Part shown: positions 1 to 61,576 of the stretch, piece by piece | How positions within the stretch are numbered: position 1 is the stretch's first letter | Layout of the letters: each line of letters begins with the position of its first letter | NCBI GenBank assembly: GCA_012840345.1 | Contig: DULO01000050.1 | Span: forward strand, 1-61,576 | Direction of reading: 5' to 3' | Length of the DNA: 61,576 nt | Source of the DNA: Candidatus Fermentithermobacillaceae bacterium | Lineage (GTDB): Bacteria; Bacillota; Sulfobacillia; Fermentithermobacillales; Fermentithermobacillaceae | The notes under the pieces: model-generated | What the model was told of the DNA's origin: nothing | The model's database searches: none | The model's input: the letters and a program-made list of their open reading frames with translations, nothing else | Program-made: the position numbers and the translations under genes

Positions 1-183
1 CTGGCGCCGGAGAGGGCCCTCAGGGCGCTCACGATCAACGCCGCCAAGATAATGGGCGCGGAATCGCGTCTGGGCAGCATCGAGGCAGGAAAAGACGCGG
101 ACTTCTCCATATTCTCGGGACACCCGCTGCACTCCCGCTCCAAGGCGGAAGCGGTTTTCATAGACGGAAACCGGGTCCTCTAG
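1..183 (+). CDS. Amidohydrolase family protein, C-terminal end (truncated by window)
   Basis: The window opens inside a reading frame that runs in frame 1 to a TAG at 181-183. The 60 visible residues contain ALTINAAKIMG, then LGSIEAGKDADFSIF and a final FIDGNRVL. This is the usual C-terminal signature of metal-dependent amidohydrolases of the imidazolonepropionase/dihydroorotase type: the last helix of the barrel followed by the strand that closes the small beta-sandwich. The metal-binding residues lie upstream of the window, so the substrate cannot be judged. It is co-directional with the C-S lyase gene 109 bases downstream and may share its transcript. Family call is secure; function is open. 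Confidence 0.8.
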   Translation: MAPERALRALTINAAKIMGAESRLGSIEAGKDADFSIFSGHPLHSRSKAEAVFIDGNRVL

Positions 184-292
184 AAGGTGCCCAAGAGATA
201 TGCGGGGCGGGCCCTTGGAGGGGCCCGCCGCTTATTAGCCGGCGGTACGTTTGTTGGTCGCCGGCGACGGACATAGACGGAGGTTGAGACCT

Positions 293-1468
293 ATGAAGTA
301 TGACTTTGACACCTGGGTTGACCGGCGGGGAACGAACTGCTCCAAATGGGACACTCCCGGCAGGGGTTTGGACCCGTCTCTGGTGCTTCCCATGAGCATA
401 GCGGATATGGACTTCCCTGTGCCCGAGCCCGTCATTGAGGCGCTCCGCAAGCGTGTGGACCATCCGGTGTATGGATACACGAACCCGGGCGAAGGTGTAA
501 CCGGCGCGGTCATAGACAGGCTCGAGAGGAAGTTTGACTGGAGGATCCGGCCTGAGTGGCTTTCTTTCTCAAGCGGGGTAGTGCCTTCCCTTACTACGGC
601 CGTCCGCGCTCTCACCGAGCCCGGCGAGAAAGTGTTGGCGATGAGCCCGGTTTACCCTCATCTTCCCTGGGCGGCGCCGAGAGCTGGAGGTAGGGAGGCC
701 GTCTTCACCCGGCTCAAGACCGAAAACGGCCGTTACGTGATGGATCTGAATGACATCGAACGGGCTTTGGCAGAGCACAAGCCCAAAGTCATCATGCTGT
801 GCAGCCCCCATAACCCGGGCGGGCGCCTGTGGACGCGGGAAGAGCTTCTGGCCTTGGGCGGGCTGGCCCTCAAGTACGACGCCTACGTCGTATCCGACGA
901 GATTCACTGTGAGCTGGTGCTCTCATCGAGACGCCATGTGCCTTTCCCTTCCTTATCTTCCGAGATAGCCGCCCGTTCCATCGTATTGATGTCCCCCGCC
1001 AAGACTTTCAACGTGGCTGGTTTGGGTACATCCCTGACCATAATTCCCGATGCGGAAGTCAGGAAGCGCTTTCTCCAGGCTGAAGCCGGTGTGGCCGGAG
1101 AACCGAACATATTTGGGCTTACCGCCCTGGAGGCGGCGTACCGGCACGGAGACGAATGGCTGGAACAAGTGCTGGAGTATATACGGGCTAACTTGTCGTT
1201 CTTGACCGGCTGGTTCAACAAGGAACTGCCTCAATTGAAGGTAATGGAGCCCGAGGCAACGTACTTGGTATGGGTGGACTGCCGCGGGTTGGGGTTGGAC
1301 AACGAAGCCCTTTCGCTGCTGTTCAGGGAAAAAGCGAAAGTCGCTGTGGTGGACGGTTTCAAATTCGGCGAGGGAGGCGAAGGCTTCGTTCGCCTGAATA
1401 TAGCTTGCCCGAGGAGCATCTTGGAGGAAGGGCTTAGACGGATAGCCTCGGCGATACGAGGGCTCTAG
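293..1468 (+). CDS. MalY/PatB-type PLP-dependent C-S lyase (aminotransferase class I/II fold)
   Basis: Predicted 391-residue cytosolic pyridoxal-phosphate enzyme of the MalY/PatB group, which usually cleaves cystathionine or other cysteine conjugates to pyruvate, ammonia and a thiol. The PLP lysine lies in SPAKTFNVAG, the typical MalY/PatB motif. CSPHNPGGRLW and VSDEIHCELV are the expected cofactor-binding segments, and the N-terminal FDTWVDRRGTNCSKWD is characteristic of the group. I chose ATG 293 because GGAGGT lies about six bases upstream and the family N-terminus begins there; an open frame continues 14 codons further up. The M28 peptidase gene follows after 50 bases with its own Shine-Dalgarno, suggesting a peptide and sulfur amino-acid catabolic operon. 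It could instead be a general aminotransferase, but the motif set favours beta-elimination. Confidence 0.85.
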   Translation: MKYDFDTWVDRRGTNCSKWDTPGRGLDPSLVLPMSIADMDFPVPEPVIEALRKRVDHPVYGYTNPGEGVTGAVIDRLERKFDWRIRPEWLSFSSGVVPSLTTAVRALTEPGEKVLAMSPVYPHLPWAAPRAGGREAVFTRLKTENGRYVMDLNDIERALAEHKPKVIMLCSPHNPGGRLWTREELLALGGLALKYDAYVVSDEIHCELVLSSRRHVPFPSLSSEIAARSIVLMSPAKTFNVAGLGTSLTIIPDAEVRKRFLQAEAGVAGEPNIFGLTALEAAYRHGDEWLEQVLEYIRANLSFLTGWFNKELPQLKVMEPEATYLVWVDCRGLGLDNEALSLLFREKAKVAVVDGFKFGEGGEGFVRLNIACPRSILEEGLRRIASAIRGL

Positions 1469-1518
1469 TATCCGGGAGCGGAAGGTCTACCAAAGGCAAG
1501 CGCAAGGAGGCATAAAAC

Positions 1519-3567
1519 GTGTTTCAAAAAGTTGTGTCGCTGGTAAAGGGAGAGTTTCAGCCTCAAGCGGCGTTTAACGACGTCGCGGGGATAGCGTCGT
1601 TCCACCGCGTACAGTGCAGCCCGGGGATTAGGGACGCCGCTATGTATATCGGATCATTCTTGGACAAACACGGAATCGAAAAGGAGATTATGTCGTTCCC
1701 CGCCAAGAGCGGAGTGAAGTGGTGGTCCCAGGAGAGTTTCCACGAGTGGAGCTGCAAAGACGCCGAACTCGTCTTGCTTGAGGACGGAAAGCGGGAACGG
1801 CTGTGCTCGTTCCAGGAAACCAAGACTTCCGTGCTGCAGAGAAGCGCTCCCACGCCTCAGGGTGGAGTGACGACTTCCATTGTGTATATTGAAAACGCTA
1901 CGGACCCGAAGGCCTACGAAGGGATGGACGTCAAAGGCAAGCTGGTGTTTTCCCGCGGCGACGTTTCCGAAATCGCGGCTTTGGCCGTGGACCGCTTCGG
2001 AGCTTTGGGCATAGTTGTTGACACCCTCAGGGAGCATCCTCCGGTACGGGAACGCTGCGACTTGCCTGACGGCCGGCAGTACCTGGCGTTTTGGCCTGCC
2101 GACGCCACCACGCATAAGGCTTTGGGCTTCGTTCTAAGCCCCAGGCAGGGAGAGCGTCTCCGCAAGATGTTCGCTTCAGGGAAGACAGAGCTCAAGGCTT
2201 TCGCGAGGGTGGATTCGGCTTTCTATGAGGGGACCATGGAAGTCGTGTCTGCGGTCATTCCCGGAGAGACCGACGAGGAAGTTGTGGCTACCGCCCACCT
2301 TTGCCACCCGGAGCCTTCCGCCAACGACAATGCGTCCGGGTCCGGGACTTTGATGGAAGCCGCACGGACCCTTCACAGGTTGATAAATGAGGGCAGGCTT
2401 CCCCGTCCCAGAAGGACCATCAGGTTCCTGTGGCTTCCCGAGATGACCGGTTCCTACGCGTATCTTGCAACTCACGAAGATAAGATCCAGAAGACCGTAG
2501 CCGCCATCAATCTGGATATGGTGGGCGAGAACCAAGACCTGTGCAAGAGCACGTTCATCGTGGAGAAGCCTCCCATCGCTCACCCCGGATTTGGCGGCGA
2601 CCTGGCCGAAGCCATCCTTCGCTATCTGGCAAAAGAGGTGCCCAATTTCGGAGGCAATCACTGGTCATCGTTGTTCAGGTGGACAGTCAGCCCGTTTTCC
2701 GGAGGAAGCGACCATTACGTTTGGGCGGACCCGAGCGTAGGGGTAACTTGTCCCATGCTCATTCAGTGGCCCGACAAGTTCTACCACACCAGCGAAGACA
2801 CTATAGACAAAGTCGATCCCAAGATGCTCTGGCTCGCCGGCTCCATTACCGCCTCTTACCTGTACTTGGCGGCTACGGCCACTCCTCAGGACGCCTCCTA
2901 CCTTGCGGGAGAGATGGCCACGAGGTTTTCAGGAGAGGTTGACTTGGCCATAAGCAACATCATGGATAAGGCTATGAGCTCGATTCAGGACGCGCCCTCT
3001 CATGACTCGAAGTTGGAAGCGTTGGCCAAGACCAGAAGGACCCTGGAAAAGCGGATCCGCTTCCTGGCGGATAGGAAGAAAGCTGACATTGAGAGCTTGC
3101 TCAGGTTGACCCCCGATTCCGAGGCTTTCGCGGCCGGCAGGAAAAAAGCCGTTGAATTTGTTGAAGCTTCCGCCGGATTCCTAACGGAAAAAGCTTTGGA
3201 CAATTTGGCTCTCGTGGCAGGCCTGGGCTCCGCTTCGGAACTTCCCGCTCCGTGGGATCCCCCGACAAGCGACGCGGCCGTGGAGGCCCGTAGCTTGGTT
3301 CCGGTGAGGGTGTTCCGGGGACCGTTCTCCGGCATCGCCCGCGAGAGAACGCCTGAGCTTGAGGCCGAATTCAAGGCGTTCCGCGAGAAGTACAAGGAGC
3401 CCGCTCCTTCCATTACGCTGCTGCAGTATTGGGCTGACGGGAAGAGGACGGTCATGGATATAGCGGACGTACTTGAGAGCGAAACAGGTTTCAGGAACGA
3501 CGAGATGCTTCTGGATCTCGTAAAGCTTCAGGCTAAGAACGGCATATTCAAGTTGAAGACGGTCTAG
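1519..3567 (+). CDS. M28-type zinc aminopeptidase with PA insert and C-terminal winged-helix-like domain (DUF4910-like)
   Basis: 682 residues, GTG start with AAGGAGG nine bases upstream. The N-terminal third carries a protease-associated segment (VKGKLVFSRGDV, then GALGIVVD). The catalytic part shows the M28 zinc ligands in order: HLCHPEPSANDN (His, Asp), LPEMTGS (Glu), NLDMVG (Asp) and FYHTSEDT (His). The last 60 residues (YWADGKRTVMDIADVL onward) look like a small winged-helix domain, as in the DUF4910 group of aminopeptidases. No signal peptide is seen, so it probably acts on imported peptides in the cytoplasm. The neighbouring C-S lyase and AstE/AspA-like deacylase support a role in peptide or acyl-amino-acid breakdown. 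The substrate cannot be read from the sequence. Confidence 0.85.
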   Translation: MFQKVVSLVKGEFQPQAAFNDVAGIASFHRVQCSPGIRDAAMYIGSFLDKHGIEKEIMSFPAKSGVKWWSQESFHEWSCKDAELVLLEDGKRERLCSFQETKTSVLQRSAPTPQGGVTTSIVYIENATDPKAYEGMDVKGKLVFSRGDVSEIAALAVDRFGALGIVVDTLREHPPVRERCDLPDGRQYLAFWPADATTHKALGFVLSPRQGERLRKMFASGKTELKAFARVDSAFYEGTMEVVSAVIPGETDEEVVATAHLCHPEPSANDNASGSGTLMEAARTLHRLINEGRLPRPRRTIRFLWLPEMTGSYAYLATHEDKIQKTVAAINLDMVGENQDLCKSTFIVEKPPIAHPGFGGDLAEAILRYLAKEVPNFGGNHWSSLFRWTVSPFSGGSDHYVWADPSVGVTCPMLIQWPDKFYHTSEDTIDKVDPKMLWLAGSITASYLYLAATATPQDASYLAGEMATRFSGEVDLAISNIMDKAMSSIQDAPSHDSKLEALAKTRRTLEKRIRFLADRKKADIESLLRLTPDSEAFAAGRKKAVEFVEASAGFLTEKALDNLALVAGLGSASELPAPWDPPTSDAAVEARSLVPVRVFRGPFSGIARERTPELEAEFKAFREKYKEPAPSITLLQYWADGKRTVMDIADVLESETGFRNDEMLLDLVKLQAKNGIFKLKTV

Positions 3568-3620
3568 AGCCTGTAGATGGGATAGCGAGACGCTGCGTGC
3601 CATAGCGGGCACGCGGTTGA

Positions 3621-3668
3621 GGGGAGGCCTTTCGCGCGGTTGTACACGGCTACGCGCGGGGCCTCCCC
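3621..3668. terminator. Long hairpin between convergent genes
   Basis: A 9-bp outer stem (3621-3629 with 3660-3668) encloses a 6-bp CGCGCG stem (3633-3638 with 3653-3658). It lies between the stop codons of the M28 peptidase (+) and the AstE/AspA-like gene (-), where a bidirectional terminator is expected. There is only a weak T-rich tail on either side. Confidence 0.6.
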
Positions 3669-3698
3669 CAAGTTTAATGCCCTGCAAGCTACGTCGTT

Positions 3699-4754
3699 CT
3701 AGGCGAAAACGCCAATTCCGGCGAGTGCCGTACCCGGTTCCACTGCCGGTCCAGAGCAGACAAGAAGCACTACCCCGTCTTTGGGCGCGAGCGGTGTTTC
3801 CACCAGATTTCCGAAGAAGTCGTAGACTGTCCCTAAGGGGTCCCCCGCACGGACGGTTTGGCCGGCCTTTACCATGGGGATGAACAGTCCTGGGTTGTCG
3901 GCGAAAACCTTTCGGAGTTCGGCTATCTCCCTCTGTCCTGGCCGGGTCGATCCGTGAGCGTCTAAAGAACCTGACTGTCTTGCGCCGTCCATTGCGGCGC
4001 GGCTGATGCCGTCAACTGGAGGGAAGCCGGCGTCAAGGTTGCCCGCCCATCTGAGAGCGGCCAGGGTACCTTGGACCAAGAGTTCAACGCACTCCAGATC
4101 TAGCTGGCCTTTGCCTCCTGCTTCCACCATGCACGAAATGGCCCCTGATGCCTGGGCACAAGCGAAGGTCGCGCCGTCGCTGTTCCAGCCGGCAGCGTTT
4201 GGCTTGGGGTTTAGGAGGTACCCGGTGGGGTAACAGCCCGCGAGTTCCAGGCGTCTTTGGTCCTGCTTAGGGTCGCCTTCCGTTTTCACGATGACGAAAG
4301 GCACCAAGTCCTCGATCATGTCGCCTGAGTGCAAGTCCACCAGGTAGTGAGAGCCTTTGATCACTTCCTCAAAGATGGTCCAAGCAAGCGCTTCTGTATG
4401 GGAGCCTTTTTCGTCCCCGGGAAAGGCTCCGTTGAGGTTTTTGCCGTCGGTAGGGTTCACGAACATGCTGCGGGTGCGGTAGCCCGGCAGGTTCGCTATG
4501 AAGACAAACCTGACTTGGCCTTTCACTTCTTTAGTGTCCAGCCTCCGAAATAGCTCTTGAGCGGCAGCTATAGGAGCGTATTCGGCGCTGTGGACGCCCG
4601 CGATGAGCGAGAACACCGGGCCCGGTTCTTCCCCGGTTATGAGACCCGCAGGTATTTCGATGGGACCGTCAGCATGATTACGGCGGATCCAAAACCGGCT
4701 TTTCCCGGCGGAAGGTTCTTTGTGCGAAAAGCCGCGTCGAGGGTTGTTTGCCAT
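3699..4754 (-). CDS. Succinylglutamate desuccinylase/aspartoacylase (AstE/AspA) family protein
   Basis: Predicted 351-residue zinc-dependent deacylase of the M14-related AstE/AspA family, which removes acyl groups from N-acyl amino acids. The zinc ligands are visible in AGVHSAEYAP (His and Glu) and VDLHSGD (His). The C-terminal part (IPMVKAGQTVRAGDPLGTV) is the beta-barrel, biotinyl-like domain common in bacterial members. Start ATG 4754 is supported by AAGGAGG directly upstream; a longer frame of 35 codons exists but has no ribosome site. It is divergent from the GAF-HTH regulator gene, so the regulator may control it. The exact acyl amino acid is unknown. Confidence 0.85.
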   Translation of the reverse strand: MANNPRRGFSHKEPSAGKSRFWIRRNHADGPIEIPAGLITGEEPGPVFSLIAGVHSAEYAPIAAAQELFRRLDTKEVKGQVRFVFIANLPGYRTRSMFVNPTDGKNLNGAFPGDEKGSHTEALAWTIFEEVIKGSHYLVDLHSGDMIEDLVPFVIVKTEGDPKQDQRRLELAGCYPTGYLLNPKPNAAGWNSDGATFACAQASGAISCMVEAGGKGQLDLECVELLVQGTLAALRWAGNLDAGFPPVDGISRAAMDGARQSGSLDAHGSTRPGQREIAELRKVFADNPGLFIPMVKAGQTVRAGDPLGTVYDFFGNLVETPLAPKDGVVLLVCSGPAVEPGTALAGIGVFA

Positions 4755-4894
4755 GTCGTCTCCCTCCTTAAGCAGGCTTTCTCTGGATAAGGGCGAATTA
4801 CCTCCCTGTAAACAGGCGGTCTTCCTCGGGCCAGGCATGAGAACAAGGTTGCCTTTCACGGTGGTCTATGTTGTCTATATTGAGAGGACGTGCT

Positions 4895-5731
4895 ATGTTA
4901 GGCGCTAAGATGAACGGGCAGAAAACCACCTTAATCGAAACCCTCCAGGTTCTCCGGGCGCCGGACCGCCGGGAGTTTCTGACCATGGCTTTAGAGGCTA
5001 CCGCGTTTTCCTTGAGGGTGGACCATGTGTCCATATGGTTGTTTGACGGGAAGCGTCTCCAATTTGCCGGGGATCCCGACTTGGAATCGCGCATGCCCAG
5101 CGGCATATCTCCCGGCGAGGGGATGATCGGGTCGTGCTTCAGTCAAGGACAGATGAGCATTTTTGACCGCTCCTTTTCCGAACCCTGGACAAGCTCCGCG
5201 GTGCTTTGCGAAGCGGATGAACCTGTTACCGGATATCTGGTCCCCCTCAAGTTAGCCGGCCAGGTGATCGGAGTGCTCGCCGCGCTCGGTGTGGGCTACA
5301 GGGATATCGAGCCTACCGATGCCGCGGGCGTGGAGGGGGCCTGCCTGAAGCTGGTCCTAGCGCTCCATCATTGCGCGGCGTTTCCCGAGATGTGTCCCGA
5401 CTGGATGACCGTCTTCGAGGAGCAGACCGGGCCTGCAGTTGGCCAGCACCGCCTGGACAATTGCCCGATGCTGATAGCCGACGAAGTCCCCAAGGGGATA
5501 CACGGCCCCACCCTGAAGGCCTTGTGCCGGCACCTTCACTATTTGAACAAGCGCGTTACCTGCAAGGAGATCGCCGATGCCGTAGGGCTTTCCCAAGTGA
5601 CGGTGGGCAGGTACCTGACCTACATGATCGAGCGAAGGCTTGTCCGCCGCACGGTCCTTCACCGTCAGTCGGGCGGCAGGCCCACCTACCTCTATTGCGC
5701 CGAACAGCACTGCCCGCAGCTCAGGCTGTGA
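4895..5731 (+). CDS. GAF-domain transcriptional regulator with C-terminal helix-turn-helix
   Basis: About 278 residues. The N-terminal 150 (ALEATAFSLRVDHVSIWLFD, then GEGMIGSCFSQGQMSIFD) fold as a GAF-like sensor. The C-terminal 70 contain TCKEIADAVGLSQVTVGRYL followed by RRTVLHRQSGGRPTYLY, a helix-turn-helix and wing like those of CitB/DcuR-type output domains. No phosphorylatable receiver domain is visible, so it is probably a one-component, ligand-sensing regulator. ATG 4895 has GAGAGGA six bases upstream; an alternative ATG at 4868 has no clear ribosome site. It is divergent from the AstE/AspA-like gene and upstream of the nanE-like gene, and the inverted repeat at 5819-5845 may be its operator. 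Confidence 0.75.
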   Translation: MLGAKMNGQKTTLIETLQVLRAPDRREFLTMALEATAFSLRVDHVSIWLFDGKRLQFAGDPDLESRMPSGISPGEGMIGSCFSQGQMSIFDRSFSEPWTSSAVLCEADEPVTGYLVPLKLAGQVIGVLAALGVGYRDIEPTDAAGVEGACLKLVLALHHCAAFPEMCPDWMTVFEEQTGPAVGQHRLDNCPMLIADEVPKGIHGPTLKALCRHLHYLNKRVTCKEIADAVGLSQVTVGRYLTYMIERRLVRRTVLHRQSGGRPTYLYCAEQHCPQLRL

Positions 5732-5818
5732 GGCCTTCTCCCCTTTTCCCGCGAACGCGATCGGTCAGTAGTCATCAACCGCGAAAGGCTTGGATTCGTC
5801 TCAAACGGACAACCTAAC

Positions 5819-5845
5819 GGCATGATAAGATCAAAACATCATGCC
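5819..5845. promoter_or_regulatory. Perfect inverted repeat just before the nanE-like gene (operator or leader hairpin)
   Basis: GGCATGAT at 5819-5826 and ATCATGCC at 5838-5845 form a perfect 8-bp inverted repeat with an 11-base spacer. The repeat ends at the ribosome site AGAGGAGGT of the nanE-like gene. Its position suggests an operator, perhaps for the GAF-HTH regulator encoded upstream, or a leader hairpin that affects translation. Confidence 0.5.
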
Positions 5846-5860
5846 AGAGGAGGTTTACAT

Positions 5861-6523
5861 ATGCATCCTGTAATCGAAAAACTCCGCGGAGGGCTCTTGG
5901 TTTCGTGTATGGCTACAGAAGAAGAGATCCTGCACGGCCCAATGCTGATGGCGGCCCTGGCCGCTTGCGCGGAGCAGGGAGGGGCGGTCGGCATCAAAGC
6001 GAGCGGTGAAAGGGATGTCGCCGCGGTCAGCCGTACCGTGAAAATACCTGTGATGGGCATGACGAGCAGGAACGATCCTTCGGGCAAGAGATGGATTACC
6101 CCCACTTTTGAGGCATGCGAGGCTCTGGTCAAGGCCGGAGCGCAGATTGTGGCTATCCAGGGGACCAAAGCCAGGACATATGGGGACCCCACCGAGGTTC
6201 TCATCAAGAGGACTCACGAGGAGCTTAACGCCGCGCTGATGGTGGACGTTACCAACGTGGAAGAGGCACAGGCAGCGGAGGCCATGGGCGCGGATTTGGT
6301 CCGCCCAACTTACCGGCAGCCTACTCCGGACTGGGACCTCCTCGGCAAGGTGATCTCGGCTGTGTCCTGCCCGGTAGTCGCCGAAGGCGGATACTGGCGT
6401 CCGGAAGAGGTCGCGAGGGCGTTTGATATGGGCGCCTATTGCGCCGTGGTGGGGACCGCGATAACCAGACCCGCTCTCCTCACCAGGTGGTGGATCGACA
6501 CCATAGCCAAAGCCAGAGGGTAG
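5861..6523 (+). CDS. nanE: N-acetylmannosamine-6-phosphate 2-epimerase (NanE-like)
   Basis: 220 residues, a TIM-barrel epimerase expected to interconvert N-acetylmannosamine-6-phosphate and N-acetylglucosamine-6-phosphate. Recognisable blocks are GGLLVSCMA at the N-terminus, AVGIKASGERDVAAV, PVMGM, WITPTFEACEALVKAGAQI, MVDVTNVEEAQAAEAMGAD and VVAEGGYWRPEEVARAFDMG near the C-terminal phosphate-binding loop. ATG 5861 follows AGGAGGT. No other sialic-acid genes (nanA, nanK, transporter) are in the window, so its role here may be cell-wall amino-sugar recycling or another aminosugar phosphate. The upstream inverted repeat suggests separate regulation. A bidirectional terminator follows. Confidence 0.8.
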   Translation: MHPVIEKLRGGLLVSCMATEEEILHGPMLMAALAACAEQGGAVGIKASGERDVAAVSRTVKIPVMGMTSRNDPSGKRWITPTFEACEALVKAGAQIVAIQGTKARTYGDPTEVLIKRTHEELNAALMVDVTNVEEAQAAEAMGADLVRPTYRQPTPDWDLLGKVISAVSCPVVAEGGYWRPEEVARAFDMGAYCAVVGTAITRPALLTRWWIDTIAKARG

Positions 6524-6601
6524 GCTAGTACCGGCGGAACACATTGGACCGCGCGCTCCCCGCAAGAAGACGGGCGCGCTTACGTGTGGGTAGGTTTGAA
6601 C

Positions 6602-6640
6602 AAGAACGGGGCGTTAAGCGACACCCCGTTCTTCTGTTTC
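6602..6640. terminator. Bidirectional rho-independent terminator
   Basis: AAGAACGGGG (6602-6611) pairs perfectly with CCCCGTTCTT (6624-6633) across a 12-base loop and is followed on the plus strand by CTGTTTCTGTTT. It lies between the ends of the nanE-like gene (+) and the lipoprotein gene (-). Both strands offer an adjacent T-rich or mixed tail, stronger on plus. Confidence 0.85.
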
Positions 6641-6653
6641 TGTTTCAAAATTG

Positions 6654-7265
6654 TTAGGTCATGTCCGACTCGACGCTGTTGAGGAACTCAGCTAATTCGC
6701 CGAAGAGGGCTTTCAAGAATTCTTGAGACGTCCTCTTATCGAGCACGATCAACCACGTGTTGTCGTGCTTCTCAAGGTTAAACGTGATGTCCGCGGTGCT
6801 CATCTTAACGTCGGGGTCTTCGACTATCTCGGCCAGCTCGTCCATGACCATCGCCATCATTTCCGCTTCATCGGGTTCCTGTCCCATGGCGGCCGACATC
6901 ATTAAAGAGCCGAACAGTTCGCCGATCAGCTCTTTCAGAACCTCCGTCATGTCCACGCAGGTCAAAGTCACGGCAACCGACGCGGTATCCTCTTGGGTAG
7001 TGACCTGCCCGATCTTGTACGAGCACCTGGAGAACAAGCGTCTTAGGATTTCCATCTGCTCCGGGGTGGCCTCGGTCATGCCCATGTCCGTTTGAAGTTC
7101 CACGCCTTCCTGCGCGACCACGCATTTCTGCATCCTCTCCGCGTCTACCGCGCGGAAACCCTCCAGGAACTCTCTGACGGTTCCTTCGGGTTTAGGCTCC
7201 AAACATGCAGCCAACACCAGCGCGAAAGCCAACAATCCAACCCACATTCTTTTGATCCCGCGCAT
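6654..7265 (-). CDS. Small secreted lipoprotein of unknown function
   Basis: 203 residues. The first 21 (MRGIKRMWVGLLAFALVLAA then Cys) are a lipoprotein signal with lipobox LAAC, so the mature protein should be anchored outside the cytoplasmic membrane. The following segment (GTVREFLEGFRAVDAERMQK, later YKIGQVTTQEDTASVAVTLT, ending DNTWLIVLDKRTSQEFLKAL) resembles the DUF4878/DUF5105-like lipoproteins that have an NTF2-like fold, with a Met-rich insert in the middle. ATG 7265 is preceded by GGAGGT; the frame stays open 15 codons upstream without a better site. It stands alone between terminators. The function is unknown. Confidence 0.75.
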   Translation of the reverse strand: MRGIKRMWVGLLAFALVLAACLEPKPEGTVREFLEGFRAVDAERMQKCVVAQEGVELQTDMGMTEATPEQMEILRRLFSRCSYKIGQVTTQEDTASVAVTLTCVDMTEVLKELIGELFGSLMMSAAMGQEPDEAEMMAMVMDELAEIVEDPDVKMSTADITFNLEKHDNTWLIVLDKRTSQEFLKALFGELAEFLNSVESDMT

Positions 7266-7384
7266 ACCGGGCACCTCCGGTTTAAGTGGATCCGTCGCTC
7301 CGCTTACCATCTAACGACTTTCTTCCGGGCGGCCCATAAACCCTTCGCCCTGTAAACCAATATGACTGCCGTTCAAAAGAAGAC

Positions 7385-7409
7385 CTCCGGCGCGTACCTC
7401 GCGCCGGAG
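7385..7409 (-). terminator. Rho-independent terminator of the module-1/M20 operon
   Basis: CTCCGGCGCG (7385-7394) and CGCGCCGGAG (7400-7409) form a perfect 10-bp stem with a 5-base loop. Read on the minus strand it is followed by GTCTTCTTTT. It lies 42 bases beyond the stop codon of the M20 amidohydrolase gene. Confidence 0.85.
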
Positions 7410-7450
7410 ATCGGCATCAGTTCTGGCTGTATTGGCCTTTTGCCCCGTTC

Positions 7451-8872
7451 TTACTTCCCGAGCTGGTGGAAAGCGGGCTTGTGATCAGGCGGCATGGCGC
7501 ACTTGTACTTCTTGCCGCCGGTCCTTGCGAGGAACTCTTCCTTCGCCTTGGCGATGATGTCCGGAGACGTCAGGATCTCGAACCCCGCTTCAGCCATCAC
7601 CTTCGCTGCAGCGATCATACCGGCGTGACCGATGCCCATACCCGCTTGCGCGGTGTATTGCCAAGAGTGGCCGGGCGTTCCCAACGCGTTACACGCCGTG
7701 GTGAACTGCGCGGTCGGGCAGCACCAGCTGACGTCGCCGACGTCAGTGGAGCCCTTGGGTTCGTCGGGAGTATCGGGCCTCGGCACCAAGGTGTTGTTGA
7801 TGAGCTGGGACTTGACCTCTTCGGGCACCTGAGCGTCCTTGAAGAAGGCCTCTTTCGTGCCCGGTTCAAAGGTCTTCACCAGTTCCTCGGCAAACTTAAG
7901 TTCCTCTTCGCCGAAGACGGGAGGCCCGACTCTCTGCATGGCCTCGTCGAGCACGTTCTCGAGGACGGTGTTAGGGATGACGTTGTAGATGGCGTCCAAG
8001 AGTTCGACCTCGCATTTGGTCTCTGTCATCTGTGCGGCTCCGTAAGCGCAGTTCAAGACTCTCTGATACAGGGCCTCGACTTCCTCTTGCTGGGGAGCGC
8101 GGACGTAGAACCACGCTGTCGCTTTAGCGGGTACCACGTTGGGCTGGCTTCCGCCGTTGGTGATGACGTAATGGATCCGGGCCTTTGGCGACATGTGCTC
8201 GCGGAGGAACTCCACGCCCATGCCGGTCAGCATGATCGCGTCTAGGGCGCTGCGCCCGTTGTACGGGTCTCCCGAGGCGTGCGCCGTCCTCCCGTGGAAG
8301 GTGATGTTCATGGACGTGACCGCCAAGGACGTCGAGCCGCGCACTTGATTGAGAGTGCCAGGGTGCCAGGTCAGGCAGACGTCGCAGTCGTCAAAGAGGC
8401 CGGCGCGGGCCATGAAGGCCTTGCCGCCGAAGTTCTCCTCGGCCGGGCATCCGAAGTACTTGATGGTTCCCGGGAGGTTCCTCGCCATCATCTCCTGCTT
8501 AAGTCCGATGACCGCCCCGAAGGCGCCGGCTCCCAGCAAATTGTGGCCGCATCCGTGGCCCGCTCCGCCGGGCACCAGTTCTTCCCTCCGGGGGATGGCT
8601 TTCTGAGATACCCCGGGCAAGGCGTCGTACTCGCCCAAGAATCCGATGACGGGTTTGCCTGAACCCCAAGTGGCCACAAGGGCCGAGGGCATGTCAGCCA
8701 CGCCCAAGGTCACTTGGAAACCTTCGGCTTCCAGCGCTTTGGCCAACACCGCGGCGGACTCGTTTTCGTGAAGTCCCACCTCAGCCAGCGCCCAAATCTG
8801 GTCCGAAACTGACGTTATAACGTCTTTCTTCTGGTCAATGTACTTGATGGCCGTTTCGGCCTTCGCTCCCAC
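7451..8872 (-). CDS. AbgB-like M20 family amidohydrolase
   Basis: 473 residues, the length of p-aminobenzoyl-glutamate hydrolase subunit B (AbgB) and related M20D peptidases, which split N-acyl or amino-acid conjugates in the cytoplasm. Metal-site motifs are GHGCGHNLLG (Cys/His), CPAEENFGGK (Glu pair), CLTWHPG and, near the end, PGHSWQYTAQAGMGIGHAG. The dimerisation/lid domain is the central NITFHGRTAHASGDPYNGRS to FYVRAP segment. The start is GTG 8872 with GAGGAGG upstream. It is the last gene of the operon, 62 bases after module gene D1 and before a strong terminator. No AbgA partner or AbgT transporter is present; the four membrane genes upstream occupy the place a transporter would normally hold. 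Confidence 0.88.
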   Translation of the reverse strand: MGAKAETAIKYIDQKKDVITSVSDQIWALAEVGLHENESAAVLAKALEAEGFQVTLGVADMPSALVATWGSGKPVIGFLGEYDALPGVSQKAIPRREELVPGGAGHGCGHNLLGAGAFGAVIGLKQEMMARNLPGTIKYFGCPAEENFGGKAFMARAGLFDDCDVCLTWHPGTLNQVRGSTSLAVTSMNITFHGRTAHASGDPYNGRSALDAIMLTGMGVEFLREHMSPKARIHYVITNGGSQPNVVPAKATAWFYVRAPQQEEVEALYQRVLNCAYGAAQMTETKCEVELLDAIYNVIPNTVLENVLDEAMQRVGPPVFGEEELKFAEELVKTFEPGTKEAFFKDAQVPEEVKSQLINNTLVPRPDTPDEPKGSTDVGDVSWCCPTAQFTTACNALGTPGHSWQYTAQAGMGIGHAGMIAAAKVMAEAGFEILTSPDIIAKAKEEFLARTGGKKYKCAMPPDHKPAFHQLGK

Positions 8873-8934
8873 CGCGCTCTCCTCCTCAGTAGTTGTTGCC
8901 TACGTACGCATTCGACCCCGACGGGGCGGTATCC

Positions 8935-9579
8935 CTACTTCACAGGCGGAATCAGGTGTATCCAATCGCCGAACAGGAATTTCAGCCTCGGGATGAAGAG
9001 GCCCAACCGCGCCATGATTGTGGTCCCGAACACCGCCCCGAAAGACACCATCAAGATGAAACGCCCGACCAAAGCGCTCTTGTCGATGAGCTTTTGGAAC
9101 GTCTTGTTGCCCAAGACTGAACCGTTCTCGCCCCGTGAACCGATTATGAAGAAGAACACGCTGATGGCTGTGACGTTGGCTATCAACGTAAATACCGCGT
9201 TGAGACTGTTCAGGGGGATGATGGCTCCTCTGATCTGGGTTATGATCCCGGCGTCGATCACCCCTGTGATAGTTACGGCCGCGGCGACGCCGACCAAGTA
9301 AGCCAGGGAGTACCGGCTGAGCCACGCCATGCCCGGGATGAAACGGGCGAACAAGAGAACGCCGAGAACAACCGGTATGAGCGCGCTCCACTGGCCGTTC
9401 TTAAGGGGAGTCAAGCCTAGGTCGCGCACGTTGGTCCAGCCCATGACCGCGAGGTGGGCGAGGGATAGTCCCAAATACAAGTGCTCGCACACCCTGAAAA
9501 ACGGGTTCTCCTTAAACAGGTAGCTGTATATTCCAAGCGACATGATCGCCGCGAGCCAGATCTTGGGGTCATTAGACAT
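8935..9579 (-). CDS. Module gene D, copy 1: multispanning membrane protein of unknown function
   Basis: 214 residues with about six hydrophobic segments and no recognised domain. It is paralogous to the product at 26824-27465: both have an early ENPFFRVCEHLYLGL / DNPAYRFAEHTFVGL block, the central pair ARFIPGMAWLSRYSL / TRYIKPIAWLSRYSL, a late SFGAVFGTTIMARLGLFI / AFGAAFGNTVMARVSLFL block, and the same ending (FLFGDWIHLI / FLLGNWLKLI). The invariant AWLSRYSL and FGA(V/A)FG segments probably line a functional surface. The gene overlaps the C gene by 8 bases and has a weak ribosome site, so translation is probably coupled. It is the fourth gene of a five-gene operon ending in the M20 hydrolase. 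Function unknown; likely an integral subunit of a complex. Confidence 0.75.
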   Translation of the reverse strand: MSNDPKIWLAAIMSLGIYSYLFKENPFFRVCEHLYLGLSLAHLAVMGWTNVRDLGLTPLKNGQWSALIPVVLGVLLFARFIPGMAWLSRYSLAYLVGVAAAVTITGVIDAGIITQIRGAIIPLNSLNAVFTLIANVTAISVFFFIIGSRGENGSVLGNKTFQKLIDKSALVGRFILMVSFGAVFGTTIMARLGLFIPRLKFLFGDWIHLIPPVK

Positions 9580-10408
9580 TTTTCTTCGCCCCCTGTTTTC
9601 CGTTCTTGCCGTCCTTTTTCTGCTTCCAGTAGACGATGTTGCCGCCGATCATGAGAAGCAGCAGGTACAGGTGCCCGATAGACTGGGCGTCCATGGACTG
9701 GGTTGCCAGGCCGGGCATGTTTATCTTCTGTTCGTAGAAGGCGGCCCCTTTGACTCCCGAGATCAGGCCAACTAGCTGACCGTTCTTGAAATAGACGATT
9801 GCTTCGGGAGTGGATAGCGCGATATTGCCTGAGATGCATGGGACCTGGTATTTCGCCCACACGTGCCGCGCGAGCCAGAGGTGGTCGTCGCCCGCCGTGT
9901 AGCAGGATATAACGGAAATGTCCTTGATGCTCTTCACGTCCGCCCACAACGGATAGTCCGTGAGAGGGGTACCGTAATGGTCTTGCTGGTAAGCGGCCCG
10001 GATGTTGTCAGCCATCGATGCCAAGGCCGTCTCGCCGCCCGCCCGGTAGGGGAGGATCACTAAGTCCTTTCCGTAAACATATCCGTAATCAGACTCTGCC
10101 AAGGCCCGGATTTTCTCGGCGTACATGGTACCGTCCGGAACAAAGGTGGCCATTATGATGCGGTGCTGCTTTTCCATGTGATGACGGGCCACCGCGAGCG
10201 CCATGGGCCACAGCTCGCCTTCGTTGGACGGGGCCGTCTCAAGTACCATAATGCTTATGCTGCCCTGCGGGAGGTTGTCGATGAAACTGTAGGCGGCTTC
10301 CCCCTCGGGGCTCGGGCCCAGAGGCAGCTTCAGAGGGAAAATCAGCGGGAGAAGCACTGCCACCGTCAGCACAATCCATATAATGTGGGTTTGCTTAAGT
10401 TGCTGCAT
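9572..10408 (-). CDS. Module gene C, copy 1: membrane-anchored protein with large extramembrane domain
   Basis: 278 residues. A hydrophobic N-terminal segment (residues 9-26, rich in Ile/Leu/Val) and a C-terminal one (IGHLYLLLLMIGGNIVYW) flank a soluble domain of about 210 residues. Compared with the paralogue at 25965-26789 the conserved landmarks are F-I-D/E-x-L/M-P-x-G-S, (Y)KPGGE / YRAGGE, the IKD segment, GLISGVKGAAFYE / ALIAGMKGAAEYE, and MDAQSxxH just before the last membrane segment. The domain alternates strands and helices like a nucleotide- or ligand-binding alpha/beta fold, but no Walker motif is present. Start ATG 10408 overlaps the B stop codon as TAATG. The orientation of the domain (inside or outside) cannot be settled by eye. 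Confidence 0.75.
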   Translation of the reverse strand: MQQLKQTHIIWIVLTVAVLLPLIFPLKLPLGPSPEGEAAYSFIDNLPQGSISIMVLETAPSNEGELWPMALAVARHHMEKQHRIIMATFVPDGTMYAEKIRALAESDYGYVYGKDLVILPYRAGGETALASMADNIRAAYQQDHYGTPLTDYPLWADVKSIKDISVISCYTAGDDHLWLARHVWAKYQVPCISGNIALSTPEAIVYFKNGQLVGLISGVKGAAFYEQKINMPGLATQSMDAQSIGHLYLLLLMIGGNIVYWKQKKDGKNGKQGAKKNV

Positions 10409-11031
10409 TAGTCCTGCCTCCCCGCCATGTAAGTTCGCTCCAGACCCAAGATGACGCGAATGCTCATAACGACCATGCCCAGGGATCCGCCGATCGTGAT
10501 GGCGCGGATGGCAGCCGCGTTAGGCGTGTCGATGATCCAGGCCGACACGGCGGGGATCGCCTCGGAAATGGCAGCCCCGATCCCCACCTGGCCCAAGAGC
10601 ACGACGGCGCCGGTCACCATCAACACTGCCGCCTGCCAGTTTCGAATCCTAAAAGCCCTCCAACAAGCGCTGGTCATATAGAACAACGTGAACGAGTACA
10701 TTGTGCTCGCGGCCGGCTGGTACAGGTTCTGCCAGATGTACTGGTACTCAGCTGAGGTGGTGGACTTCGCCACGCCCAAGACGAAATACGAGACGAACGC
10801 GACCATGAAAATGCAGCTGTACACCCAGTTTTTCTTGCGGCCGATGATATTCTTGCCGTGCAGCCGGAACATGTTGACCCCGCCCAAGGCAAGGGCAAAC
10901 GCCGCGACGATGTTCTGCCACCGGACTATCTGGGTGGACATGTCAACAACGGTCTGGGAGTTGAAGAAGTAGCCCGCCAATACGATTACGCCGGTTACGA
11001 ACGCTACTAACACGGGCCCTTGACGTTTCAT
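10408..11031 (-). CDS. Module gene B, copy 1: multispanning membrane protein of unknown function
   Basis: 207 residues with about six predicted transmembrane segments. It is a paralogue of the product at 25294-25935. Shared marks are GGVNMFRLHGK / GMVNLAQIHGR after the second segment, YSFTLFYMTSACWRAFRIR / YSTLVFYIGSAAYRSFRIR in the middle, and the ending VILGLERTYMAG / IMLGIERGYLGG. The conserved, positively charged R-x-F-R-I-R and ER-x-Y segments probably sit on the cytoplasmic face. ATG 11031 is 11 bases after the A gene, and the stop overlaps the C start. No domain family is recognised. The constant order A-B-C-D in both copies argues that the product works with the other three. Confidence 0.75.
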   Translation of the reverse strand: MKRQGPVLVAFVTGVIVLAGYFFNSQTVVDMSTQIVRWQNIVAAFALALGGVNMFRLHGKNIIGRKKNWVYSCIFMVAFVSYFVLGVAKSTTSAEYQYIWQNLYQPAASTMYSFTLFYMTSACWRAFRIRNWQAAVLMVTGAVVLLGQVGIGAAISEAIPAVSAWIIDTPNAAAIRAITIGGSLGMVVMSIRVILGLERTYMAGRQD

Positions 11032-11042
11032 CTTGGTTCACC

Positions 11043-11804
11043 TCACTTGGTAAGCAAAGTGGAGATCGAATCGTTACCGAAGGTAGCCAGAAGGCTTCCT
11101 ATGATCATCAGCACGACGGCCAAGGCTTTCCCCACTTCCCCGGCGGTGAGGCCTCCTACTTCAGTGGGTTCCTTTGACAGGTAGGTGCCCGCCGCGAATA
11201 TCTCTTCGGAGATGAGCGTGTAGTCACAGCTGGCCACGAAGAACGGGAGCTGGTGGTAGTTGGCTGTCCCGCCGATTTGGGACGCGCCGGCCAGGTTGGC
11301 GGCTTCGGCGAAGAGCATGGACTCGTAATAGTAGTTGCCGAACAACATGGCCCCCGCGACTTTTTCCCTTTGGTACAGCCCCAATACACCGGCCTTTGAC
11401 CCGTCGCCGGGCATGTACAGCACATCCGACGGGTTGTACTCCTCGACCTTGCCTTCTCTAAGATAAGCCGCTCTCATAATCTCTTGACACATGGGTTCCA
11501 TCTCAGGTAGCGGGGCGACAACAAACAAGCGCGCGTCGTACTTGGCTGATTGGCTGGCGACGTAGTCGAGAATCCTCATGCTCGCGAACCCCTGTGCCTC
11601 CAGAGCGGTGCCGCCGAGGACGAACGCCATGGGGCGCCCCATCTCGGTTACCCGGCCGACCAACTCATCGATGGCGTCGAGTCCGGGAATCCTACGGATC
11701 CTAAGAACCCCCGTCTTCTTGAACGCCTCCGCGGAAAACCAAAGTACGCCGGTCAAAACCAACAACAGTGTTAGTGAAGCCAACCTTCCCTGGACCATTC
11801 CCAC
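11043..11804 (-). CDS. Module gene A, copy 1: membrane-anchored DUF6754-like protein
   Basis: 253 residues: a hydrophobic N-terminal anchor (residues 8-25), a domain of about 200 residues and a C-terminal transmembrane segment (about 228-247). The conserved core GLDAIDELVGRVTEMGRP and the later QLPFFVASCDYTLISEEI plus YLSKEP match what I remember of the uncharacterised family DUF6754. The paralogue at 24474-25247 shares GLDAxDExxGRxTEMGRP, GTANxxQ(L/I)PFFVAxCDY, EE(I/L)(F/Y)AA and YLS(K/R)EP. It is the first gene of the operon, with GGAGGTG before ATG 11804 and a sigma-A-like promoter at 11849-11876. No enzymatic motif is visible. Family recognition is from memory and has not been checked. 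Confidence 0.75.
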   Translation of the reverse strand: MGMVQGRLASLTLLLVLTGVLWFSAEAFKKTGVLRIRRIPGLDAIDELVGRVTEMGRPMAFVLGGTALEAQGFASMRILDYVASQSAKYDARLFVVAPLPEMEPMCQEIMRAAYLREGKVEEYNPSDVLYMPGDGSKAGVLGLYQREKVAGAMLFGNYYYESMLFAEAANLAGASQIGGTANYHQLPFFVASCDYTLISEEIFAAGTYLSKEPTEVGGLTAGEVGKALAVVLMIIGSLLATFGNDSISTLLTK

Positions 11805-11848
11805 ACCTCCCTACGGGTAATCAGGTAATGCTGCATAGTTATGCTGAT

Positions 11849-11876
11849 ATTGTAATCATTATGCATGGTTTGACAA
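11849..11876 (-). promoter_or_regulatory. Sigma-A-like promoter of the module-1 operon
   Basis: On the minus strand TTGTCA (11871-11876) and TACAAT (11849-11854) are separated by 16 bases and lie about 45 bases before the A1 start codon. The region is much more AT-rich than its surroundings. Confidence 0.65.
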
Positions 11877-12016
11877 GGGGGTTCATGAGATTTTTGTGAG
11901 GTTTTGTTTGATGTCAGGCAGGAGATTCCCAAAAGTCCGTGAGTGGCCGTTATGTAACTTAACCCTGAGACCTAACATACGATGTGCCGAGCTTACGCTA
12001 GAGGGGGTGCGAAAGT

Positions 12017-12106
12017 ATGTCTGGCTTGGGCGCGGATTTCGGCGGAGGACTGTCGTTTGTTGTGTTCCTGATTCTGATCCTTCTGATCTTGAGCCTGTGG
12101 GGCTAA
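12017..12106 (+). CDS. 29-residue YjcZ-like sporulation miniprotein
   Basis: Reading from ATG 12017 gives 29 residues: a short Gly-rich head (MSGLGADFGGG) followed by a single hydrophobic stretch (LSFVVFLILILLILSL) and the ending WG. This is the plan of the YjcZ family of very small sporulation proteins: a Gly-rich start, then F-x-VV-F-x-L-LL-I. GAGGGGG lies about nine bases upstream. A hairpin at 12174-12218 could terminate its transcript, so it may be a monocistronic gene. It is too short to be called by standard length cut-offs. The alternative is a chance hydrophobic frame, but the combination of ribosome site, composition and terminator makes a real gene more likely. Confidence 0.65.
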   Translation: MSGLGADFGGGLSFVVFLILILLILSLWG

Positions 12107-12173
12107 CCGCTAAAGCCCTCTGGATGGTCACGCTTCTTTGGCCCGTGGGTCTGGCTCCAAAGCTCTCGATGCT

Positions 12174-12218
12174 CACTCGCCCGCCGCTGGACGCTCCGTA
12201 ACGTCCGGGCGGGTGTTT
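12174..12218 (+). terminator. Hairpin after the YjcZ-like gene
   Basis: CACTCGCCCG (12174-12183) pairs with CGGGCGGGTG (12206-12215), with one G-T pair. An inner GGACG/CGTCC stem continues it, and TTTCAC follows. It is about 70 bases after the miniprotein stop. Confidence 0.6.
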
Positions 12219-12270
12219 CACGTCGACTCGGTCGCGATGCCGCCGTGGGATACTAGTCCACTGGAGACTC

Positions 12271-12292
12271 ACTGGCTATTACTGGCTATAAT
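12271..12292 (+). promoter_or_regulatory. Candidate cysS promoter with a direct repeat over the -10
   Basis: A perfect TATAAT lies at 12287-12292, 37 bases before the cysS start. No good -35 hexamer is visible. The 10-base repeat ACTGGCTATT/ACTGGCTATA (12271-12280, 12281-12290) overlaps the -10, which may point to a bound regulator or be chance. Confidence 0.45.
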
Positions 12293-12329
12293 AGATGTTA
12301 CCAATAGAGGTTAGAGGAGGCTATCGGGT

Positions 12330-13739
12330 ATGCCTGAAATCTACTTGTACAACACCCTCACCAGGAAGAAAGAGGAGTTTAAGCCGGCCATACCGGGAGA
12401 AGTCAGGATGTATACCTGTGGCCCAACCGTCTACCTCTACGCTTCCATAGGCAACTTCAAGACCTACGTGTTTAGCGATGTCCTCAGGCGAACTCTGGAG
12501 TATAACGGATTGTCGGTCACGCACGTGATGAACATTACTGACGTCGGTCACTTGGTCTCCGACGCCGACGAAGGCGAGGACAAAGTTGTCGCCGAGGCTG
12601 CCCGGCAGAACAAGACGCCTTGGGAGATAGCCGAGTTTTACACTCAAGCGTTCTTCCGGGACGCCGACCGGCTGAACATCTTGCGTCCGACCATCATCTG
12701 CAAAGCTACAGATCACATACCGCACATGATACGGATGGTGGAAGAGATAGTCGCCAACGGCTACGGCTACGAGACCGACGAAGGCATCTACTTCGACGTC
12801 AGCAAGTACCCTGAATACGGGCGTCTGTCAGGCATCAATCTGGAGAAGCAAATGGCCGGCGCGAGGGTCGAGGTCAAGACCGACAAGAGGAACGCCGCCG
12901 ACTTCCTCCTTTGGAGGAAAGCTCCCAAAGAACATATCATGCAGTGGGAGAGCCCGTGGGGAATGGGATACCCCGGTTGGCATATCGAGTGCTCGGCAAT
13001 GTCCCGGGAGTACCTCGGTGACCAGTTTGACATCCATACGGGCGGGATCGACCACATCCCCATCCATCACGAGAACGAAATAGCCCAGTCTTGGGCGTGC
13101 TCAGGCCAAATCCCCGCGCGGTTTTGGCTGCACGGCGAGTTCTTGCTGGTCGACGGCGGGAAGATGTCCAAGAGTTTGAATAACGTTTACCTGCTCGATG
13201 ACTTGGCTGCCCGGGGATACGAGCCCCTGGCGTTCCGCTATTTCTGCTTGGGAGCGCATTACCGCACCAAACTGAACTTCACGTGGGACGCCATCGCAGG
13301 CGCGCAGACCGGGCTCCGCGGGTTGCGTGCCCAAGTACAGAGAGCCGTCCAGTCTCAGGGTTCGGTGTCTGAAGTTGCGGAACAGAAGGTCGCGGAACTC
13401 AAAGCCGCCTTCCTGGAAGCCATCAACGATGACCTCAACACCCCGAGGGCCCTGGCTGTCGTATGGGAAGCCGCCAAGTCCGACCTCGGTCCCGCGTTGA
13501 GGGATCTCGTGGCGGACTTTGACCGGGTGTTGGGGCTGGATCTCCTAACAGGCCAGGCCAAAGACGAGCAAGTGGACGAATCCGAGCTTCCGGCCGAAGT
13601 CGCGGCGCTGCTCAAGGAACGGGCGGAAGCCAGAAAGGCCAAGGACTGGGCGAAGGCTGACAGCCTGCGAGAAAAACTGCGGGAAATGGGCTACGCGGTG
13701 AAAGACGTCAAGGATGGGTATGAGGTGACTAAGATCTAG
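12330..13739 (+). CDS. cysS: Cysteinyl-tRNA synthetase with altered HIGH motif
   Basis: 469 residues, class I synthetase charging tRNA-Cys. The zinc ligands are all visible: the Cys of CGPTVY, the Cys of WHIECSAMS, and His and Glu in IDHIPIHHENEIAQS. The KMSKS loop is intact (GGKMSKSLNN). The signature HIGH/HIGN segment reads YASIGNFKT: the first His, normally nearly invariant and used in adenylate formation, is Ser (codon TCC in GCT-TCC-ATA-GGC-AAC). The C-terminal part has the usual helical anticodon region and the ending VKDVKDGYEVTKI. ATG 12330 follows AGAGGAGG. No T-box motif is seen upstream. Either this is a functional variant or the cell carries a second cysS elsewhere. Confidence 0.92.
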   Translation: MPEIYLYNTLTRKKEEFKPAIPGEVRMYTCGPTVYLYASIGNFKTYVFSDVLRRTLEYNGLSVTHVMNITDVGHLVSDADEGEDKVVAEAARQNKTPWEIAEFYTQAFFRDADRLNILRPTIICKATDHIPHMIRMVEEIVANGYGYETDEGIYFDVSKYPEYGRLSGINLEKQMAGARVEVKTDKRNAADFLLWRKAPKEHIMQWESPWGMGYPGWHIECSAMSREYLGDQFDIHTGGIDHIPIHHENEIAQSWACSGQIPARFWLHGEFLLVDGGKMSKSLNNVYLLDDLAARGYEPLAFRYFCLGAHYRTKLNFTWDAIAGAQTGLRGLRAQVQRAVQSQGSVSEVAEQKVAELKAAFLEAINDDLNTPRALAVVWEAAKSDLGPALRDLVADFDRVLGLDLLTGQAKDEQVDESELPAEVAALLKERAEARKAKDWAKADSLREKLREMGYAVKDVKDGYEVTKI

Positions 13740-13792
13740 GTCGCGGTGACCCGGGTTTGGTTCGCCTACCGGTTCATCTACCAGCGCACCCG

Positions 13793-14347
13793 TCATCCTC
13801 CAGTACTCTCGGCTAGCCTGGTTGAACTCCAGGGGTTTAACGCTGACTGGCGGATGAATCGTCTCTCGGAGGCAAGACAGAAGGACCGCCCGTCCACGGC
13901 TCTCGAGACAGACAGAACTCCGTTTAGGTGGTCGCACTCGTGCTGGACCAGTATGGACATTCCCCCGGTCAGTGACACTTGGATTTCTCGCCAGTTCAGA
14001 TCCCTGTAGGTTAGAACGCAGGCCTTGTGCCTCTTTACTTTCACGAATAGGTCGGGGAATGACAGGCAGTTTTCCCATGTCTCCAGCTTTTCGTCGCCCA
14101 GTGGTTCCACTACCGGGTTGATCAGCACGATTGGAGCGGTGACATGGATATAAACTACTCGCTTGAAAACCCCTATCTGAGGCGCCGCAATGGCTAACCC
14201 AACGCCGTGGCGGGCGCGGAACGCGTTGAGAGTGTCACGGAGATTTCCTACAAGCTCAACAACTTCTCCAAGCTCGCTTCGATCCACCGCTTTCGAAACC
14301 CTGTTCAGTTCAGGATTACCCAGTAGCAGTACGGGAAACTCAGGCAA
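13793..14347 (-). CDS. Divergent peptide deformylase-like protein
   Basis: 184 residues with the three deformylase motifs, all in variant form. Motif 1 is GVGLAIAAPQIG, with two extra residues compared with GxGLAAPQ. Motif 2 is ENCLSFPD, with Asn where Gly is usual in EGCLS, keeping the metal-binding Cys. Motif 3, QHECDH, keeps both His ligands and the catalytic Glu. The N-terminus lacks the usual run to the first motif seen in Def. I remember a clade of deformylase-like proteins with AIAAPQIG and CLSFP motifs in Bacillota; this probably belongs there. The start is TTG 14347 with AAGGGGAC upstream. It may act on N-formyl substrates other than nascent Met-peptides. It is convergent with cysS. 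Confidence 0.75.
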   Translation of the reverse strand: MPEFPVLLLGNPELNRVSKAVDRSELGEVVELVGNLRDTLNAFRARHGVGLAIAAPQIGVFKRVVYIHVTAPIVLINPVVEPLGDEKLETWENCLSFPDLFVKVKRHKACVLTYRDLNWREIQVSLTGGMSILVQHECDHLNGVLSVSRAVDGRSFCLASERRFIRQSALNPWSSTRLAESTGG

Positions 14348-14606
14348 CTCGTCCGTCCCCTTTCCCGATTCAGTCCCAGCTGTTTATTTTCGGGTATTCA
14401 AGCCCGGGTGTTAATCCCGGATACTCCGGTGTTCCTACATCCCGTGCATGTGCCATGCATATCCTCTGCGTATGCGTATCGCCTGCGCTAGCCCGATGCG
14501 GCGCCGTCTCTGAGACAGCTTATGAGTGCTGGGTTGAGGAGTGACTGATTTGTGACGGTTGGGTTCGACTGGCGGCGCAACCGTTCTCGAGTGGTGAAGA
14601 AGCGGA

Positions 14607-14948
14607 GTGGTCAGTTTTCTACTACTGGGCGTCAGCAGTGGTAGATTTCCTACCACTGACTCCAGGGAGTAGTAGGTTTTCTACTGCTGGGGGCAGGCAG
14701 TTGTAAGTTTTCTCCCACTGACTCCGGGGAGTGGTACGTTTTCTACTACTGGGCATCGGCAGTCGTAAGTTTTCTCCCACTGACCCCGGGGAGTGGTACG
14801 TTTTCTACAGCTGGACGCCGGCAGTGGTAGGTTTTCTACCACCGACTCCGGGAAGGAGTAAGTTATCTACTACTGGACGTCGGCGGTTGTAGGTTTTCTA
14901 CCACTGATCCTGCGGAGTGGTAAGATTCTTACTATTGCGTCCCGGGGA
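14607..14948. repeat. Tandem array of 11 imperfect 31-bp hairpin repeats in 62-bp pairs
   Basis: Units begin at 14607, 14638, 14669, 14700, 14731, 14762, 14793, 14824, 14855, 14886 and 14917, exactly 31 bases apart. Odd-numbered units end in a CTACTACTGG-GCGTC-GGCA-like tail, even ones in CCACTGACTCCGGGGA, giving a 62-base higher-order period. Each unit can fold into a small hairpin, best seen as GTGGTAG-GTTTT-CTACCAC at 14824-14842. Adjacent units touch with no spacers, so this is a minisatellite, not CRISPR. The array fills most of the gene-free stretch 14348-14980. The remainder (14348-14606) holds no gene that I can see. The array ends 32 bases beyond the stop codon of the fusion gene at 14981. 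Confidence 0.9.
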
Positions 14949-14980
14949 GTGGGGAGTTCTCCGCGCCCGGAGGCGCAGTC

Positions 14981-17218
14981 CTACGGCGACGGCTCCTTTC
15001 CCGCCTGGATTTCCATCTCAATCTGATAGTCGTAGACAATCCGGGACAGATGCCCAATGTGCTCGAAGCCCAGCTCAACGTCGCCCTGTCCCTTTGACAT
15101 AATTGCGATCAGGTACGGATGGTTGGAGTAGACGATTCCCATATCGTTTGAGACGCCGGTGATGTCTCCCTCTTTGTGACCTACCTCAACTTCGGTGATG
15201 AAGCGGTTCAGCCCCGTGTTCCATATGGTGTTGGACAGCCAGTGAAGGATATCTTGGCCGTACTCCGGGTTCTTCTCGGCGAAGTTGAGAGTGGCCTGCA
15301 TGTAGGTCACCATGTCCCTGGCTGTGGAGATGTTCTGCATGTTGGGGTAGACGTGGGTACCTCCTATTTGCCGCATGAACTCGGCTATGTTTTGAAGTCC
15401 CAGCCTCCGTTCGAGCATCTTCCACGCTATGTTGTCGCTTTCGGTGATTGCCTTTTCGGCGAGTTCCCGTATGGTGAAGACGTCCCCGTCCTTGGCCGTG
15501 AACTGTAATGAACCCGCGCCGCCACGCCAGTCCCTTTCCGCTTTGTAAGTGAGCTGTTCGTTCCAGGACAGTTTCCCTTCCGAAGCCAAAGTGGCCGCGT
15601 ATAGAACTACAGGTACCTTGACCGTGCTGGCTGCCGGAACGGGGAGGTCTTCCTGGATGCCCATGGTACTACCGGAAGTGAGGTCCTTGAAGAAAATGCC
15701 CCATTCCGCTTTGGTTCCAAGTCCGTTCAGGTATTCTTGCAGCCTGGCCTTGAGCGGTTCGTAGTCAGGGTTCCACGGATTGTCTCCTTTTTGGATGTTG
15801 CCCCCGTATCCCACTTCCCGAAAACCGAACCGCTGCTTGCAGACCTTCCAGATTACGCCGGTGTTGGGTACCGCGTTGGGTACCTGGCCGTTCGTCTCAA
15901 ACACTCCGAAGTCCACTATGTACATGCAGCTATCGGGCCCGAACTTGACGTCAACCGGATGGTTTAGGCCGGTTAGATTTCGCCCGGCAGGCTTGCCGTT
16001 CTTATTTTGGATGAAGATCTCCATCTCTCCCGTATCCGAGTTAATGCGCAGCACGCGGCTGCCCGTCTCTCCGCCGGCCAGACCCGTTACCGGATCGCCG
16101 GATCCGAAAGCCGCCAAGTACATGGCTCCGGCAGTATCAAACCCCGGAGGAGCGAAGTCGAACTTCATGGCCGCGGTGTGGGGAGGCAGCAGCATCAGGG
16201 GTTCTTCAGGTTCGGGCGGGTTCGCCAACAGCGGTTTTGGAGGCCATCCGGGAAGAGAGGACTGGAACCGCGGGTCGTCGATGGGAATCCCGCCCGAATA
16301 ATCGGGCCAGCCGTACCATTTGTCTTTCTCTACCACATAGATGATGTCCGGGGCGTTTGCCACAGGACGGACGCCTCTATCGTCATAACCCTGGTCTACC
16401 GCGATAAGCCGTCCGGACGGATCGAAGCCGAGCCCAAAGGGATTCCTTAGCCCCCAGGCGTAGACCTCGGTTTCGGTTCCGTTCGGCCTTGTCCTGAGCA
16501 CAACTCCGCTTGCTTTGGTCTGCCCGGGGATGGTCTGGCCTTCTTTTGTGGGTGTGCCGAATGGGACGAAGGCCCCTGTTTCCACCCGGTCGCTGGGATT
16601 TGGGGTCCGGAGGTCTGGGCAGGACAGGTTGACTCCGGTCAAGGTAACAGTCTTGGCGGGAATGTCCCGCCAGTCGGGATGCTCCGAAACCCATCCGAAC
16701 CGGAAGTTGTCATCGCCGACGACGCCCGAGTTGGTCGTGGTACCGTTACCCAGGTAGATCCAGCCTTCTTCTAAGTCGATGGCGATCTCTCCGGTATAGT
16801 GGTCTCCTGAGGGAAGCCCCTGTATCAGGTCCTGGCGCTCGCCGTTCCTTAAGACCGACAGGAACCCACGGTGGGCGACGTACATGTCGTCCCCGTAGAA
16901 CTTGACGTCCGTCGCGGGCGAGCTAAGACCGTCCAAGACCACCTCGTACTTCTCCGCGTCTATGCGAAGGACGCGCCCAGGGCCGACTTCCTTCGGTCCG
17001 TAAGCGTAACCGGCCTCAACCACGTACATTCGGCCTTCCGAATCCCATGCCACAGAGGTCGGAAAGGTCAGGCCGGTCGCCACCGCCTCGATTTGATACC
17101 CTGCCGGTAGGTGGATGTTGACATCCGCTCTCGCCGGCTCAGCTGCCAGCGTAAGGAACGACACTACTACGAAAACCACCAGTAGGGCAACGAAAAAGAG
17201 CCGCCGTACCACGGTCAT
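14981..17218 (-). CDS. Secreted sugar dehydrogenase-like beta-propeller fused to a class A beta-lactamase-like domain
   Basis: 745 residues. Signal peptide at residues 1-31 (hydrophobic FFVALLVVFVVVSFLTLAA, cleavage after PARA). Residues about 35-480 form a glucose/sorbosone dehydrogenase-like propeller: LPAGYQIEAVATGLTFPTSV, YAWGLRNPFGLGFDPSGRL, DKWYGWPDYSGG and GLNHPVDVKFGPDS are typical. Residues 488-745 are a serine beta-lactamase fold with SxxK (STVK, about 531-534), SDN (594-596) and KEG (682-684) in place of KTG. The region where Glu166 should occur (YPNMQNISTARDM) has no Glu, so strong beta-lactamase activity is unlikely. ATG 17218 overlaps the upstream stop codon (ATGA) and has AAGGAGAG. 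The fusion is the unusual point; the partner genes give no pathway. Confidence 0.85.
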   Translation of the reverse strand: MTVVRRLFFVALLVVFVVVSFLTLAAEPARADVNIHLPAGYQIEAVATGLTFPTSVAWDSEGRMYVVEAGYAYGPKEVGPGRVLRIDAEKYEVVLDGLSSPATDVKFYGDDMYVAHRGFLSVLRNGERQDLIQGLPSGDHYTGEIAIDLEEGWIYLGNGTTTNSGVVGDDNFRFGWVSEHPDWRDIPAKTVTLTGVNLSCPDLRTPNPSDRVETGAFVPFGTPTKEGQTIPGQTKASGVVLRTRPNGTETEVYAWGLRNPFGLGFDPSGRLIAVDQGYDDRGVRPVANAPDIIYVVEKDKWYGWPDYSGGIPIDDPRFQSSLPGWPPKPLLANPPEPEEPLMLLPPHTAAMKFDFAPPGFDTAGAMYLAAFGSGDPVTGLAGGETGSRVLRINSDTGEMEIFIQNKNGKPAGRNLTGLNHPVDVKFGPDSCMYIVDFGVFETNGQVPNAVPNTGVIWKVCKQRFGFREVGYGGNIQKGDNPWNPDYEPLKARLQEYLNGLGTKAEWGIFFKDLTSGSTMGIQEDLPVPAASTVKVPVVLYAATLASEGKLSWNEQLTYKAERDWRGGAGSLQFTAKDGDVFTIRELAEKAITESDNIAWKMLERRLGLQNIAEFMRQIGGTHVYPNMQNISTARDMVTYMQATLNFAEKNPEYGQDILHWLSNTIWNTGLNRFITEVEVGHKEGDITGVSNDMGIVYSNHPYLIAIMSKGQGDVELGFEHIGHLSRIVYDYQIEMEIQAGKEPSP

Positions 17219-17661
17219 ACTCTCCTTTCGGTCTTGTTCGTCATGAGAAAGAACAGGCCTCCGAGGGCAAGGCCGTAGAGAAGGTAGGCCAATCCAACAT
17301 CTAACCATCTGGATGCGAGGCCAAATTGGGGAGGCAGCCCGAGAAGGACGGGAATCAAGAACAGGGGGCCGATCGCCCACACCGCCGCGCCGGTAACCGC
17401 GCCTGAAACCAGGGTGGCCCCCAGTCTCGGATCCTCTCCGCGCAGGACGGCGCCAAAGACGGCTCCAAAGATGATTCCAAAAAGGACGGCGATGGCCAGG
17501 TGGATTATCCAGCCGGTCCCCACTCCGGGAGGCCTACCGAACATGAGCGGCAGCGGGGTCAGGATCCACATTTGCTGCAAGACGATACCCGAGAGGAATC
17601 CGGCGACAAGTCCCGCGAGAGCGCCGCTCCAGACAGGTGAGAGAGCGCGAGATCTATCCAA
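17215..17661 (-). CDS. Small integral membrane protein (about four TM segments), unknown function
   Basis: 148 residues with about four hydrophobic segments near residues 10-30, 50-75, 82-105 and 120-142, rich in Gly, Ala, Leu and Ile. There is no recognised domain; the repeated G-x-x-x-G patterns (GALAGLVAGFLSG, GIIFGAVFGAVL) suggest tight helix packing. The start is TTG 17661 with GGAGGT six bases upstream. The stop codon overlaps the start of the propeller/beta-lactamase-like fusion, so the two are translationally coupled. A role in membrane placement or export of the fusion protein is possible but is only inferred from the coupling. Confidence 0.7.
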   Translation of the reverse strand: MDRSRALSPVWSGALAGLVAGFLSGIVLQQMWILTPLPLMFGRPPGVGTGWIIHLAIAVLFGIIFGAVFGAVLRGEDPRLGATLVSGAVTGAAVWAIGPLFLIPVLLGLPPQFGLASRWLDVGLAYLLYGLALGGLFFLMTNKTERRV

Positions 17662-17761
17662 GGAGATACCTCCTCATCTTGCGTTAAGGCCGAGCCCGGC
17701 CAAGACGGAAAGCCCGGCGCGCGCAAGTCAGAATGAGGCGCTTAGGCTCGAATCAGCCTTA

Positions 17762-18433
17762 TTATTCGGCCAATTGGGGGTATAAATACGGCAAGTCGGT
17801 TTCGGGGATTACGAATCGCCAGGGATAGTATTTGGCTTCGCCCGAGTAGTCCACGCCTATTCGGGGCGTTGTCCTGATGTTGTGGGACAAGGCGGCTCGG
17901 TCGGGGAAGCCCTCCGGTGGATACGCGATGTACAGGGGACCTGTTTCCAAGTCCGCGGTATTCTGTTGCCTTCCGATCCCCATGGCCTGGCAGAGGCGTC
18001 CGGGACCTTGGGTCAAGGGGTGTCTGCCGTTTCGCCGCCTGAGCATCAAGTCAACTCCGCCCACAGGCCAAACGGACCGGACCAGGACAGCGTGGGGCGT
18101 CCCTTCTTCGGCCGCTACCGCGTTGAACATAAAGTGCATGCCGTAGGTGAAATACACGTAGGCCCGGCCGGGCGGGCCGTACAGCGGTTCATTCCTTTGG
18201 GTGCGGCGTCCTCCAAAAGCGTGGCAAGCCCGGTCTTCCGGTCCTTCGTAGGCCTCGGTTTCGGTTATGATTCCCGCGGTAATCCCGTCTCCGGTATCGT
18301 GAACCAGGATCTTACCTATAACATCGGGAGCCACGTCCAGGGCCCGTCTTCTATAGAAGTCTTTTGGGAGTCTCTGAAGGCACCTTACGGCTTCTGGGCT
18401 GAGGATATCTTTTTCTTTTGGGCGGGGCACCAT
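17762..18433 (-). CDS. 3-methyladenine DNA glycosylase (AAG/MPG family)
   Basis: 223 residues, a monofunctional base-excision glycosylase removing alkylated purines. Family blocks are DFYRRRALDVAPDVIGKILVH at the N-terminus, ITETEAYEGPEDRACHAFGG (with the catalytic Glu), PLYGPPGRAYVYFTYGMH, VLVRSVWPVGG and LTQGPGRLCQAMGI. ATG 18433 follows AAGGGTGA; an upstream GTG at 18454 lacks a ribosome site. The C-terminus (SGEAKYYPWRFVIP) is complete. It is divergent from the OsmC gene and probably expressed alone. Confidence 0.9.
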   Translation of the reverse strand: MVPRPKEKDILSPEAVRCLQRLPKDFYRRRALDVAPDVIGKILVHDTGDGITAGIITETEAYEGPEDRACHAFGGRRTQRNEPLYGPPGRAYVYFTYGMHFMFNAVAAEEGTPHAVLVRSVWPVGGVDLMLRRRNGRHPLTQGPGRLCQAMGIGRQQNTADLETGPLYIAYPPEGFPDRAALSHNIRTTPRIGVDYSGEAKYYPWRFVIPETDLPYLYPQLAE

Positions 18434-18524
18434 ATTCACCCTTTTCTTCTTCACTGCGAGACATTATGATTTTACATGTTGGCGGACTAGGTTGCACTGT
18501 CGCGTGCGTGGGGAGGCGAATCTC

Positions 18525-18917
18525 ATGGCTTTGACAATGAAAGTGTCCGGAAGCGTAAGAAATGACCTAGTGCTGTGCGAGAACGATTCAGGCGCGAAGG
18601 TGACCGCGGGCGGGGAAGGCCCCAGTGCGATGGAATTGCTGCTCATGGCGGTTGTCGGATGCAGCGGCGCCACCTTGAAAGCCATCATGGGACGGGATGG
18701 CCTGACTCCGGAAGCCATAGATATTAAGGCTGAAGGAGTACGTTCCGAGACGACCCCTAAGAGATTCACCGACATTCACCTTCACTACACGGTCTCGTGC
18801 CAGGGACTGTCCACGGAGAAGCTCCAGCACTACCTCGGCCTTACCGAGAAGGTGTGCCCGGTTATTCAGTCCCTTAACGTGAAAACACACTTGACTTACG
18901 AGCTGCTGAACCGATGA
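18525..18917 (+). CDS. OsmC/Ohr-family thiol peroxidase-like protein
   Basis: 130 residues of the OsmC fold. The two redox cysteines are seen in VVGCSGATLKAIMGRDG (first) and LTEKVCPVIQSL (second). The pattern GGEGPSAMELLLMAVVGC is the usual helix carrying the first Cys. ATG 18525 has GGGGAGG about nine bases upstream. The stop overlaps the start of the hotdog thioesterase gene (ATGA), so the two form a transcriptional pair. Members reduce organic hydroperoxides or modify thiols; the exact subgroup (OsmC rather than Ohr or YhfA) cannot be settled here, but the length and sequence are closest to the YhfA-like group. Confidence 0.85.
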   Translation: MALTMKVSGSVRNDLVLCENDSGAKVTAGGEGPSAMELLLMAVVGCSGATLKAIMGRDGLTPEAIDIKAEGVRSETTPKRFTDIHLHYTVSCQGLSTEKLQHYLGLTEKVCPVIQSLNVKTHLTYELLNR

Positions 18918-19312
18918 AGAACGTACCGTTGGGGACCACGGGCCGCGCGGAGGTGGAGGTAACTCGGGACACGCTCGCCTCGACATGCAAGAGCGGGGCT
19001 GTTCCGGTGTTTGCCACTCCAAACCTTGTCCTGCTCATGGAGATGGCCGCGGTCAACGCGCTGGAGCCTTACATGGAACCCGGAGAGGTCACGGTGGGGA
19101 CTCTGGTAGACGTGCGCCACTTGGCCGCTACTCCTCCCGGATTGACGGTCACAGCCACGGCTCGCCTTACAGAAATCGACGGTAGACGACTGGTTTTCCA
19201 CGTCGAAGCCCACGACGGAGTGGAACTGATAGGGACCGGAACCCACGAACGCTTCCTCGTGAACTACGACCGTTTCGTTTCTCGGGCCAACGAGAAATCC
19301 GCAAAGACGTAA
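18914..19312 (+). CDS. FlK-like hotdog thioesterase
   Basis: 132 residues, single hotdog fold. It resembles the fluoroacetyl-CoA thioesterase (FlK)-like group: SGAVPVFATPNLVLLMEMAA carries the typical active-site stretch, with the catalytic Glu in LLMEMAA; EVTVGTLVDVRHLAATPPGL and VEAHDGVELIGTGTHERFLV form the remaining strands. It probably hydrolyses a small acyl-CoA. The start overlaps the OsmC stop (ATGA). A common function in removing reactive acyl or peroxide compounds is conceivable but inferred only from the operon. Confidence 0.8.
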   Translation: MKNVPLGTTGRAEVEVTRDTLASTCKSGAVPVFATPNLVLLMEMAAVNALEPYMEPGEVTVGTLVDVRHLAATPPGLTVTATARLTEIDGRRLVFHVEAHDGVELIGTGTHERFLVNYDRFVSRANEKSAKT

Positions 19313-19418
19313 GTATCCACAAGGAATACAAGATGTAGCGTAGAAGAAGAGAAAGGCACCCAGATATAGCGGAAACAAATGTGCGCTTCTGCTGCGCTTT
19401 CTCTTCGAGGTGGCATCC

Positions 19419-19892
19419 ATGAAATGTCCTTTCTGCGGCTATCTTGACTCCAGAGTTTTGGAGTCGCGTCCTACCGAGGATTTTTCCTCTATTCGCCGCC
19501 GCCGCGAATGCCCTCGATGCGAGCGCCGTTTCACAACGTACGAGCGGGTCGAAGAAGCTCCGTTGGTGATCATTAAGAAGGATGGCCGTCGAGAGGTGTT
19601 TTCCCGCGAGAAAATCCTGTCGGGAATGCTGAAAGCTTGTGAGAAGCGTTCTATCCCGCTGGAGACTCTTCAAGCGGCGGCATTGGATATCGAGCGCCAA
19701 CTTCGAGAGACCGGCAAAGGCGAAGTGACGTCCAAAGAGACGGGCGAACTGGTTATGGATAAGCTACGCCAAATCGACGAGGTGGCTTACGTTCGGTTCG
19801 CTTCCGTGTATAGGGAGTTTCGAGACTTGGACGGTTTCCTCAATGAGGTTCAAAGAGTGCTTTCGGATAGGGATGCCAAGGCAAAGAACTGA
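19419..19892 (+). CDS. nrdR: Transcriptional repressor NrdR
   Basis: 157 residues. The N-terminal zinc ribbon MKCPFCGYLDSRVLESRP and the second pair CPRCERRFTTYERVE are diagnostic. The ATP-cone domain follows (LVIIKKDGRREVFSREKIL to the C-terminus). NrdR senses ATP/dATP and represses ribonucleotide reductase genes. ATG 19419 follows GAGGTG; a GTG three codons earlier is less likely. It lies 91 bases upstream of nrdJ, its expected target. I looked for a pair of NrdR boxes in 19313-19418 and 19893-19983 and found no convincing match. Confidence 0.95.
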   Translation: MKCPFCGYLDSRVLESRPTEDFSSIRRRRECPRCERRFTTYERVEEAPLVIIKKDGRREVFSREKILSGMLKACEKRSIPLETLQAAALDIERQLRETGKGEVTSKETGELVMDKLRQIDEVAYVRFASVYREFRDLDGFLNEVQRVLSDRDAKAKN

Positions 19893-19983
19893 GGGTGCGC
19901 GTTTATGTAGTTTTGGCTCAACGTGTTTCGGGGAGCGGAGTCGAAAGTCTTGAATCCCTACATAGCGGGTAGGAGGAATAGCG

Positions 19984-22900
19984 GTGTCGGAAGACAGAGA
20001 AAAAAACGTGCAGGTGAGTTTCAGCGAAAACGCCATGGCGGTGTTGGAGAAGCGCTACTTGAGAAAGGACGAATCGGGCAAGCCGATTGAGACTCCCGCG
20101 GACATGCTGTGGCGGGTAGCCAAGAACATCGCCTTGATGGATGTCCTTCACTGTCCCGCGCTAAAGAAGAAGGGCCGCGGAAAAGCGGCAGGTAAAGCCG
20201 AAAGGGTCTGTGAGATGTCCGGAGCTCCAGACGATGGCGGCGCTGACGGCGAACTCCTGGACGTTTCGGAGTGGGATTGGGCGACCCTCAGGATGGCTCA
20301 CAAGCGTTTAGTGGAAGAAGGGGACATGACCGCGTCCTGGGAAGACGTTGAGGCGGCCGTTAACGCTAACCGGGGACGGCTTAGAGCCACAGCCCAACGG
20401 TTTTTCGAGTTGATGGCGGAGGGCAAGTTTATGCCCAACTCGCCGGCCCTTATGAACGCGGGGCGCGAGTTGCAGCAGCTGTCGGCCTGTTTTGTGTTGC
20501 CCGTGGACGATACCATGGTCAGCATTTTTGACTCGTTGAAATACGCGGCGCTGATACACCAGTCCGGAGGCGGCACCGGTTTTAGCTTCAGCAGGCTTCG
20601 CCCAAAGAATGACGTGGTCCGCTCCACCGGGGGAGTGGCTTCGGGTCCGGTATCCTTCATGAAAGTTTTTAACGCCGCTACCGAGGCCGTTAAGCAGGGC
20701 GGCGTCAGGCGCGGAGCCAACATGGGCATCCTCAGGGTGGACCATCCTGACATCTTGGAGTTCATTACCTGCAAGACAGATACCAAAGAACTCACCAACT
20801 TCAACATATCAGTGGGGATTACCTCAAAGTTCATGGAAGCGGTGGAAGCCGGGACTGACTACGACCTGGTGAACCCCAGGAACGGGCAGGTTGTCGGCAA
20901 GGCAAACGCCCGAAAGGTGTTTGAGACCATCGTCGAGCAGGCCTGGAAGAACGGGGAACCGGGCATCATCTTCCTCGACCGCCTGAACAAGGACAACCCC
21001 ACGCCGGCGTTGGGTGAGATAGAGAGCACTAACCCGTGCATCACAGGAGATGCTCTCGTACCTACTGAGGAAGGCTTGCTACGGCTGGACGAGATAGTCC
21101 GCCGTTGGAGCACTGGTGGCCTGCGCATAATGATCGACAAGCGTGTAGCAGGTTCGCCTGGAAGCATTGATGCCACTACTGGCCAGCCGCTTATCGAACC
21201 GGGCACGGATTGGTCTGTCATATCTCGTGCGTTCAGATCAGGAGTGAAGCCGGTTGTTCGTGTGACCACTAAGCACGGGATGTCCATAGAAGTCACTCCT
21301 GACCACAAGATGATGACTACTCGCGGTTGGGTGAAAGCTGGAGACCTTCGAATAGGCGAAGACAGAGTGTTGGTGCAGTCCGGCGCCGGCGAGTTCTCAA
21401 GCGAAAGCAAATTGCCTGTGGATGTTTGCAATGAACACCGTGGTCGAAATGGACGAACCTACAGGACGAGACTTCCCCAGACTTGGTCCCGGGAACTTGG
21501 GATCGTGCTGGGGTGGCTTGTAGGGGATGGTTGGCTGAGAGAATCGGACAAGAACGGTAGAGTGGGATTCACCTTCGCGGCGAGTGACTCGGAGGTTATG
21601 TCCGTCATCCATAACGTAATGACAGACTGGTATGGAGTTGACGTCAAACCGGTATTGCGATCAAACGGTGTATATCACCTGAGCTACCACTCGAAGTGGT
21701 TAGTGAGTTTCTTCGAGAAACTTGGGGTCAAGGCAGTTAAAGCTGGGCAAAAGAGGGTTCCATATAGCGTTTTCACAGCTCCCAAGGACGCTGTTACTGG
21801 GTTCCTTCAGGCTCTGTTTACAGCGGACGGTACTGTGGCGAACCACAACAACGGGACAACTTACGTGAGGCTGACATCCAAGTCCGTTGATCTCCTAAGA
21901 GATGTTCAGAAGCTCCTACTGAACTTCGGTATCCGTTCAACTATCTACGATCGAAGCAGGGAGCCGCGGGATTCCTTCCAATACCGGAGCCGGGGTGGAA
22001 ACGAACGCACCTATCGCTGTGACGGCGTGTGCTACGAGTTACAAGTCAGTGCCGAGAACCTGCCTCGCTTCTTTGAAGAAATCGGGTTTCTCGGAGACAA
22101 GCACGCTGGAGTTATCGAGTCAACAAGTCGAAGGACGAGGGGATTCTACCGACAGGCTGCCGAGGATATCGTGGAATCAGTCGAGCCTGTGGGAGAAAAG
22201 GAGGTCTTCGACCTTACTGAGCCGTTCAGTCACAGCTTTATTGCCAACGGCTTTGTAGTCTCCAACTGCGGTGAACAGCCTCTCTTGCCGTTCGAAGCGT
22301 GTTGCCTGGGGTCGATCAACCTCGGACGCTTCACTAGGTCAGTTTGGGGAACTGACCTAGATCTGGAGAAAGCCATTGACTGGGATGGCTTGGCGGCGGC
22401 AGTTCGTGCGGGAGTGCACTTCCTAGATAACCTGATCGACGCCAACAAATACCCACTGCCCGAGATCGACAAGATGGCCCGCGGCAACAGGAAGATTGGG
22501 CTCGGGATTATGGGTTGGGCCGACATGCTGCTCGATCTGAAGATTCCGTACAACTCCCAAGAGGCGCTGGACCTTGCCACAAAGGTGATGGCATTCATTG
22601 AGAAGGAGTCCATGGCCGAGTCCGCCGAACTGGCGGCGAGCCGGGGCGTGTTCCCCAACTGGGAGAAAAGCGTGTTCGCCGCTAAGGGGCTGAAGGTGCG
22701 TAACGCCACAACGACCACTATCGCCCCGACCGGCACAATAAGCATCATTTGCGGAGCGTCGTCAGGCATTGAGCCGTTGTTCAGCCTAGCCTTCACTAGG
22801 CACGTGCTTGGGAAGAGCATGGTCGAAGCCAACCCGAGGTTTGAGCGTGTAGCAAAGGCGCTTGGCTTCTATTCGGACGAATTGATGGAGAAGGTCGCGT

Positions 22901-23784
22901 CGGCGGGGTCTCTGCAACACGTCTCAGGAGTCCCGGAAGAAATCCGCAAGGTGTTTGTTACCGCCCACGAGATTACTCCCGAATGGCATATCAAAATGCA
23001 GGCTGCTTTCCAGAAGCACACCCATAACGCGGTTTCCAAGACTGTAAACTTCCCCAAAGAAGCCACAAGAGATGACGTCAAGCAAGTTTTTATCCTAGCG
23101 AACAAGCTGGGCTGCAAGGGAGTTACGGTCTACCGGGACGGCAGTAGGGAAGAACAGGTCTTGACGGTAGGCGCCGACAAGAAGGGAAGCGCGGCTTCCG
23201 GGGCGACAGGCCAGGAGACGCTGTTCGGCGATACGCCCAAACCTGAGGAAAAGGGCAAGACCCGTGTGAACGGCGTCTGGGGCAGAGTCAGGCCTATCGA
23301 GCGACCGTCCAGACTCGATGGGTTCACGGCAATGAAGGAGACGCCTGTCGGCAAACTCTTCTTGACCCTGAACACTCTCGAGGGCCATCCTGTAGAACTC
23401 TTCGCCCAGATCGGTAAAGCGGGCAGCGACGTATCGGCGTTTACCGAGGCCATCGCCAGGCTCATATCTATCGCGCTAAGGTCCGGCGTGGATCCTCAGG
23501 AGGTTGCCGACCAACTCCAGGGCATTGGCGGCTCCAGAGCCATCGGGTTTGGCCCGAACCGGGTAAGGTCCGTACCTGACGCTATCGGCCAGTTCCTCGA
23601 CGAGTACTTGCAGTACGGTTCGGAAGGCCCCAAGGACGAGGCGGAGGAGACAGGTCCCGTGCAGGATACGTTGCCCTTGACTCCCGGCAAGAGATTCAGC
23701 CTCTGCCCCTCATGCGGCACATGGAGTCTGGTGCACGTCGAAGGCTGCCAGAAGTGCATGGCTTGCGGCTACAGCGAGTGCTAA
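19984..23784 (+). CDS. nrdJ: Class II (B12-dependent) ribonucleotide reductase containing an intein
   Basis: 1266 codons. Removing the 410-residue intein leaves an 856-residue adenosylcobalamin-dependent ribonucleotide reductase that makes deoxynucleotides. Extein motifs are MPNSPALMNAGRELQQLSACF, SGGGTGFSFSRLRP, GVRRGANMGIL, the active-site NP/CGEQPLLPFEACCLGSINLG (split by the intein between Pro and Cys) and TTTIAPTGTISIICGASSGI. The C-terminal zinc ribbon FSLCPSCGTWS to CQKCMACGYSEC is typical of NrdJ. The start is GTG 19984 with AGGAGGAA. No B12 riboswitch fits in the 91-base space after nrdR. Use of class II enzyme suits life with little or no oxygen. Confidence 0.93.
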   Translation: MSEDREKNVQVSFSENAMAVLEKRYLRKDESGKPIETPADMLWRVAKNIALMDVLHCPALKKKGRGKAAGKAERVCEMSGAPDDGGADGELLDVSEWDWATLRMAHKRLVEEGDMTASWEDVEAAVNANRGRLRATAQRFFELMAEGKFMPNSPALMNAGRELQQLSACFVLPVDDTMVSIFDSLKYAALIHQSGGGTGFSFSRLRPKNDVVRSTGGVASGPVSFMKVFNAATEAVKQGGVRRGANMGILRVDHPDILEFITCKTDTKELTNFNISVGITSKFMEAVEAGTDYDLVNPRNGQVVGKANARKVFETIVEQAWKNGEPGIIFLDRLNKDNPTPALGEIESTNPCITGDALVPTEEGLLRLDEIVRRWSTGGLRIMIDKRVAGSPGSIDATTGQPLIEPGTDWSVISRAFRSGVKPVVRVTTKHGMSIEVTPDHKMMTTRGWVKAGDLRIGEDRVLVQSGAGEFSSESKLPVDVCNEHRGRNGRTYRTRLPQTWSRELGIVLGWLVGDGWLRESDKNGRVGFTFAASDSEVMSVIHNVMTDWYGVDVKPVLRSNGVYHLSYHSKWLVSFFEKLGVKAVKAGQKRVPYSVFTAPKDAVTGFLQALFTADGTVANHNNGTTYVRLTSKSVDLLRDVQKLLLNFGIRSTIYDRSREPRDSFQYRSRGGNERTYRCDGVCYELQVSAENLPRFFEEIGFLGDKHAGVIESTSRRTRGFYRQAAEDIVESVEPVGEKEVFDLTEPFSHSFIANGFVVSNCGEQPLLPFEACCLGSINLGRFTRSVWGTDLDLEKAIDWDGLAAAVRAGVHFLDNLIDANKYPLPEIDKMARGNRKIGLGIMGWADMLLDLKIPYNSQEALDLATKVMAFIEKESMAESAELAASRGVFPNWEKSVFAAKGLKVRNATTTTIAPTGTISIICGASSGIEPLFSLAFTRHVLGKSMVEANPRFERVAKALGFYSDELMEKVASAGSLQHVSGVPEEIRKVFVTAHEITPEWHIKMQAAFQKHTHNAVSKTVNFPKEATRDDVKQVFILANKLGCKGVTVYRDGSREEQVLTVGADKKGSAASGATGQETLFGDTPKPEEKGKTRVNGVWGRVRPIERPSRLDGFTAMKETPVGKLFLTLNTLEGHPVELFAQIGKAGSDVSAFTEAIARLISIALRSGVDPQEVADQLQGIGGSRAIGFGPNRVRSVPDAIGQFLDEYLQYGSEGPKDEAEETGPVQDTLPLTPGKRFSLCPSCGTWSLVHVEGCQKCMACGYSEC
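21037..22266 (+). mobile_element. LAGLIDADG-type intein inside nrdJ
   Basis: 410 residues (nrdJ residues 352-761), inserted exactly before the catalytic Cys of NPCGEQ. Splicing block A begins CITGDALVPTEEGLLRLDE; block B contains VRVTTKHGMSIEVTPDHK with the TxxH motif; block F/G is FDLTEPFSHSFIANGFVVSN followed by the +1 Cys. Two DOD endonuclease motifs are visible: LGWLVGDGWL and FLQALFTADGTV, each with a catalytic acidic residue, so homing may still be active. The penultimate residue is Ser, not the usual His, next to the terminal Asn. Third-position base use looks less GC-biased than in the exteins, which suggests horizontal origin. Confidence 0.93.
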
Positions 23785-23840
23785 ACCGCGCCCGCCGCAT
23801 ACTAAGACGGTGCCGGATATTATAGCGGTGGGGTGGATTC

Positions 23841-24176
23841 ATGGGCAAAGGGAAACGGACTGGTAGACAAGGCAAAGGAGACGCCGGAGCGCGCGGTGGG
23901 AATACCGGGAAAGCGGCCAGCGCTCAGAGCCGCCTTAAGGCCGCTATAAGGAACGCGGTGGTTTTCGCCGTGGCCACTCTATATTACGCGTACAAAGCCC
24001 AATGGTGGATGGTTGCCGTTTTCGGCAGCATCACCATGGGATTTGGGACGAACGCGCTGGCGCGTGCCAATGAAGAGAATCCTTCGGCTAAGCGCGCTTT
24101 CGCCGCGGCGTACTACTTCTTCTTCTTGATTGCCGTAGGTTTGGCGCTTTACGGCCTCTTCACGAAACGTTTCTAG
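23841..24176 (+). CDS. Small basic membrane protein, unknown function
   Basis: 111 residues. The first 33 are Gly/Lys/Arg-rich and probably cytosolic (KGKRTGRQGKGDAGARGG). The rest has two to three hydrophobic segments (about 36-56, 58-75 and 90-107). There is no recognised family. ATG 23841 has GGTGGGGTGG upstream. The stop codon lies inside the perfect palindrome 24166-24190. It could be the last gene of the nrdR-nrdJ transcript, but nothing links it functionally. Confidence 0.6.
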   Translation: MGKGKRTGRQGKGDAGARGGNTGKAASAQSRLKAAIRNAVVFAVATLYYAYKAQWWMVAVFGSITMGFGTNALARANEENPSAKRAFAAAYYFFFLIAVGLALYGLFTKRF

Positions 24177-24190
24177 CGTCTAGAAACGTT
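24166..24190. repeat. Perfect 11-bp inverted repeat over a stop codon
   Basis: AACGTTTCTAG (24166-24176) and CTAGAAACGTT (24180-24190) are perfectly inverted around CGT. The left arm ends with the TAG stop codon of the small membrane protein. No T-run follows, so it is not a classical terminator on its own; a second hairpin follows at 24201-24237. Confidence 0.6.
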
Positions 24191-24200
24191 GGTTAGAACG

Positions 24201-24237
24201 GGCGGCCTTTGAGCCGCGGTAAGGCTCCAAGGCCGCC
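24201..24237 (+). terminator. Hairpin upstream of the module-2 operon
   Basis: GGCGGCCTT (24201-24209) pairs with AAGGCCGCC (24229-24237); after one mismatch GAGCC/GGCTC extends the stem around a 7-base loop. It lies between the small membrane protein gene and the second four-gene module. Only a weak T-tract (AATGTTTA) follows. The rest of 24238-24473 is a leader with a possible AT-rich -10 near 24405 but no clear -35. Confidence 0.55.
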
Positions 24238-24473
24238 AATGTTTACCGCGGGAAGGACGCATTTCCCCCAAATTAACTCCTTTTTCGAGCAAGCACCCCT
24301 TTTTCCGCCTTTTACGCGCGGGATCTTCCGTTACCTTGTGAGTTCTTGCGACTTTGGCATTGGTGGCAATATTTGGAGTCATATGGGACAAGGAACAAGT
24401 TATTTGATAATGAAGGAATTATCGCGCGGGCGACGAATCTCTAGTCTCAAGAATCACACAAGGAGGTGAAACA

Positions 24474-25247
24474 ATGAAAATTGCCGCTGGTTATGTCTTT
24501 TCCTTTTGGTTTGAAGCCGTGTTCCTCGCGACTGTGATCGTCATGATTACCAGGGCACGGAAGGGCATGAAGATCCCCGAGATCTACAAGGTGGCTGGAC
24601 TGGACGCCATGGACGAAGCGATCGGTCGCTGCACAGAAATGGGCAGGCCGGTTCACTTCGCTCCAGGTATCGGTGACGTTCAGAACGCTCAGACCTTGGC
24701 CGCGATGTCCATTCTGAGCTACGTCGCTAAGCAGTGCGCCAAGTACGACACTGACCTTATCGACACCAACAGGAACGTTATCGTTTACAACATGTCAGAA
24801 GCCATCGTTAAGCAGGCGTATATTGAGGCCGGCAAACCCGACGCGTTCAAGCCTGAGAACGTGCGGTGGATTTCAAACGACCAGTTTGCTTACGCCACCG
24901 GCGTTACGGGCATTATGTATCGCGAAAAGCCCGCCGCCAACCTGCTTCTCGGTGCCTTCTGGGCGGAGTCCTTGATCTTCGCCGAGGTCGGTGCCGCGGC
25001 TGGTGCTATCCAGATCGCAGGTACTGCCAACACCGCGCAGATCCCCTTCTTTGTGGCAGCGTGCGACTACTGCCTCATCGGTGAGGAGCTTTATGCAGCC
25101 AGTGCCTACCTTAGCAGAGAGCCCGTTCTTCTGGGCAGCTTGGTCGCTCAGGACTGGGGCAAAATGGGCGGTGTCGTCCTGATAGTCCTTGGCACTCTGC
25201 TTGTCAGTGTCGGCAGCCCGTTCCTGAAAGACCTTCTGGCCAAGTAG
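24474..25247 (+). CDS. Module gene A, copy 2: membrane-anchored DUF6754-like protein
   Basis: 257 residues, paralogue of the 11043-11804 product. N-terminal membrane segment (residues 7-25), central domain of about 200 residues, C-terminal membrane segment (VVLIVLGTLLVSVGS). Conserved with copy 1 are GLDAMDEAIGRCTEMGRP, IAGTANTAQIPFFVAACDY, IGEELYAASAYLSREP and a final K-x-x-x-V-V-L-I segment. Copy 2 has an insert-like IGDVQNAQTLAAMSILSYVA where copy 1 has TALEAQGFASMRILDYVA, so the two align closely through the middle. A strong AAGGAGGTG ribosome site precedes ATG 24474. It is the first gene of an operon of four tightly spaced genes. Function unknown. Confidence 0.75.
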   Translation: MKIAAGYVFSFWFEAVFLATVIVMITRARKGMKIPEIYKVAGLDAMDEAIGRCTEMGRPVHFAPGIGDVQNAQTLAAMSILSYVAKQCAKYDTDLIDTNRNVIVYNMSEAIVKQAYIEAGKPDAFKPENVRWISNDQFAYATGVTGIMYREKPAANLLLGAFWAESLIFAEVGAAAGAIQIAGTANTAQIPFFVAACDYCLIGEELYAASAYLSREPVLLGSLVAQDWGKMGGVVLIVLGTLLVSVGSPFLKDLLAK

Positions 25248-25293
25248 GTATCCCATTACAAGATAGCTTATCAACCGAGAGGAGGTGTACCGG

Positions 25294-25935
25294 GTGAAGA
25301 AGGAAGTCCCGCTAGCCATATGCTTCATCGTAGCCTTGATCTACATTGTGTCCAACTACTTCACAGGCGTGGAGTTTTTGGCCACGATGAAGGATCTTCT
25401 CGATAAATGGTATCTCTCAGTTGACGCCATAGTAGTGGCCATCGGTATGGTCAACCTGGCGCAGATCCACGGGCGGCGCGTGGCGAACAAGAGAGAGGGC
25501 TGGCTTTTCAGCCTCTGGCTCATGCTGTGCATGTTCGGGATGTTCTTTGTGAGCATCTTCTGGTTCAAGGGCACCACCCACGTGGGCTGGAACTTCATGT
25601 ACAAGATGATCATCTCGCCGATGAACGCTACCGTATATTCAACGCTGGTGTTCTATATCGGTTCCGCAGCTTACAGGTCCTTTAGGATCCGCAGTATGGA
25701 AGCCGGCATACTTCTGGTCGTCGCGTTCATCATGATGCTGGGCCGAGTTCCTCTTGGAGCCATGCTTTTGGGCGGCAACCAGGCTTTTGCCACCGCGGCG
25801 GACTGGCTGCTCAGGGTGCCTAACTCCGCCGGCATGAGAGGAATTCAGATCGGCGCCGCTCTGGGTGGTATCGCCACAGCGCTGCGCATCATGCTCGGAA
25901 TTGAACGCGGGTACCTTGGCGGTACAGGAGAATAA
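25294..25935 (+). CDS. Module gene B, copy 2: multispanning membrane protein of unknown function
   Basis: 213 residues with about six hydrophobic segments, paralogue of the 10408-11031 product. Shared features are GMVNLAQIHGRR, the central YSTLVFYIGSAAYRSFRIR and the C-terminal IMLGIERGYLGG. The best start is GTG 25294, eight bases after AGGAGG; a GTG three codons upstream overlaps that ribosome site. It follows gene A by 46 bases and precedes gene C by 29. No family is recognised. The same charged loop motifs in both copies suggest that it contacts the other subunits on the cytoplasmic side. Confidence 0.75.
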   Translation: MKKEVPLAICFIVALIYIVSNYFTGVEFLATMKDLLDKWYLSVDAIVVAIGMVNLAQIHGRRVANKREGWLFSLWLMLCMFGMFFVSIFWFKGTTHVGWNFMYKMIISPMNATVYSTLVFYIGSAAYRSFRIRSMEAGILLVVAFIMMLGRVPLGAMLLGGNQAFATAADWLLRVPNSAGMRGIQIGAALGGIATALRIMLGIERGYLGGTGE

Positions 25936-25964
25936 CATTCCAAGACAAAAGGAGGTGAACAACC

Positions 25965-26789
25965 GTGTGGGAAAAAATAGCTAACGTTGACAGACGAGTT
26001 ATCTACGCTTTGATGATACTCGTTATCGCGCTGGCTCTGCTGAACCCGATTGGCATGGCTATCGTACCTTCGCAAGCCACCATCGACGCTTACAATTATA
26101 TCGAAGCCATGCCTAACGGCAGCATCGTTTGGCTGGGCATGGAGTTCTCGTCCGGCGGTGTTACCGAACTGATTCCTGCCGCTCAAGCCATAATCAGGCA
26201 GGGGTTCAAGAAGGATTTCAAGTTCGTGTGCGCCGGAATGTGGCAACAGGCCGGAGACATGGCTGAGATGGCCTTCAGCATAGTGGAAAAGGAGTTTCCA
26301 GATAAGCAGTACGGAGTGGACTGGGTAAACATCGGATACAAGCCTGGTGGCGAAGTGTTGCTGCCCGCCTTGATCAACGATGTGAATGAGGCTGCCAAAG
26401 GAATTGACCATAGGCAGAACCAACTTAGCTCTCTCCCGCTCATGTCCCAGTTCAAGACCATTAAGGATGCCGACCTGATCATCATCTTCTGCACCGGTAC
26501 TCCCGGTGAGCAGCAGTATATCAAGCACGTTACGGGTCCCCTCAATATCCCGCTTATAGAGTCGGCCATTTCGGTTAGTGTTCCCGGCATCATGCCGTTC
26601 GTCCAGTCGGGTCAGATCAAGGCCTTGATCGCGGGCATGAAGGGTGCCGCCGAATACGAAGCGCTGGTTGGTGTCCCTGGCCCTGCTATGGCGGGTATGG
26701 ACGCTCAGTCCTTCTCTCACGGTTTGATTTTGTTGTTCATGATCTTGGGGAACATTGGCTACTACGCTACCCGGAATAAGAAGGGCTAG
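25965..26789 (+). CDS. Module gene C, copy 2: membrane-anchored protein with large extramembrane domain
   Basis: 274 residues, paralogue of the 9572-10408 product. A hydrophobic segment at residues 10-28 and another at the C-terminus (GLILLFMILGNIGYY) flank the soluble domain. Landmarks shared with copy 1 are YNYIEAMPNGSIVWLG, YKPGGEVLLPALINDV, FKTIKDADLIIIFCTG, IKALIAGMKGAAEYEA and GMDAQSFSHG. The start is GTG 25965 after AAAGGAGGTG. The repeated strand-helix pattern (LIIIFCTGTPGEQQYIKHV) looks like a Rossmann-type or periplasmic-binding-type fold, but no ligand motif is recognised. Confidence 0.75.
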   Translation: MWEKIANVDRRVIYALMILVIALALLNPIGMAIVPSQATIDAYNYIEAMPNGSIVWLGMEFSSGGVTELIPAAQAIIRQGFKKDFKFVCAGMWQQAGDMAEMAFSIVEKEFPDKQYGVDWVNIGYKPGGEVLLPALINDVNEAAKGIDHRQNQLSSLPLMSQFKTIKDADLIIIFCTGTPGEQQYIKHVTGPLNIPLIESAISVSVPGIMPFVQSGQIKALIAGMKGAAEYEALVGVPGPAMAGMDAQSFSHGLILLFMILGNIGYYATRNKKG

Positions 26790-26823
26790 CCGGGTTGGCC
26801 CAAATTAGGGAGGTGAAACTGGA

Positions 26824-27465
26824 ATGCCTGAGACCTTAGTGAACGTGGGAACCCATTTGCAGGCCATATTCACGATCCTGTTGATCACGGTCATCTTTAA
26901 AGACAACCCGGCGTACCGCTTCGCGGAACACACCTTCGTAGGTTTGTTCGCCGGGTACACTGTGGCCCTGTCATATTTCCAATATGTCCGGCCCAACGTT
27001 AAGGACCAGTTGATCGGCAAGGGCGAGCTTCACTGGATCGTCCCGATCATTGTCGGTCTCTTGATGTACACGCGGTATATTAAGCCCATCGCTTGGTTGT
27101 CCAGGTACTCGCTGTGCTTCACCCTGGGTATCGGTACCGGCTACGTTCTGTCAAAGGACATGAAGCCGTTCTTCGTGGACCAGGTGAGAGCGACGTTCCT
27201 GCCGCTGTGGGGAACCGGTGACTGGTGGACGACCACTTCCAACTGGATATACGTGGTCGGCACCGTGACGGCGCTGGTATACTTCTTGTTCACGCTACAG
27301 AAGAAGGGTGTGCAGGGAGGCATCTCCAAGATCGGGCGAATCACGATGATGGTCGCCTTTGGAGCGGCGTTCGGCAACACAGTCATGGCCCGTGTGTCGT
27401 TGTTCCTCGGTAGGATGCAGTTCCTCCTCGGGAACTGGCTAAAGCTAATCTCGATTCGCGTATAG
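26824..27465 (+). CDS. Module gene D, copy 2: multispanning membrane protein of unknown function
   Basis: 213 residues, about six transmembrane segments, paralogue of the 8935-9579 product. Conserved blocks are FKDNPAYRFAEHTFVGL, TRYIKPIAWLSRYSLCF, MMVAFGAAFGNTVMARVSLFL and FLLGNWLKLI. ATG 26824 follows GGGAGGTGAAA. A rho-independent terminator lies 50 bases downstream, which closes the operon after the fourth gene. In copy 1 the D gene is instead followed, without a terminator, by the M20 hydrolase gene. Confidence 0.75.
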   Translation: MPETLVNVGTHLQAIFTILLITVIFKDNPAYRFAEHTFVGLFAGYTVALSYFQYVRPNVKDQLIGKGELHWIVPIIVGLLMYTRYIKPIAWLSRYSLCFTLGIGTGYVLSKDMKPFFVDQVRATFLPLWGTGDWWTTTSNWIYVVGTVTALVYFLFTLQKKGVQGGISKIGRITMMVAFGAAFGNTVMARVSLFLGRMQFLLGNWLKLISIRV

Positions 27466-27515
27466 ATTTTCAAGGATTCGTGCGTTACCGCAGATGCCTA
27501 AAGGTGTCTGCTCAG

Positions 27516-27546
27516 AGTGGCGGGCTAGTCTCGCCACTTTTCTTTT
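27516..27546 (+). terminator. Rho-independent terminator after module 2
   Basis: AGTGGCG (27516-27522) pairs with CGCCACT (27532-27538) and is followed by TTTCTTTT. It lies 50 bases after the D2 stop codon and upstream of the aldolase gene. Confidence 0.85.
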
Positions 27547-27613
27547 GCTGCAGGACAGGGAGGGTACATGGCGAAATCATATAGACGGTACTCACGGGAA
27601 AGGAGAGACCGCC

Positions 27614-28501
27614 GTGTTTAGAGGCATATTCGCCCCGATTCCCACGCCGTTCGTTGACGAGGAAATCGCCTACGACAAGTTGGAAGAGAACGTCGCCAAA
27701 TGGGGCAAGACACGCCTGGCGGGCCTAGTGGTTTTTGGGTCAAACGGTGAGGCTCCTTACATCGACGAAGATGAAAAGGTCGAGGTTTGGAGCTTTGTCC
27801 GTAAGTGCCTGCCCAAAGACAAGGTCATGATTGCCGGCGCGGGAATGGAAAGCACCAGGGCGACTATTCGCTTGGTGAGGAAAGCGGCTCAAGCCGGCGC
27901 GGACGCGGCCTTAGTGTTGAACCCAAGCTTTTTCAAGGCCAACATGAAGGATGCCGCTCTGGAAACCTACTACAAAGACGTTGCCGATGCGTCTCCGATC
28001 CCCATTCTCGTCTACAACATGCCAGGAAACACAGCCCTCAACATTTCAAGTTCCCTCGTGGTCCGCTTATCCCAGCACCCCAACATCGTGGGGGTCAAGG
28101 ATTCCAGCGGCAACATAGTGCAGATCTCCGAGATTTTACGAGGGGTCCCCGACGACTTCTCCGTGTTTGCCGGTTCGGCCAGTTTCCTCTTGCCTTCGGT
28201 GATAATGGGAGCCGTGGGCGGCACTCTGGCGACCGCCAACGTAGTACCGGACCTCTGCGTGGAGCTCCTCGAACTGGCGACCCAAGGAAGAATACAGGAA
28301 GCCCAGAAGCTGCAGAAATCCCTCCTGGCTTTGAACGCCGCGGTGACGTCCAGATTCGGTGTGGCCGGCTTAAAGGCGGCCCTGGATATGATCGGCTACT
28401 ACGGAGGTCCTCCGAGGCGTCCAATGCTTCCCGCGGGAGAACCGGAAAAGGCGGAAATACGTAGGATCCTCACTGAATTGGGCTTGCCGCTTGTGGAATA
28501 G
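27614..28501 (+). CDS. DapA-superfamily aldolase, closest in motifs to 4-hydroxy-2-oxoglutarate aldolase
   Basis: 295 residues of the class I aldolase family that includes dihydrodipicolinate synthase. The Schiff-base lysine lies in GVKDSSGN and the catalytic Tyr in PILVYNMPGNT. The substrate loop reads GSNGEAPY; DapA usually has GTTGE, while 4-hydroxy-2-oxoglutarate aldolase (HOGA) has GSNGE. The start is GTG 27614, eight bases after AAAGGAGAG; the open frame upstream runs through the terminator at 27516-27546 and is not coding. It is followed by a homoserine-dehydrogenase-like gene (28 bases) and a class V aminotransferase. HOGA yields pyruvate and glyoxylate, a natural substrate for the third gene. 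The role as true DapA is less likely but not excluded. Confidence 0.82.
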   Translation: MFRGIFAPIPTPFVDEEIAYDKLEENVAKWGKTRLAGLVVFGSNGEAPYIDEDEKVEVWSFVRKCLPKDKVMIAGAGMESTRATIRLVRKAAQAGADAALVLNPSFFKANMKDAALETYYKDVADASPIPILVYNMPGNTALNISSSLVVRLSQHPNIVGVKDSSGNIVQISEILRGVPDDFSVFAGSASFLLPSVIMGAVGGTLATANVVPDLCVELLELATQGRIQEAQKLQKSLLALNAAVTSRFGVAGLKAALDMIGYYGGPPRRPMLPAGEPEKAEIRRILTELGLPLVE

Positions 28502-28529
28502 GGCTTGGGTTTCAGAGGGGGGCGTACAT

Positions 28530-29678
28530 ATGGAAGTGCAGGTGATCCTTAACGGTCCCGGGCGGGTAGGCATGAACTTTGCCCGCCTTCTGCTTGACAA
28601 AGCGGATTACCTGAGGGACCGTACCGGCTGTTCGCCTGTGCTTAGGGCGGTGGTGAGCAGTAAAGGAACCCTTTACTCCAAGACCGGGCTCACTTTACCT
28701 CAAGTTCTGCGGTGGAGAGAGAGCCCGGCTTCAGGCACAGCCCATAACGGGACAGGGCTCAGGAATGACGACTGCGAGTACTTACCCTCCGAATCCTACG
28801 AAGAGATCTTGCGAAAGGCGGCATACATAGGCCCCGGCGTTGTAGTCGAAGCTACCCCAACCGACATCCGAAGCGGCCAACCCGGCTTGGACCACCTGAT
28901 AACCGCTATGAACATGGGATTTTCGGCGATTACCTTGGCAAAAGGGCCCCTGGTCGTATCTTACGAGCACCTCGTGTCTCTGGCCACTCAGAAAAACGTG
29001 AGTCTGAAATACAGCGGCGCCGTGGCCGCCGCGCTTCCCACAGTCGACACCGCGCTTTACTCAATGGCGGGTTCAGAAATCGTGGAGATAGAAGGGGTCC
29101 TCAACGGGACTACCAACTACATCCTTAATTCCATGGCTTCAGGGAAGACTTATGGACAGGCTTTAGCGGAAGCCCAGTCCATTGGAGTCGCTGAGTCTAA
29201 CCCAACATTGGACGTGGAAGGTTTCGATTCGGCGGCCAAACTGCTCATCCTGGCTAACACCATCTGGGGGCTCGGGCTCAAGTTGCGGGACGTGGAGAGG
29301 GAAGGTATAACCGGACTGTCAGGAGAGGAAGTGAGGAAAGCGGCGGAAAGCGGCACGCCCATAAGGCTCTTGGCTTCCGCCAAACTGACTGGCGACCAGG
29401 CGGGGAGCGGGAGGTCCGGCTGGGGCACCGGTCTCGCTACTTGTGTCTCAGGTAGCACTGCCCGTGTCAGCCTATCGGTGAAGCCGTGTCCCATCCCTGC
29501 GGGACACCCGTTCCATGCGCTGCCCGGGACATCGAAAGCGGTCAGGTTCTCTTCCAAGGAATTGGGGGACGTGGTTGTTTCGGGAGGCGCCTCCGATGTG
29601 GTTGGGGCAGCCGCATCGGCGCTTAAAGACTTGATCCACATTTTTGAGGAACGGTTTTCACGCCACGCGTGGCCTTAG
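28530..29678 (+). CDS. Homoserine dehydrogenase-like oxidoreductase
   Basis: 382 residues. N-terminal Rossmann fold (VQVILNGPGRVGMNFARLLL; the consensus glycine run is altered to NGPGRVG). The catalytic domain has the diagnostic VLNGTTNYILNSM and NPTLDVEGFDSAAKLLILAN. The usual C-terminal ACT domain of long homoserine dehydrogenases is absent, as in short forms. The dinucleotide motif departs from the common GxGxVG, so cofactor choice cannot be read. ATG 28530 follows GAGGGGGG. It lies in an operon-like group with the HOGA/DapA-like aldolase and a class V aminotransferase, not with threonine biosynthesis genes, so it may use another beta-hydroxy amino or keto acid. Confidence 0.82.
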   Translation: MEVQVILNGPGRVGMNFARLLLDKADYLRDRTGCSPVLRAVVSSKGTLYSKTGLTLPQVLRWRESPASGTAHNGTGLRNDDCEYLPSESYEEILRKAAYIGPGVVVEATPTDIRSGQPGLDHLITAMNMGFSAITLAKGPLVVSYEHLVSLATQKNVSLKYSGAVAAALPTVDTALYSMAGSEIVEIEGVLNGTTNYILNSMASGKTYGQALAEAQSIGVAESNPTLDVEGFDSAAKLLILANTIWGLGLKLRDVEREGITGLSGEEVRKAAESGTPIRLLASAKLTGDQAGSGRSGWGTGLATCVSGSTARVSLSVKPCPIPAGHPFHALPGTSKAVRFSSKELGDVVVSGGASDVVGAAASALKDLIHIFEERFSRHAWP

Positions 29679-29752
29679 CGCCGGACCTGTGGCGTTGGGA
29701 TACCAAGATGCAGGCGCGGCATCCAGTATAGGAAAGGAGACGACCTACGGTT

Positions 29753-30853
29753 ATGAGAAACCCTAAGGCAAAACTTCTACTGGGACCGGGGCCGAGCAAC
29801 TCAGACCCCAGAGTCCTTCGGGCCCTGTCTGAACCGACACTGGGACACCTGGACCCGGACTTTGTGGCAATCATGGACGAAACCACGGAACTCCTGCGTT
29901 ACGTCTTTAACACCAAGAACAAGCTGACTATTCCCATCTCTGGCACCGGTTCCGCGGGCATGGAAACGGCTTTCATGAACATGGTGGAACCGGGCGACAA
30001 GGCGATAGTATGCACTTGCGGCATCTTCGGAGACCGGATGGTCGATGTGGCCGAGCGGGCCGGAGCCGAAGTGGTTAAGGTTGAGAGCCCCTGGGGCGAG
30101 CCTATCGACCCTGAAGACGTCAAGAAGGCCATAAGGAAGAATCCAGGCGCCAAGCTCTTGGCCATCGTTCACGCCGAGACGTCCACAGGCGTGCTTCAAC
30201 CGCTTGATGAGATCGTGGAGTTGGCCCATGAGGCGGGGATGCGTGTCATAGTCGACGCGGTCACCTCCCTGGGCGGCATGGATGTTCCCGTCGACAGGCT
30301 CGAGTTGGACTTTGTCTATTCAGGCACCCAGAAATGTTTGAGTTGCCCCCCCGGACTGGCTCCGGTGACGGTCAATGAGGCCGCCGCGGCTTTTATTAGG
30401 GACCGGAAGTCCAAGTGCAGGAGCTGGTATCTTGATTTGGGGATGATCCAGAGGTACTGGGGATCTGAGCGTTTCTACCACCATACCGCTCCCATCAACA
30501 TGATTTACGCCCTGCACGAAGCCCTCACCATCGTTAAGGAGGAAGGACTCGAGGCCCGGTATAAGCGCCACAAAGAGGCGCAAGCGGCCTTGATTGAGGG
30601 CCTTGCGGACATGGGTCTCAAACCTGTGGTCAACGAACCGTTCAGACTGCCCAGCCTGACCACGGTATGGACTCCGGACGGGATTAACGAGGCAGCGGTG
30701 AGGAAGACACTGTTGGAGGAATACAACATAGAGATAGGCGCCGGGCTCGGAGTGTTCAAGGGCAGGATCTGGAGGATCGGGCTCATGGGCACCAACGCGA
30801 GACGGCACTACGTTGTTCAGCTGTTGGGCGCCCTGAAGGACATCCTCAAGTAG
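29753..30853 (+). CDS. Class V aminotransferase, alanine-glyoxylate/serine-pyruvate type
   Basis: 366 residues. N-terminal LLLGPGPSNSDPRVLRAL, followed by PTLGHLDPDFVAIMDE, is typical for alanine-glyoxylate and serine-pyruvate aminotransferases. The PLP lysine is in YSGTQKCLSCPPG, VDAVTSLGGMDVPVD holds the cofactor Asp, and the ending WRIGLMGTNARRHYVV is the usual C-terminus. ATG 29753 is preceded by GGAAAGGAG at a longer than usual distance (about 13 bases). Glyoxylate from the putative aldolase two genes upstream could be its amino acceptor, giving glycine; this is inference. A convergent terminator follows. Confidence 0.88.
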   Translation: MRNPKAKLLLGPGPSNSDPRVLRALSEPTLGHLDPDFVAIMDETTELLRYVFNTKNKLTIPISGTGSAGMETAFMNMVEPGDKAIVCTCGIFGDRMVDVAERAGAEVVKVESPWGEPIDPEDVKKAIRKNPGAKLLAIVHAETSTGVLQPLDEIVELAHEAGMRVIVDAVTSLGGMDVPVDRLELDFVYSGTQKCLSCPPGLAPVTVNEAAAAFIRDRKSKCRSWYLDLGMIQRYWGSERFYHHTAPINMIYALHEALTIVKEEGLEARYKRHKEAQAALIEGLADMGLKPVVNEPFRLPSLTTVWTPDGINEAAVRKTLLEEYNIEIGAGLGVFKGRIWRIGLMGTNARRHYVVQLLGALKDILK

Positions 30854-30866
30854 ACAGAGCGCTCAT

Positions 30867-30895
30867 GAAGGCGGTGTCAGTTAGGCACCGCCTTC
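30867..30895. terminator. Terminator hairpin between convergent genes
   Basis: GAAGGCGGTG (30867-30876) pairs perfectly with CACCGCCTTC (30886-30895) across 9 bases. The hairpin covers the stop codon of the dinG-like gene on the minus strand, and it follows the aminotransferase stop by 13 bases on the plus strand. Confidence 0.75.
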
Positions 30896-32934
30896 GCTAT
30901 TTCTTCTATGTCATCGGTAAAGCGGGCCGGCGGAAGGCTTTTCAGCACCGACCTTCCATAAGATTTCGTCAGTATCCTGGGGTCCAGAAGTACGACCGCG
31001 CCCCTGTCTGTCTTTGTCCGGATAAGACGGCCGAAGCCCTGTTTCAGCTTGAGAGTGGCCACCGGGAGAGTGTAGTAGGCGAAGGGTACGAGCCCTTTCA
31101 TTCTCCAAAGTTCCTCCCTGGCTTCCATCACCGGGTCATCTGGAACCGGGAAAGGGAGTTTAGCCAACACGACGCAAGACAGCGCTTCGCCCGGAACGTC
31201 CACGCCCTCCCAGAAAGAGTCCAGCCCAAAGAGCACCGCGTTTCCAGCCTCCCGGAACCGCCTAAGAAGGGTTTCCCTAGAGGTGTCGCCCTGTTTGAGC
31301 GCGGGATACCCCTTCTCTTCGACCCGGTCCCGGATAAGCTCCACTACTTGTTCCAAAGACCGTTTGTTGGTAAAGAGCACAAACGCTCTTCCGCGGGACA
31401 GGTCGATTATCTCCAGCACCTTTTGGGCAACGTAGTCGCTGAACTCTGTGGAATTTGGGTCTCTTCCGAGGCTGTCTTTGGGCACACACAAAATGGCTTG
31501 GCTTCTGTAATCGAAGGGAGACCCCAACACAAGCTCCTCGGTGTCGTCCAGGTCGAGCATGCTCTTTATGTAGTCGAAGCGGTTGCCCGCAGTCAAAGTG
31601 GCCGACGTTAGGACGGCTGTGGCGACCTGAGACCACAAGACTTCCCTAAGATACGGACCCACTTCCAATGGCGAACGTTTGAGGGTTACCGAGCGCCTGC
31701 GCCCTTCTTGGGCTTCGGTCCAGTACACGAAGGCATCTCCCGAGCCCTCCAGGTGGTTTATGCTTTCGAGGTCCGACGCGAGGGCCAGAAACCGCTTTCG
31801 CAAGGCACCGACCTCAAAGCGTTCTTCCTCGGTAATATCCAGGTCTTCCCAGTCCTTCATGGACGCGCTGACTTCCCTGAGCTCCTTAACCAGCTGGGCA
31901 TCAAGGCAATCAGGATCTCGAAGCCGGGACTTCTCCTTGCTTGCCTGGTGCGCCTTCCTGAGCGCCGCTCCCAGCGCTCCCGCGAGGTCGTCCAAGACTA
32001 TCCTAAGCCGCCTGGCTTCGCCCGGACCCAGGACCTTTCCCAAGCTGCCCGCGGTGGCCTTGCGGACCGTGTCGTCGGCAAGCCGTTTTAGGCGGAGTTC
32101 GCTCACTTCGGTGCCGAGGCTCCCCCGGGTCACGTCCTCAAGGTGATGAGCCTCGTCCAAGATAACCGCGTCAAACCCGGGCAAGAGCCCCGCCTGGCCT
32201 TTGCTTTCATTGCTGATGGCCAGGTGGGCTACGAACAACGCGTGGTTGACCACTATCAGGTGGCATTTCTCAAGTGTCTTCTTTTGCCGCTGGTAGTAGC
32301 ACTTTTCTCTGCACCTGCATTTTTGGGACATACACCGGTCCGCTTCCGAGCAGACCTCCGCCCAGACGGCGTCAGGCACGTAGAACGGGAGAGAGTCCCT
32401 GTCCCCTTGCCAGTCTTCATCCTCCACAGTCTCGGCTAACGACATGATTATCTTTTCGGTTTCGTCCGGCGCGAACAGCGAGAGCTTCTGCTGAACCGAC
32501 TCATATGACTGGTTCCACCTGCGGAGGCAGAGGTAGTGGCCGCGCCCTTTGAGCATGGAATAGTTCGGCTCGAACCCCGCAAGCTTCATCATCCCGGCCA
32601 CCAGAGGGATGTCCTTTTTGATCAGCTGTTCCTGAAGGTTCACTGTGTGAGTCGAGACAATAACCCGTTTTCCGGTCCTTGCCGACTGTAGCAGGGCGGG
32701 GAACAAGTATGCCAGTGACTTGCCTGTGCCGGTGCCTGCTTCCACGAGGAGCTGCCCGCCCTCTTCCAGGGCGCGCCAAACCGTGAGTGCCATCTTGAGC
32801 TGCTGGGGACGTTCCTCGAATCCCGGAACAAACTGGGAAACCAGCCCTCCCGAACTGAATACGTTCGTAAGGCTTCTCACTGGATCGTCATGTAAGGAGA
32901 AACTTGCCGCGTCGCGCGGGGAGTCGGTCACCAT
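30877..32934 (-). CDS. DinG/XPD-type ATP-dependent DNA helicase with iron-sulfur cluster
   Basis: 685 residues. Helicase motifs: Walker A LVEAGTGTGKSLAYLFP, DEAH box VILDEAHHLED, motif III-like TAVLTSATLT, and motif V/VI GLDSFWEGVDVPGEAL and LKQGFGRLIRTKTDRG. Four cysteines in EVCSEADRCMSQKCRCREKC are spaced like the 4Fe-4S cluster of DinG/XPD helicases. The N-terminal exonuclease domain of some Bacillota DinG proteins is missing, so it is the YoaA/DinG core form. It probably unwinds damaged or structured DNA with 5'-3' polarity. ATG 32934 has GGGAGGG close upstream (short spacing). It is downstream of rsgI, separated by 84 bases. Confidence 0.92.
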   Translation of the reverse strand: MVTDSPRDAASFSLHDDPVRSLTNVFSSGGLVSQFVPGFEERPQQLKMALTVWRALEEGGQLLVEAGTGTGKSLAYLFPALLQSARTGKRVIVSTHTVNLQEQLIKKDIPLVAGMMKLAGFEPNYSMLKGRGHYLCLRRWNQSYESVQQKLSLFAPDETEKIIMSLAETVEDEDWQGDRDSLPFYVPDAVWAEVCSEADRCMSQKCRCREKCYYQRQKKTLEKCHLIVVNHALFVAHLAISNESKGQAGLLPGFDAVILDEAHHLEDVTRGSLGTEVSELRLKRLADDTVRKATAGSLGKVLGPGEARRLRIVLDDLAGALGAALRKAHQASKEKSRLRDPDCLDAQLVKELREVSASMKDWEDLDITEEERFEVGALRKRFLALASDLESINHLEGSGDAFVYWTEAQEGRRRSVTLKRSPLEVGPYLREVLWSQVATAVLTSATLTAGNRFDYIKSMLDLDDTEELVLGSPFDYRSQAILCVPKDSLGRDPNSTEFSDYVAQKVLEIIDLSRGRAFVLFTNKRSLEQVVELIRDRVEEKGYPALKQGDTSRETLLRRFREAGNAVLFGLDSFWEGVDVPGEALSCVVLAKLPFPVPDDPVMEAREELWRMKGLVPFAYYTLPVATLKLKQGFGRLIRTKTDRGAVVLLDPRILTKSYGRSVLKSLPPARFTDDIEEIAKAVPN

Positions 32935-33018
32935 AGCCCTCCCGGTTGCGGGCTTTCTGAGGCTACCTTTCGGACAACCTGCCCGTCACCTTGATTCTAT
33001 GGTGAATCGTGAGCCTGA

Positions 33019-34167
33019 TCAACGCCGCGGATCCCGAAACCTCGACACGTCGCCGCCGCGGTTGGAAGGTTGCTTGGTCCGGGTGTTTTCCCGGTCATCC
33101 GAACGGTCCGGTTTTCCGGTAACGGATTCTCTGTCTTTGCCTTTATCCACATCCTTACCTTTATCTTTATCCTTATCCTTATCCTTGTCTTTGCCTTTCA
33201 GCGCGTCGTCGTCCGCGCCCTTATCTTTGTCCTTGTCCTTGTCTTTATCCTTGTTCTTGTCCTTTTCCTTGGCTTTGAGCATGTTGTCAAGTTCCTTAAG
33301 CCACTTCTTGGTGACGTCCTTCAGATACTTCTCCGGCTCTTCCTGCTGGATGACGTTCTCCAGGTTGACCTCAGGGAGTTTGCTCCTGATGGTGTCCCAT
33401 ATCTTGATGATATCGCTAGGCTCCCCTTGAGGCTCTTGGGAAGGATCGACTCGGGGTTCGCCGGGCTCTTGGGGCTTCGCGGGTACATGGGACAGGGCCC
33501 AGGACGCCGCGCGTCCCGCGGAGATTCCCATCTTCTTGGCTTCCTCACGCGCCGCCAGGTCCAGAGTCACCATAGCTACCGAGACTTCAGGAGCGGCTGG
33601 AGGAGGATCCGTATCTCCGGGACCCGCGGGTTCCGCCCAAATCTCCTTGGCCACGCCGGTGACCACCATGTCTTCCAGGTGTTTCACCTCACGGTCCTCA
33701 TCTACGGGGACCAACGCGATAACTACATTGGTCGAGCCCTTCGATTCCTGGGCCTTGACCAGCTCCGCCATCACAACGTCCACAGGTTTGAACTTGTAGT
33801 CGATGGACTTCAGTATCTCAACCCCCGCTTGGTCCAATGCTACAGCGGAAGTGACCTGGTTTCTATCGTTTATCTCAAGTTCGATGCTGCCGTAAGAATC
33901 AAAAGTCATGTAAGCCACGGCCGGCCTGGCCATAAGGTATTCGTGGTAGCCGAAAAAGGACAGGAATATCATGACAACCGACAGCGCCAGGGCCGGAATT
34001 AGGCGCCCGAAGATTATCTGAGAAGCCACAGGAGGAGACAGCGTGACGACATCGCCCGGGAAAACGCCTTCGTGGGCGGCCTTAAGAGTCAGGAACTCCC
34101 CGGACTTGGTCATCACCGTCATCCTGTTGCCCTTGCGCTCCAAGACTATGGCTTGTCTACGGTTCAT
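33019..34167 (-). CDS. rsgI: RsgI-type anti-sigma-I factor with Lys/Asp-repeat tail
   Basis: 382 residues. The N-terminal 50 (RQAIVLERKGNRMTVMTKSG to FPGDVVTLS) are the RsgI anti-sigma domain. A single membrane segment follows (LIPALALSVVMIFLSFFGYH), then an extracellular RsgI-type domain (AVAYMTFDSYGSIELEIND to GVAKEIW). The C-terminal 90 residues are Lys/Asp-rich, including an uninterrupted KDKDKDKDKDKDK-like run, instead of a carbohydrate-binding module or protease domain. The start overlaps the sigI stop by four bases. In related organisms RsgI holds SigI at the membrane until an outside signal triggers cleavage. The charged tail could bind cell-wall polymers or cations; this is inference. 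Confidence 0.85.
   Translation of the reverse strand: MNRRQAIVLERKGNRMTVMTKSGEFLTLKAAHEGVFPGDVVTLSPPVASQIIFGRLIPALALSVVMIFLSFFGYHEYLMARPAVAYMTFDSYGSIELEINDRNQVTSAVALDQAGVEILKSIDYKFKPVDVVMAELVKAQESKGSTNVVIALVPVDEDREVKHLEDMVVTGVAKEIWAEPAGPGDTDPPPAAPEVSVAMVTLDLAAREEAKKMGISAGRAASWALSHVPAKPQEPGEPRVDPSQEPQGEPSDIIKIWDTIRSKLPEVNLENVIQQEEPEKYLKDVTKKWLKELDNMLKAKEKDKNKDKDKDKDKDKGADDDALKGKDKDKDKDKDKGKDVDKGKDRESVTGKPDRSDDRENTRTKQPSNRGGDVSRFRDPRR
33135..33275. repeat. Hexanucleotide microsatellite coding for the Lys/Asp tail of RsgI
   Basis: Two runs of CTTATC/CTTGTC-type hexamers (about 33137-33199 and 33220-33275) encode alternating Lys and Asp on the minus strand. Hexamer slippage keeps the frame, so the length of the tail can vary between strains without loss of the protein. 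Confidence 0.8.
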
Positions 34168-34928
34168 CTGGGTTCACCCCTCGCTACGCTGACATCCAAA
34201 AACTCCTGAAGGGTCGGGAAGTCAAAGGACAACATAACCGCGACAGCGGTGATATAGTCTTTTTGTCTCTCAATGGTCTTCTTTGAAACCGGAACGCTGT
34301 CTCCTACGATCCTAATAATGTCATCCACAGGCAACTTGTGACTGGATACAAGTTTTCCGCGGAGCTCATCGTTTTCCGCCACCAGCGCGGCCAAACGGAT
34401 CGCTCTCTCCCTGGCGTCAACGTGTTTTGGAGTTCGTTTTACCACTCTTTCGAGACTGAGTCCGTACTGGTGAAGGAGTTCTCTCCACCTGTCCATCTCG
34501 TCCCTTCGCTCCAAGACTTTTTCCCAGTTAGGATTCGCCTCAAGAGCTCCAAGGGTTTCGGGCCAGTCATCGTCGTCGTCGTTTACCAGAGACGAAAAGG
34601 GTGCCTCATTCCTCCGCTTTTCTTTGCGGAAGTAATCGATGAGGCGCCTCCTGATCACTGTGGCCGCGAACGCCACAAACCCGGGCTTCGGGCTGGTATA
34701 GGCCATCAAGGCTTCATCAAACGCCTGAAGGGCCACGCTCACTTCTTCATCCTGCCCGACCACCAGAAAACGTCTGGTCGCCGCCGAAGCCGTCTTCAAG
34801 ACAAATGGCATATAGTCACGGATCAGGTTTTCCCGCGCTTGGGCATCCCCGTTCCGGGCTCTCGCGACTCTGGATTCGACCGTTTCGTTGGAAGAGTGTT
34901 CCATAAATGAGATCAATACGCCAGTCAC
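34164..34928 (-). CDS. sigI: RNA polymerase sigma factor SigI
   Basis: 254 residues resembling the SigI group of sigma-70-family factors. Region 2 is visible as ARNGDAQARENLIRDYMPFV, EEVSVALQAFDEALMAYTSP and KPGFVAFAATVIRRRLIDYF; the C-terminal part (RTPKHVDARERAIRLAALVA, later VSKKTIERQKDYITAVAVML) is the SigI-specific domain that replaces region 4. GTG 34928 is eight bases after GAAGGA; an ATG eight codons later lacks a ribosome site. The rsgI gene overlaps its stop codon, the usual order. It likely responds to heat or cell-envelope/polysaccharide signals depending on the RsgI sensor. Confidence 0.88.
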   Translation of the reverse strand: MTGVLISFMEHSSNETVESRVARARNGDAQARENLIRDYMPFVLKTASAATRRFLVVGQDEEVSVALQAFDEALMAYTSPKPGFVAFAATVIRRRLIDYFRKEKRRNEAPFSSLVNDDDDDWPETLGALEANPNWEKVLERRDEMDRWRELLHQYGLSLERVVKRTPKHVDARERAIRLAALVAENDELRGKLVSSHKLPVDDIIRIVGDSVPVSKKTIERQKDYITAVAVMLSFDFPTLQEFLDVSVARGEPR

Positions 34929-35245
34929 CCGGTAGATCCTTCGCTATCGCTATCCCAACCACCTGCTTCCGCGCCTAAGAGGATCGTTTTCCAAGGTCCG
35001 GCTCCCTTACCTTCCGTCTAGGGTATCTCCGAAGGCTACCCATATAAATCGTACGTTTGATCCCGGATGTGACCGAACGGAAAAATGTTTCGGGTAGCGT
35101 TATACTTGAGGGGGCAGGGGTAATGTGATACGATTCACTCTTAGTGGAAGTAACCGGTTTCGACTTACCTGGCGTCCAAGGGAAGGGGTTAGGCGCCCCG
35201 TAAAGGCACGGTTCTGGAGTGGCGGTCGGAGGAGGTCCTTGGACT
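34929..35245. other. Intergenic region between divergent sigI and ABC exporter operons
   Basis: About 317 bases without a gene. It must hold promoters for sigI-rsgI (minus) and the ABC exporter (plus). I see TATACT at 35101-35106 on the plus strand but no good -35, and no recognisable SigI-type promoter. GGAGGAGGT at 35228-35236 is the ribosome site of the first exporter gene. Confidence 0.5.
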
Positions 35246-37021
35246 TTGAGCAACATAAAGAGGCTTCTGGGTTTCGCCAGACCTTATTGGAAAGTCTACC
35301 TTGCTACCTTTGTGCTCATTCTATGCATCACCGGCACCCAGCTTCTCCAGCCCATGATCGCCCGCTTCATAGTCGACCAGATATACGGAGGCGCCCGGTG
35401 GTCCCTTTTGATTTGGGGGGCCCTGGGAATAGCCGGGGCATCCTTACTGGGAGCGGTGCTGGGGTATCTACAAAGGTACGGGATGTCCTGGGCAGGCCAA
35501 AAGATCATATTTGACATCAGAAACAAGCTGTACGAGCACCTCCAGCAGCTATCCTTCAGCTTCTACGACCAAGCCCAGACCGGACAGCTGATGTCCAGGG
35601 TCACGGCGGACGTCGAAATGACCAGGCACTTTATCTCGCACCAGCTCATCCATATCGTGGCGGCGGCCATACGCGTGATTTCCACCTCTATCCTGATGCT
35701 CAGCTTGGATTGGAGGCTTACCCTGGTAGCCCTAATCCCCGTACCCCTTTTGGTCTGGCGGGTCAAGATATACGCGACGGTCATCCGGCCGCGTTACTGG
35801 GCTATTCAGCAGGAGCTGGCCGTCATGACCGCAACTTTGCAGGAGAACATCACGGGCCAGCGGGCGGTCAAGGCCTTCGCGAGAAAGCAGCACGAGATCG
35901 AGAAGTTTGAGCGTGACAACACCGCCTACCTCCAAAGGAACGTTGAGACCGTAAGGACGTCGGCGTTCAATGATTCCCTGATGACCCTCTTGATCGAAAG
36001 CTGTTTGGCCCTGGCTTTTTTGTGGGGCGGACGGGAAGCCATGAAAGGGAACCTGTCCGTGGGCACCCTAGTCGCTTTCAACGCCCTGATCTTGCAGGTG
36101 CTTCAACAGGTACGGATGCTTGGGATGTGGGTCAGCGGGGCTCAGAGGACGTCCGCGGCCAGCCAGCGCATCTTCGAAATACTGGACACCAAGGCGGAAG
36201 TCAGCAATAGGCCGGGCGCCAAGACCCTCTCCGACGTTTCAGGCAGCGTCACCTTTGAGAACGTGAGCTTCGCCTACGACGGCGAGCACATGGTCTTAGA
36301 AAACATAAACCTTGCCGCGAAGCCCGGAGAGACCATCGCCATTCTCGGGGGCACAGGGTCCGGAAAGACCACTCTGGTGAACCTAATCCCCCGGTTCTAC
36401 GACGTGACCAAGGGGCGCGTTCTGGTAGACGGACACGATGTGAGAGATGTCACCCTTGAAAGTCTCCGCCGCCAGATCGGGGTGGTGACCCAAGAGACCT
36501 TCCTGTTCTCAGCGTCTCTTAGGGATAACATCGCCTACGGAAAGCCGTGGGCATCCGAAGCTGAGATCAGGGCCGCGGCTCACGCCGCCCATATCGACGA
36601 CTTCATAGACTCCCTTCCCAACGGATATGACACCATCATCGGTGAGAGAGGCGTCGGGTTGTCGGGAGGCCAGAAGCAGAGGGTGGCCATCGCCCGCGCT
36701 CTCCTGATGGACGCCAAGATCCTGATACTTGATGAGTCGACCTCAAGCGTTGACGTGGAAACAGAGATGAAAATCCAGGAAGCCTTCTCGAGGCTCTTGA
36801 AAGACCGGACTTCCTTCATTATTGCCCAGAGGCTTTCCACTGTAAGGAACGCGGACCGGATCATTGTTCTGGACAAGGGAAGGATCGCTGAAGAGGGGAC
36901 TCACGACGAGCTTCTTCGCAGAAACGGCATTTATACTGCCATCTACAATCTCCAGTTTAGGAGCCAGGATGTTGCGCCGGCTCAAAGTCAGGCGGCGGGT
37001 ACGGAAGGCGGTGGCAACTGA
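35246..37021 (+). CDS. Heterodimeric ABC exporter, first half (altered H-loop)
   Basis: 591 residues, six-helix membrane domain followed by an ATPase domain, type IV exporter (BmrC/LmrC-like). NBD motifs: Walker A GGTGSGKTTL, signature LSGGQKQRVAIARALL, Walker B ILILDESTSSVD with the catalytic Glu. The H-loop reads FIIAQRLST: the switch His is Gln (codon CAG). In heterodimers one of the two ATP sites is often degenerate; here the Gln should pair with the LSVGQ signature of the partner. I place the start at TTG 35246, nine bases after GGAGGAGGT; the frame is open to GTG 35219, but that would lie before the ribosome site. The stop overlaps the second half-transporter. Confidence 0.9.
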   Translation: MSNIKRLLGFARPYWKVYLATFVLILCITGTQLLQPMIARFIVDQIYGGARWSLLIWGALGIAGASLLGAVLGYLQRYGMSWAGQKIIFDIRNKLYEHLQQLSFSFYDQAQTGQLMSRVTADVEMTRHFISHQLIHIVAAAIRVISTSILMLSLDWRLTLVALIPVPLLVWRVKIYATVIRPRYWAIQQELAVMTATLQENITGQRAVKAFARKQHEIEKFERDNTAYLQRNVETVRTSAFNDSLMTLLIESCLALAFLWGGREAMKGNLSVGTLVAFNALILQVLQQVRMLGMWVSGAQRTSAASQRIFEILDTKAEVSNRPGAKTLSDVSGSVTFENVSFAYDGEHMVLENINLAAKPGETIAILGGTGSGKTTLVNLIPRFYDVTKGRVLVDGHDVRDVTLESLRRQIGVVTQETFLFSASLRDNIAYGKPWASEAEIRAAAHAAHIDDFIDSLPNGYDTIIGERGVGLSGGQKQRVAIARALLMDAKILILDESTSSVDVETEMKIQEAFSRLLKDRTSFIIAQRLSTVRNADRIIVLDKGRIAEEGTHDELLRRNGIYTAIYNLQFRSQDVAPAQSQAAGTEGGGN

Positions 37022-38847
37022 TGGGGTTCAATATGAGGGGGCCGGGCGGAAGGCTCGACGTAGGTGAGATCAACCTTAAGGAGGTAGACTTCAAGCACCT
37101 TGGCAGGACCAAGGAGTTCCTGTTGCCCCACGCTTCCAGGTTGTGCGTTGCCATGGCCTTGGTTATCGCCATATCGTACCTCGGCCTTCAAGGTCCGCTC
37201 ATAATAAGCCAAATACTTGATATCATCCCCCTAAACGATTTGGCCAGGCTTTACAGGCTTATAGCCATTTATTTGGGGATTCAGGGGCTCACCGCCGCGC
37301 TCAGGTTCACCCAGACTTACGTCATGTCTTGGACCGGGCAACAAATCCTCTACAGCATGAGGAAAAGACTGTTTGTCCACCTTCAAGACCTCGGATTGGA
37401 CTTCTACGACCAGCTCCAAGCCGGGCGCATTATGTCTAGAGTAGTGAACGATGTGGAGGCCATCAACCAGCTCCTGTCAGGCGGAACCCTGAACTTGCTG
37501 TCCGACTTTGTCACCATTTTCGGCATTATGTTCATCATGCTCCAGAAGAACCGTTCCCTGGCATTGGTGACTTTCGTGACGATACCCCTGTTGTTCGTAA
37601 CTGTCTGGAGCCTCCAGGGCAGGTTGACGGCAGCCTACCACAGAAACCGCCGCAGGCTCGCCGATATCACCGCCAACCTGCAGGAATCCATTTCAGGCAT
37701 GAAAATCACTCAGGCTTTTACCAGGGAAAACCTGAACGCGGACAAATTCAGCGAGACCAACGAGAAGAACTTCCAGTCTCAAATGGACGCCGCCAAATTG
37801 CACGCCATTTTCTTTCCGCTGGTGGATGTTATCGGCGCCGTGGGCATCGCCCTGGTGTACTACTACGGGGGGCTCAGGATGTCCATTGGCGACTCCGCCG
37901 TTACGGTGGGGACCATCGCGTTGTTTACCAACTACGTGACGCGGTTCTTCGGGCCTATCCGGAACCTGGTTGAAGTTTGGAACCAGGTATTGGCCGCCGC
38001 TGTTTCCGCCGAACGCGTATTTGAAGTGCTGGATACAGTTCCCAACGTTCAAGACAAGCCCGGCGCCGTGGCGCTTCCCAGGGTCAAGGGGCACGTGGTG
38101 TTCAAGGACGTCACCTTTGGTTACGATCCCAACCTTCCGGTCCTTCACAACGTGAACATCGAGGCAAGGGAAAACGAGACGATTGCCCTTGTTGGACCTA
38201 CCGGCGCGGGGAAGAGTTCGGTCATAAATCTGCTCTGCCGCTTCTACGATGTCCAAGGCGGCCAAGTGCTGATCGATGGATACGACGTGAGGGACGTCAC
38301 AGTCCAATCCTTAAGAGAAAACCTGGGCATTGTGCTTCAAGACACCGTGATTTTCTCGGGCACCATACGGGACAACATCAGGTACGGCAGGTTGGACGCC
38401 ACCGATGAAGAAGTCGAGGCCGCGGCTGCCATCGTGGGAGCCCACGAGTTTATCTCGCAACTGCCGGACGGCTACGACACTCAAGTGCGGGAGCGGGGCA
38501 GCCGGCTTTCAGTGGGTCAGCGGCAACTCATCTCATTTGCCCGCGCTCTATTGGCCGACCCGAGGATACTGATACTGGACGAAGCGACCTCCTCGGTGGA
38601 CGCCTATACCGAGCTCATGATCCAGAAGGCTCTGGAGAAGCTCTTCAAGGGACGCACCAGCATTGTTATCGCCCACAGGCTTTCGACCATCAGAAACGCC
38701 GACAGGATCTACGTCATCGACCAGGGTGTAGTCCGCGAGGTCGGTTCTCACGATGAACTCATAGCCTCAGGCGGACTGTACAAGTCCCTGTACGAGAAGC
38801 AGTTCGCCGGGGCCGAGACCATGGCCACGCCTGCCGGAGGCTGTTGA
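37021..38847 (+). CDS. Heterodimeric ABC exporter, second half
   Basis: 608 residues, membrane domain plus ATPase domain. Walker A GPTGAGKSSV, signature RLSVGQRQLISFARALL (variant of LSGGQ), Walker B ILILDEATSSVD and a normal H-loop VIAHRLST. Together with the preceding gene it should form an exporter with one consensus ATP site (this NBD's Walker A/B and His with the partner's LSGGQ) and one degenerate site. ATG 37021 overlaps the upstream TGA, with GGAAGGCGG upstream. It likely exports lipids, drugs or peptides; the substrate is not predictable. Convergent with the large M28-like gene. Confidence 0.9.
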   Translation: MGFNMRGPGGRLDVGEINLKEVDFKHLGRTKEFLLPHASRLCVAMALVIAISYLGLQGPLIISQILDIIPLNDLARLYRLIAIYLGIQGLTAALRFTQTYVMSWTGQQILYSMRKRLFVHLQDLGLDFYDQLQAGRIMSRVVNDVEAINQLLSGGTLNLLSDFVTIFGIMFIMLQKNRSLALVTFVTIPLLFVTVWSLQGRLTAAYHRNRRRLADITANLQESISGMKITQAFTRENLNADKFSETNEKNFQSQMDAAKLHAIFFPLVDVIGAVGIALVYYYGGLRMSIGDSAVTVGTIALFTNYVTRFFGPIRNLVEVWNQVLAAAVSAERVFEVLDTVPNVQDKPGAVALPRVKGHVVFKDVTFGYDPNLPVLHNVNIEARENETIALVGPTGAGKSSVINLLCRFYDVQGGQVLIDGYDVRDVTVQSLRENLGIVLQDTVIFSGTIRDNIRYGRLDATDEEVEAAAAIVGAHEFISQLPDGYDTQVRERGSRLSVGQRQLISFARALLADPRILILDEATSSVDAYTELMIQKALEKLFKGRTSIVIAHRLSTIRNADRIYVIDQGVVREVGSHDELIASGGLYKSLYEKQFAGAETMATPAGGC

Positions 38848-38913
38848 CCAGCCCGGCTCGAGGTACTAACCCCCACGGGCGAGGCTGCCTAGCTCTTGCG
38901 GGCCCGGGGCTAC

Positions 38914-41310
38914 CTACCGAAGGACGATGGATTTGGCCACTCTTGTCACGTTAGCTAACGATGCTTCCGGAGGCTCGAGAGTAGGCCCGGGGTACGACCG
39001 TCCCAGATAAACGGCGGATAACTCCACGCTGATAATGCTTTTCGGGTCCAGCCCGAGTCCTTTCGAGAACACGAACTCAGGCGGATACCACCAGACGAGC
39101 CTTATCGAGTTGCCGGAGGGCAGCTCGAAGGGTTCGGAATCTCCATCGTCTTCTTCAGATACCCCGAGCAAGGCGTCAATGCCCATAACCTTAGAGACGG
39201 CGGCGCGGGTGCTCCCGGACCTCGCCCTCACCGTATCTTTGATATCCAGGGCCAAGAAGGCCGGCCTCTCAAGCAGGGTGGCATCAAGGGCCACGCCGGC
39301 ATTTGACTCCGAACGGCTTACTTCGATGACCGCCCAATCCGACGGCGACTCGTAGTCTACAACATGCGCGGGCACGGAACCTGGGGTGATCTTTGGCAGG
39401 GCGAAGACTGCCGCCAGCATTCCCGCCAGCGTTATTATCTCGGCGAGCAGGAGCAGCCCGCGTCTTTTTTCGGCAGGTTTGGGGAAGCGGAAGGTGGATA
39501 TCAAGGACGCCGAAGACGCGGCCACTGACAATAGGGAGGCCACGGTTTCAGGACTTACGTGCGTAATCCCTGTCCCGAGACGAGTCAGGACCTCCGACTC
39601 GGTTGGAGAGCCGGCCCAAAGCAAGGCGGCGCCCAGCGGCGCAAGGTAGAGAGCCCGGTTTACCCATACCCACGCGCCTAAGGAACGATTGTGCCTAAGA
39701 CGTATGCCTTCAATGACAACCGAAAGGCACATGAGAACCGAGGAAGCCAGAGCGCAGGGGAAAAACGGCGACCCCTTAAGACCCGTTCCCGCCGTAACCG
39801 CGAGGGCCAAAGCCAATCCCCAAGCTCCCGCGGTGGTCCGGACCTCGTTACCGTTGCCGCCCACGCCCGGCCCGTTCCCGTGAAGGGGACTGTCCGGCGC
39901 GTTCGGGTAGGCTTTCCTGTGCAGATGCGCGATCCTGGACCTCACGCTCCATATCCTGAGAAAACCCAACAGGGTAAGCCCGGCGAAAAGGATTCCTACC
40001 ATGGACAAGGGGAGCACAGGGAAGGCCCACGAGGTATAGCGGCCACTCACCGATGAGAAAAGGGCACCTGAGATCGTGAAGGATGCTGTGGCCGCCAAAG
40101 CAATACCGCCGGTCAACGCAAGCCCGCGAGCGTCCAGAAGACGCCTGCAAAAGATCAGAACCAGGGTTCCGAAAGCGCATATTGCCAGGCCGGCCAGGCT
40201 GACCGTCTTTTGCTCGGACACTACCATACGGTCAAAAGCCTGGAAGACAGCCGGGCCTCCCGCGAAGGGGTCCGGGAATCCGCCCGCGGCCCGAAGGTCC
40301 GGCGTGCCCTTCAGAAGCGCGCCTGTTTGGGATAGCGCGGCAAGCAGGGAGAGAACCTTGCTTGCTCGTTCGGGATCGAGAGTTTCAAGACCTTGGCGGT
40401 CTTTGGATGCCAGGTAGCTGCCCCTTGGAAACCCCACGGTAAGGGCCGGGATCTCTCTTTGGACGAAGACAGAGCCCTCGCCCGGGAAGTCCGCGGTGCC
40501 CAGTAAGGTATCTACCGTCGGAGACCCAGAAGGCGCCTTAGATACAACCTCATACCATGTCGAGTTTCCAATGCCCACGATGTGTGGGCGCAGGCCCGCC
40601 GCTCTGGCGTCGTCGTAAGACGCGCGCAGGGACTCCAAGTCTAGATAATTGTTCGCCACCAGCGGGAGGTAGTTTGACGAGTACATGTCGCCCAACACGA
40701 GAACGCTTTTCACCGTGAGGCCCTTTTCGTCCAGCGTCCTCAAGAGCGCCTCCGCGCCGGCACCCAGTTGATAGTGCCCGGATACTAAGGCGAGAGCTAC
40801 AGTGAGACTGCCTGAACGCCTAATCTCCGAAGATAGACTCAGCAGGGAAGCGCTTGCTTCCGCCGTGTAGGCCCTGAGAGGCAAGAACTCCGCGTCATCC
40901 GGCGTCGCGGTATCGTAAGGCGCTACCAGGAGGAGGTCGATCGTCCCCGGCGGCGTCTGAGAAGGGAACGCCAACAGGTTTTGGCCCGAAACGCTGACAT
41001 ACGTAGTTTGGGTCCTATCAGCGGACGAGGATTTCACCACGGCATGGTAGTCCGTTATGGACGGGTACCAGCCTTCTCCTTTAAGAAACGCGGCGGCGAA
41101 GGAAAGAAACTGGGAAGCCTCGTAGGAAGAGGTCTTCCGGTCGGGAAAGCGAGAGATGATCTCTTCAACGAGAGCGAGCGCTTGAGGAGGTGAGTCTTGC
41201 GCCCTGGCGACGGCCGGTACTTGCCGAAGGATAGCCGTGGACACTGTAGCGATGACTGCAATGGCGGCCAAGAGATAGATCGAGATGTCTTTAATCCGGC
41301 ACCCTCGCAT
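38914..41310 (-). CDS. M28-like degenerate peptidase fused to multispanning membrane region (GPAA1-like architecture)
   Basis: 798 residues. A membrane segment at residues 10-30, then an outside domain of about 300 residues built like an M28 aminopeptidase (QALALVEEIISRFPDRKTSS, TIDLLLVAPYDTATPDDAEF, TVALALVSGHYQLGAGAEAL, SVLVLGDMYSSN, VQREIPALTVGFPRG). The zinc ligands are not conserved: VAPYDTA stands where VxAHxD is expected. About eight further hydrophobic segments fill residues 370-640, and a final outside beta-rich domain of about 150 residues ends the protein. The order, a dead M28 domain before several membrane helices, recalls GPI-transamidase GPAA1. ATG 41310 has GGAGTGAG upstream. 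Probably a scaffold or binding protein at the outer face of the membrane; the function is unknown. Confidence 0.7.
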   Translation of the reverse strand: MRGCRIKDISIYLLAAIAVIATVSTAILRQVPAVARAQDSPPQALALVEEIISRFPDRKTSSYEASQFLSFAAAFLKGEGWYPSITDYHAVVKSSSADRTQTTYVSVSGQNLLAFPSQTPPGTIDLLLVAPYDTATPDDAEFLPLRAYTAEASASLLSLSSEIRRSGSLTVALALVSGHYQLGAGAEALLRTLDEKGLTVKSVLVLGDMYSSNYLPLVANNYLDLESLRASYDDARAAGLRPHIVGIGNSTWYEVVSKAPSGSPTVDTLLGTADFPGEGSVFVQREIPALTVGFPRGSYLASKDRQGLETLDPERASKVLSLLAALSQTGALLKGTPDLRAAGGFPDPFAGGPAVFQAFDRMVVSEQKTVSLAGLAICAFGTLVLIFCRRLLDARGLALTGGIALAATASFTISGALFSSVSGRYTSWAFPVLPLSMVGILFAGLTLLGFLRIWSVRSRIAHLHRKAYPNAPDSPLHGNGPGVGGNGNEVRTTAGAWGLALALAVTAGTGLKGSPFFPCALASSVLMCLSVVIEGIRLRHNRSLGAWVWVNRALYLAPLGAALLWAGSPTESEVLTRLGTGITHVSPETVASLLSVAASSASLISTFRFPKPAEKRRGLLLLAEIITLAGMLAAVFALPKITPGSVPAHVVDYESPSDWAVIEVSRSESNAGVALDATLLERPAFLALDIKDTVRARSGSTRAAVSKVMGIDALLGVSEEDDGDSEPFELPSGNSIRLVWWYPPEFVFSKGLGLDPKSIISVELSAVYLGRSYPGPTLEPPEASLANVTRVAKSIVLR

Positions 41311-41386
41311 CTAAGACTCACTCCGTGTGTATCCGTATGGTCGGTGTACGCCTGATAGCGCCTGGACTCCCGGTGGTCCTCCGGCT

Positions 41387-41611
41387 CTACCTTCCTCGTT
41401 TCTTAAAGAATGGCCGTATGGTTTGCCAGACCCTGTGTATGCCGGCGAACAAGCCTATCAGGAGGCCGATAGGCGCGAAGATGCCCGACCCTGTCCGCCT
41501 GTCGAGCCAGACGCCCAGGAGGATGCCGGCCATGGCGGAAAAGAATAGCGAAAAGCCCAACCCCAAGAGCACACCAAGCGGCAGGTTGGAGCCCGGTTCC
41601 CGTTTGCCCAT
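41387..41611 (-). CDS. AtpZ/AtpI-like small membrane protein
   Basis: 74 residues with two transmembrane helices separated by LDRRTGSGIFAP; the pattern GILLGVWLDRRTGSG followed by IGLLIGLFAG is diagnostic of the AtpZ (putative F0F1 ATPase-associated, Mg/Ca) family. The C-terminus is basic (RPFFKKRGR). ATG 41611 has GGGGGCG upstream; the longer frame to 41719 does not look coding. No atp operon is in the window, so it is an orphan here. It may help assembly or ion handling of the ATP synthase encoded elsewhere. Confidence 0.7.
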   Translation of the reverse strand: MGKREPGSNLPLGVLLGLGFSLFFSAMAGILLGVWLDRRTGSGIFAPIGLLIGLFAGIHRVWQTIRPFFKKRGR

Positions 41612-41672
41612 TCTAGACGCCCCCGATGATGCATATATATGCCAATCCTGCCCGTAACACCTGCTTACCATC

Positions 41673-41700
41673 TTGGACCCCGGCAAGGAGAAGGTATTAT
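41673..41700 (+). promoter_or_regulatory. Sigma-A-like promoter of the aspartate aminotransferase/murD/nth group
   Basis: TTGGAC (41673-41678) and TATTAT (41695-41700) with a 16-base spacer, about 73 bases before the aminotransferase start. Confidence 0.55.
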
Positions 41701-41773
41701 AGGAGTAATCGAGAATCATGTAGCGATTCGCCTCTTTGCCTAACGGAAAACACGATGATATGGAGGTCAGTCT

Positions 41774-42964
41774 ATGAGGCTTTCGAGACTAGCCAAGTCC
41801 ATCAGCCCATCGCCAACCCTGGCGCTGGACGCCAAGACCAAGAAGCTCCAAAGTGAAGGAGTCGACATCATCAGTTTCGGAGTCGGCGAGCCCGACTTCG
41901 ATACTCCGCAGCACATCAAGGACGCTGCCATTAGTTCGATTCAGGCCGGCTTCACCAAGTACACGCCTTCGTCGGGTATCCCGGAACTCCGGGCCGCCAT
42001 CTGCAAGAAACTCAAAGAAGACAACGGCCTGGACTATAAGCCCGGAGATGTCCTGGTTTCCGTGGGAGCCAAGCACTCCATCTACAACGCCGTATTGGCC
42101 CTGTGCGACCAAGGCGACGAAGTCCTTATTCCCACACCCTATTGGGTCAGCTATCCCGAAATGGTCAAGATGGCCGGCGGCACCCCGGTGTTTGTGCCCG
42201 CGGGCATCGAGTCGGATTACAAGGTTAAGCCCGAAGTTCTGGAGTCCTTGATTACTCCCCGGACTAGCCTCATCATCTTGAACTCGCCGTCCAACCCCTC
42301 AGGTACGGTCTACACCGAGAGCGAACTAAGGGCTTTGGCTGAGATATGCCTAAAGCACGGCGTAGCGATCATCTCGGACGAGATTTACGAGAAGTTGATA
42401 TACGAAGGGGAGCACGTGTCCATCGCGGCTTTGTCCCCCGAGATCAAGGCAATAACGATAACGGTGAACGGCGTTTCCAAGTCCTACGCAATGACAGGCT
42501 GGCGAATTGGGTACGCCGCGGGGCCGTCAGACGTCATCGCGGCCATGGCGAACATACAGAGCCATTCAACGTCCAACCCGACCTCCATATCCCAGAAAGC
42601 GGCGCTTGCCGGATTGACCGGGCCCCAGGAGCCGTTGGCTCTCATGCGCGCCGAGTTCAAGAAGCGCCGGGATTTCATGGTGAAGCGGCTGAACGAAATG
42701 CCGGGAGTCAAGTGTCTGACTCCTCCGGGAGCTTTCTACACCTACCCCGATGTCTCTAGCATAATAGGAAAGAAAGTCTGCGGAAGGCTCGTGTCCAACG
42801 ACACCGAGTTGGCAGAGGTACTGCTTGAGGAAGCCAAGATAGCGGTGGTGCCCGGAGGCGCGTTCGGAACCGAAGGGAACCTGAGGCTATCCTACGCCAC
42901 CTCGATGGAACTTATTGCAGAAGGTCTGAACCGGATGGAAAAGGCGCTTAGGACCGTTTCGTAG
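41774..42964 (+). CDS. Aspartate aminotransferase-type class I aminotransferase
   Basis: 396 residues, PLP enzyme of subgroup I-gamma/Ib found in Bacillota and thermophiles. The Schiff-base lysine is in NGVSKSYAMTGWRIGY, SNPSGTVYTESELRAL and ISDEIYEKLIYEG bind the cofactor, and GEPDFDTPQHIKDAA is the N-terminal substrate segment. The C-terminus has the Arg of NLRLSYATS for the alpha-carboxylate. ATG 41774 follows GGAGGT. MurD follows after 26 bases, so it is the first gene of a co-directional group with murD and nth. Confidence 0.9.
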   Translation: MRLSRLAKSISPSPTLALDAKTKKLQSEGVDIISFGVGEPDFDTPQHIKDAAISSIQAGFTKYTPSSGIPELRAAICKKLKEDNGLDYKPGDVLVSVGAKHSIYNAVLALCDQGDEVLIPTPYWVSYPEMVKMAGGTPVFVPAGIESDYKVKPEVLESLITPRTSLIILNSPSNPSGTVYTESELRALAEICLKHGVAIISDEIYEKLIYEGEHVSIAALSPEIKAITITVNGVSKSYAMTGWRIGYAAGPSDVIAAMANIQSHSTSNPTSISQKAALAGLTGPQEPLALMRAEFKKRRDFMVKRLNEMPGVKCLTPPGAFYTYPDVSSIIGKKVCGRLVSNDTELAEVLLEEAKIAVVPGGAFGTEGNLRLSYATSMELIAEGLNRMEKALRTVS

Positions 42965-42990
42965 GTCGTTCGCGGTTCGGGGTGAATCAG

Positions 42991-44448
42991 ATGGGGACCG
43001 AGAGGGGAAAGACGGGTTTTCGGGGCAAGAGCGTCGCCGTGGTCGGCCTCGGGAAGTCCAACCAGGCGTTGTGCCGGTATTTGGCCAAGGAAGGCGCCCG
43101 GATAACCTGTTTTGACAGGAAAACAGAAGAGGAACTGGGCGATGTCTACTCGAGCCTTTCCTCTCTCGGCGTGAAGTGGAGTCTAGGAGAGGATTATCTA
43201 AAGCCTCTGCCCGGTTTTAGCCTCATATTTGTCACGCCCGGCATGAAGAAGAGCTTTCCCGAGTTTTTGCGGGCCAGGGCCAACGGGGCGGTGATTTCCG
43301 GAGAGATCGCTCTCTTCCTTGAGCGGTGCAAGGCAAGAGTCGCCGCGGTGACCGGCAGCGCGGGCAAGACTACCACCGCGACTTTGGCCGGAATGATGCT
43401 CAGGGAGAGCGACTTAGGAGTGCCTGTTTATGTTGGCGGGAACATCGGGTCGGTCCTCATAGAACAAGTAGACGATATCCCCCCGAATGCCCTCGTGGTC
43501 CTGGAGCTGTCCAGCTTTCAGCTGGAAACCGTGACGCGGAGCCCAGAGGTGGCCCTACTGCTAAACGTGAAGCCCAACCACCTGGACATACACGGTTCCT
43601 ACCAGGAGTACGTGAGCGCCAAGGCCAACATCCTCAAGTTCCAACGGCCGCATGATTGGTGCGTGGTGAACTTCGATGACGCGGTGGCTTCCGAACTTGG
43701 AGAGAAAGCCCGGGGCAACCTTTGCGGATACACGCTTGGCGGACGAGAATCGCAGGCCCGACGCGCCGCCGCATGGTTGGAAGGCGATGCCCTAAAGCTG
43801 CAGCTGCCCGGGCTTCCGGGTCCCGGGGGTGGCCGCGGCTACTGGGATGACCCGGTGGTCATAGCCCGCCGGGACGACTTTCTCGTCCCCGGCCTGCACA
43901 ACGTCTCCAACGCGTTGGGGGCGGCTTTGCTGGCCGCTCTCATGGGCGGTACGCCGGAAGGAATCAGGTCCGCGATCAGGTCTTTCAGAGGAGTGCCGCA
44001 CCGCATCGAGTTCGTACGCGAGGTTTCCGGAGTCCGTTACTACAATGATTCCATCGCCACCAGTCCCGACAGGACCGAAGCCTTGCTTCAGGCCATTTCG
44101 GGGCCTTTGGTCTTGATCCTTGGCGGGTATGACAAAGGGATTCCTTTTGACGGTTTGGCCCGAAGGATCCTGGGCAGAGAATGTAAGGTCGTGACTTTGG
44201 GAGCCACCGCTCCCTTGATTGAGAAGGCGCTTTATGAGGAATGGGAAAGAGCCGCCCGGGACAACCCAGGTCTAAAGCCTACCGAAGTGACGCGGGCGAA
44301 ATCGCTGGAAGAAGCCGTGTCGATCGCGTCCCGGCTGGCGGGTCCGGGTTGGTCGGTGGCGTTGTCGCCCGCCTGCGCGAGCTACGACATGTTTTCCAAC
44401 TTTGAGGAGCGAGGCCGGCTCTTTAAGGAGATAGTGGAGGCGCTCTAG
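42991..44448 (+). CDS. murD: UDP-N-acetylmuramoyl-L-alanine--D-glutamate ligase
   Basis: 485 residues. Adds D-glutamate to UDP-MurNAc-L-Ala in peptidoglycan synthesis. The N-terminal Rossmann-like domain (VAVVGLGKSNQALCRYLAKE), ATP loop TGSAGKTTTATLAGMML, LELSSFQLE, LNVKPNHLDIHGSYQEYVSAK, the hinge VPHRIEFVREVSGVRYYNDS and C-terminal SPACASYDMFSNFEERGRLF are all diagnostic. ATG 42991 follows GGGGTGA; a GTG three codons earlier has no site. It is outside any dcw cluster in this window; its stop overlaps nth (TAGTG). Confidence 0.92.
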   Translation: MGTERGKTGFRGKSVAVVGLGKSNQALCRYLAKEGARITCFDRKTEEELGDVYSSLSSLGVKWSLGEDYLKPLPGFSLIFVTPGMKKSFPEFLRARANGAVISGEIALFLERCKARVAAVTGSAGKTTTATLAGMMLRESDLGVPVYVGGNIGSVLIEQVDDIPPNALVVLELSSFQLETVTRSPEVALLLNVKPNHLDIHGSYQEYVSAKANILKFQRPHDWCVVNFDDAVASELGEKARGNLCGYTLGGRESQARRAAAWLEGDALKLQLPGLPGPGGGRGYWDDPVVIARRDDFLVPGLHNVSNALGAALLAALMGGTPEGIRSAIRSFRGVPHRIEFVREVSGVRYYNDSIATSPDRTEALLQAISGPLVLILGGYDKGIPFDGLARRILGRECKVVTLGATAPLIEKALYEEWERAARDNPGLKPTEVTRAKSLEEAVSIASRLAGPGWSVALSPACASYDMFSNFEERGRLFKEIVEAL

Positions 44449-45131
44449 TGGAAAAAGAACCGTTGACTGTCGAAGAAGTGTACAAGCTCTTGTCTCCCTT
44501 GTATCCGGATGTGCGATCCAGGCTGCTTGACGACAAAAAAGGGTCGCCCGTGGACTGCCTCGTCGCCACGATCCTGTCTCAAGCCACTAACGATACCTTG
44601 AGTACCAAAGCCTTCCAGGGGCTGAAAGAGGCTTTTCCCACATGGGAAGAGGTGCTTGCGGCCGGTTTGGACCAAGTTGAAGAGGTGCTCAAGCCCGGAG
44701 GACTCTATAAGGAAAAGGCCGCGACAATAAGGGCGGTCTTGCGGAAGCTCAAGGATGATTTCGGAGAGATCACTCTTGACCCTCTTCGCGAAATGACTGA
44801 CCGGGATGCCTTTAAGTATCTTGTTTCTCTAAAGGGAGTCGGCCCTAAGACCGCCGCTTGCGTCTTGGGATTTGGCCTGGGACGCCCGGCATTCCCGGTG
44901 GATACCCACGTATTGCGTCTTGCCCGCAGGATGGGCTTGGTGCCCCAAAAGACCAACGCCGTCAAGGCTCAGGAGATCCTTGAGGAGCTAACTCCCGCCT
45001 CTCTAAAGATGCCCCTGCACATCACCCTTATCGAACACGGGCGAAGGATCTGCCGCGCCGCCAATCCCAAATGCCATGAGTGTCCTCTAAGGAATAGGTG
45101 CGTCCCGGGCCAGGAGGATATGTCGGAGTAG
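44448..45131 (+). CDS. nth: Endonuclease III
   Basis: 227 residues, DNA glycosylase/AP lyase for oxidised pyrimidines. The helix-hairpin-helix SLKGVGPKTAACVLGF carries the catalytic Lys, PVDTHVLRLARRMG the catalytic Asp, and C-x6-C-x2-C-x5-C in ICRAANPKCHECPLRNRC binds the 4Fe-4S cluster. GTG 44448 overlaps the murD stop, so expression is coupled. It is slightly longer at the N-terminus than the E. coli protein; the additional residues (MEKEPLTVEE) look natural for the family. Confidence 0.93.
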   Translation: MEKEPLTVEEVYKLLSPLYPDVRSRLLDDKKGSPVDCLVATILSQATNDTLSTKAFQGLKEAFPTWEEVLAAGLDQVEEVLKPGGLYKEKAATIRAVLRKLKDDFGEITLDPLREMTDRDAFKYLVSLKGVGPKTAACVLGFGLGRPAFPVDTHVLRLARRMGLVPQKTNAVKAQEILEELTPASLKMPLHITLIEHGRRICRAANPKCHECPLRNRCVPGQEDMSE

Positions 45132-45230
45132 AGAAGAATGACTGTAAATGCGGCGGAACGCGTCGTATGTCAGAAACTTGTGCTGTGTGGCGTAGTACAG
45201 GCTGTAGCTGAACGATGGAGCGATCGGCGA

Positions 45231-45437
45231 TTACTTTTTCTCTTGCTCTTCCGCCTTTGAAACGGTGTCCGGCTGGGAGTTTTGCTCTCTTAGCGCTTTT
45301 GCTTGCTTTATGTCGTATTCCGGCTCGTTTCGTAGTTCTCTGCCACAGTGAGGGCAAGGCCAAGCATCATAATGGGTGGCGGCGCTGTATGAGATCTCTT
45401 TGCACGTTGGGCAGAATTTCCAAGGCAATTCGCTCAT
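45231..45437 (-). CDS. Small zinc-ribbon protein of unknown function
   Basis: About 68 residues. Two CxxC pairs (FCPTCKE, PCPHCGRE) separated by 17 residues form a zinc ribbon; the rest is a charged helix (DIKQAKALREQNSQPD, ending KAEEQEKK). The start is uncertain: ATG 45437 is immediately preceded by GGAGG, too close for normal initiation, while TTG 45428, nine bases from the same GGAGG, fits better and would give MPWKFCPTC. It is divergent from dnaE and convergent with nth. The function is unknown; a rubredoxin-like or nucleic-acid-binding role is possible. Confidence 0.65.
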   Translation of the reverse strand: MSELPWKFCPTCKEISYSAATHYDAWPCPHCGRELRNEPEYDIKQAKALREQNSQPDTVSKAEEQEKK

Positions 45438-45513
45438 CCTCCGTAATCCATGGCTCGATCTCAATCTTACATTAAACACGGTCTCTTTTACATACTTGGA
45501 GGCAGGAATTGGG

Positions 45514-48500
45514 ATGAATTTCACACATCTCCACCTTCATACAGAGTATAGCCTGCTAGATGGGGCTACGAGGATCAGGGAAGCCTGTGCCCGGGCGAGG
45601 GAACTGGGTATGGACTCCTTGGCCATAACCGATCACGGCAACATGTACGGGGTAGTGCCGTTCTATGAGGCTTGTGAGGCGAACGGCATAAAGCCAATCA
45701 TCGGTTGCGAGGTTTATGTCGCTCGGGAGTCCCGGTTCAAGAAAACGGAAGGCACCAACGACAAGCCGTACCACCTTGTCTTGCTGGCTTCGACCAATCA
45801 AGGCTACCGAAATCTGATGCGTGTGGTGTCCCTGGGGTTCTTGGAAGGTTTCTATTACAGGCCCCGTGTGGACCTTGAGGTCCTGTCACGGCACTCGGAG
45901 GGGCTCTTAGCGCTGACCGCGTGCCTCGAAGGGGAAGTGCCCCAGTATCTCATGTCAGGGGATTCCAGACGAGCGTCACAGGCTCTCGGCAGGTACATGG
46001 ACATCTTCGGCAAGGACAACCTATACGTGGAGCTGCAGCGAAACGGAGTGCCGGGACAGGAACAGGTAAACCGCGCCTTGGCCGAACTTGCTCGGAAAAA
46101 CGGGCTCCCTCTGGTCGCGACCAACGACTGCCACTACATTAGCAGAGACGACGCCAGGTACCACAATGTCCTCTTGGCCATCCAGACCGGCACCAACCTT
46201 CAAGACCCAAAGAGGCTCAGGTTCAACGGAAGCGATTTCTACCTGAAATCTCCGGAAGAAATGCGCGAGTTGTTTAGGGACGCGCCGGAAGCGGTATCCA
46301 ACACGGCCCAGATAGCCGAAAGATGCGATGTCAAACTTGGGTTTGGTGAAATCCACCTGCCCGAGTTCCCGTTGCCTCAAGGAGAGACGGCCGAATCCCG
46401 TCTTAAGGCGCTGGCCGAAAGCGGGCTTCGCGAGAGAATGGCCGGAAAGACCGACCGCCTAAGAGAAGAACGGTTGGAATACGAGCTTGAGATGATCCGG
46501 AAGATGGGTTATTCTTCGTATTTCCTGATAGTCGGCGATTTCGTCAAGTACGCCAAAGACCGGGGCATCCTTGTGGGCCCGGGCAGGGGTTCCGCGGCGG
46601 GAAGCCTGGTAGCGTACGCTTTGGGGATAACCGACATCGATCCTATCGATCACGACCTGGTCTTCGAGCGGTTTCTGAACCCGGAGAGGGTTACCATGCC
46701 CGATATAGATATAGACTTCCAAGACGACAGGCGCGATGAGGTCATTGACTACGTCAAGAGGAAGTATGGGGAAGACAGGGTGGCCCAGATCGTGACCTTT
46801 GGGACCATGGCGGCGCGGGCCGCGGTCAGGGACGTGGGGAGGGCACTGGCCATGCCGTACGCCGACGTGGACCGCATTGCCAAGCTGATTCCCTACCAGC
46901 CCGGCATGACCATCGATAAGGCTCTGGAGATCGTGCCCGCGTTGAGGGAACTTCAGGCGTCCCGTCCCGATGCCAGGAACCTGTTGGAGACCGCCAGGAA
47001 ACTAGAGGGAATGCCCAGGCACTCCTCGACTCACGCCGCGGGCATCGTCATAGGCAAGGGCCCTCTGTGGGATTACGTGCCCCTTGCCAGAGCCCAAGAA
47101 GGCGGCGTCATCACCCAGTACGCCATGGAGGACCTAGAGGCTCTCGGGCTCCTAAAGATGGACTTTCTGGCGCTTAGGACTCTGACGGTCATGCAGAAGG
47201 CCTCCGACATAATCAGGGCAGGCGCAAACCCTCGATTCAAGCTGGAAGAAATCCCGGTTGACGACAAGAAGACCTTTTCCATGCTGTCAAAAGGAGAGGC
47301 CCTAGGAGTCTTTCAACTGGAAGCGTCGTGGGTCAGGGACTTCCTCAAGGAGATGAAGCCTACGAGGCTTCAAGACATAATAGCCACCGTGGCTTTGTGT
47401 CGTCCCGGTCCAATGGAGCAGATACCCGAATTCCTGAGAGCAAGATCGGGGACCGTCAATTACCTGCATCCCGTGTTAAAGCCAGTGTTGGAGGAGACCC
47501 ACGGGGTGTTGGTATACCAGGAGCAAATCCTGAGAGTGGCCCACGCCGTCGCCGGGTTTTCCCTGGGCGAGGCGGATATTCTCAGGAGGGCGGTGGGCAA
47601 GAAGAAACGGGAACTCCTGGACCAGATGGAGGATCGGTTTATGCGAGGGGCCGCCCAAAAGGGAATCCCGGCTCAAATCGCCAGGACCATTTACGACCTC
47701 ATCCTAAAGTTCGCCAATTACGGGTTCAGCAAGAACCACGCCGCTCCCTACGCCCTCATCGCATACCATACCGCGTACTTAAAGGCCAACTACACCAAGG
47801 AGTTTATGGCCGCCTTGCTGTCTTCCGTCGCCGGGATGCAGGGAAAAGTGGGAGTGTATCTGGAAGAGGCCAAGCGTCTCGGATTGGCCGTCCTGGGTCC
47901 TTCGGTCAACCGGAGCAAGGTTGAGTTCTCTGTTGAAGGACAGGGTATTCGCTTTGGCTTAGGCAGCATAAAAAACGTTGGTGGGCATTTGGCATCGGTC
48001 ATAGTTGAGGAACGGCTAAAGAGAGGGCAGTATAGCTCTCTAAGCGACTTGGTCAGGAGGATCGAGGGGCGGCTTCTCAACAGAAAGGCCTTGGAGAGCC
48101 TGATCCAGAGCGGAGCCTGTGACGAGCTGGGCACCCGGTACCAGAACCTTCAGGCAATGGACGACGCTCTTAAGATGCGCTACTCGGGCACGGACAATCA
48201 ACTGTCTCTCTTTGACGACCCACCGGCCCGGCCCGCCCGGCCTGCCCGGTCTGCCCCGGTTCAAACGGGGCTTTTTGAAGACGTGCCGGCCGTTTCCCCC
48301 GAAAGCGCGTCCACGGAAGTGTCTCTTGACGTGCGGCTTCAGTGGGAGAGAGACCTCCTGGGCATGTACTTTAGCGGCCATCCTTTGGCCAAGTACAAGG
48401 AGTTCTTGAAAAAGGTGGCCACGCCCATACCGGAACTGGAATCGCTTCAGGATGGACGGGAAGTTGTGGTTGGAGGCCGCATATCGTCTCTCAAGAAGGT

Positions 48501-48738
48501 TGTCACTCGAGCGGGGGAGGAAATGGCATTTATCACCATTGAGGACGACTTTGGCTCAATTGAGGTCACTGTGTTTCCGAAAACTTATCAGAGATCGAGA
48601 GGATTTCTGGCCAAGGAAAAGGTTATTTTGGTGCGGGGAAGCCTGGAGGAGCAAGAGGAAACGCGTCGAATACTGGCAAGAGAAACGCAGGACGTGGATT
48701 CCCTTGTCGTATCAGGCAAGAATCCCGAGAGAGAATAG
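45514..48738 (+). CDS. dnaE: DNA polymerase III alpha subunit
   Basis: 1074 residues, the replicative polymerase of the DnaE type. The N-terminal PHP domain starts FTHLHLHTEYSLLDGA. The polymerase signature is GPGRGSAAGSLVAYALGITD plus PDIDIDFQDDRRDEV with the catalytic aspartates. SSTHAAGIVIGKGP and LALRTLTVMQKAS belong to the palm/fingers, GFSKNHAAPYALIAYHTAYL and the tandem helix-hairpin-helix follow, and the C-terminal OB fold is VVVGGRISSLKKVVTRAGEE. ATG 45514 is 11 bases after GGAGG. It is followed by the small conserved gene and pfkA, a gene order I know from clostridia. Confidence 0.96.
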   Translation: MNFTHLHLHTEYSLLDGATRIREACARARELGMDSLAITDHGNMYGVVPFYEACEANGIKPIIGCEVYVARESRFKKTEGTNDKPYHLVLLASTNQGYRNLMRVVSLGFLEGFYYRPRVDLEVLSRHSEGLLALTACLEGEVPQYLMSGDSRRASQALGRYMDIFGKDNLYVELQRNGVPGQEQVNRALAELARKNGLPLVATNDCHYISRDDARYHNVLLAIQTGTNLQDPKRLRFNGSDFYLKSPEEMRELFRDAPEAVSNTAQIAERCDVKLGFGEIHLPEFPLPQGETAESRLKALAESGLRERMAGKTDRLREERLEYELEMIRKMGYSSYFLIVGDFVKYAKDRGILVGPGRGSAAGSLVAYALGITDIDPIDHDLVFERFLNPERVTMPDIDIDFQDDRRDEVIDYVKRKYGEDRVAQIVTFGTMAARAAVRDVGRALAMPYADVDRIAKLIPYQPGMTIDKALEIVPALRELQASRPDARNLLETARKLEGMPRHSSTHAAGIVIGKGPLWDYVPLARAQEGGVITQYAMEDLEALGLLKMDFLALRTLTVMQKASDIIRAGANPRFKLEEIPVDDKKTFSMLSKGEALGVFQLEASWVRDFLKEMKPTRLQDIIATVALCRPGPMEQIPEFLRARSGTVNYLHPVLKPVLEETHGVLVYQEQILRVAHAVAGFSLGEADILRRAVGKKKRELLDQMEDRFMRGAAQKGIPAQIARTIYDLILKFANYGFSKNHAAPYALIAYHTAYLKANYTKEFMAALLSSVAGMQGKVGVYLEEAKRLGLAVLGPSVNRSKVEFSVEGQGIRFGLGSIKNVGGHLASVIVEERLKRGQYSSLSDLVRRIEGRLLNRKALESLIQSGACDELGTRYQNLQAMDDALKMRYSGTDNQLSLFDDPPARPARPARSAPVQTGLFEDVPAVSPESASTEVSLDVRLQWERDLLGMYFSGHPLAKYKEFLKKVATPIPELESLQDGREVVVGGRISSLKKVVTRAGEEMAFITIEDDFGSIEVTVFPKTYQRSRGFLAKEKVILVRGSLEEQEETRRILARETQDVDSLVVSGKNPERE

Positions 48739-48797
48739 TCCATGAAAGGAAGGGAGGAACGCCCACAAGTCCCGACCTGGGGACGCTGGGCCTGCCT

Positions 48798-49007
48798 GTG
48801 TGGACTGTCGTCTACGTAGCGTCAGGATGGAAAGAGGCTGAAGACATACGGAACAGGCTGGCCAAAGACGGCCTTTTGGTGATGCTTCGGGGATGCGGTT
48901 CCGATTCGGGCCGTGTCTCAAGGCAAGTTGAACTGCTCGTTCCCGAAATTGAAATCAACGAGGCCCATTCCATACTAATGCAACTGGTGGGAACTGCAAG
49001 GGCATAG
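48798..49007 (+). CDS. Conserved small protein between dnaE and pfkA
   Basis: 69 residues, beginning WTVVYVASGWKEAEDIRNRL and with VELLVPEIEINEAHSILMQL near the end: a ferredoxin-like alpha-beta fold as in DUF2007-type putative signal proteins. In clostridia a gene of this kind often lies between dnaE or accA and pfkA and has been mislabelled glutamate decarboxylase; this is from memory. GTG 48798 has only a weak ribosome site. It ends three bases before pfkA. Its function is not known. Confidence 0.75.
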   Translation: MWTVVYVASGWKEAEDIRNRLAKDGLLVMLRGCGSDSGRVSRQVELLVPEIEINEAHSILMQLVGTARA

Positions 49008-49010
49008 CCT

Positions 49011-49967
49011 ATGAAGATTGGTGTCTTGACTAGCGGGGGAGACGCCCCCGGCATGAACGCCGCGATTAGAGCGGTGGTCAGGCGGGGAATCTCCCTCGGC
49101 TTGACTGTTTATGGAATACGCAGAGGATATGACGGACTGCTAGATGGTGATTTCCGGCCCATGGGCGTCGAGTCAGTGGGGGACATCATCCATCGCGGCG
49201 GGACCATACTGCATACGGCGAGATCCGAGAGATTTCGCCTTCCGGAAGGCCAGGACCTTGCCGCGGCGCGTTTGCGCGGGGCGGGGATCAGCGGCCTTGT
49301 CGTGATAGGCGGCGAGGGCAGTTTCAAAGGCATGATCGAACTCGGCAAGCGAGGGATTAGAGCGGTAGGGGTCCCCGCGACTATCGACAACGACATTCCT
49401 TTTACCGATTACAGCATCGGTTTTGATACAGCGCTTAACACCGGGGTTGAAGCCGTGAACAGGCTTCGGGATACCGCTACTTCTCACGAGCGCGTCTTTG
49501 TGGTTGAGACCATGGGAAGAGAGTCGGGCCATCTGGCTCTGGCTGTCGGCGTCGCGGGAGGAGCCGAAAGCATCCTCATTCCCGAATTGCCTGTGAACAT
49601 CGAGGACGTTTGCTACAAGTTGAGGCGCGGTCTGGACAGGGGAAAGGTTCACAGCATTATCGTTGTGGCCGAAGGCGCGACAAGCGGCATGGACGTTGCC
49701 AAGGCGATAGAAAAGTGCATGGGGATGGAGCTCCGCGTCACGATTCTTGGTCACGTCCAAAGAGGCGGTACGCCGACCGCGTTTGACCGCTTGATAGCCT
49801 CTAGAATGGGCGCCGCCGCGGTGGATGCCCTGGTTCAAGACAATGTAGGCGTCATGGTAGGCATTAGCGGGACCAAGACCGTGTTTACCCCCATGACCGA
49901 AGTGGTCAAGAGCAAGAAAGAGATCGATCTCGAACTGTACAATATGGCGGAAGACCTGGCCCGCTAA
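49011..49967 (+). CDS. pfkA: 6-phosphofructokinase
   Basis: 318 residues. GGDAPGMNAAIRAVVRRG binds ATP, PATIDNDIPFTDYSIGFDTA carries the catalytic Asp, VETMGRESGHLAL binds fructose 6-phosphate and GHVQRGGTPTAFDRLIASRMG is the conserved C-terminal block. In the nucleotide loop GGEGS replaces GGDGS of most bacterial ATP-dependent enzymes; the Gly that marks ATP preference is retained. ATG 49011 has AAGGG upstream. It commits carbon to glycolysis, with pyruvate kinase encoded next. Confidence 0.93.
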   Translation: MKIGVLTSGGDAPGMNAAIRAVVRRGISLGLTVYGIRRGYDGLLDGDFRPMGVESVGDIIHRGGTILHTARSERFRLPEGQDLAAARLRGAGISGLVVIGGEGSFKGMIELGKRGIRAVGVPATIDNDIPFTDYSIGFDTALNTGVEAVNRLRDTATSHERVFVVETMGRESGHLALAVGVAGGAESILIPELPVNIEDVCYKLRRGLDRGKVHSIIVVAEGATSGMDVAKAIEKCMGMELRVTILGHVQRGGTPTAFDRLIASRMGAAAVDALVQDNVGVMVGISGTKTVFTPMTEVVKSKKEIDLELYNMAEDLAR

Positions 49968-50027
49968 GGGGCCATATCCCCGGCGTGATCGCTATTAGGG
50001 TGGAGATTCCGGAAAGGGACTTGCGTA

Positions 50028-51479
50028 ATGGAGAACAACCTTAGAAGGACCAAGATCGTATGTACCGTAGGACCTGCTTCGGCAAATGAAGAGACCTTGT
50101 ATCAGATGATCCTGGCGGGAATGGATGTCGCCAGGTTCAACTTTTCTCATGGCAGCCAAGAGGACCACGGAAAGAGCATAGAGCTTGTCCGTAAAGCGGC
50201 CAAGCGGGCAGGGAGACGAATTGGGATAATGCTGGATACCCGCGGCCCTGAAATCCGTTTGGGGCGGTTCTCCGGCGGAAGAGTCCTCTTGCGGACAGGT
50301 GACACCTTTAGGTTGGTGTCTGAAGAGATCCTTGGTACCGCCGAAGCTGCCACGGTAAGCCATAAGGGACTTTACGCGCTGGTACGGCCGGGTAGCCCTG
50401 TTCTCTTGGATGACGGCAACATCCAGCTTGAAGTCCTCTCCGCCCGCCCCGGCGAAGTCGTGACCCGGGTCCTAAACGACGGACCGATTTCGGACCGTAA
50501 GAAGGTCTCTCTGCCCGGGGCCAAGCTCGACCTTCCCGCGGTTGACGAAAAGGACGCCAGCGACATAGCCTTTTGCGCCGGCCTGGGCGTGGACTTTGTC
50601 GCGGCGTCTTTCATCAGGACCGCCAAAGACGTGGAAATGGTCCGCCAAGAACTGGCCAAGAACGGTTCTAGGGCGAGGATCATCGCGAAGATAGAGTCAG
50701 TGCAGGGCGTGGAAAACCTGCAGGAGATCCTGTCCGCTTCCGACGGCCTCATGGTTGCCCGGGGAGACCTGGGTGTGGAACTCCCGCCCGAGGAGATACC
50801 TATCATTCAGAAAAAGATGATCGCGTCGGCCATGACGTTGGGCAAGCCCGTGATAACCGCTACCCAGATGCTCGAGTCCATGGTGTCGAACCCAAGGCCC
50901 ACCAGGGCGGAAGCGTCCGACGTGGCTAATGCGATTCTTGACGGCACCGACGCGGTTATGCTTTCAGGGGAGACAGCGTCGGGCAAGTATCCGGTCGAGG
51001 CGGTTCGTTTCATGGCCAGGATAGCCCGCAGGACTGAGGAAGCGTTGGATGCCCGCGTGTTCCTCCCGAGGTTTGATGGGCCCTCGGTATCCGATGTTAC
51101 AGAGGCTGTCAGCCACGCGGCGGTAACCGCGGCGCTCGATCTGAACGCCAAGGCTATAGTCACTCCCAGCGAGTCGGGGTACACAGCCAGAATGGTCGCG
51201 CGGTTCAGGCCCCGTGTGCCCGTGTACGCCGTTACTCCCCACGACGAGACGTGCGGCTGGTTGACAGTGGTCTGGGGAGTCCAGACCATGCAAGAGGTGA
51301 TCTCCGGGGACGTGTCCGAGAAGGCGATGGAGGTGCTCATGTCCAGAGGCTTGCTCAAACCGGGAGACCTATGCGTCATCACCAAAGGAGTCCCGTTCGG
51401 CGTAGCCGGCACAACAAACGTGATGGAGGTTCGAACCGCGGGAAAGGACCCAGTCCCACCTACCGTCAGAAATCATTGA
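50028..51479 (+). CDS. pyk: Pyruvate kinase
   Basis: 483 residues. RRTKIVCTVGPASANEETLY and DVARFNFSHGSQEDH at the N-terminus, IIAKIESVQGVENLQEIL with the catalytic Lys, MVARGDLGVELPPEEIPIIQ for Mg and TATQMLESMVSNPRPTRAEA are diagnostic. It ends with the allosteric C-terminal domain and lacks the extra PEP-utiliser domain present in Bacillus-type enzymes. ATG 50028 is 60 bases after pfkA, with GGAAAGGGA upstream. Together with pfkA it forms a glycolytic pair. Confidence 0.94.
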   Translation: MENNLRRTKIVCTVGPASANEETLYQMILAGMDVARFNFSHGSQEDHGKSIELVRKAAKRAGRRIGIMLDTRGPEIRLGRFSGGRVLLRTGDTFRLVSEEILGTAEAATVSHKGLYALVRPGSPVLLDDGNIQLEVLSARPGEVVTRVLNDGPISDRKKVSLPGAKLDLPAVDEKDASDIAFCAGLGVDFVAASFIRTAKDVEMVRQELAKNGSRARIIAKIESVQGVENLQEILSASDGLMVARGDLGVELPPEEIPIIQKKMIASAMTLGKPVITATQMLESMVSNPRPTRAEASDVANAILDGTDAVMLSGETASGKYPVEAVRFMARIARRTEEALDARVFLPRFDGPSVSDVTEAVSHAAVTAALDLNAKAIVTPSESGYTARMVARFRPRVPVYAVTPHDETCGWLTVVWGVQTMQEVISGDVSEKAMEVLMSRGLLKPGDLCVITKGVPFGVAGTTNVMEVRTAGKDPVPPTVRNH

Positions 51480-51536
51480 CGAATGTTGCCTATGAGGGTG
51501 TAATTAGGGTAAGACGGGAGAGAAGGGGGTCACAGC

Positions 51537-52637
51537 TTGGGTCTCCTCCACGGACTCCTCGCCATTACCTGGCAGCAGGCCGTCATGATTGGCCTGGGAT
51601 TCGTCCTCATCTATCTCGCCATCGCCAAGGAATACGAACCGGTATTGCTCTTACCTATTGGTTTTGGGGCCATCCTTGCTAACATTCCCGGGTCCTCCGC
51701 CGTAGGGGAACACGGCTTTCTAAACATTCTTTACGAAGCGGGCATCGTAACCGAGCTTTTTCCGCTCCTTATCTTCATCGGGATCGGCGCGATGATCGAC
51801 TTCGGACCGCTCTTCGAGCAGCCAACCATGCTGTTCTTTGGCGCCGCCGCCCAGATAGGCATATTTCTGACTATGGGCCTTGCCATGCTGGCGGGTTTCA
51901 GCCTGCGAGAGTCGGCCTCCATAGGGATGATAGGGGCTGCCGACGGTCCCACGTCCATATATGTAGCCAGCTTGTTCGCCCCGCGGCTGTTGGCCCCCAT
52001 TTCTGTGGCCGCGTACTCGTACATGGCTTTGGTCCCGCTGATTCAGCCGCCCGTAATAAGGGCGTTGACCACCCCCGAGGAAAGGCGCATCCAGATGAAA
52101 CCCTTGGAGGCGAGAGCCGTTCCCAAGGCGGTCTATATCGCGTTTCCCATACTTGTAACCGTGCTGGCGGGACTTATCGCGCCGGTTAGTCTTTCCCTGG
52201 TCGGTACCCTTATGTTTGGAAACCTGTTGAGGGAATGCGGAGTGGTGGAGCGCCTGTCCAGAACGGCTCAAAACGAGCTTGCCAACGTGGTCTCCCTGCT
52301 CTTGGGGATAACCATAGGTTCCACCATGGTGGCTTCCGAGTTCCTAACGCCTTCCACCATCTTGATCATAGGCGCGGGGCTGGTCGCGTTTATCCTAGAT
52401 ACGGCCGGCGGAGTGATCTTCGCCAAACTGGCGAACATGTTCTTGAAGACCAAAATCAACCCCATGATCGGGGCTTGCGGGATATCGGCGTTTCCCATGT
52501 CGGCCAGGGTGGTCCAACGGATGGCTCAACTGGAGTCGCCCGGGAACTTCGTGCTGATGCACGCCGTAGGCGCCAACGTCGCCGGCCAGATAGCGTCGGT
52601 CATGGCGGGAGCGGTTATCCTAGCGTTGGTGAAGTAG
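51537..52637 (+). CDS. Beta subunit of a sodium-translocating carboxylate decarboxylase (OadB/GcdB family)
   Basis: 366 residues, nine or more transmembrane segments. The ion-coupling segments are IGIGAMIDFGPLFEQP, GAADGPTSIYVASLFAPRLL, NLLRECGVVERLSRTAQNEL and the C-terminal INPMIGACGISAFPMSARVV. All match the beta subunit that decarboxylates biotin-bound carboxylate and pumps sodium out. TTG 51537 has AAGGGGGT upstream. No alpha (carboxyltransferase) or gamma subunit is near, so partners must be elsewhere. Placement after pyk suggests a link to pyruvate or oxaloacetate; methylmalonyl-CoA or glutaconyl-CoA are alternatives. Confidence 0.92.
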   Translation: MGLLHGLLAITWQQAVMIGLGFVLIYLAIAKEYEPVLLLPIGFGAILANIPGSSAVGEHGFLNILYEAGIVTELFPLLIFIGIGAMIDFGPLFEQPTMLFFGAAAQIGIFLTMGLAMLAGFSLRESASIGMIGAADGPTSIYVASLFAPRLLAPISVAAYSYMALVPLIQPPVIRALTTPEERRIQMKPLEARAVPKAVYIAFPILVTVLAGLIAPVSLSLVGTLMFGNLLRECGVVERLSRTAQNELANVVSLLLGITIGSTMVASEFLTPSTILIIGAGLVAFILDTAGGVIFAKLANMFLKTKINPMIGACGISAFPMSARVVQRMAQLESPGNFVLMHAVGANVAGQIASVMAGAVILALVK

Positions 52638-52664
52638 ATCGACAGAAACCTCATAGCAATCGAA

Positions 52665-52712
52665 CCGGCCGCTTTCGTAAACTAGAAGACCTTTGGGGGC
52701 GAAAGCGGCCGG
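52665..52712. terminator. Long-stem hairpin between convergent genes
   Basis: CCGGCCGCTTTCG (52665-52677) pairs perfectly with CGAAAGCGGCCGG (52700-52712) over a 22-base loop. It is between the oadB-like gene and the 51-residue membrane protein gene. There is no T-run on either side, so its strength is uncertain. Confidence 0.6.
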
Positions 52713-52720
52713 ATTGCCGA

Positions 52721-52876
52721 CTACTCGTCTTCGCAGCAGGCCGGCTCCTGTACGGCTTTCAGCTTGGTAGCCAACCGGGCTCCTGCCCACATGGCTACAA
52801 ACAGCCCGCCTACCACGGCAAGCCACCATGGGAATCTCATCAGAGCAGCCAGTGGATTGAACTCGCGCTTTTCCAT
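52721..52876 (-). CDS. 51-residue single-pass membrane protein
   Basis: Reading the minus strand from ATG 52876 gives 51 residues: a charged start MEKREFNPLAALMR, one membrane helix (FPWWLAVVGGLFVAMWAGA) and a tail with a paired Cys (ACCEDE). AGGAGGTG lies nine bases upstream, one of the best ribosome sites in the window. There is no recognised family. It could be a small sporulation or stress membrane peptide, given the coat gene next to it on the same strand; the function is unknown. Confidence 0.65.
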   Translation of the reverse strand: MEKREFNPLAALMRFPWWLAVVGGLFVAMWAGARLATKLKAVQEPACCEDE

Positions 52877-53010
52877 TTCATAAAGCACCTCCCAGCATTA
52901 TCATCATGCGGAAGCGGCCGAGTCTATGCGTGTTGGCGGACCCAATCGCGGAGCGCGGTCTAGATTGCGTACGCGCCGGAACTGTTGACGATTCCCGAAG
53001 GGCCGGGCCG

Positions 53011-53043
53011 GCGAAGGGGGCCCCGGAGGGCCCCCGCTTTCGC
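53011..53043 (-). terminator. Terminator hairpin downstream of the coat protein gene
   Basis: GGGGGCCC (53016-53023) and GGGCCCCC (53028-53035) form a perfect 8-bp stem with a CGGA loop, extended by GCGAA/TTCGC (53011-53015, 53039-53043). It is 34 bases past the coat gene stop. Confidence 0.7.
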
Positions 53044-53076
53044 AACGATCTGTGGTCAGCCGAGCCGGGCAAGCGG

Positions 53077-53790
53077 TTAGCTGGGGTTGTACATGCCGTG
53101 CTGTTGCATGTAGCGGAAAATGCCCTCGCCGTGCTTCTGTTCATCCTTTTGGATATGCTGCAAGGCCTGACGGATTTGGGGACTTGCCGACTCGAAGATA
53201 GCCGTGTCGTAGGTGCCGGATACGTACTTTTCGGTCATCAGCATATCGTTAAGCATGGAAGCCTCGTTGGCGGTGGCGCCGGGCGCGACGCCTGTCAGCT
53301 CTTCGCTGGCCTCGGTCCAACCCGCGCGTTGCATTGTCTGGCGGCCTTCCATGTACTGCTGCGCTCTGCCCACCGTGTCTTGGGCTCCGCGCTGTTCGTA
53401 GCCCGTGGGCTGCTGGGCGACGGGCATCTGACCGCCAAAGCTTGCCCTGCCCGACATGAAAGCTCCGCCCTGCTGGCTACCGGCCTGCATCCCGCCGGGA
53501 GTTCCTCCCTGGCTGCCGGCTTGCATGCCTTCCTGGGCGCCGCTCTGACCGCCGGTTTGCATGCCTCCCTGGGTTCCGCCTTGGCCGCCCGCTTGCTGGC
53601 CTCCTTGTCCGAGGAGCCCGCTTATAGTGTTGTAGTGCTGCAGTTCCTCTTGAGCGAACTCATTGAACATCCGCCTGAGTTCGGGGTCTTTTGTCTTTTG
53701 GGCGTAACCGCGGTACTTTTCGATACACACCTTCTCATGGCTCAGTTGGTCTTGGAGAAGACTTCGTTCCTTCTGCGTGAGATGTGACAC
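53077..53790 (-). CDS. CotF-like spore coat protein with Gly/Gln-rich insert
   Basis: 237 residues. The N-terminal half-ferritin-like helical pair LTQKERSLLQDQLSHEKVCI and DPELRRMFNEFAQEELQHYN is typical of clostridial CotF-like coat proteins; the C-terminal half has a matching helical pair (NDMLMTEKYVSGTYDTAIFE and IRQALQHIQKDEQKHGEGIF). Between them lies about 80 residues of low-complexity Gly/Gln/Met sequence with repeats like QGGMQ and GGQSGAQ. I chose GTG 53790 because AAGGGGTGG lies ten bases upstream and the product begins MSHLTQKER as in relatives; the frame is open to 53904 without a ribosome site. It is likely expressed late in sporulation in the mother cell. Confidence 0.82.
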   Translation of the reverse strand: MSHLTQKERSLLQDQLSHEKVCIEKYRGYAQKTKDPELRRMFNEFAQEELQHYNTISGLLGQGGQQAGGQGGTQGGMQTGGQSGAQEGMQAGSQGGTPGGMQAGSQQGGAFMSGRASFGGQMPVAQQPTGYEQRGAQDTVGRAQQYMEGRQTMQRAGWTEASEELTGVAPGATANEASMLNDMLMTEKYVSGTYDTAIFESASPQIRQALQHIQKDEQKHGEGIFRYMQQHGMYNPS

Positions 53791-53951
53791 CTTGTGGATT
53801 CCACCCCTTTGAAGGTCTCTTGTGACCGGTTTGCCTGATACTTGTGAAGTCAGGCTCATACCTAGTCTTCTGACAATGCCCTCATCAATATTCGGATTCG
53901 GCAATCAGTCCGGGTCACATGGCATGACGTGGGGAGTAGGCGCTCGCTGAA

Positions 53952-53980
53952 TTGAACTCCATCAAGCGCGGTGATATACT
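53952..53980 (+). promoter_or_regulatory. Sigma-A-like promoter of the ABC-2 operon
   Basis: TTGAAC (53952-53957) and TATACT (53975-53980) with a 17-base spacer, about 185 bases upstream of the ATPase gene. The leader 53981-54165 holds no gene I can support. Confidence 0.6.
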
Positions 53981-54165
53981 GCTGACAGCCTACCTATCAC
54001 TGAGAGGAAGTGGTCCACGTGACATTAACAATGATCCGCTTCGGACCGGAGATGGGACTCAAGGGGGAGTCCAGGGTAGGATAGGCCAGCCCCACATTAA
54101 GTCCCTCCGGTCGTTCATCGCTCACGTACTACGTATTTTTCTTATGACCGAAGGGAGATAATCCG

Positions 54166-54987
54166 TTGCCTTACGACGCAAGTCCTGTGATCGTAGCTTC
54201 CAACCTTTCTCGTTATTTCCGGGTGAGATTGGACGGCGAAAACTTGAAGGACCGCATCAAACGCTTTATTAAGCCCCAATATCGAGTAGTTAAGGCCTTA
54301 GACGGCGTCAGCTTTTCCATTAGCCAGGGCGAGTCGGTAGGATACATCGGCCTTAACGGCGCCGGAAAGTCCACGACCATCAAGCTCCTGTGCGGAGTGC
54401 TCGTCCCTACGGCAGGAACTGTGACGGTCAACGGTTTGGAACCTTACCGTCACAGGACCGCGACCGCCCGGAGAATCGGGCTTATGATGGGGCAGAGAAC
54501 TCAGCTTCTCTGGGACCTGCCCGTCCACGAGAGTTTCAACCTCTTGGGCAAAATCTACGACATTAAGCCCGACGTCTTCAAAGCCAACGTCAAGCGGCTG
54601 CAGGACGTGCTGGACATCGGGCCTTTGTGGCACACCCCCGCCAGGATGCTGTCCCTGGGTCAAAAGACCAGGTGTGACCTGGCGCTCACGTTTCTCCACG
54701 ACCCGTCTGTGGTGTTCCTGGACGAGCCTACCATCGGCCTGGACGTGCTCGCCCGCGAGCGCATACGGGACTTCATCAACGAGGAGAAGCGGCGGGGAGT
54801 AACTATCTTCCTCGCCAGTCACGACCTTGACGACTTGGAGATCGTGGCGGACAGGGTTATGCTGATCCACCACGGGAAACTGCTTTTTGACGGCACCCAA
54901 GACCAGCTTAGGCAATTGGCCGGAGGCCCGCTTGTCAACCTGGAGGAGACGGTAAAGCGCTTCTACAGGGAGGCCGAACTCGGATGA
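54166..54987 (+). CDS. ABC-2 type exporter ATP-binding protein
   Basis: 273 residues. Walker A GLNGAGKSTTIKLLCG, signature MLSLGQKTRCDLALTFL (LSLGQ), Walker B VVFLDEPTIGLD and H-loop ASHDLDDLE. The N-terminal extension with LKDRIKRFIKPQYRVVKALD is typical of the COG4586 ATPases that pair with COG4587/COG3694 permeases. The start is TTG 54166 seven bases after GAAGGGAGA. The stop overlaps the first permease gene by four bases. The substrate is unknown. Confidence 0.88.
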   Translation: MPYDASPVIVASNLSRYFRVRLDGENLKDRIKRFIKPQYRVVKALDGVSFSISQGESVGYIGLNGAGKSTTIKLLCGVLVPTAGTVTVNGLEPYRHRTATARRIGLMMGQRTQLLWDLPVHESFNLLGKIYDIKPDVFKANVKRLQDVLDIGPLWHTPARMLSLGQKTRCDLALTFLHDPSVVFLDEPTIGLDVLARERIRDFINEEKRRGVTIFLASHDLDDLEIVADRVMLIHHGKLLFDGTQDQLRQLAGGPLVNLEETVKRFYREAELG

Positions 54988-55769
54988 AATACTTGATGTA
55001 CGCCCGTTCCGAGTTCATCCGCGGCTTTAGGTACCGGGCGAACTACTGGGCGACGGTGATTAGCGCCGTGGCGCTGGCGGTAATCCAGTGGTACCTCTGG
55101 CACGCAGCGTACACAGATAAGGACTTAATAGCCGGGCTATCCCTGGACCAGGTCTTGGCTTACACCCTAATCGGCCGGGTAGCCGCGGGGTTCCTAACCG
55201 CTCCCACAGCCGCGTTACGGATCGGCTCCAGGGTGAGGACAGGCGCAATTGTACATGACATGGTAAAGCCCGTCGATCTCCACACCCAGCTGCTTTGGCA
55301 GGGGCTGGGTAGAGCGGGCTTTAGCTTCGTTGCCACGGGGCTACCGCTTCTCCTCGCCATGGCTGCGTTGGGTGTTTTGGAGATCCCCTCACCGGGGAGG
55401 CTCCTCCTGTTTCTTATCTCTCTCTTGATGGCGTACGTGACGGTGTTCTCCACCTCGTTCTTGTCGGGGGTCTTCACGTTCTACACCAAGACGGCCGTGG
55501 GCGTTGACTACGTGTATACGGTCGTATCGCTCCTCTCCGGGGAGTTCCTGCCGCTTGAGTTTTTCCCCGCGTGGCTTAGGACCGCGGCAGACTACCTGCC
55601 GTTCAAGTCCATGCACTATATCCCGATGGCCATATGGAGCGGCATCGCCGGTCCGGGAGAGGTGGTGCCTTCCCTGATCTCTCAATGTCTTTGGACGTTG
55701 GGCATGGTGGCTGTCTCCAAAATGGCGTGGTCAGGAGCTCTAAAAAGCCTGACGGTACAGGGGGGTTAA
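54984..55769 (+). CDS. ABC-2 type permease (COG4587-like)
   Basis: 261 residues, about six transmembrane segments. FIRGFRYRANYWATVISAVA at the start and GEFLPLEFFPAWLRTAADYLPF near the end are characteristic of this permease type (conserved P-L-x-F-F-P). ATG 54984 overlaps the ATPase gene stop (ATGA). Works with the second permease 3 bases downstream. Confidence 0.85.
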   Translation: MKYLMYARSEFIRGFRYRANYWATVISAVALAVIQWYLWHAAYTDKDLIAGLSLDQVLAYTLIGRVAAGFLTAPTAALRIGSRVRTGAIVHDMVKPVDLHTQLLWQGLGRAGFSFVATGLPLLLAMAALGVLEIPSPGRLLLFLISLLMAYVTVFSTSFLSGVFTFYTKTAVGVDYVYTVVSLLSGEFLPLEFFPAWLRTAADYLPFKSMHYIPMAIWSGIAGPGEVVPSLISQCLWTLGMVAVSKMAWSGALKSLTVQGG

Positions 55770-55772
55770 GCC

Positions 55773-56606
55773 ATGGGGGGTATGCGTGAACCAAAGCTAC
55801 AGGAATCGCGGCTTAGCAGCATATGGCGCCACGCCAGGCTGTACTATTGGTACTTGCGCGCCAACTGGCTGTCGTTATGGGCTTATCCGGTACCGTTCAT
55901 CATGATGAACGTGGCGGGGATCGTTTACGCCCTGGGGTCGGTGGCGGCCGTATGGGCGTTGTTCTCCAAGATTCACGCGATTGGGGACTGGACGCTCCCC
56001 GAAGTGATGCTCATATACGGCTTGAGCATATTCTCCCGCTCATTGTTCCATCTCTTCTGGATCGAATTGATGAATACGTCCGCCATGGTGAAAGCAGGAG
56101 ATATCGACCGCTTGTTGGTGCGCCCGCTCAACCCAATGTACCAGCTTGTGGCTGGGTATCTGGACAACGACGACTGGGGAGAACTGCTCACTGCCGTCGC
56201 CCTGGTGTGGACATCTTTGGGGATGCTGGGACATCGTACCGTCGCCAACGTGTTCTGGTGCCTGTTAGCGTCAGTTTCCGGGTCCTTGATTTTCGCGTCC
56301 ATACACGCGGTGTGCAACGGGATGGCGTTCTTTACCGTGGAGACCGGCGGTTTTTCGCAACTGGCATGGACAACCGACGAGTTCAGTAGGTATCCTGCGG
56401 ACATCTACGGGAAGGGAGTACGCGCCCTTATAACGTGGGTCATCCCCGTGGCGTTCGCGAGTTTTTATCCCGCCCAGGTCATTCTGGGCGAAGGACGGTT
56501 ACGGCTCATAGGACTCCTTAGCCCTGTCGCCGCTATCCTCTCCTTCGCTTTCGCGTACTGGTTCTGGGGTAAGGCCATGGACAAGTACCAGGGGGTGGGG
56601 AACTAA
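55773..56606 (+). CDS. ABC-2 type permease (COG3694-like)
   Basis: 277 residues, about six transmembrane segments. Recognisable parts are RANWLSLWAYPVPFIMMN, KAGDIDRLLVRPLNPMYQLV and TDEFSRYPADIYGKGVRALI with VIPVAFASFYPAQVILG. The GDIDRLLVRPLNP block is conserved in this family. ATG 55773 follows GGGGGG. Last gene of the operon; convergent with the germination genes. Confidence 0.85.
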   Translation: MGGMREPKLQESRLSSIWRHARLYYWYLRANWLSLWAYPVPFIMMNVAGIVYALGSVAAVWALFSKIHAIGDWTLPEVMLIYGLSIFSRSLFHLFWIELMNTSAMVKAGDIDRLLVRPLNPMYQLVAGYLDNDDWGELLTAVALVWTSLGMLGHRTVANVFWCLLASVSGSLIFASIHAVCNGMAFFTVETGGFSQLAWTTDEFSRYPADIYGKGVRALITWVIPVAFASFYPAQVILGEGRLRLIGLLSPVAAILSFAFAYWFWGKAMDKYQGVGN

Positions 56607-56632
56607 GGCGCGAGATAGCGCGCGGTCGAAAA

Positions 56633-56860
56633 CTAAGGCACCGGGGTGTGGGAGTGGAGCGGGAAAAGACCCTCCATAAGCCGGGCTATAATTCGGACCG
56701 GAGACGCGTCGGTGATTTCAGGCATAAACCAAGCTGCCAAGGCCAAAAGAACCAGTATGACGGCCGCCGCGATGGCTCTTCCGTCGCGCCTTGGCAGCGA
56801 TTCTTTCCAAGCCCACGCGATGATGCCTATGGCGACAAGGACAGGTCCGATGTAGGTCAC
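56633..56860 (-). CDS. Putative D-subunit-like small protein of the germinant receptor operon
   Basis: 75 residues with two hydrophobic helices (about residues 4-20 and 30-46), separated by a charged turn KESLPRRDGR. Some gerA-type operons carry a D gene of this size with two membrane helices; position right after the C subunit (22 bases) and on the same strand fits. GTG 56860 is 11 bases after GGGGGAGG. The sequence itself is too simple for a firm family call. Confidence 0.6.
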   Translation of the reverse strand: MTYIGPVLVAIGIIAWAWKESLPRRDGRAIAAAVILVLLALAAWFMPEITDASPVRIIARLMEGLFPLHSHTPVP

Positions 56861-56882
56861 CTTTGTCGTCGCCTCCCCCGGC

Positions 56883-58133
56883 CTAGTAGCGTAAGGACCT
56901 GAGCGCTCGCGCGGAGTGCTCCAGGGAGGTTTCTACCTCTACCCGCACCACGGCGTTCCGAAAAACCGATTCCCACGAGTCCTTCACCTTTGTCCAGGTC
57001 TTGTGGTCGCTTCGTCTAAGGGCGGCACCAAAGCCGAATATGTCTGAGTTAAGTTCTTTGGCTTTGGAGACGGCAGCCATGATTTCGCCGGCGACAGCTT
57101 GCTCAAAGGCAGACTTAAGGGCATCCCAGTTTTCGTGGGGATCCATAAGACCGGGGCTCACTTCCGACTCACCCAACGCGCCCGTGGTTTTTATCTTTAT
57201 GTAGATTTGCGCTTCGCCATCCACCATCTTCACCTTCAAGTCTCTCGCCGCTCTCAATATCTCTATGCTCGCCTTTGCTCCGGGCACTCCTGGCACGTCC
57301 ACGACTATAATGCCGGAGCTTATCTCTCCGGTGACCCAAGCGAAACCTCTACCTTCTACTTTGTCCAGCCAGCCGACCAGTTTGTCGCCTTTAAAAACGG
57401 CCGTTGAATCGACCTGCGGCGCAAACCTGGCTTCTTCCCGGATTTCGCTACCCATCTGAGTAGGCAGTCCAGAACCGCGGTCATAAAGCGACACCCCGGC
57501 GGTCGTAGGCTCAATACCCGGGTTCTCAAGCATCTGGGCTATACGCAGGAGGCTGCGGGGCGATACTCTCGACAATCCTTGTTTCGCCAAGGTAATGAGG
57601 TTGTACCCGCCTTCGGCCGGGATAGCGTCGGCGTCGAACTCAGCCTGGATAAGCTGGCCGGCGGGGATTCCACGGGCGATGAGCAAGAAGGTGTTGTCAC
57701 GGGTCTCCCCGTCTCTCAAAAAGAAGTCGAGAAAAGGGCCGATCCCTTGTCGCGCCAGGTCTTCGCCTATCATAATCACGCGGCTGTGCGCCCAATAGGC
57801 GCGTCTTGTGGAACGGTCAAGAGTGTTGCGCACCGCCTCAAATATCGTTCTACCGGCGGACTCCACAACCCAGTAGGCCTTTTCCCATGTCCGCGCTTGC
57901 TCTCCCGCGACTGCGATAGTCTTTACCATTTCGACAGTTACCCGGACTTCCTCGTTTTCGCCTTGGTCCAGCGCGACAGCGGTGACGAAACCGAGAGTGT
58001 TCAACTCGCGGCGGCTCCAGCAGCCGGAAAGGCAGAAGCACATGGACAGCGCCAGGACGCACGTCACGGCTCGACGAAGGCAGCGAGTTATCCATCTTCG
58101 GCTTCTCACTTTCCTGTTGTTAGCTTCTTCCAC
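56883..58133 (-). CDS. Spore germination protein, GerAC-type lipoprotein
   Basis: 416 residues of the Ger(x)C family. Signal with lipobox LSGC (VTCVLALSMCFCLSGC), then CWSRRELNTLGFVTAVALDQ, VVESAGRTIFEAVRNTLDRS, YWAHSRVIMIGEDLARQGIG and the final KTWTKVKDSWESVFRNAVVRVE, all typical. The lipidated C subunit sits outside the inner membrane of the spore with A and B subunits. The start is GTG 58133 inside the end of the B gene (28-base overlap), so translation is coupled. Confidence 0.92.
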   Translation of the reverse strand: MEEANNRKVRSRRWITRCLRRAVTCVLALSMCFCLSGCWSRRELNTLGFVTAVALDQGENEEVRVTVEMVKTIAVAGEQARTWEKAYWVVESAGRTIFEAVRNTLDRSTRRAYWAHSRVIMIGEDLARQGIGPFLDFFLRDGETRDNTFLLIARGIPAGQLIQAEFDADAIPAEGGYNLITLAKQGLSRVSPRSLLRIAQMLENPGIEPTTAGVSLYDRGSGLPTQMGSEIREEARFAPQVDSTAVFKGDKLVGWLDKVEGRGFAWVTGEISSGIIVVDVPGVPGAKASIEILRAARDLKVKMVDGEAQIYIKIKTTGALGESEVSPGLMDPHENWDALKSAFEQAVAGEIMAAVSKAKELNSDIFGFGAALRRSDHKTWTKVKDSWESVFRNAVVRVEVETSLEHSARALRSLRY

Positions 58134-59224
58134 GCGAGTCCCCCCAGTACCGCGAATGCCAACACAAGGTGGAGCCCAAGATTGAGCGCTCCCCCGGTCC
58201 GTACTTGGAAAAACCGATAAAGCTCGAAACCATCTCGGAAAAACGTCAAAGCCAGGGCCACAGACAGAAAACCGAGAGGAGCCATGAGCGGCTTGGCGTC
58301 AGGGATCCCAAATACCTCGGCGAGGCCAACGGCGCACGCCCAGATGAACAGTGAACACTTTAGCGAGTGAGTGAGCACCCAGGCTACCATTCCCAAGGAC
58401 TCGGTCCGTTCTATGAATTCGCCCACGCTGACTACTCGCGCCAGACTGAAGGCCGGAAAGGCGATGGACGAAAGAAGAGAGCCAAAGACCATAATGAGCA
58501 CAACGATGAAGACAAGCAGCAGCGCGCTTGACGCAAAGACCGCCCCGATCACAGGTTTTCGTCCGCCTTTCCGGTGTCTTAGATGCGGCAATAGCATCCC
58601 CGCGATGGCGAACTCTGTGTAGAACGAGACGGTATTGAGAGTACCAAGGATCACTGTTTCCCACCCGTGCTCAAGGAGGGGCAGGAGATTCGACGGCTCG
58701 GCCAAATTGAGCGGCAGCACAAGCAAGAACAAGAAAAAACCGGAGAGTATGATCAGGACGATTTCAGAACCCCGGGCGATGGGTTCAAGTCCTTTTCTGG
58801 CCGCGTAGACCGCGGCGGCCGCAAGGAGCGCCAAGAACACCACCACAGGTGTCTCAGGCGTGACAGCCGCCACATTGACTTCGGCCACGGCACGGAGCAT
58901 TGCTGCCAGGATAAGTATCCACGAGTTTAGGAGCAAGAGTCCCGCGAATCTGCCCAAAACCGGGCCAAGCAGGTGAAGCAGTATGCCGATTAGGCTCTTT
59001 CCCGGGAAGGCTTCGCAGAGACGTACTACTAGCAGGGAGTAAGCCTGCGATATCGGGACAGACAACAGCACGCCGATCCACAAGTCCTGTTCCTGTGTTG
59101 TGACTGAGGCCAGCGGAAACCCGATGACAACCGGAACGAGACGGGTAATCATTAACAGGGCAAACAACTGCCAAGGAGATATTTGTACTTTTTCATATTC
59201 GGCTCTGTTCACGCTTCCGTTCAT
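58106..59224 (-). CDS. Spore germination permease, GerAB type
   Basis: 372 residues, ten transmembrane segments of the APC-like GerAB family. EYEKVQISPWQLFALLMITR starts helix 1; KSLIGILLHLLGPVLGRFAG and LPLLEHGWETVILGTLNTVS are the typical loops between helices. It forms the likely germinant-binding unit. ATG 59224 is preceded by GAAGGGAAGG and overlaps the A stop codon (ATGA); the frame is open to 59299 without need. Confidence 0.9.
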   Translation of the reverse strand: MNGSVNRAEYEKVQISPWQLFALLMITRLVPVVIGFPLASVTTQEQDLWIGVLLSVPISQAYSLLVVRLCEAFPGKSLIGILLHLLGPVLGRFAGLLLLNSWILILAAMLRAVAEVNVAAVTPETPVVVFLALLAAAAVYAARKGLEPIARGSEIVLIILSGFFLFLLVLPLNLAEPSNLLPLLEHGWETVILGTLNTVSFYTEFAIAGMLLPHLRHRKGGRKPVIGAVFASSALLLVFIVVLIMVFGSLLSSIAFPAFSLARVVSVGEFIERTESLGMVAWVLTHSLKCSLFIWACAVGLAEVFGIPDAKPLMAPLGFLSVALALTFFRDGFELYRFFQVRTGGALNLGLHLVLAFAVLGGLAWKKLTTGK

Positions 59225-60720
59225 TCTTTCTGCCTTCCCTTCGACCACGGTACCGGACGGCCATGCGGTTTCTTCACTTCCTTCGGCCAGATCAGCCAAG
59301 GGCGACTCTTCATCGCCCAGGAGGGAGCTCTAATGAGCGAATCTTTCCAGTCCATGACAACGGTAGGGGCAATGGGCTCCAGGAAGGGCGTCCCAAATGA
59401 CCGGGTGTCGCAGAGACTGATGACAGTCACGAAAAACAGGAGTGACATTCCGAATATGCCCATGGCGGCGGCAACGATGGTGAAGCCGAATCTCAGTAAG
59501 CGTATCGCGTTCTGGAAAGAGGCCGCCGGCGCGGCAAATGAAGCGACTCCCGTTGCCGCGACAACTACAATCATGGCAGGGGACGCAAGCCCGGCCCTTA
59601 TGGCCGCTTCGCCCAGCACCAGAGCGCCGATAATGCTGACAGCGGGGCCGACTATTCGCGGCAACCTTATGCCCGCCTCGCGCAGGATCTCGAATATCAC
59701 TTCCATTAAGAGAGCTTCAGCCACCGCGGGAAACGGTATGCCTTCCCGCTGCGCCGCGATGGCCAGCAAGAGCGGAGTAGGGAGCAGTTCCTGGTGGAAA
59801 GTGGTGACCGCGACATACAGACCTGGAAGGAGCAGTGATACCAGCAGGCCGAGCATGCGGAGCCACCGGAACATCGTCCCAACCCAAAACCGCTCATAGT
59901 AGTCTTCCGAGCTGGATAAGAACATGTGCAGGGTCGCGGGTGCTATCAAGGTCTCCGGGTTGCCATCCACGAGAAACACTAACCTGCCCTCAAGCAGCGC
60001 TCCCACCGCTCGGTCGGGACGCTGGGTTTTAAGCAGGGTGGGGAACAGCGAAGTAGGGGCGTCTTCGATGTATTCTTCCAGGCCTGCGCTTATTCCGTCA
60101 ACGTCAAGGCGCCGGAGCCTTTCGCGTCCCTCCTGGACAAGGCGTTCGCTCGCTATGCCCGCTACATAGACCAACGCTATGGGCGTCCTCGAAACCGGGC
60201 CTGAGTAGAAATACTCCACTCGAAGGAACTCGCTTCTTATGTACCTCCGGAGCAAGGTGATGTTGGTGCTGAGCGATTCCACGAAGCCCTCTTTCGGTCC
60301 GCTAACAGTGGACTCTGAAGTAGGGTCCTCGATGGACCTCGTTTCCCACTTGGTTACATCGCCGACGATGGCCTTATCGCAGCCGTCGACCAGCACGGCG
60401 CAATAGCCCTGAGCGATATGCCGCTTGACGTCGTTAAGGTCGTCGATGGTCTCAACGTCAGCGACTGTGAGGACGCCGTCTCTGAGGACTTCGATTATAG
60501 ACGCGGCGGTCAAAGTATGGCCGTCAAAAGTGGAGAGGCTGCTGATAACCGAGTCCTCCATATACTGGCGGTCTGTCATCCCTTGAATGTAGGCGACAAC
60601 CGCTGTCCTACGTTTGGGGGACGTGGCCAATTCTATGTATCGGAGCACTAAGTCCGCGCTGCTTCCGAAGGCTTCGCGCAATGCGGAAGCGTTCTCTTCG
60701 AGAGAGGCGGACAAAGGCAC
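59221..60720 (-). CDS. Spore germination protein, GerAA type
   Basis: 499 residues. The soluble N-terminal domains are SASLEENASALREAFGSSAD, DGHTLTAASIIEVLRDGVLT and PKEGFVESLSTNITLLRRYI; the membrane half begins RFWVGTMFRWLRMLGLLVSL and includes RLPRIVGPAVSIIGALVLGE. All match GerA-family A subunits. GTG 60720 has GAAGGA eight bases upstream, and I use it as the start. However, the frame stays open for 50 more codons up to TAG 60871-60873, with a Gln/Arg-rich translation like the N-terminal tails of other GerA proteins, yet no ATG, GTG or TTG. The operon A-B-C-(D) would be made in the forespore. Confidence 0.92.
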   Translation of the reverse strand: MPLSASLEENASALREAFGSSADLVLRYIELATSPKRRTAVVAYIQGMTDRQYMEDSVISSLSTFDGHTLTAASIIEVLRDGVLTVADVETIDDLNDVKRHIAQGYCAVLVDGCDKAIVGDVTKWETRSIEDPTSESTVSGPKEGFVESLSTNITLLRRYIRSEFLRVEYFYSGPVSRTPIALVYVAGIASERLVQEGRERLRRLDVDGISAGLEEYIEDAPTSLFPTLLKTQRPDRAVGALLEGRLVFLVDGNPETLIAPATLHMFLSSSEDYYERFWVGTMFRWLRMLGLLVSLLLPGLYVAVTTFHQELLPTPLLLAIAAQREGIPFPAVAEALLMEVIFEILREAGIRLPRIVGPAVSIIGALVLGEAAIRAGLASPAMIVVVAATGVASFAAPAASFQNAIRLLRFGFTIVAAAMGIFGMSLLFFVTVISLCDTRSFGTPFLEPIAPTVVMDWKDSLIRAPSWAMKSRPWLIWPKEVKKPHGRPVPWSKGRQKE

Positions 60721-60857
60721 AGGCGCGTCCTTCTGTTGAGGGGACGCCCGGTCGACGGCTACCCGTTCCTCGGAAATGCCGTGCTGTTGATGTTGATTGC
60801 CGCGACGCCTGCCCCGGTTCGTAGCCAGTCCACCTCGTTGAATAGCCGAGTCTTGCC

Positions 60858-60882
60858 AGTGTTCCTTAGGCTAGTGTTCCTT
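60858..60882. repeat. Direct repeat upstream of the germination operon
   Basis: AGTGTTCCTT occurs at 60858-60867 and 60873-60882, exactly 15 bases apart, flanked by TTGCCA and TGGCA in opposite orientation. It may be a regulator site for the germination operon. The rest of 60721-60942 shows no other gene; I could not identify a sigma-G promoter by eye. Confidence 0.45.
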
Positions 60883-60942
60883 GGCAGGTAGAGGAATATA
60901 TCTTGAGGGCGCCGAAAACAGCCGCGCGTGAGAATCCGCCTG

Positions 60943-60971
60943 TTGTCGTCCGGACCCGAACGTGCTAGAAT
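60943..60971 (+). promoter_or_regulatory. Promoter of tRNA-Leu
   Basis: TTGTCG (60943-60948) and TAGAAT (60966-60971) with a 17-base spacer, 12 bases before the mature tRNA. Confidence 0.7.
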
Positions 60972-60983
60972 AGTCGATACAGT

Positions 60984-61071
60984 GCCGGGATGATGGAATT
61001 GGCAGTCATGCGCGACTCAAAATCGCGTGCGGTAGCCCCGCGTGTGGGTTCGACTCCCACTCCCGGCACCA
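60984..61071 (+). tRNA. tRNA-Leu, anticodon CAA
   Basis: Acceptor stem GCCGGGA (60984-60990) pairs with TCCCGGC (61061-61067), followed by discriminator A and an encoded CCA. The anticodon stem CGCGA/TCGCG encloses loop CTCAAAA with anticodon CAA (codon UUG). The long variable arm and the T arm GTGGG-TTCGACT-CCCAC are as expected for class II tRNA-Leu. Confidence 0.96.
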
Positions 61072-61158
61072 TTTCTTTTCGTTGAAATCCTCACAGCTAG
61101 TTTCTCCCTCCTCAACTCGATTACCGACCGCGGATAATCGTCAGCATTTCGTTGCCGT

Positions 61159-61440
61159 TTAGAGCATCGTGTGAGAGTGGATCTTCATTGTCGCAGAGCT
61201 TACTGTGTGATCGATACGCTTCTGAACAGCCTTGGGGTATAGGCGAGGCACCAAAAGCAACGTAGCATATGTGGTGAAGATTATGGAAGTGCAATGGAAG
61301 ATTCTGAGACCATATAGTGCAGTCCGATGGCCTGGGAAAAGTCCTGGATGTGAGGGCTTGCTGCTAGAGGAACATCAATCTGGAGTCCTTCTATGTTGGA
61401 TCCGCAGCTGTTTTACTGCATGGGCCAGATACTCATTGCC
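61159..61440 (-). pseudogene. Decayed C-terminal part of a tyrosine recombinase (integrase)
   Basis: On the minus strand, from about 61269 down to TAA 61159-61161, the frame reads YATLLLVPRLYPKAVQ, then KRIDHTVSSATMKIHSHTML, which lines up with the phage-integrase end HATLLLxxGxHPKVVQ, ERLGHSSxxxTxxxYSHxxP. Just upstream (about 61270-61300) a shifted frame gives PLHFHNLHH, corresponding to RFHDLRH. The two parts need a frameshift to join. The nucleophile Tyr of xxYSH is His, and the Arg of DLRH is His. Further upstream to about 61440 scattered codons still look integrase-like but with stops. It lies directly after the 3' end of tRNA-Leu, a classical integration site. The remainder to 61576 shows no gene I can support. 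Confidence 0.55.
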
Positions 61441-61576
61441 AGAAGTAGAAATCTGATATGAACGAGGCCGTCAAGCCCCTTCTCGTTGAGAGGTGTGATT
61501 TGGGGCTCTGGCTGCTGCGACGGTTGGCATTCTGATATTCGCGGGTTGGCTACCGCATCACATACCTCCGTCTGGA

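Follow-up and report, generated by a model that had tools for sequence, protein, structure and literature searches.

A DUF6754-containing four-gene membrane block as the possible interchangeable half of an ATP-dependent machine

In group II ECF transporters, the EcfAA'T module is shared by many dispersed S components. The system described here is analogous in that one putative energising unit of low copy number accompanies many dispersed membrane units and the two copy numbers are uncoupled (1 to 27 copies of a four-gene block, ABCD, per genome against about 1-2 close pairs of two further genes, M and S), and by the same analogy its membrane units may also differ in specificity. On the other hand, ABCD, M, S and two small partners, X and Y, show no homology to ABC ATPases, EcfT or S components, with no ABC or ECF family above cut-off in any of them, and the machine would combine an ASKHA-fold ATPase with four membrane proteins per unit. 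The eight protein families are conserved across about ten phyla and archaea, and we found no description of the block, its partners or its architecture in the literature searched. About half of the genes in the one closed genome of the Fermentithermobacillaceae lineage have no function assigned (PMC10215811).

The window, that is, the whole analysed stretch of 61,576 nucleotides from a Candidatus Fermentithermobacillaceae bacterium (GCA_012840345.1, contig DULO01000050.1), carries two copies of the block, with the following genes and immediate neighbours.

11804-11043, minus strand: A, copy 1, DUF6754 protein (open reading frame and PF20539 match)
11031-10408, minus strand: B, copy 1, polytopic membrane protein of about 5-6 predicted helices (open reading frame and family alignment)
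10408-9572, minus strand: C, copy 1, predicted membrane helix, extracytoplasmic alpha/beta domain and membrane helix (open reading frame, family alignment and AlphaFold2)
9579-8935, minus strand: D, copy 1, polytopic membrane protein with a conserved WLSR motif (open reading frame and family alignment)
7451..8872, minus strand: M20-family amidohydrolase, 62 nt after D of copy 1 (Peptidase_M20 / M20_dimer)
24474-25247, plus strand: A, copy 2 (open reading frame and PF20539 match)
25285-25935, plus strand: B, copy 2 (open reading frame and BLASTP against copy 1)
25965-26789, plus strand: C, copy 2 (open reading frame, BLASTP against copy 1 and AlphaFold2 model)
26824-27465, plus strand: D, copy 2 (open reading frame and BLASTP against copy 1)
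27494..28501, plus strand: DHDPS-family aldolase, downstream of copy 2 (family match)

All four open reading frames of copy 1 (11804-8935, minus strand) are genuine and tightly coupled, and copy 2 (24474-27465, plus strand) has the identical gene order. In almost full-length pairwise BLASTP the two copies share 43% identity for A (4e-58), 31% for B (2e-42), 31% for C (4e-41) and 30% for D (3e-37), far beyond chance. The first-pass annotation, which rested on the letters alone, was right about the four real genes and their common order, and the signature residues that it quoted sit at conserved positions across the families. The overlaps that it reported at B/C and C/D are found in copy 1 (1 nt and 8 nt, with a gap of 11 nt at A/B), whereas the genes of copy 2 are separated by 29-37 nt with zero overlaps. 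Its description of the block as one of two copies has to be abandoned, since the genome encodes ten copies of A; relatives have 5-27, and in Fermentithermobacillaceae the system occupies 20-60 genes per genome.

A is a full-length member of DUF6754 (PF20539), the matches of copy 1 (E=1.8e-69, 234 bits) and copy 2 (E=4e-98, 328 bits) both exceeding the curated score of 27 bits. The four proteins had been rightly called uncharacterised. For B, C and D the searches gave no family match, no solved-structure relative and no paper; A already belonged to a Pfam entry, which takes in neither B, C nor D and is not mentioned in the literature searched. X and Y, like B, C and D, do not have even a DUF number. 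Profile searches of the PDB with A, B, C, D and M returned nothing convincing (glutamate racemase for C at 0.3, ClpC for A at 0.26), and by hhalign A is unrelated to C and B to D. The proposal that none of the four is a known transporter subunit agrees with the Pfam/NCBIfam, PDB profile and PADLOC searches; in particular, no DctM/DctQ or TctA/TctB family of TRAP, TTT or other tripartite transporters was matched in A-D. A weak TMD0_ABC match of B (E 1e-5, in 9/95 members) was rejected as a match of hydrophobic composition, with the window protein below cut-off. PADLOC models of anti-phage defence gave zero matches for A-D, X, M, S and Y, and identity as a defence system was dropped; phage or plasmid origin was also set aside, as no relative of A occurs in phage or plasmid collections.

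Hydropathy supports the view that A and C each have a soluble domain flanked by two membrane anchors. Very confident AlphaFold2 models of the copy 2 sequences agree, placing an alpha/beta domain between a pair of membrane helices in both A (pLDDT 95.8) and C (pLDDT 96.6). Foldseek of these two models against the PDB gave partial Rossmann-like matches only, none of them reaching E<=0.001. For B and D, previously given about six helices, hydropathy suggests about five to six; B has invariant R131, F133 and G194 (copy 2 numbering, family alignment) and conserved RAFR and G.ER. In single-copy phyla, A has a signal peptide and, on the outside, FN3-like or BamB-like beta-propeller domains, and because these extensions precede helix 1, the soluble domain of A is probably cytoplasmic. 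Both termini of C are likely to be inside because of its positive C-terminal tail. C is the most variable subunit (mean pairwise identity 0.34 against 0.45 for A), its putative extracytoplasmic domain varying while the cytoplasmic domain of A is conserved (mean column entropy 2.26 versus 1.51).

In 164 unique operons drawn from many phyla the order A-B-C-D is unbroken, and the block recurs in numerous bacterial phyla as well as in some archaea. Where the flanks were long enough, 98 loci hold a complete single internal ABCD block and several more hold tandem blocks; no complete locus lacking one partner was established. Independent occurrence of the four genes, a prospect raised by the first-pass annotation, was checked and not seen among these loci. 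Across the 164 operons, the distances computed for each pair of the four genes are correlated (r=0.68-0.76) and the nearest operon is identical for about 100 of the 164 in every gene pair, indicating co-divergence. Conservation as a block therefore stands, and the single membrane complex that was deduced from it is a likely reading of these sequence patterns.

The ABCD module is half of a larger system: M and S are encoded in nearly all genomes encoding ABCD, and X and Y join them. Within the class, both were found in 33/33 genomes with A, whereas M (above 800 bits) was present in 2/28 and S in 3/28 of those without A (Fisher p=3e-15 and 4e-14, respectively; 1.5e-8 after collapsing families), and an even sample of 200 genomes of the phylum had A and S in 14, A only in 2, S only in 1 and neither in 183 (p=1.5e-18). 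In 24 genomes of other groups, S was present in 24/24 and M in 23/24, usually as one close copy each, and this held even for G070 and G074, where M, S and ABCD are encoded at distant places on the chromosome. None of these samples consists of phylogenetically independent genomes. The exceptions are G177, which has a divergent ABCD, no S and solely a GlmL-like M; G102, which is 78% complete and has A with neither M nor S; and G023, G045 and G092, which have M or S without A. Single-copy genomes gather the genes in one locus (X-A-B-C-D-M-S-Y-M, X-Y-M-S-A-B-C-D or Y-A-B-C-D-M-S), as does a Bathyarchaeota bin with A-B-C-D-M-S. In the window's own genome, X-Y-M-S lie alone on another contig (C101, locus L193), apart from ABCD; these conserved partners were outside the view of the first-pass annotation, which was incomplete in this respect too.

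M belongs to the Pfam MutL family (PF13941) over the whole profile (8.9e-124), and its ATP motifs are invariant or near-invariant: phosphate-1 TDxGSTTTKA, phosphate-2 GVDIGGATTDV and adenosine GSGG. M is thus placed among the MutL-type ASKHA ATPases and probably hydrolyses ATP. The same family includes GlmL, the glutamate mutase accessory protein, and this kinship, together with the low and constant copy number of M-S, which fits a catalytic helper, and the lack of any ATPase family match in A-D themselves, suits an alternative in which M-S would be needed to assemble or repair ABCD, acting as a chaperone or reactivase, a role already suggested for GlmL and the diol dehydratase reactivases; ABCD itself would then be an ion-gradient secondary transporter or channel. 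We consider this rather improbable: M scores below the curated GlmL cut-offs (217 of 475 bits for NF040745 and 159 of 204 bits for TIGR01319), its C-terminus is more than 100 residues longer, its partners are S and ABCD and not glutamate mutase, no cofactor enzyme is found alongside it, and the conservation of M and S (57% and 49% mean column identity) equals that of structural subunits.

S resembles RnfC/NqrA barrel-sandwich and KOW proteins in a biotin/lipoyl-like barrel-sandwich segment (RnfC_N 9.8e-7 in one S protein) and in a marginal C-terminal KOW match; its best PDB profile match has E 0.025. A Rnf-like redox complex, which this RnfC_N match (E=1e-6 when rounded) might suggest, is nevertheless hardly credible, because S has no Fe-S or flavin motif and no invariant cysteine for Fe-S clusters in the family alignment, conserved cysteines of A and M are isolated only, no flavin, Fe-S or Rnf family is matched in A-D, and no Rnf partners occur at S loci.

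We regard it as an even call that ABCD is the interchangeable membrane half of an undescribed ATP-dependent machine, with a cytoplasmic M-S half common to all copies and transport as its likely activity. In this proposal, the cytoplasmic half would consist of M as the ATPase, S as the adaptor and the small partners X and Y, common to all ABCD of the cell; M-S would bind A at its highly conserved cytoplasmic domain, and ATP turnover by M would drive conformational change in the helices of B and D and the extracytoplasmic domain of C. The external domain of C, which differs between copies, would set specificity. It is quite possible, if somewhat doubtful, that bacteria and archaea possess a mechanistically new class of primary active membrane machine, in which a dedicated ASKHA-fold ATPase and a barrel-sandwich adaptor power many interchangeable four-subunit units, every one having an external specificity domain of its own. 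We know of no case of an ASKHA ATPase powering a transporter; if M powers ABCD, a new ATPase fold joins the short list of membrane-machine engines. Genetics offers a direct experimental handle, with a single shared ATPase locus and many membrane units.

The pattern of ABCD, conserved inside and variable outside, with one cytoplasmic partner set common to the copies and a small soluble domain of X following its two membrane helices, would also suit membrane receptors or signalling scaffolds, with C detecting ligands outside the cell and A passing the signal on to a platform of actin-like M. However, the copies are not accompanied by any recurrent histidine kinase, GGDEF, MCP or regulator and two polytopic subunits per unit are unusual in a receptor, so that we consider this very unlikely.

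MacB/FtsX-like ABC permeases and a LolD-like ATPase are encoded together with paralogous M-S pairs in operons of the form perm-ATPase-perm-M-S (L194, L197, L201, L205 and L211), so that membrane complexes of a second kind may also be served by M-S. This likeness to MacB/LolCDE/FtsEX systems, although FtsX/MacB permease and ABC ATPase homology is missing from ABCD, bears on a further alternative, an envelope or secretion machine in which ABCD, driven by M-S, would act on proteins, lipoproteins or polymers at the cell surface, extracting, exporting or assembling them by LolCDE/MacB/FtsEX-style mechanotransmission, with different clients per copy. The signal peptide and beta-rich extensions of A in single-copy phyla would suit macromolecular clients, but as many as 27 copies would be an unusual number for an envelope machine and no recurrent secreted client gene was seen beside ABCD copies; we take this to be unlikely, though worth serious consideration.

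To return to transport, the resemblance to a transporter comes from the number of copies per genome and from neighbours that include M20, M14, M24, S9, DUF885 and amidohydrolases. Each ABCD copy might handle a different solute, and as fermentation of peptides and amino acids is predicted for the lineage (PMC10215811), our best guess for the solutes is peptides or amide-linked derivatives of amino acids; the direction would likewise be a guess. Against transport counts the finding that ABCD has no homology or fold match to any transporter in the Pfam, PDB profile and Foldseek searches. The five exceptional genomes above and the weak neighbour enrichment also count against the proposed machine: peptidases or amidohydrolases make up about 19/139 ABCD neighbours versus 8/107 background genes, which is suggestive and not significant.

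Most ABCD copies have no co-directional neighbour, and in most orthologue groups the neighbours are not kept across genera. The M20-family amidohydrolase is probably co-transcribed with copy 1; it is accessory and not kept with the module. The closest relatives (L100-L102) likewise have a gene downstream that is DHDPS-like by its sequence. In the window, the aldolase gene precedes a homoserine-dehydrogenase-like gene and a class V aminotransferase gene, all of them accessory neighbours of copy 2. Elsewhere, and not generally, glycine-cleavage genes lie upstream in Fermentibacteria and at L172, and QueT lies near some ABCD copies.

Two copies of an uncharacterised four-gene membrane module, A-B-C-D, lie in the window, and copy 1 is a compact run of four genes on the minus strand in that order.

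11804-11043, minus strand, ORF of A, copy 1
11031-10408, minus strand, ORF of B, copy 1
10408-9572, minus strand, ORF of C, copy 1
9579-8935, minus strand, ORF of D, copy 1
24474-27465, plus strand, ORFs of copy 2, A-B-C-D in the same order as copy 1

The copies align over nearly their full lengths with identities of 43% (A), 31% (B), 31% (C) and 30% (D). All main points of the first-pass description are correct. A is Pfam DUF6754 (PF20539), while B, C and D gave no convincing Pfam or NCBIfam family match. A profile search of solved structures found no relative for any of the four, and DUF6754 and PF20539 were nowhere mentioned in a literature search.

In 180 loci, searches with HMMs made from the two copies in the window found A, B, C and D in similar numbers. 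Loci with long enough flanks carry A-B-C-D on a single strand, at times as tandem ABCD-ABCD. Two apparent A-D pairs (L088, L103) are a single stretch of the same genome and lie beyond that locus's complete ABCD; an out-of-order score at a tandem Planctomycetota locus (L138) came from overlapping ORF calls. Among 164 unique operons, the four proteins have pairwise distances with correlations of 0.68-0.76, and any two of the genes share their nearest operon in about 100 of the 164. Since the order is unbroken, the distances correlate and the nearest operons agree, the module is copied and inherited as a unit. The unbroken order and correlated distances also support the earlier proposal of one membrane complex, and the system exceeds what that proposal stated in size, age and spread. 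The window's genome has 10 A genes, compared with 5-15 in its family and 27 in one member of the class; the closest relatives that bear a name belong to Candidatus Fermentithermobacillaceae, among them the complete genome CP062796.1 (Ca. Fermentithermobacillus carboniphilus). Outside the class, by the taxa assigned to the bins, A occurs in Cloacimonadota, Zixibacteria, Stahlbacteria/WOR-3, Fermentibacteria, Aegiribacteria, Planctomycetota, Sumerlaeota, Eremiobacterota, Coatesbacteria, Deltaproteobacteria and two archaeal bins (Bathyarchaeota and one labelled Thermococci). The same search found no A in 14 well-known genomes.

In many phyla, genes M and S adjoin ABCD. M (~600-660 aa) belongs to the MutL family of ASKHA ATPases (PF13941, 8.9e-124), with conserved phosphate-1, phosphate-2 and adenosine motifs, and scores under the curated cut-offs for GlmL itself; S (~373-470 aa) combines a barrel-sandwich segment with a marginal KOW match. 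Two small genes accompany them: X, whose product has two membrane helices and a small soluble domain, and Y (~110-140 aa). The arrangements are as follows.

X-A-B-C-D-M-S-Y-M: class relatives (L043, L050)
M-S-Y-M-S where read through: class relatives (L192, L198, L199, L203, L207)
X-Y-M-S-A-B-C-D: L120; partly L142, L149, L172, L169, L171, L179
Y-A-B-C-D-M-S: L268, L269
A-B-C-D-M-S: Bathyarchaeota bin (L262)

In the window's genome these genes stand apart from the ten ABCD copies seen, in a compact cluster of their own on contig C101 (L193).

7437-8108, X
8136-8525, Y
8570-10465, M
10480-11601, S

Among 61 genomes of the class and relatives, with M counted above 800 bits, M and S each occur in 33/33 genomes with A; without A, M occurs in 2/28 and S in 3/28, one S being weak (Fisher p = 3e-15 for M and 4e-14 for S; 1.5e-8 after collapsing by family). 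Of 200 phylum genomes drawn evenly, 14 had A together with S and 183 had neither gene; A occurred alone in 2 and S alone in 1 (p = 1.5e-18). In 24 genomes of other groups, picked for having A, S was present in all and M in 23, the exception (G072) being a 1.6 Mb bin. G102 (78% complete) has A without M and S; G092, G023 and G045 encode M or S and no A. The closed phylum genome G177 is the best natural counterexample to the co-occurrence rule, with a divergent ABCD (L271, G177:C1:2551555-2552088), no S and no close M, only a GlmL-like one; its ABCD may be a decayed or independent variant. There are about 1-2 close M-S pairs per genome, while ABCD has 1 to 27 copies.

Operons that encode MacB/FtsX-like permeases and a LolD-like ABC ATPase, families named by eye, also contain more distant M-S pairs, in the order permease-ATPase-permease-M-S (L194:4946-11490; L197:6714-13498; also L201, L205, L211). 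These MacB/LolCDE-like exporter operons carry their own paralogues of M and S, which suggests that the pair has a second, undescribed use. Moreover, single-ORF M-S fusions of ~820-1,090 aa (L252-L259) occur with no adjoining ABCD in Cloacimonadota, Planctomycetota, Fermentibacteria and others, and their existence supports a probable direct partnership. M-S looks like a general partner, on the cytoplasmic side, of certain membrane complexes.

AlphaFold2 with family alignments modelled A and C (pLDDT 95.8 and 96.6) each as a single alpha/beta domain of about six strands flanked by two membrane helices, and Foldseek found no PDB match for either at E<=0.001. In other phyla, A starts with an apparent signal peptide and FN3-like domain (both judged by eye), in some cases a BamB-like beta-propeller; the first conserved helix comes next, and then a K/R-rich stretch. 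Such proteins outside Firmicutes come from L145, L158, L132, L155, L138, L174 and L170; that of L174 has a long propeller before the first conserved helix, and that of L170 is of similar length. Because of this order, the DUF6754 domain most likely lies in the cytoplasm. C has a basic tail beyond its last helix and lacks a signal peptide, so that its domain is most simply placed outside the membrane. The conservation pattern fits this topology: the cytoplasmic domain of A has a mean column entropy of 1.51, versus 2.26 for the external domain of C, and mean pairwise identity is 0.45 for A and 0.34 for C.

The data are compatible with one shared ATP-binding unit in the cytoplasm that would serve many membrane units, each with a conserved inner face and a variable outer face. 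Group II ECF transporters have this same architecture, built of unrelated parts. The FN3 and propeller domains of A and the MacB-type company of M-S speak for the main rival reading, a machine of the envelope or of secretion. Transport remains the most likely, putative activity, because a lineage seldom expands other kinds of genes so far. Transport is also suggested by peptidase and amidohydrolase genes near the copies (M20 amidohydrolase near copy 1; M14, M24, DUF885 and amidohydrolase near others) in a lineage for which fermentation of peptides and amino acids is predicted (PMC10215811). This signal is weak: such neighbours number about 19/139 versus 8/107 background genes in our tally, most copies have no co-directional neighbour, and neighbours are seldom conserved between genera. 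We found no known kind of system that includes ABCD-M-S.

Several other genes were observed. QueT (ECF S component) genes lie upstream of ABCD in several genera (L128:6645-7142, L222:2744-3223, L248:9011-9508), and an unassigned small membrane protein gene directly upstream of another ABCD group (L216:8187-8696, L250:3603-4106). The window also encodes a 1266-aa ribonucleotide reductase with, by eye, an apparent intein (19984-23784; C-ITGDALVPTEEG ... VVSN-C) and, at 33019-34928, a sigma-factor-like protein and, next to it downstream, a membrane protein whose repetitive tail is very rich in K and D (by eye, RsgI/SigI-like). A Na+-transporting oxaloacetate decarboxylase beta subunit (51537-52637; OAD_beta, 8.7e-148) hints at a sodium gradient in the organism.
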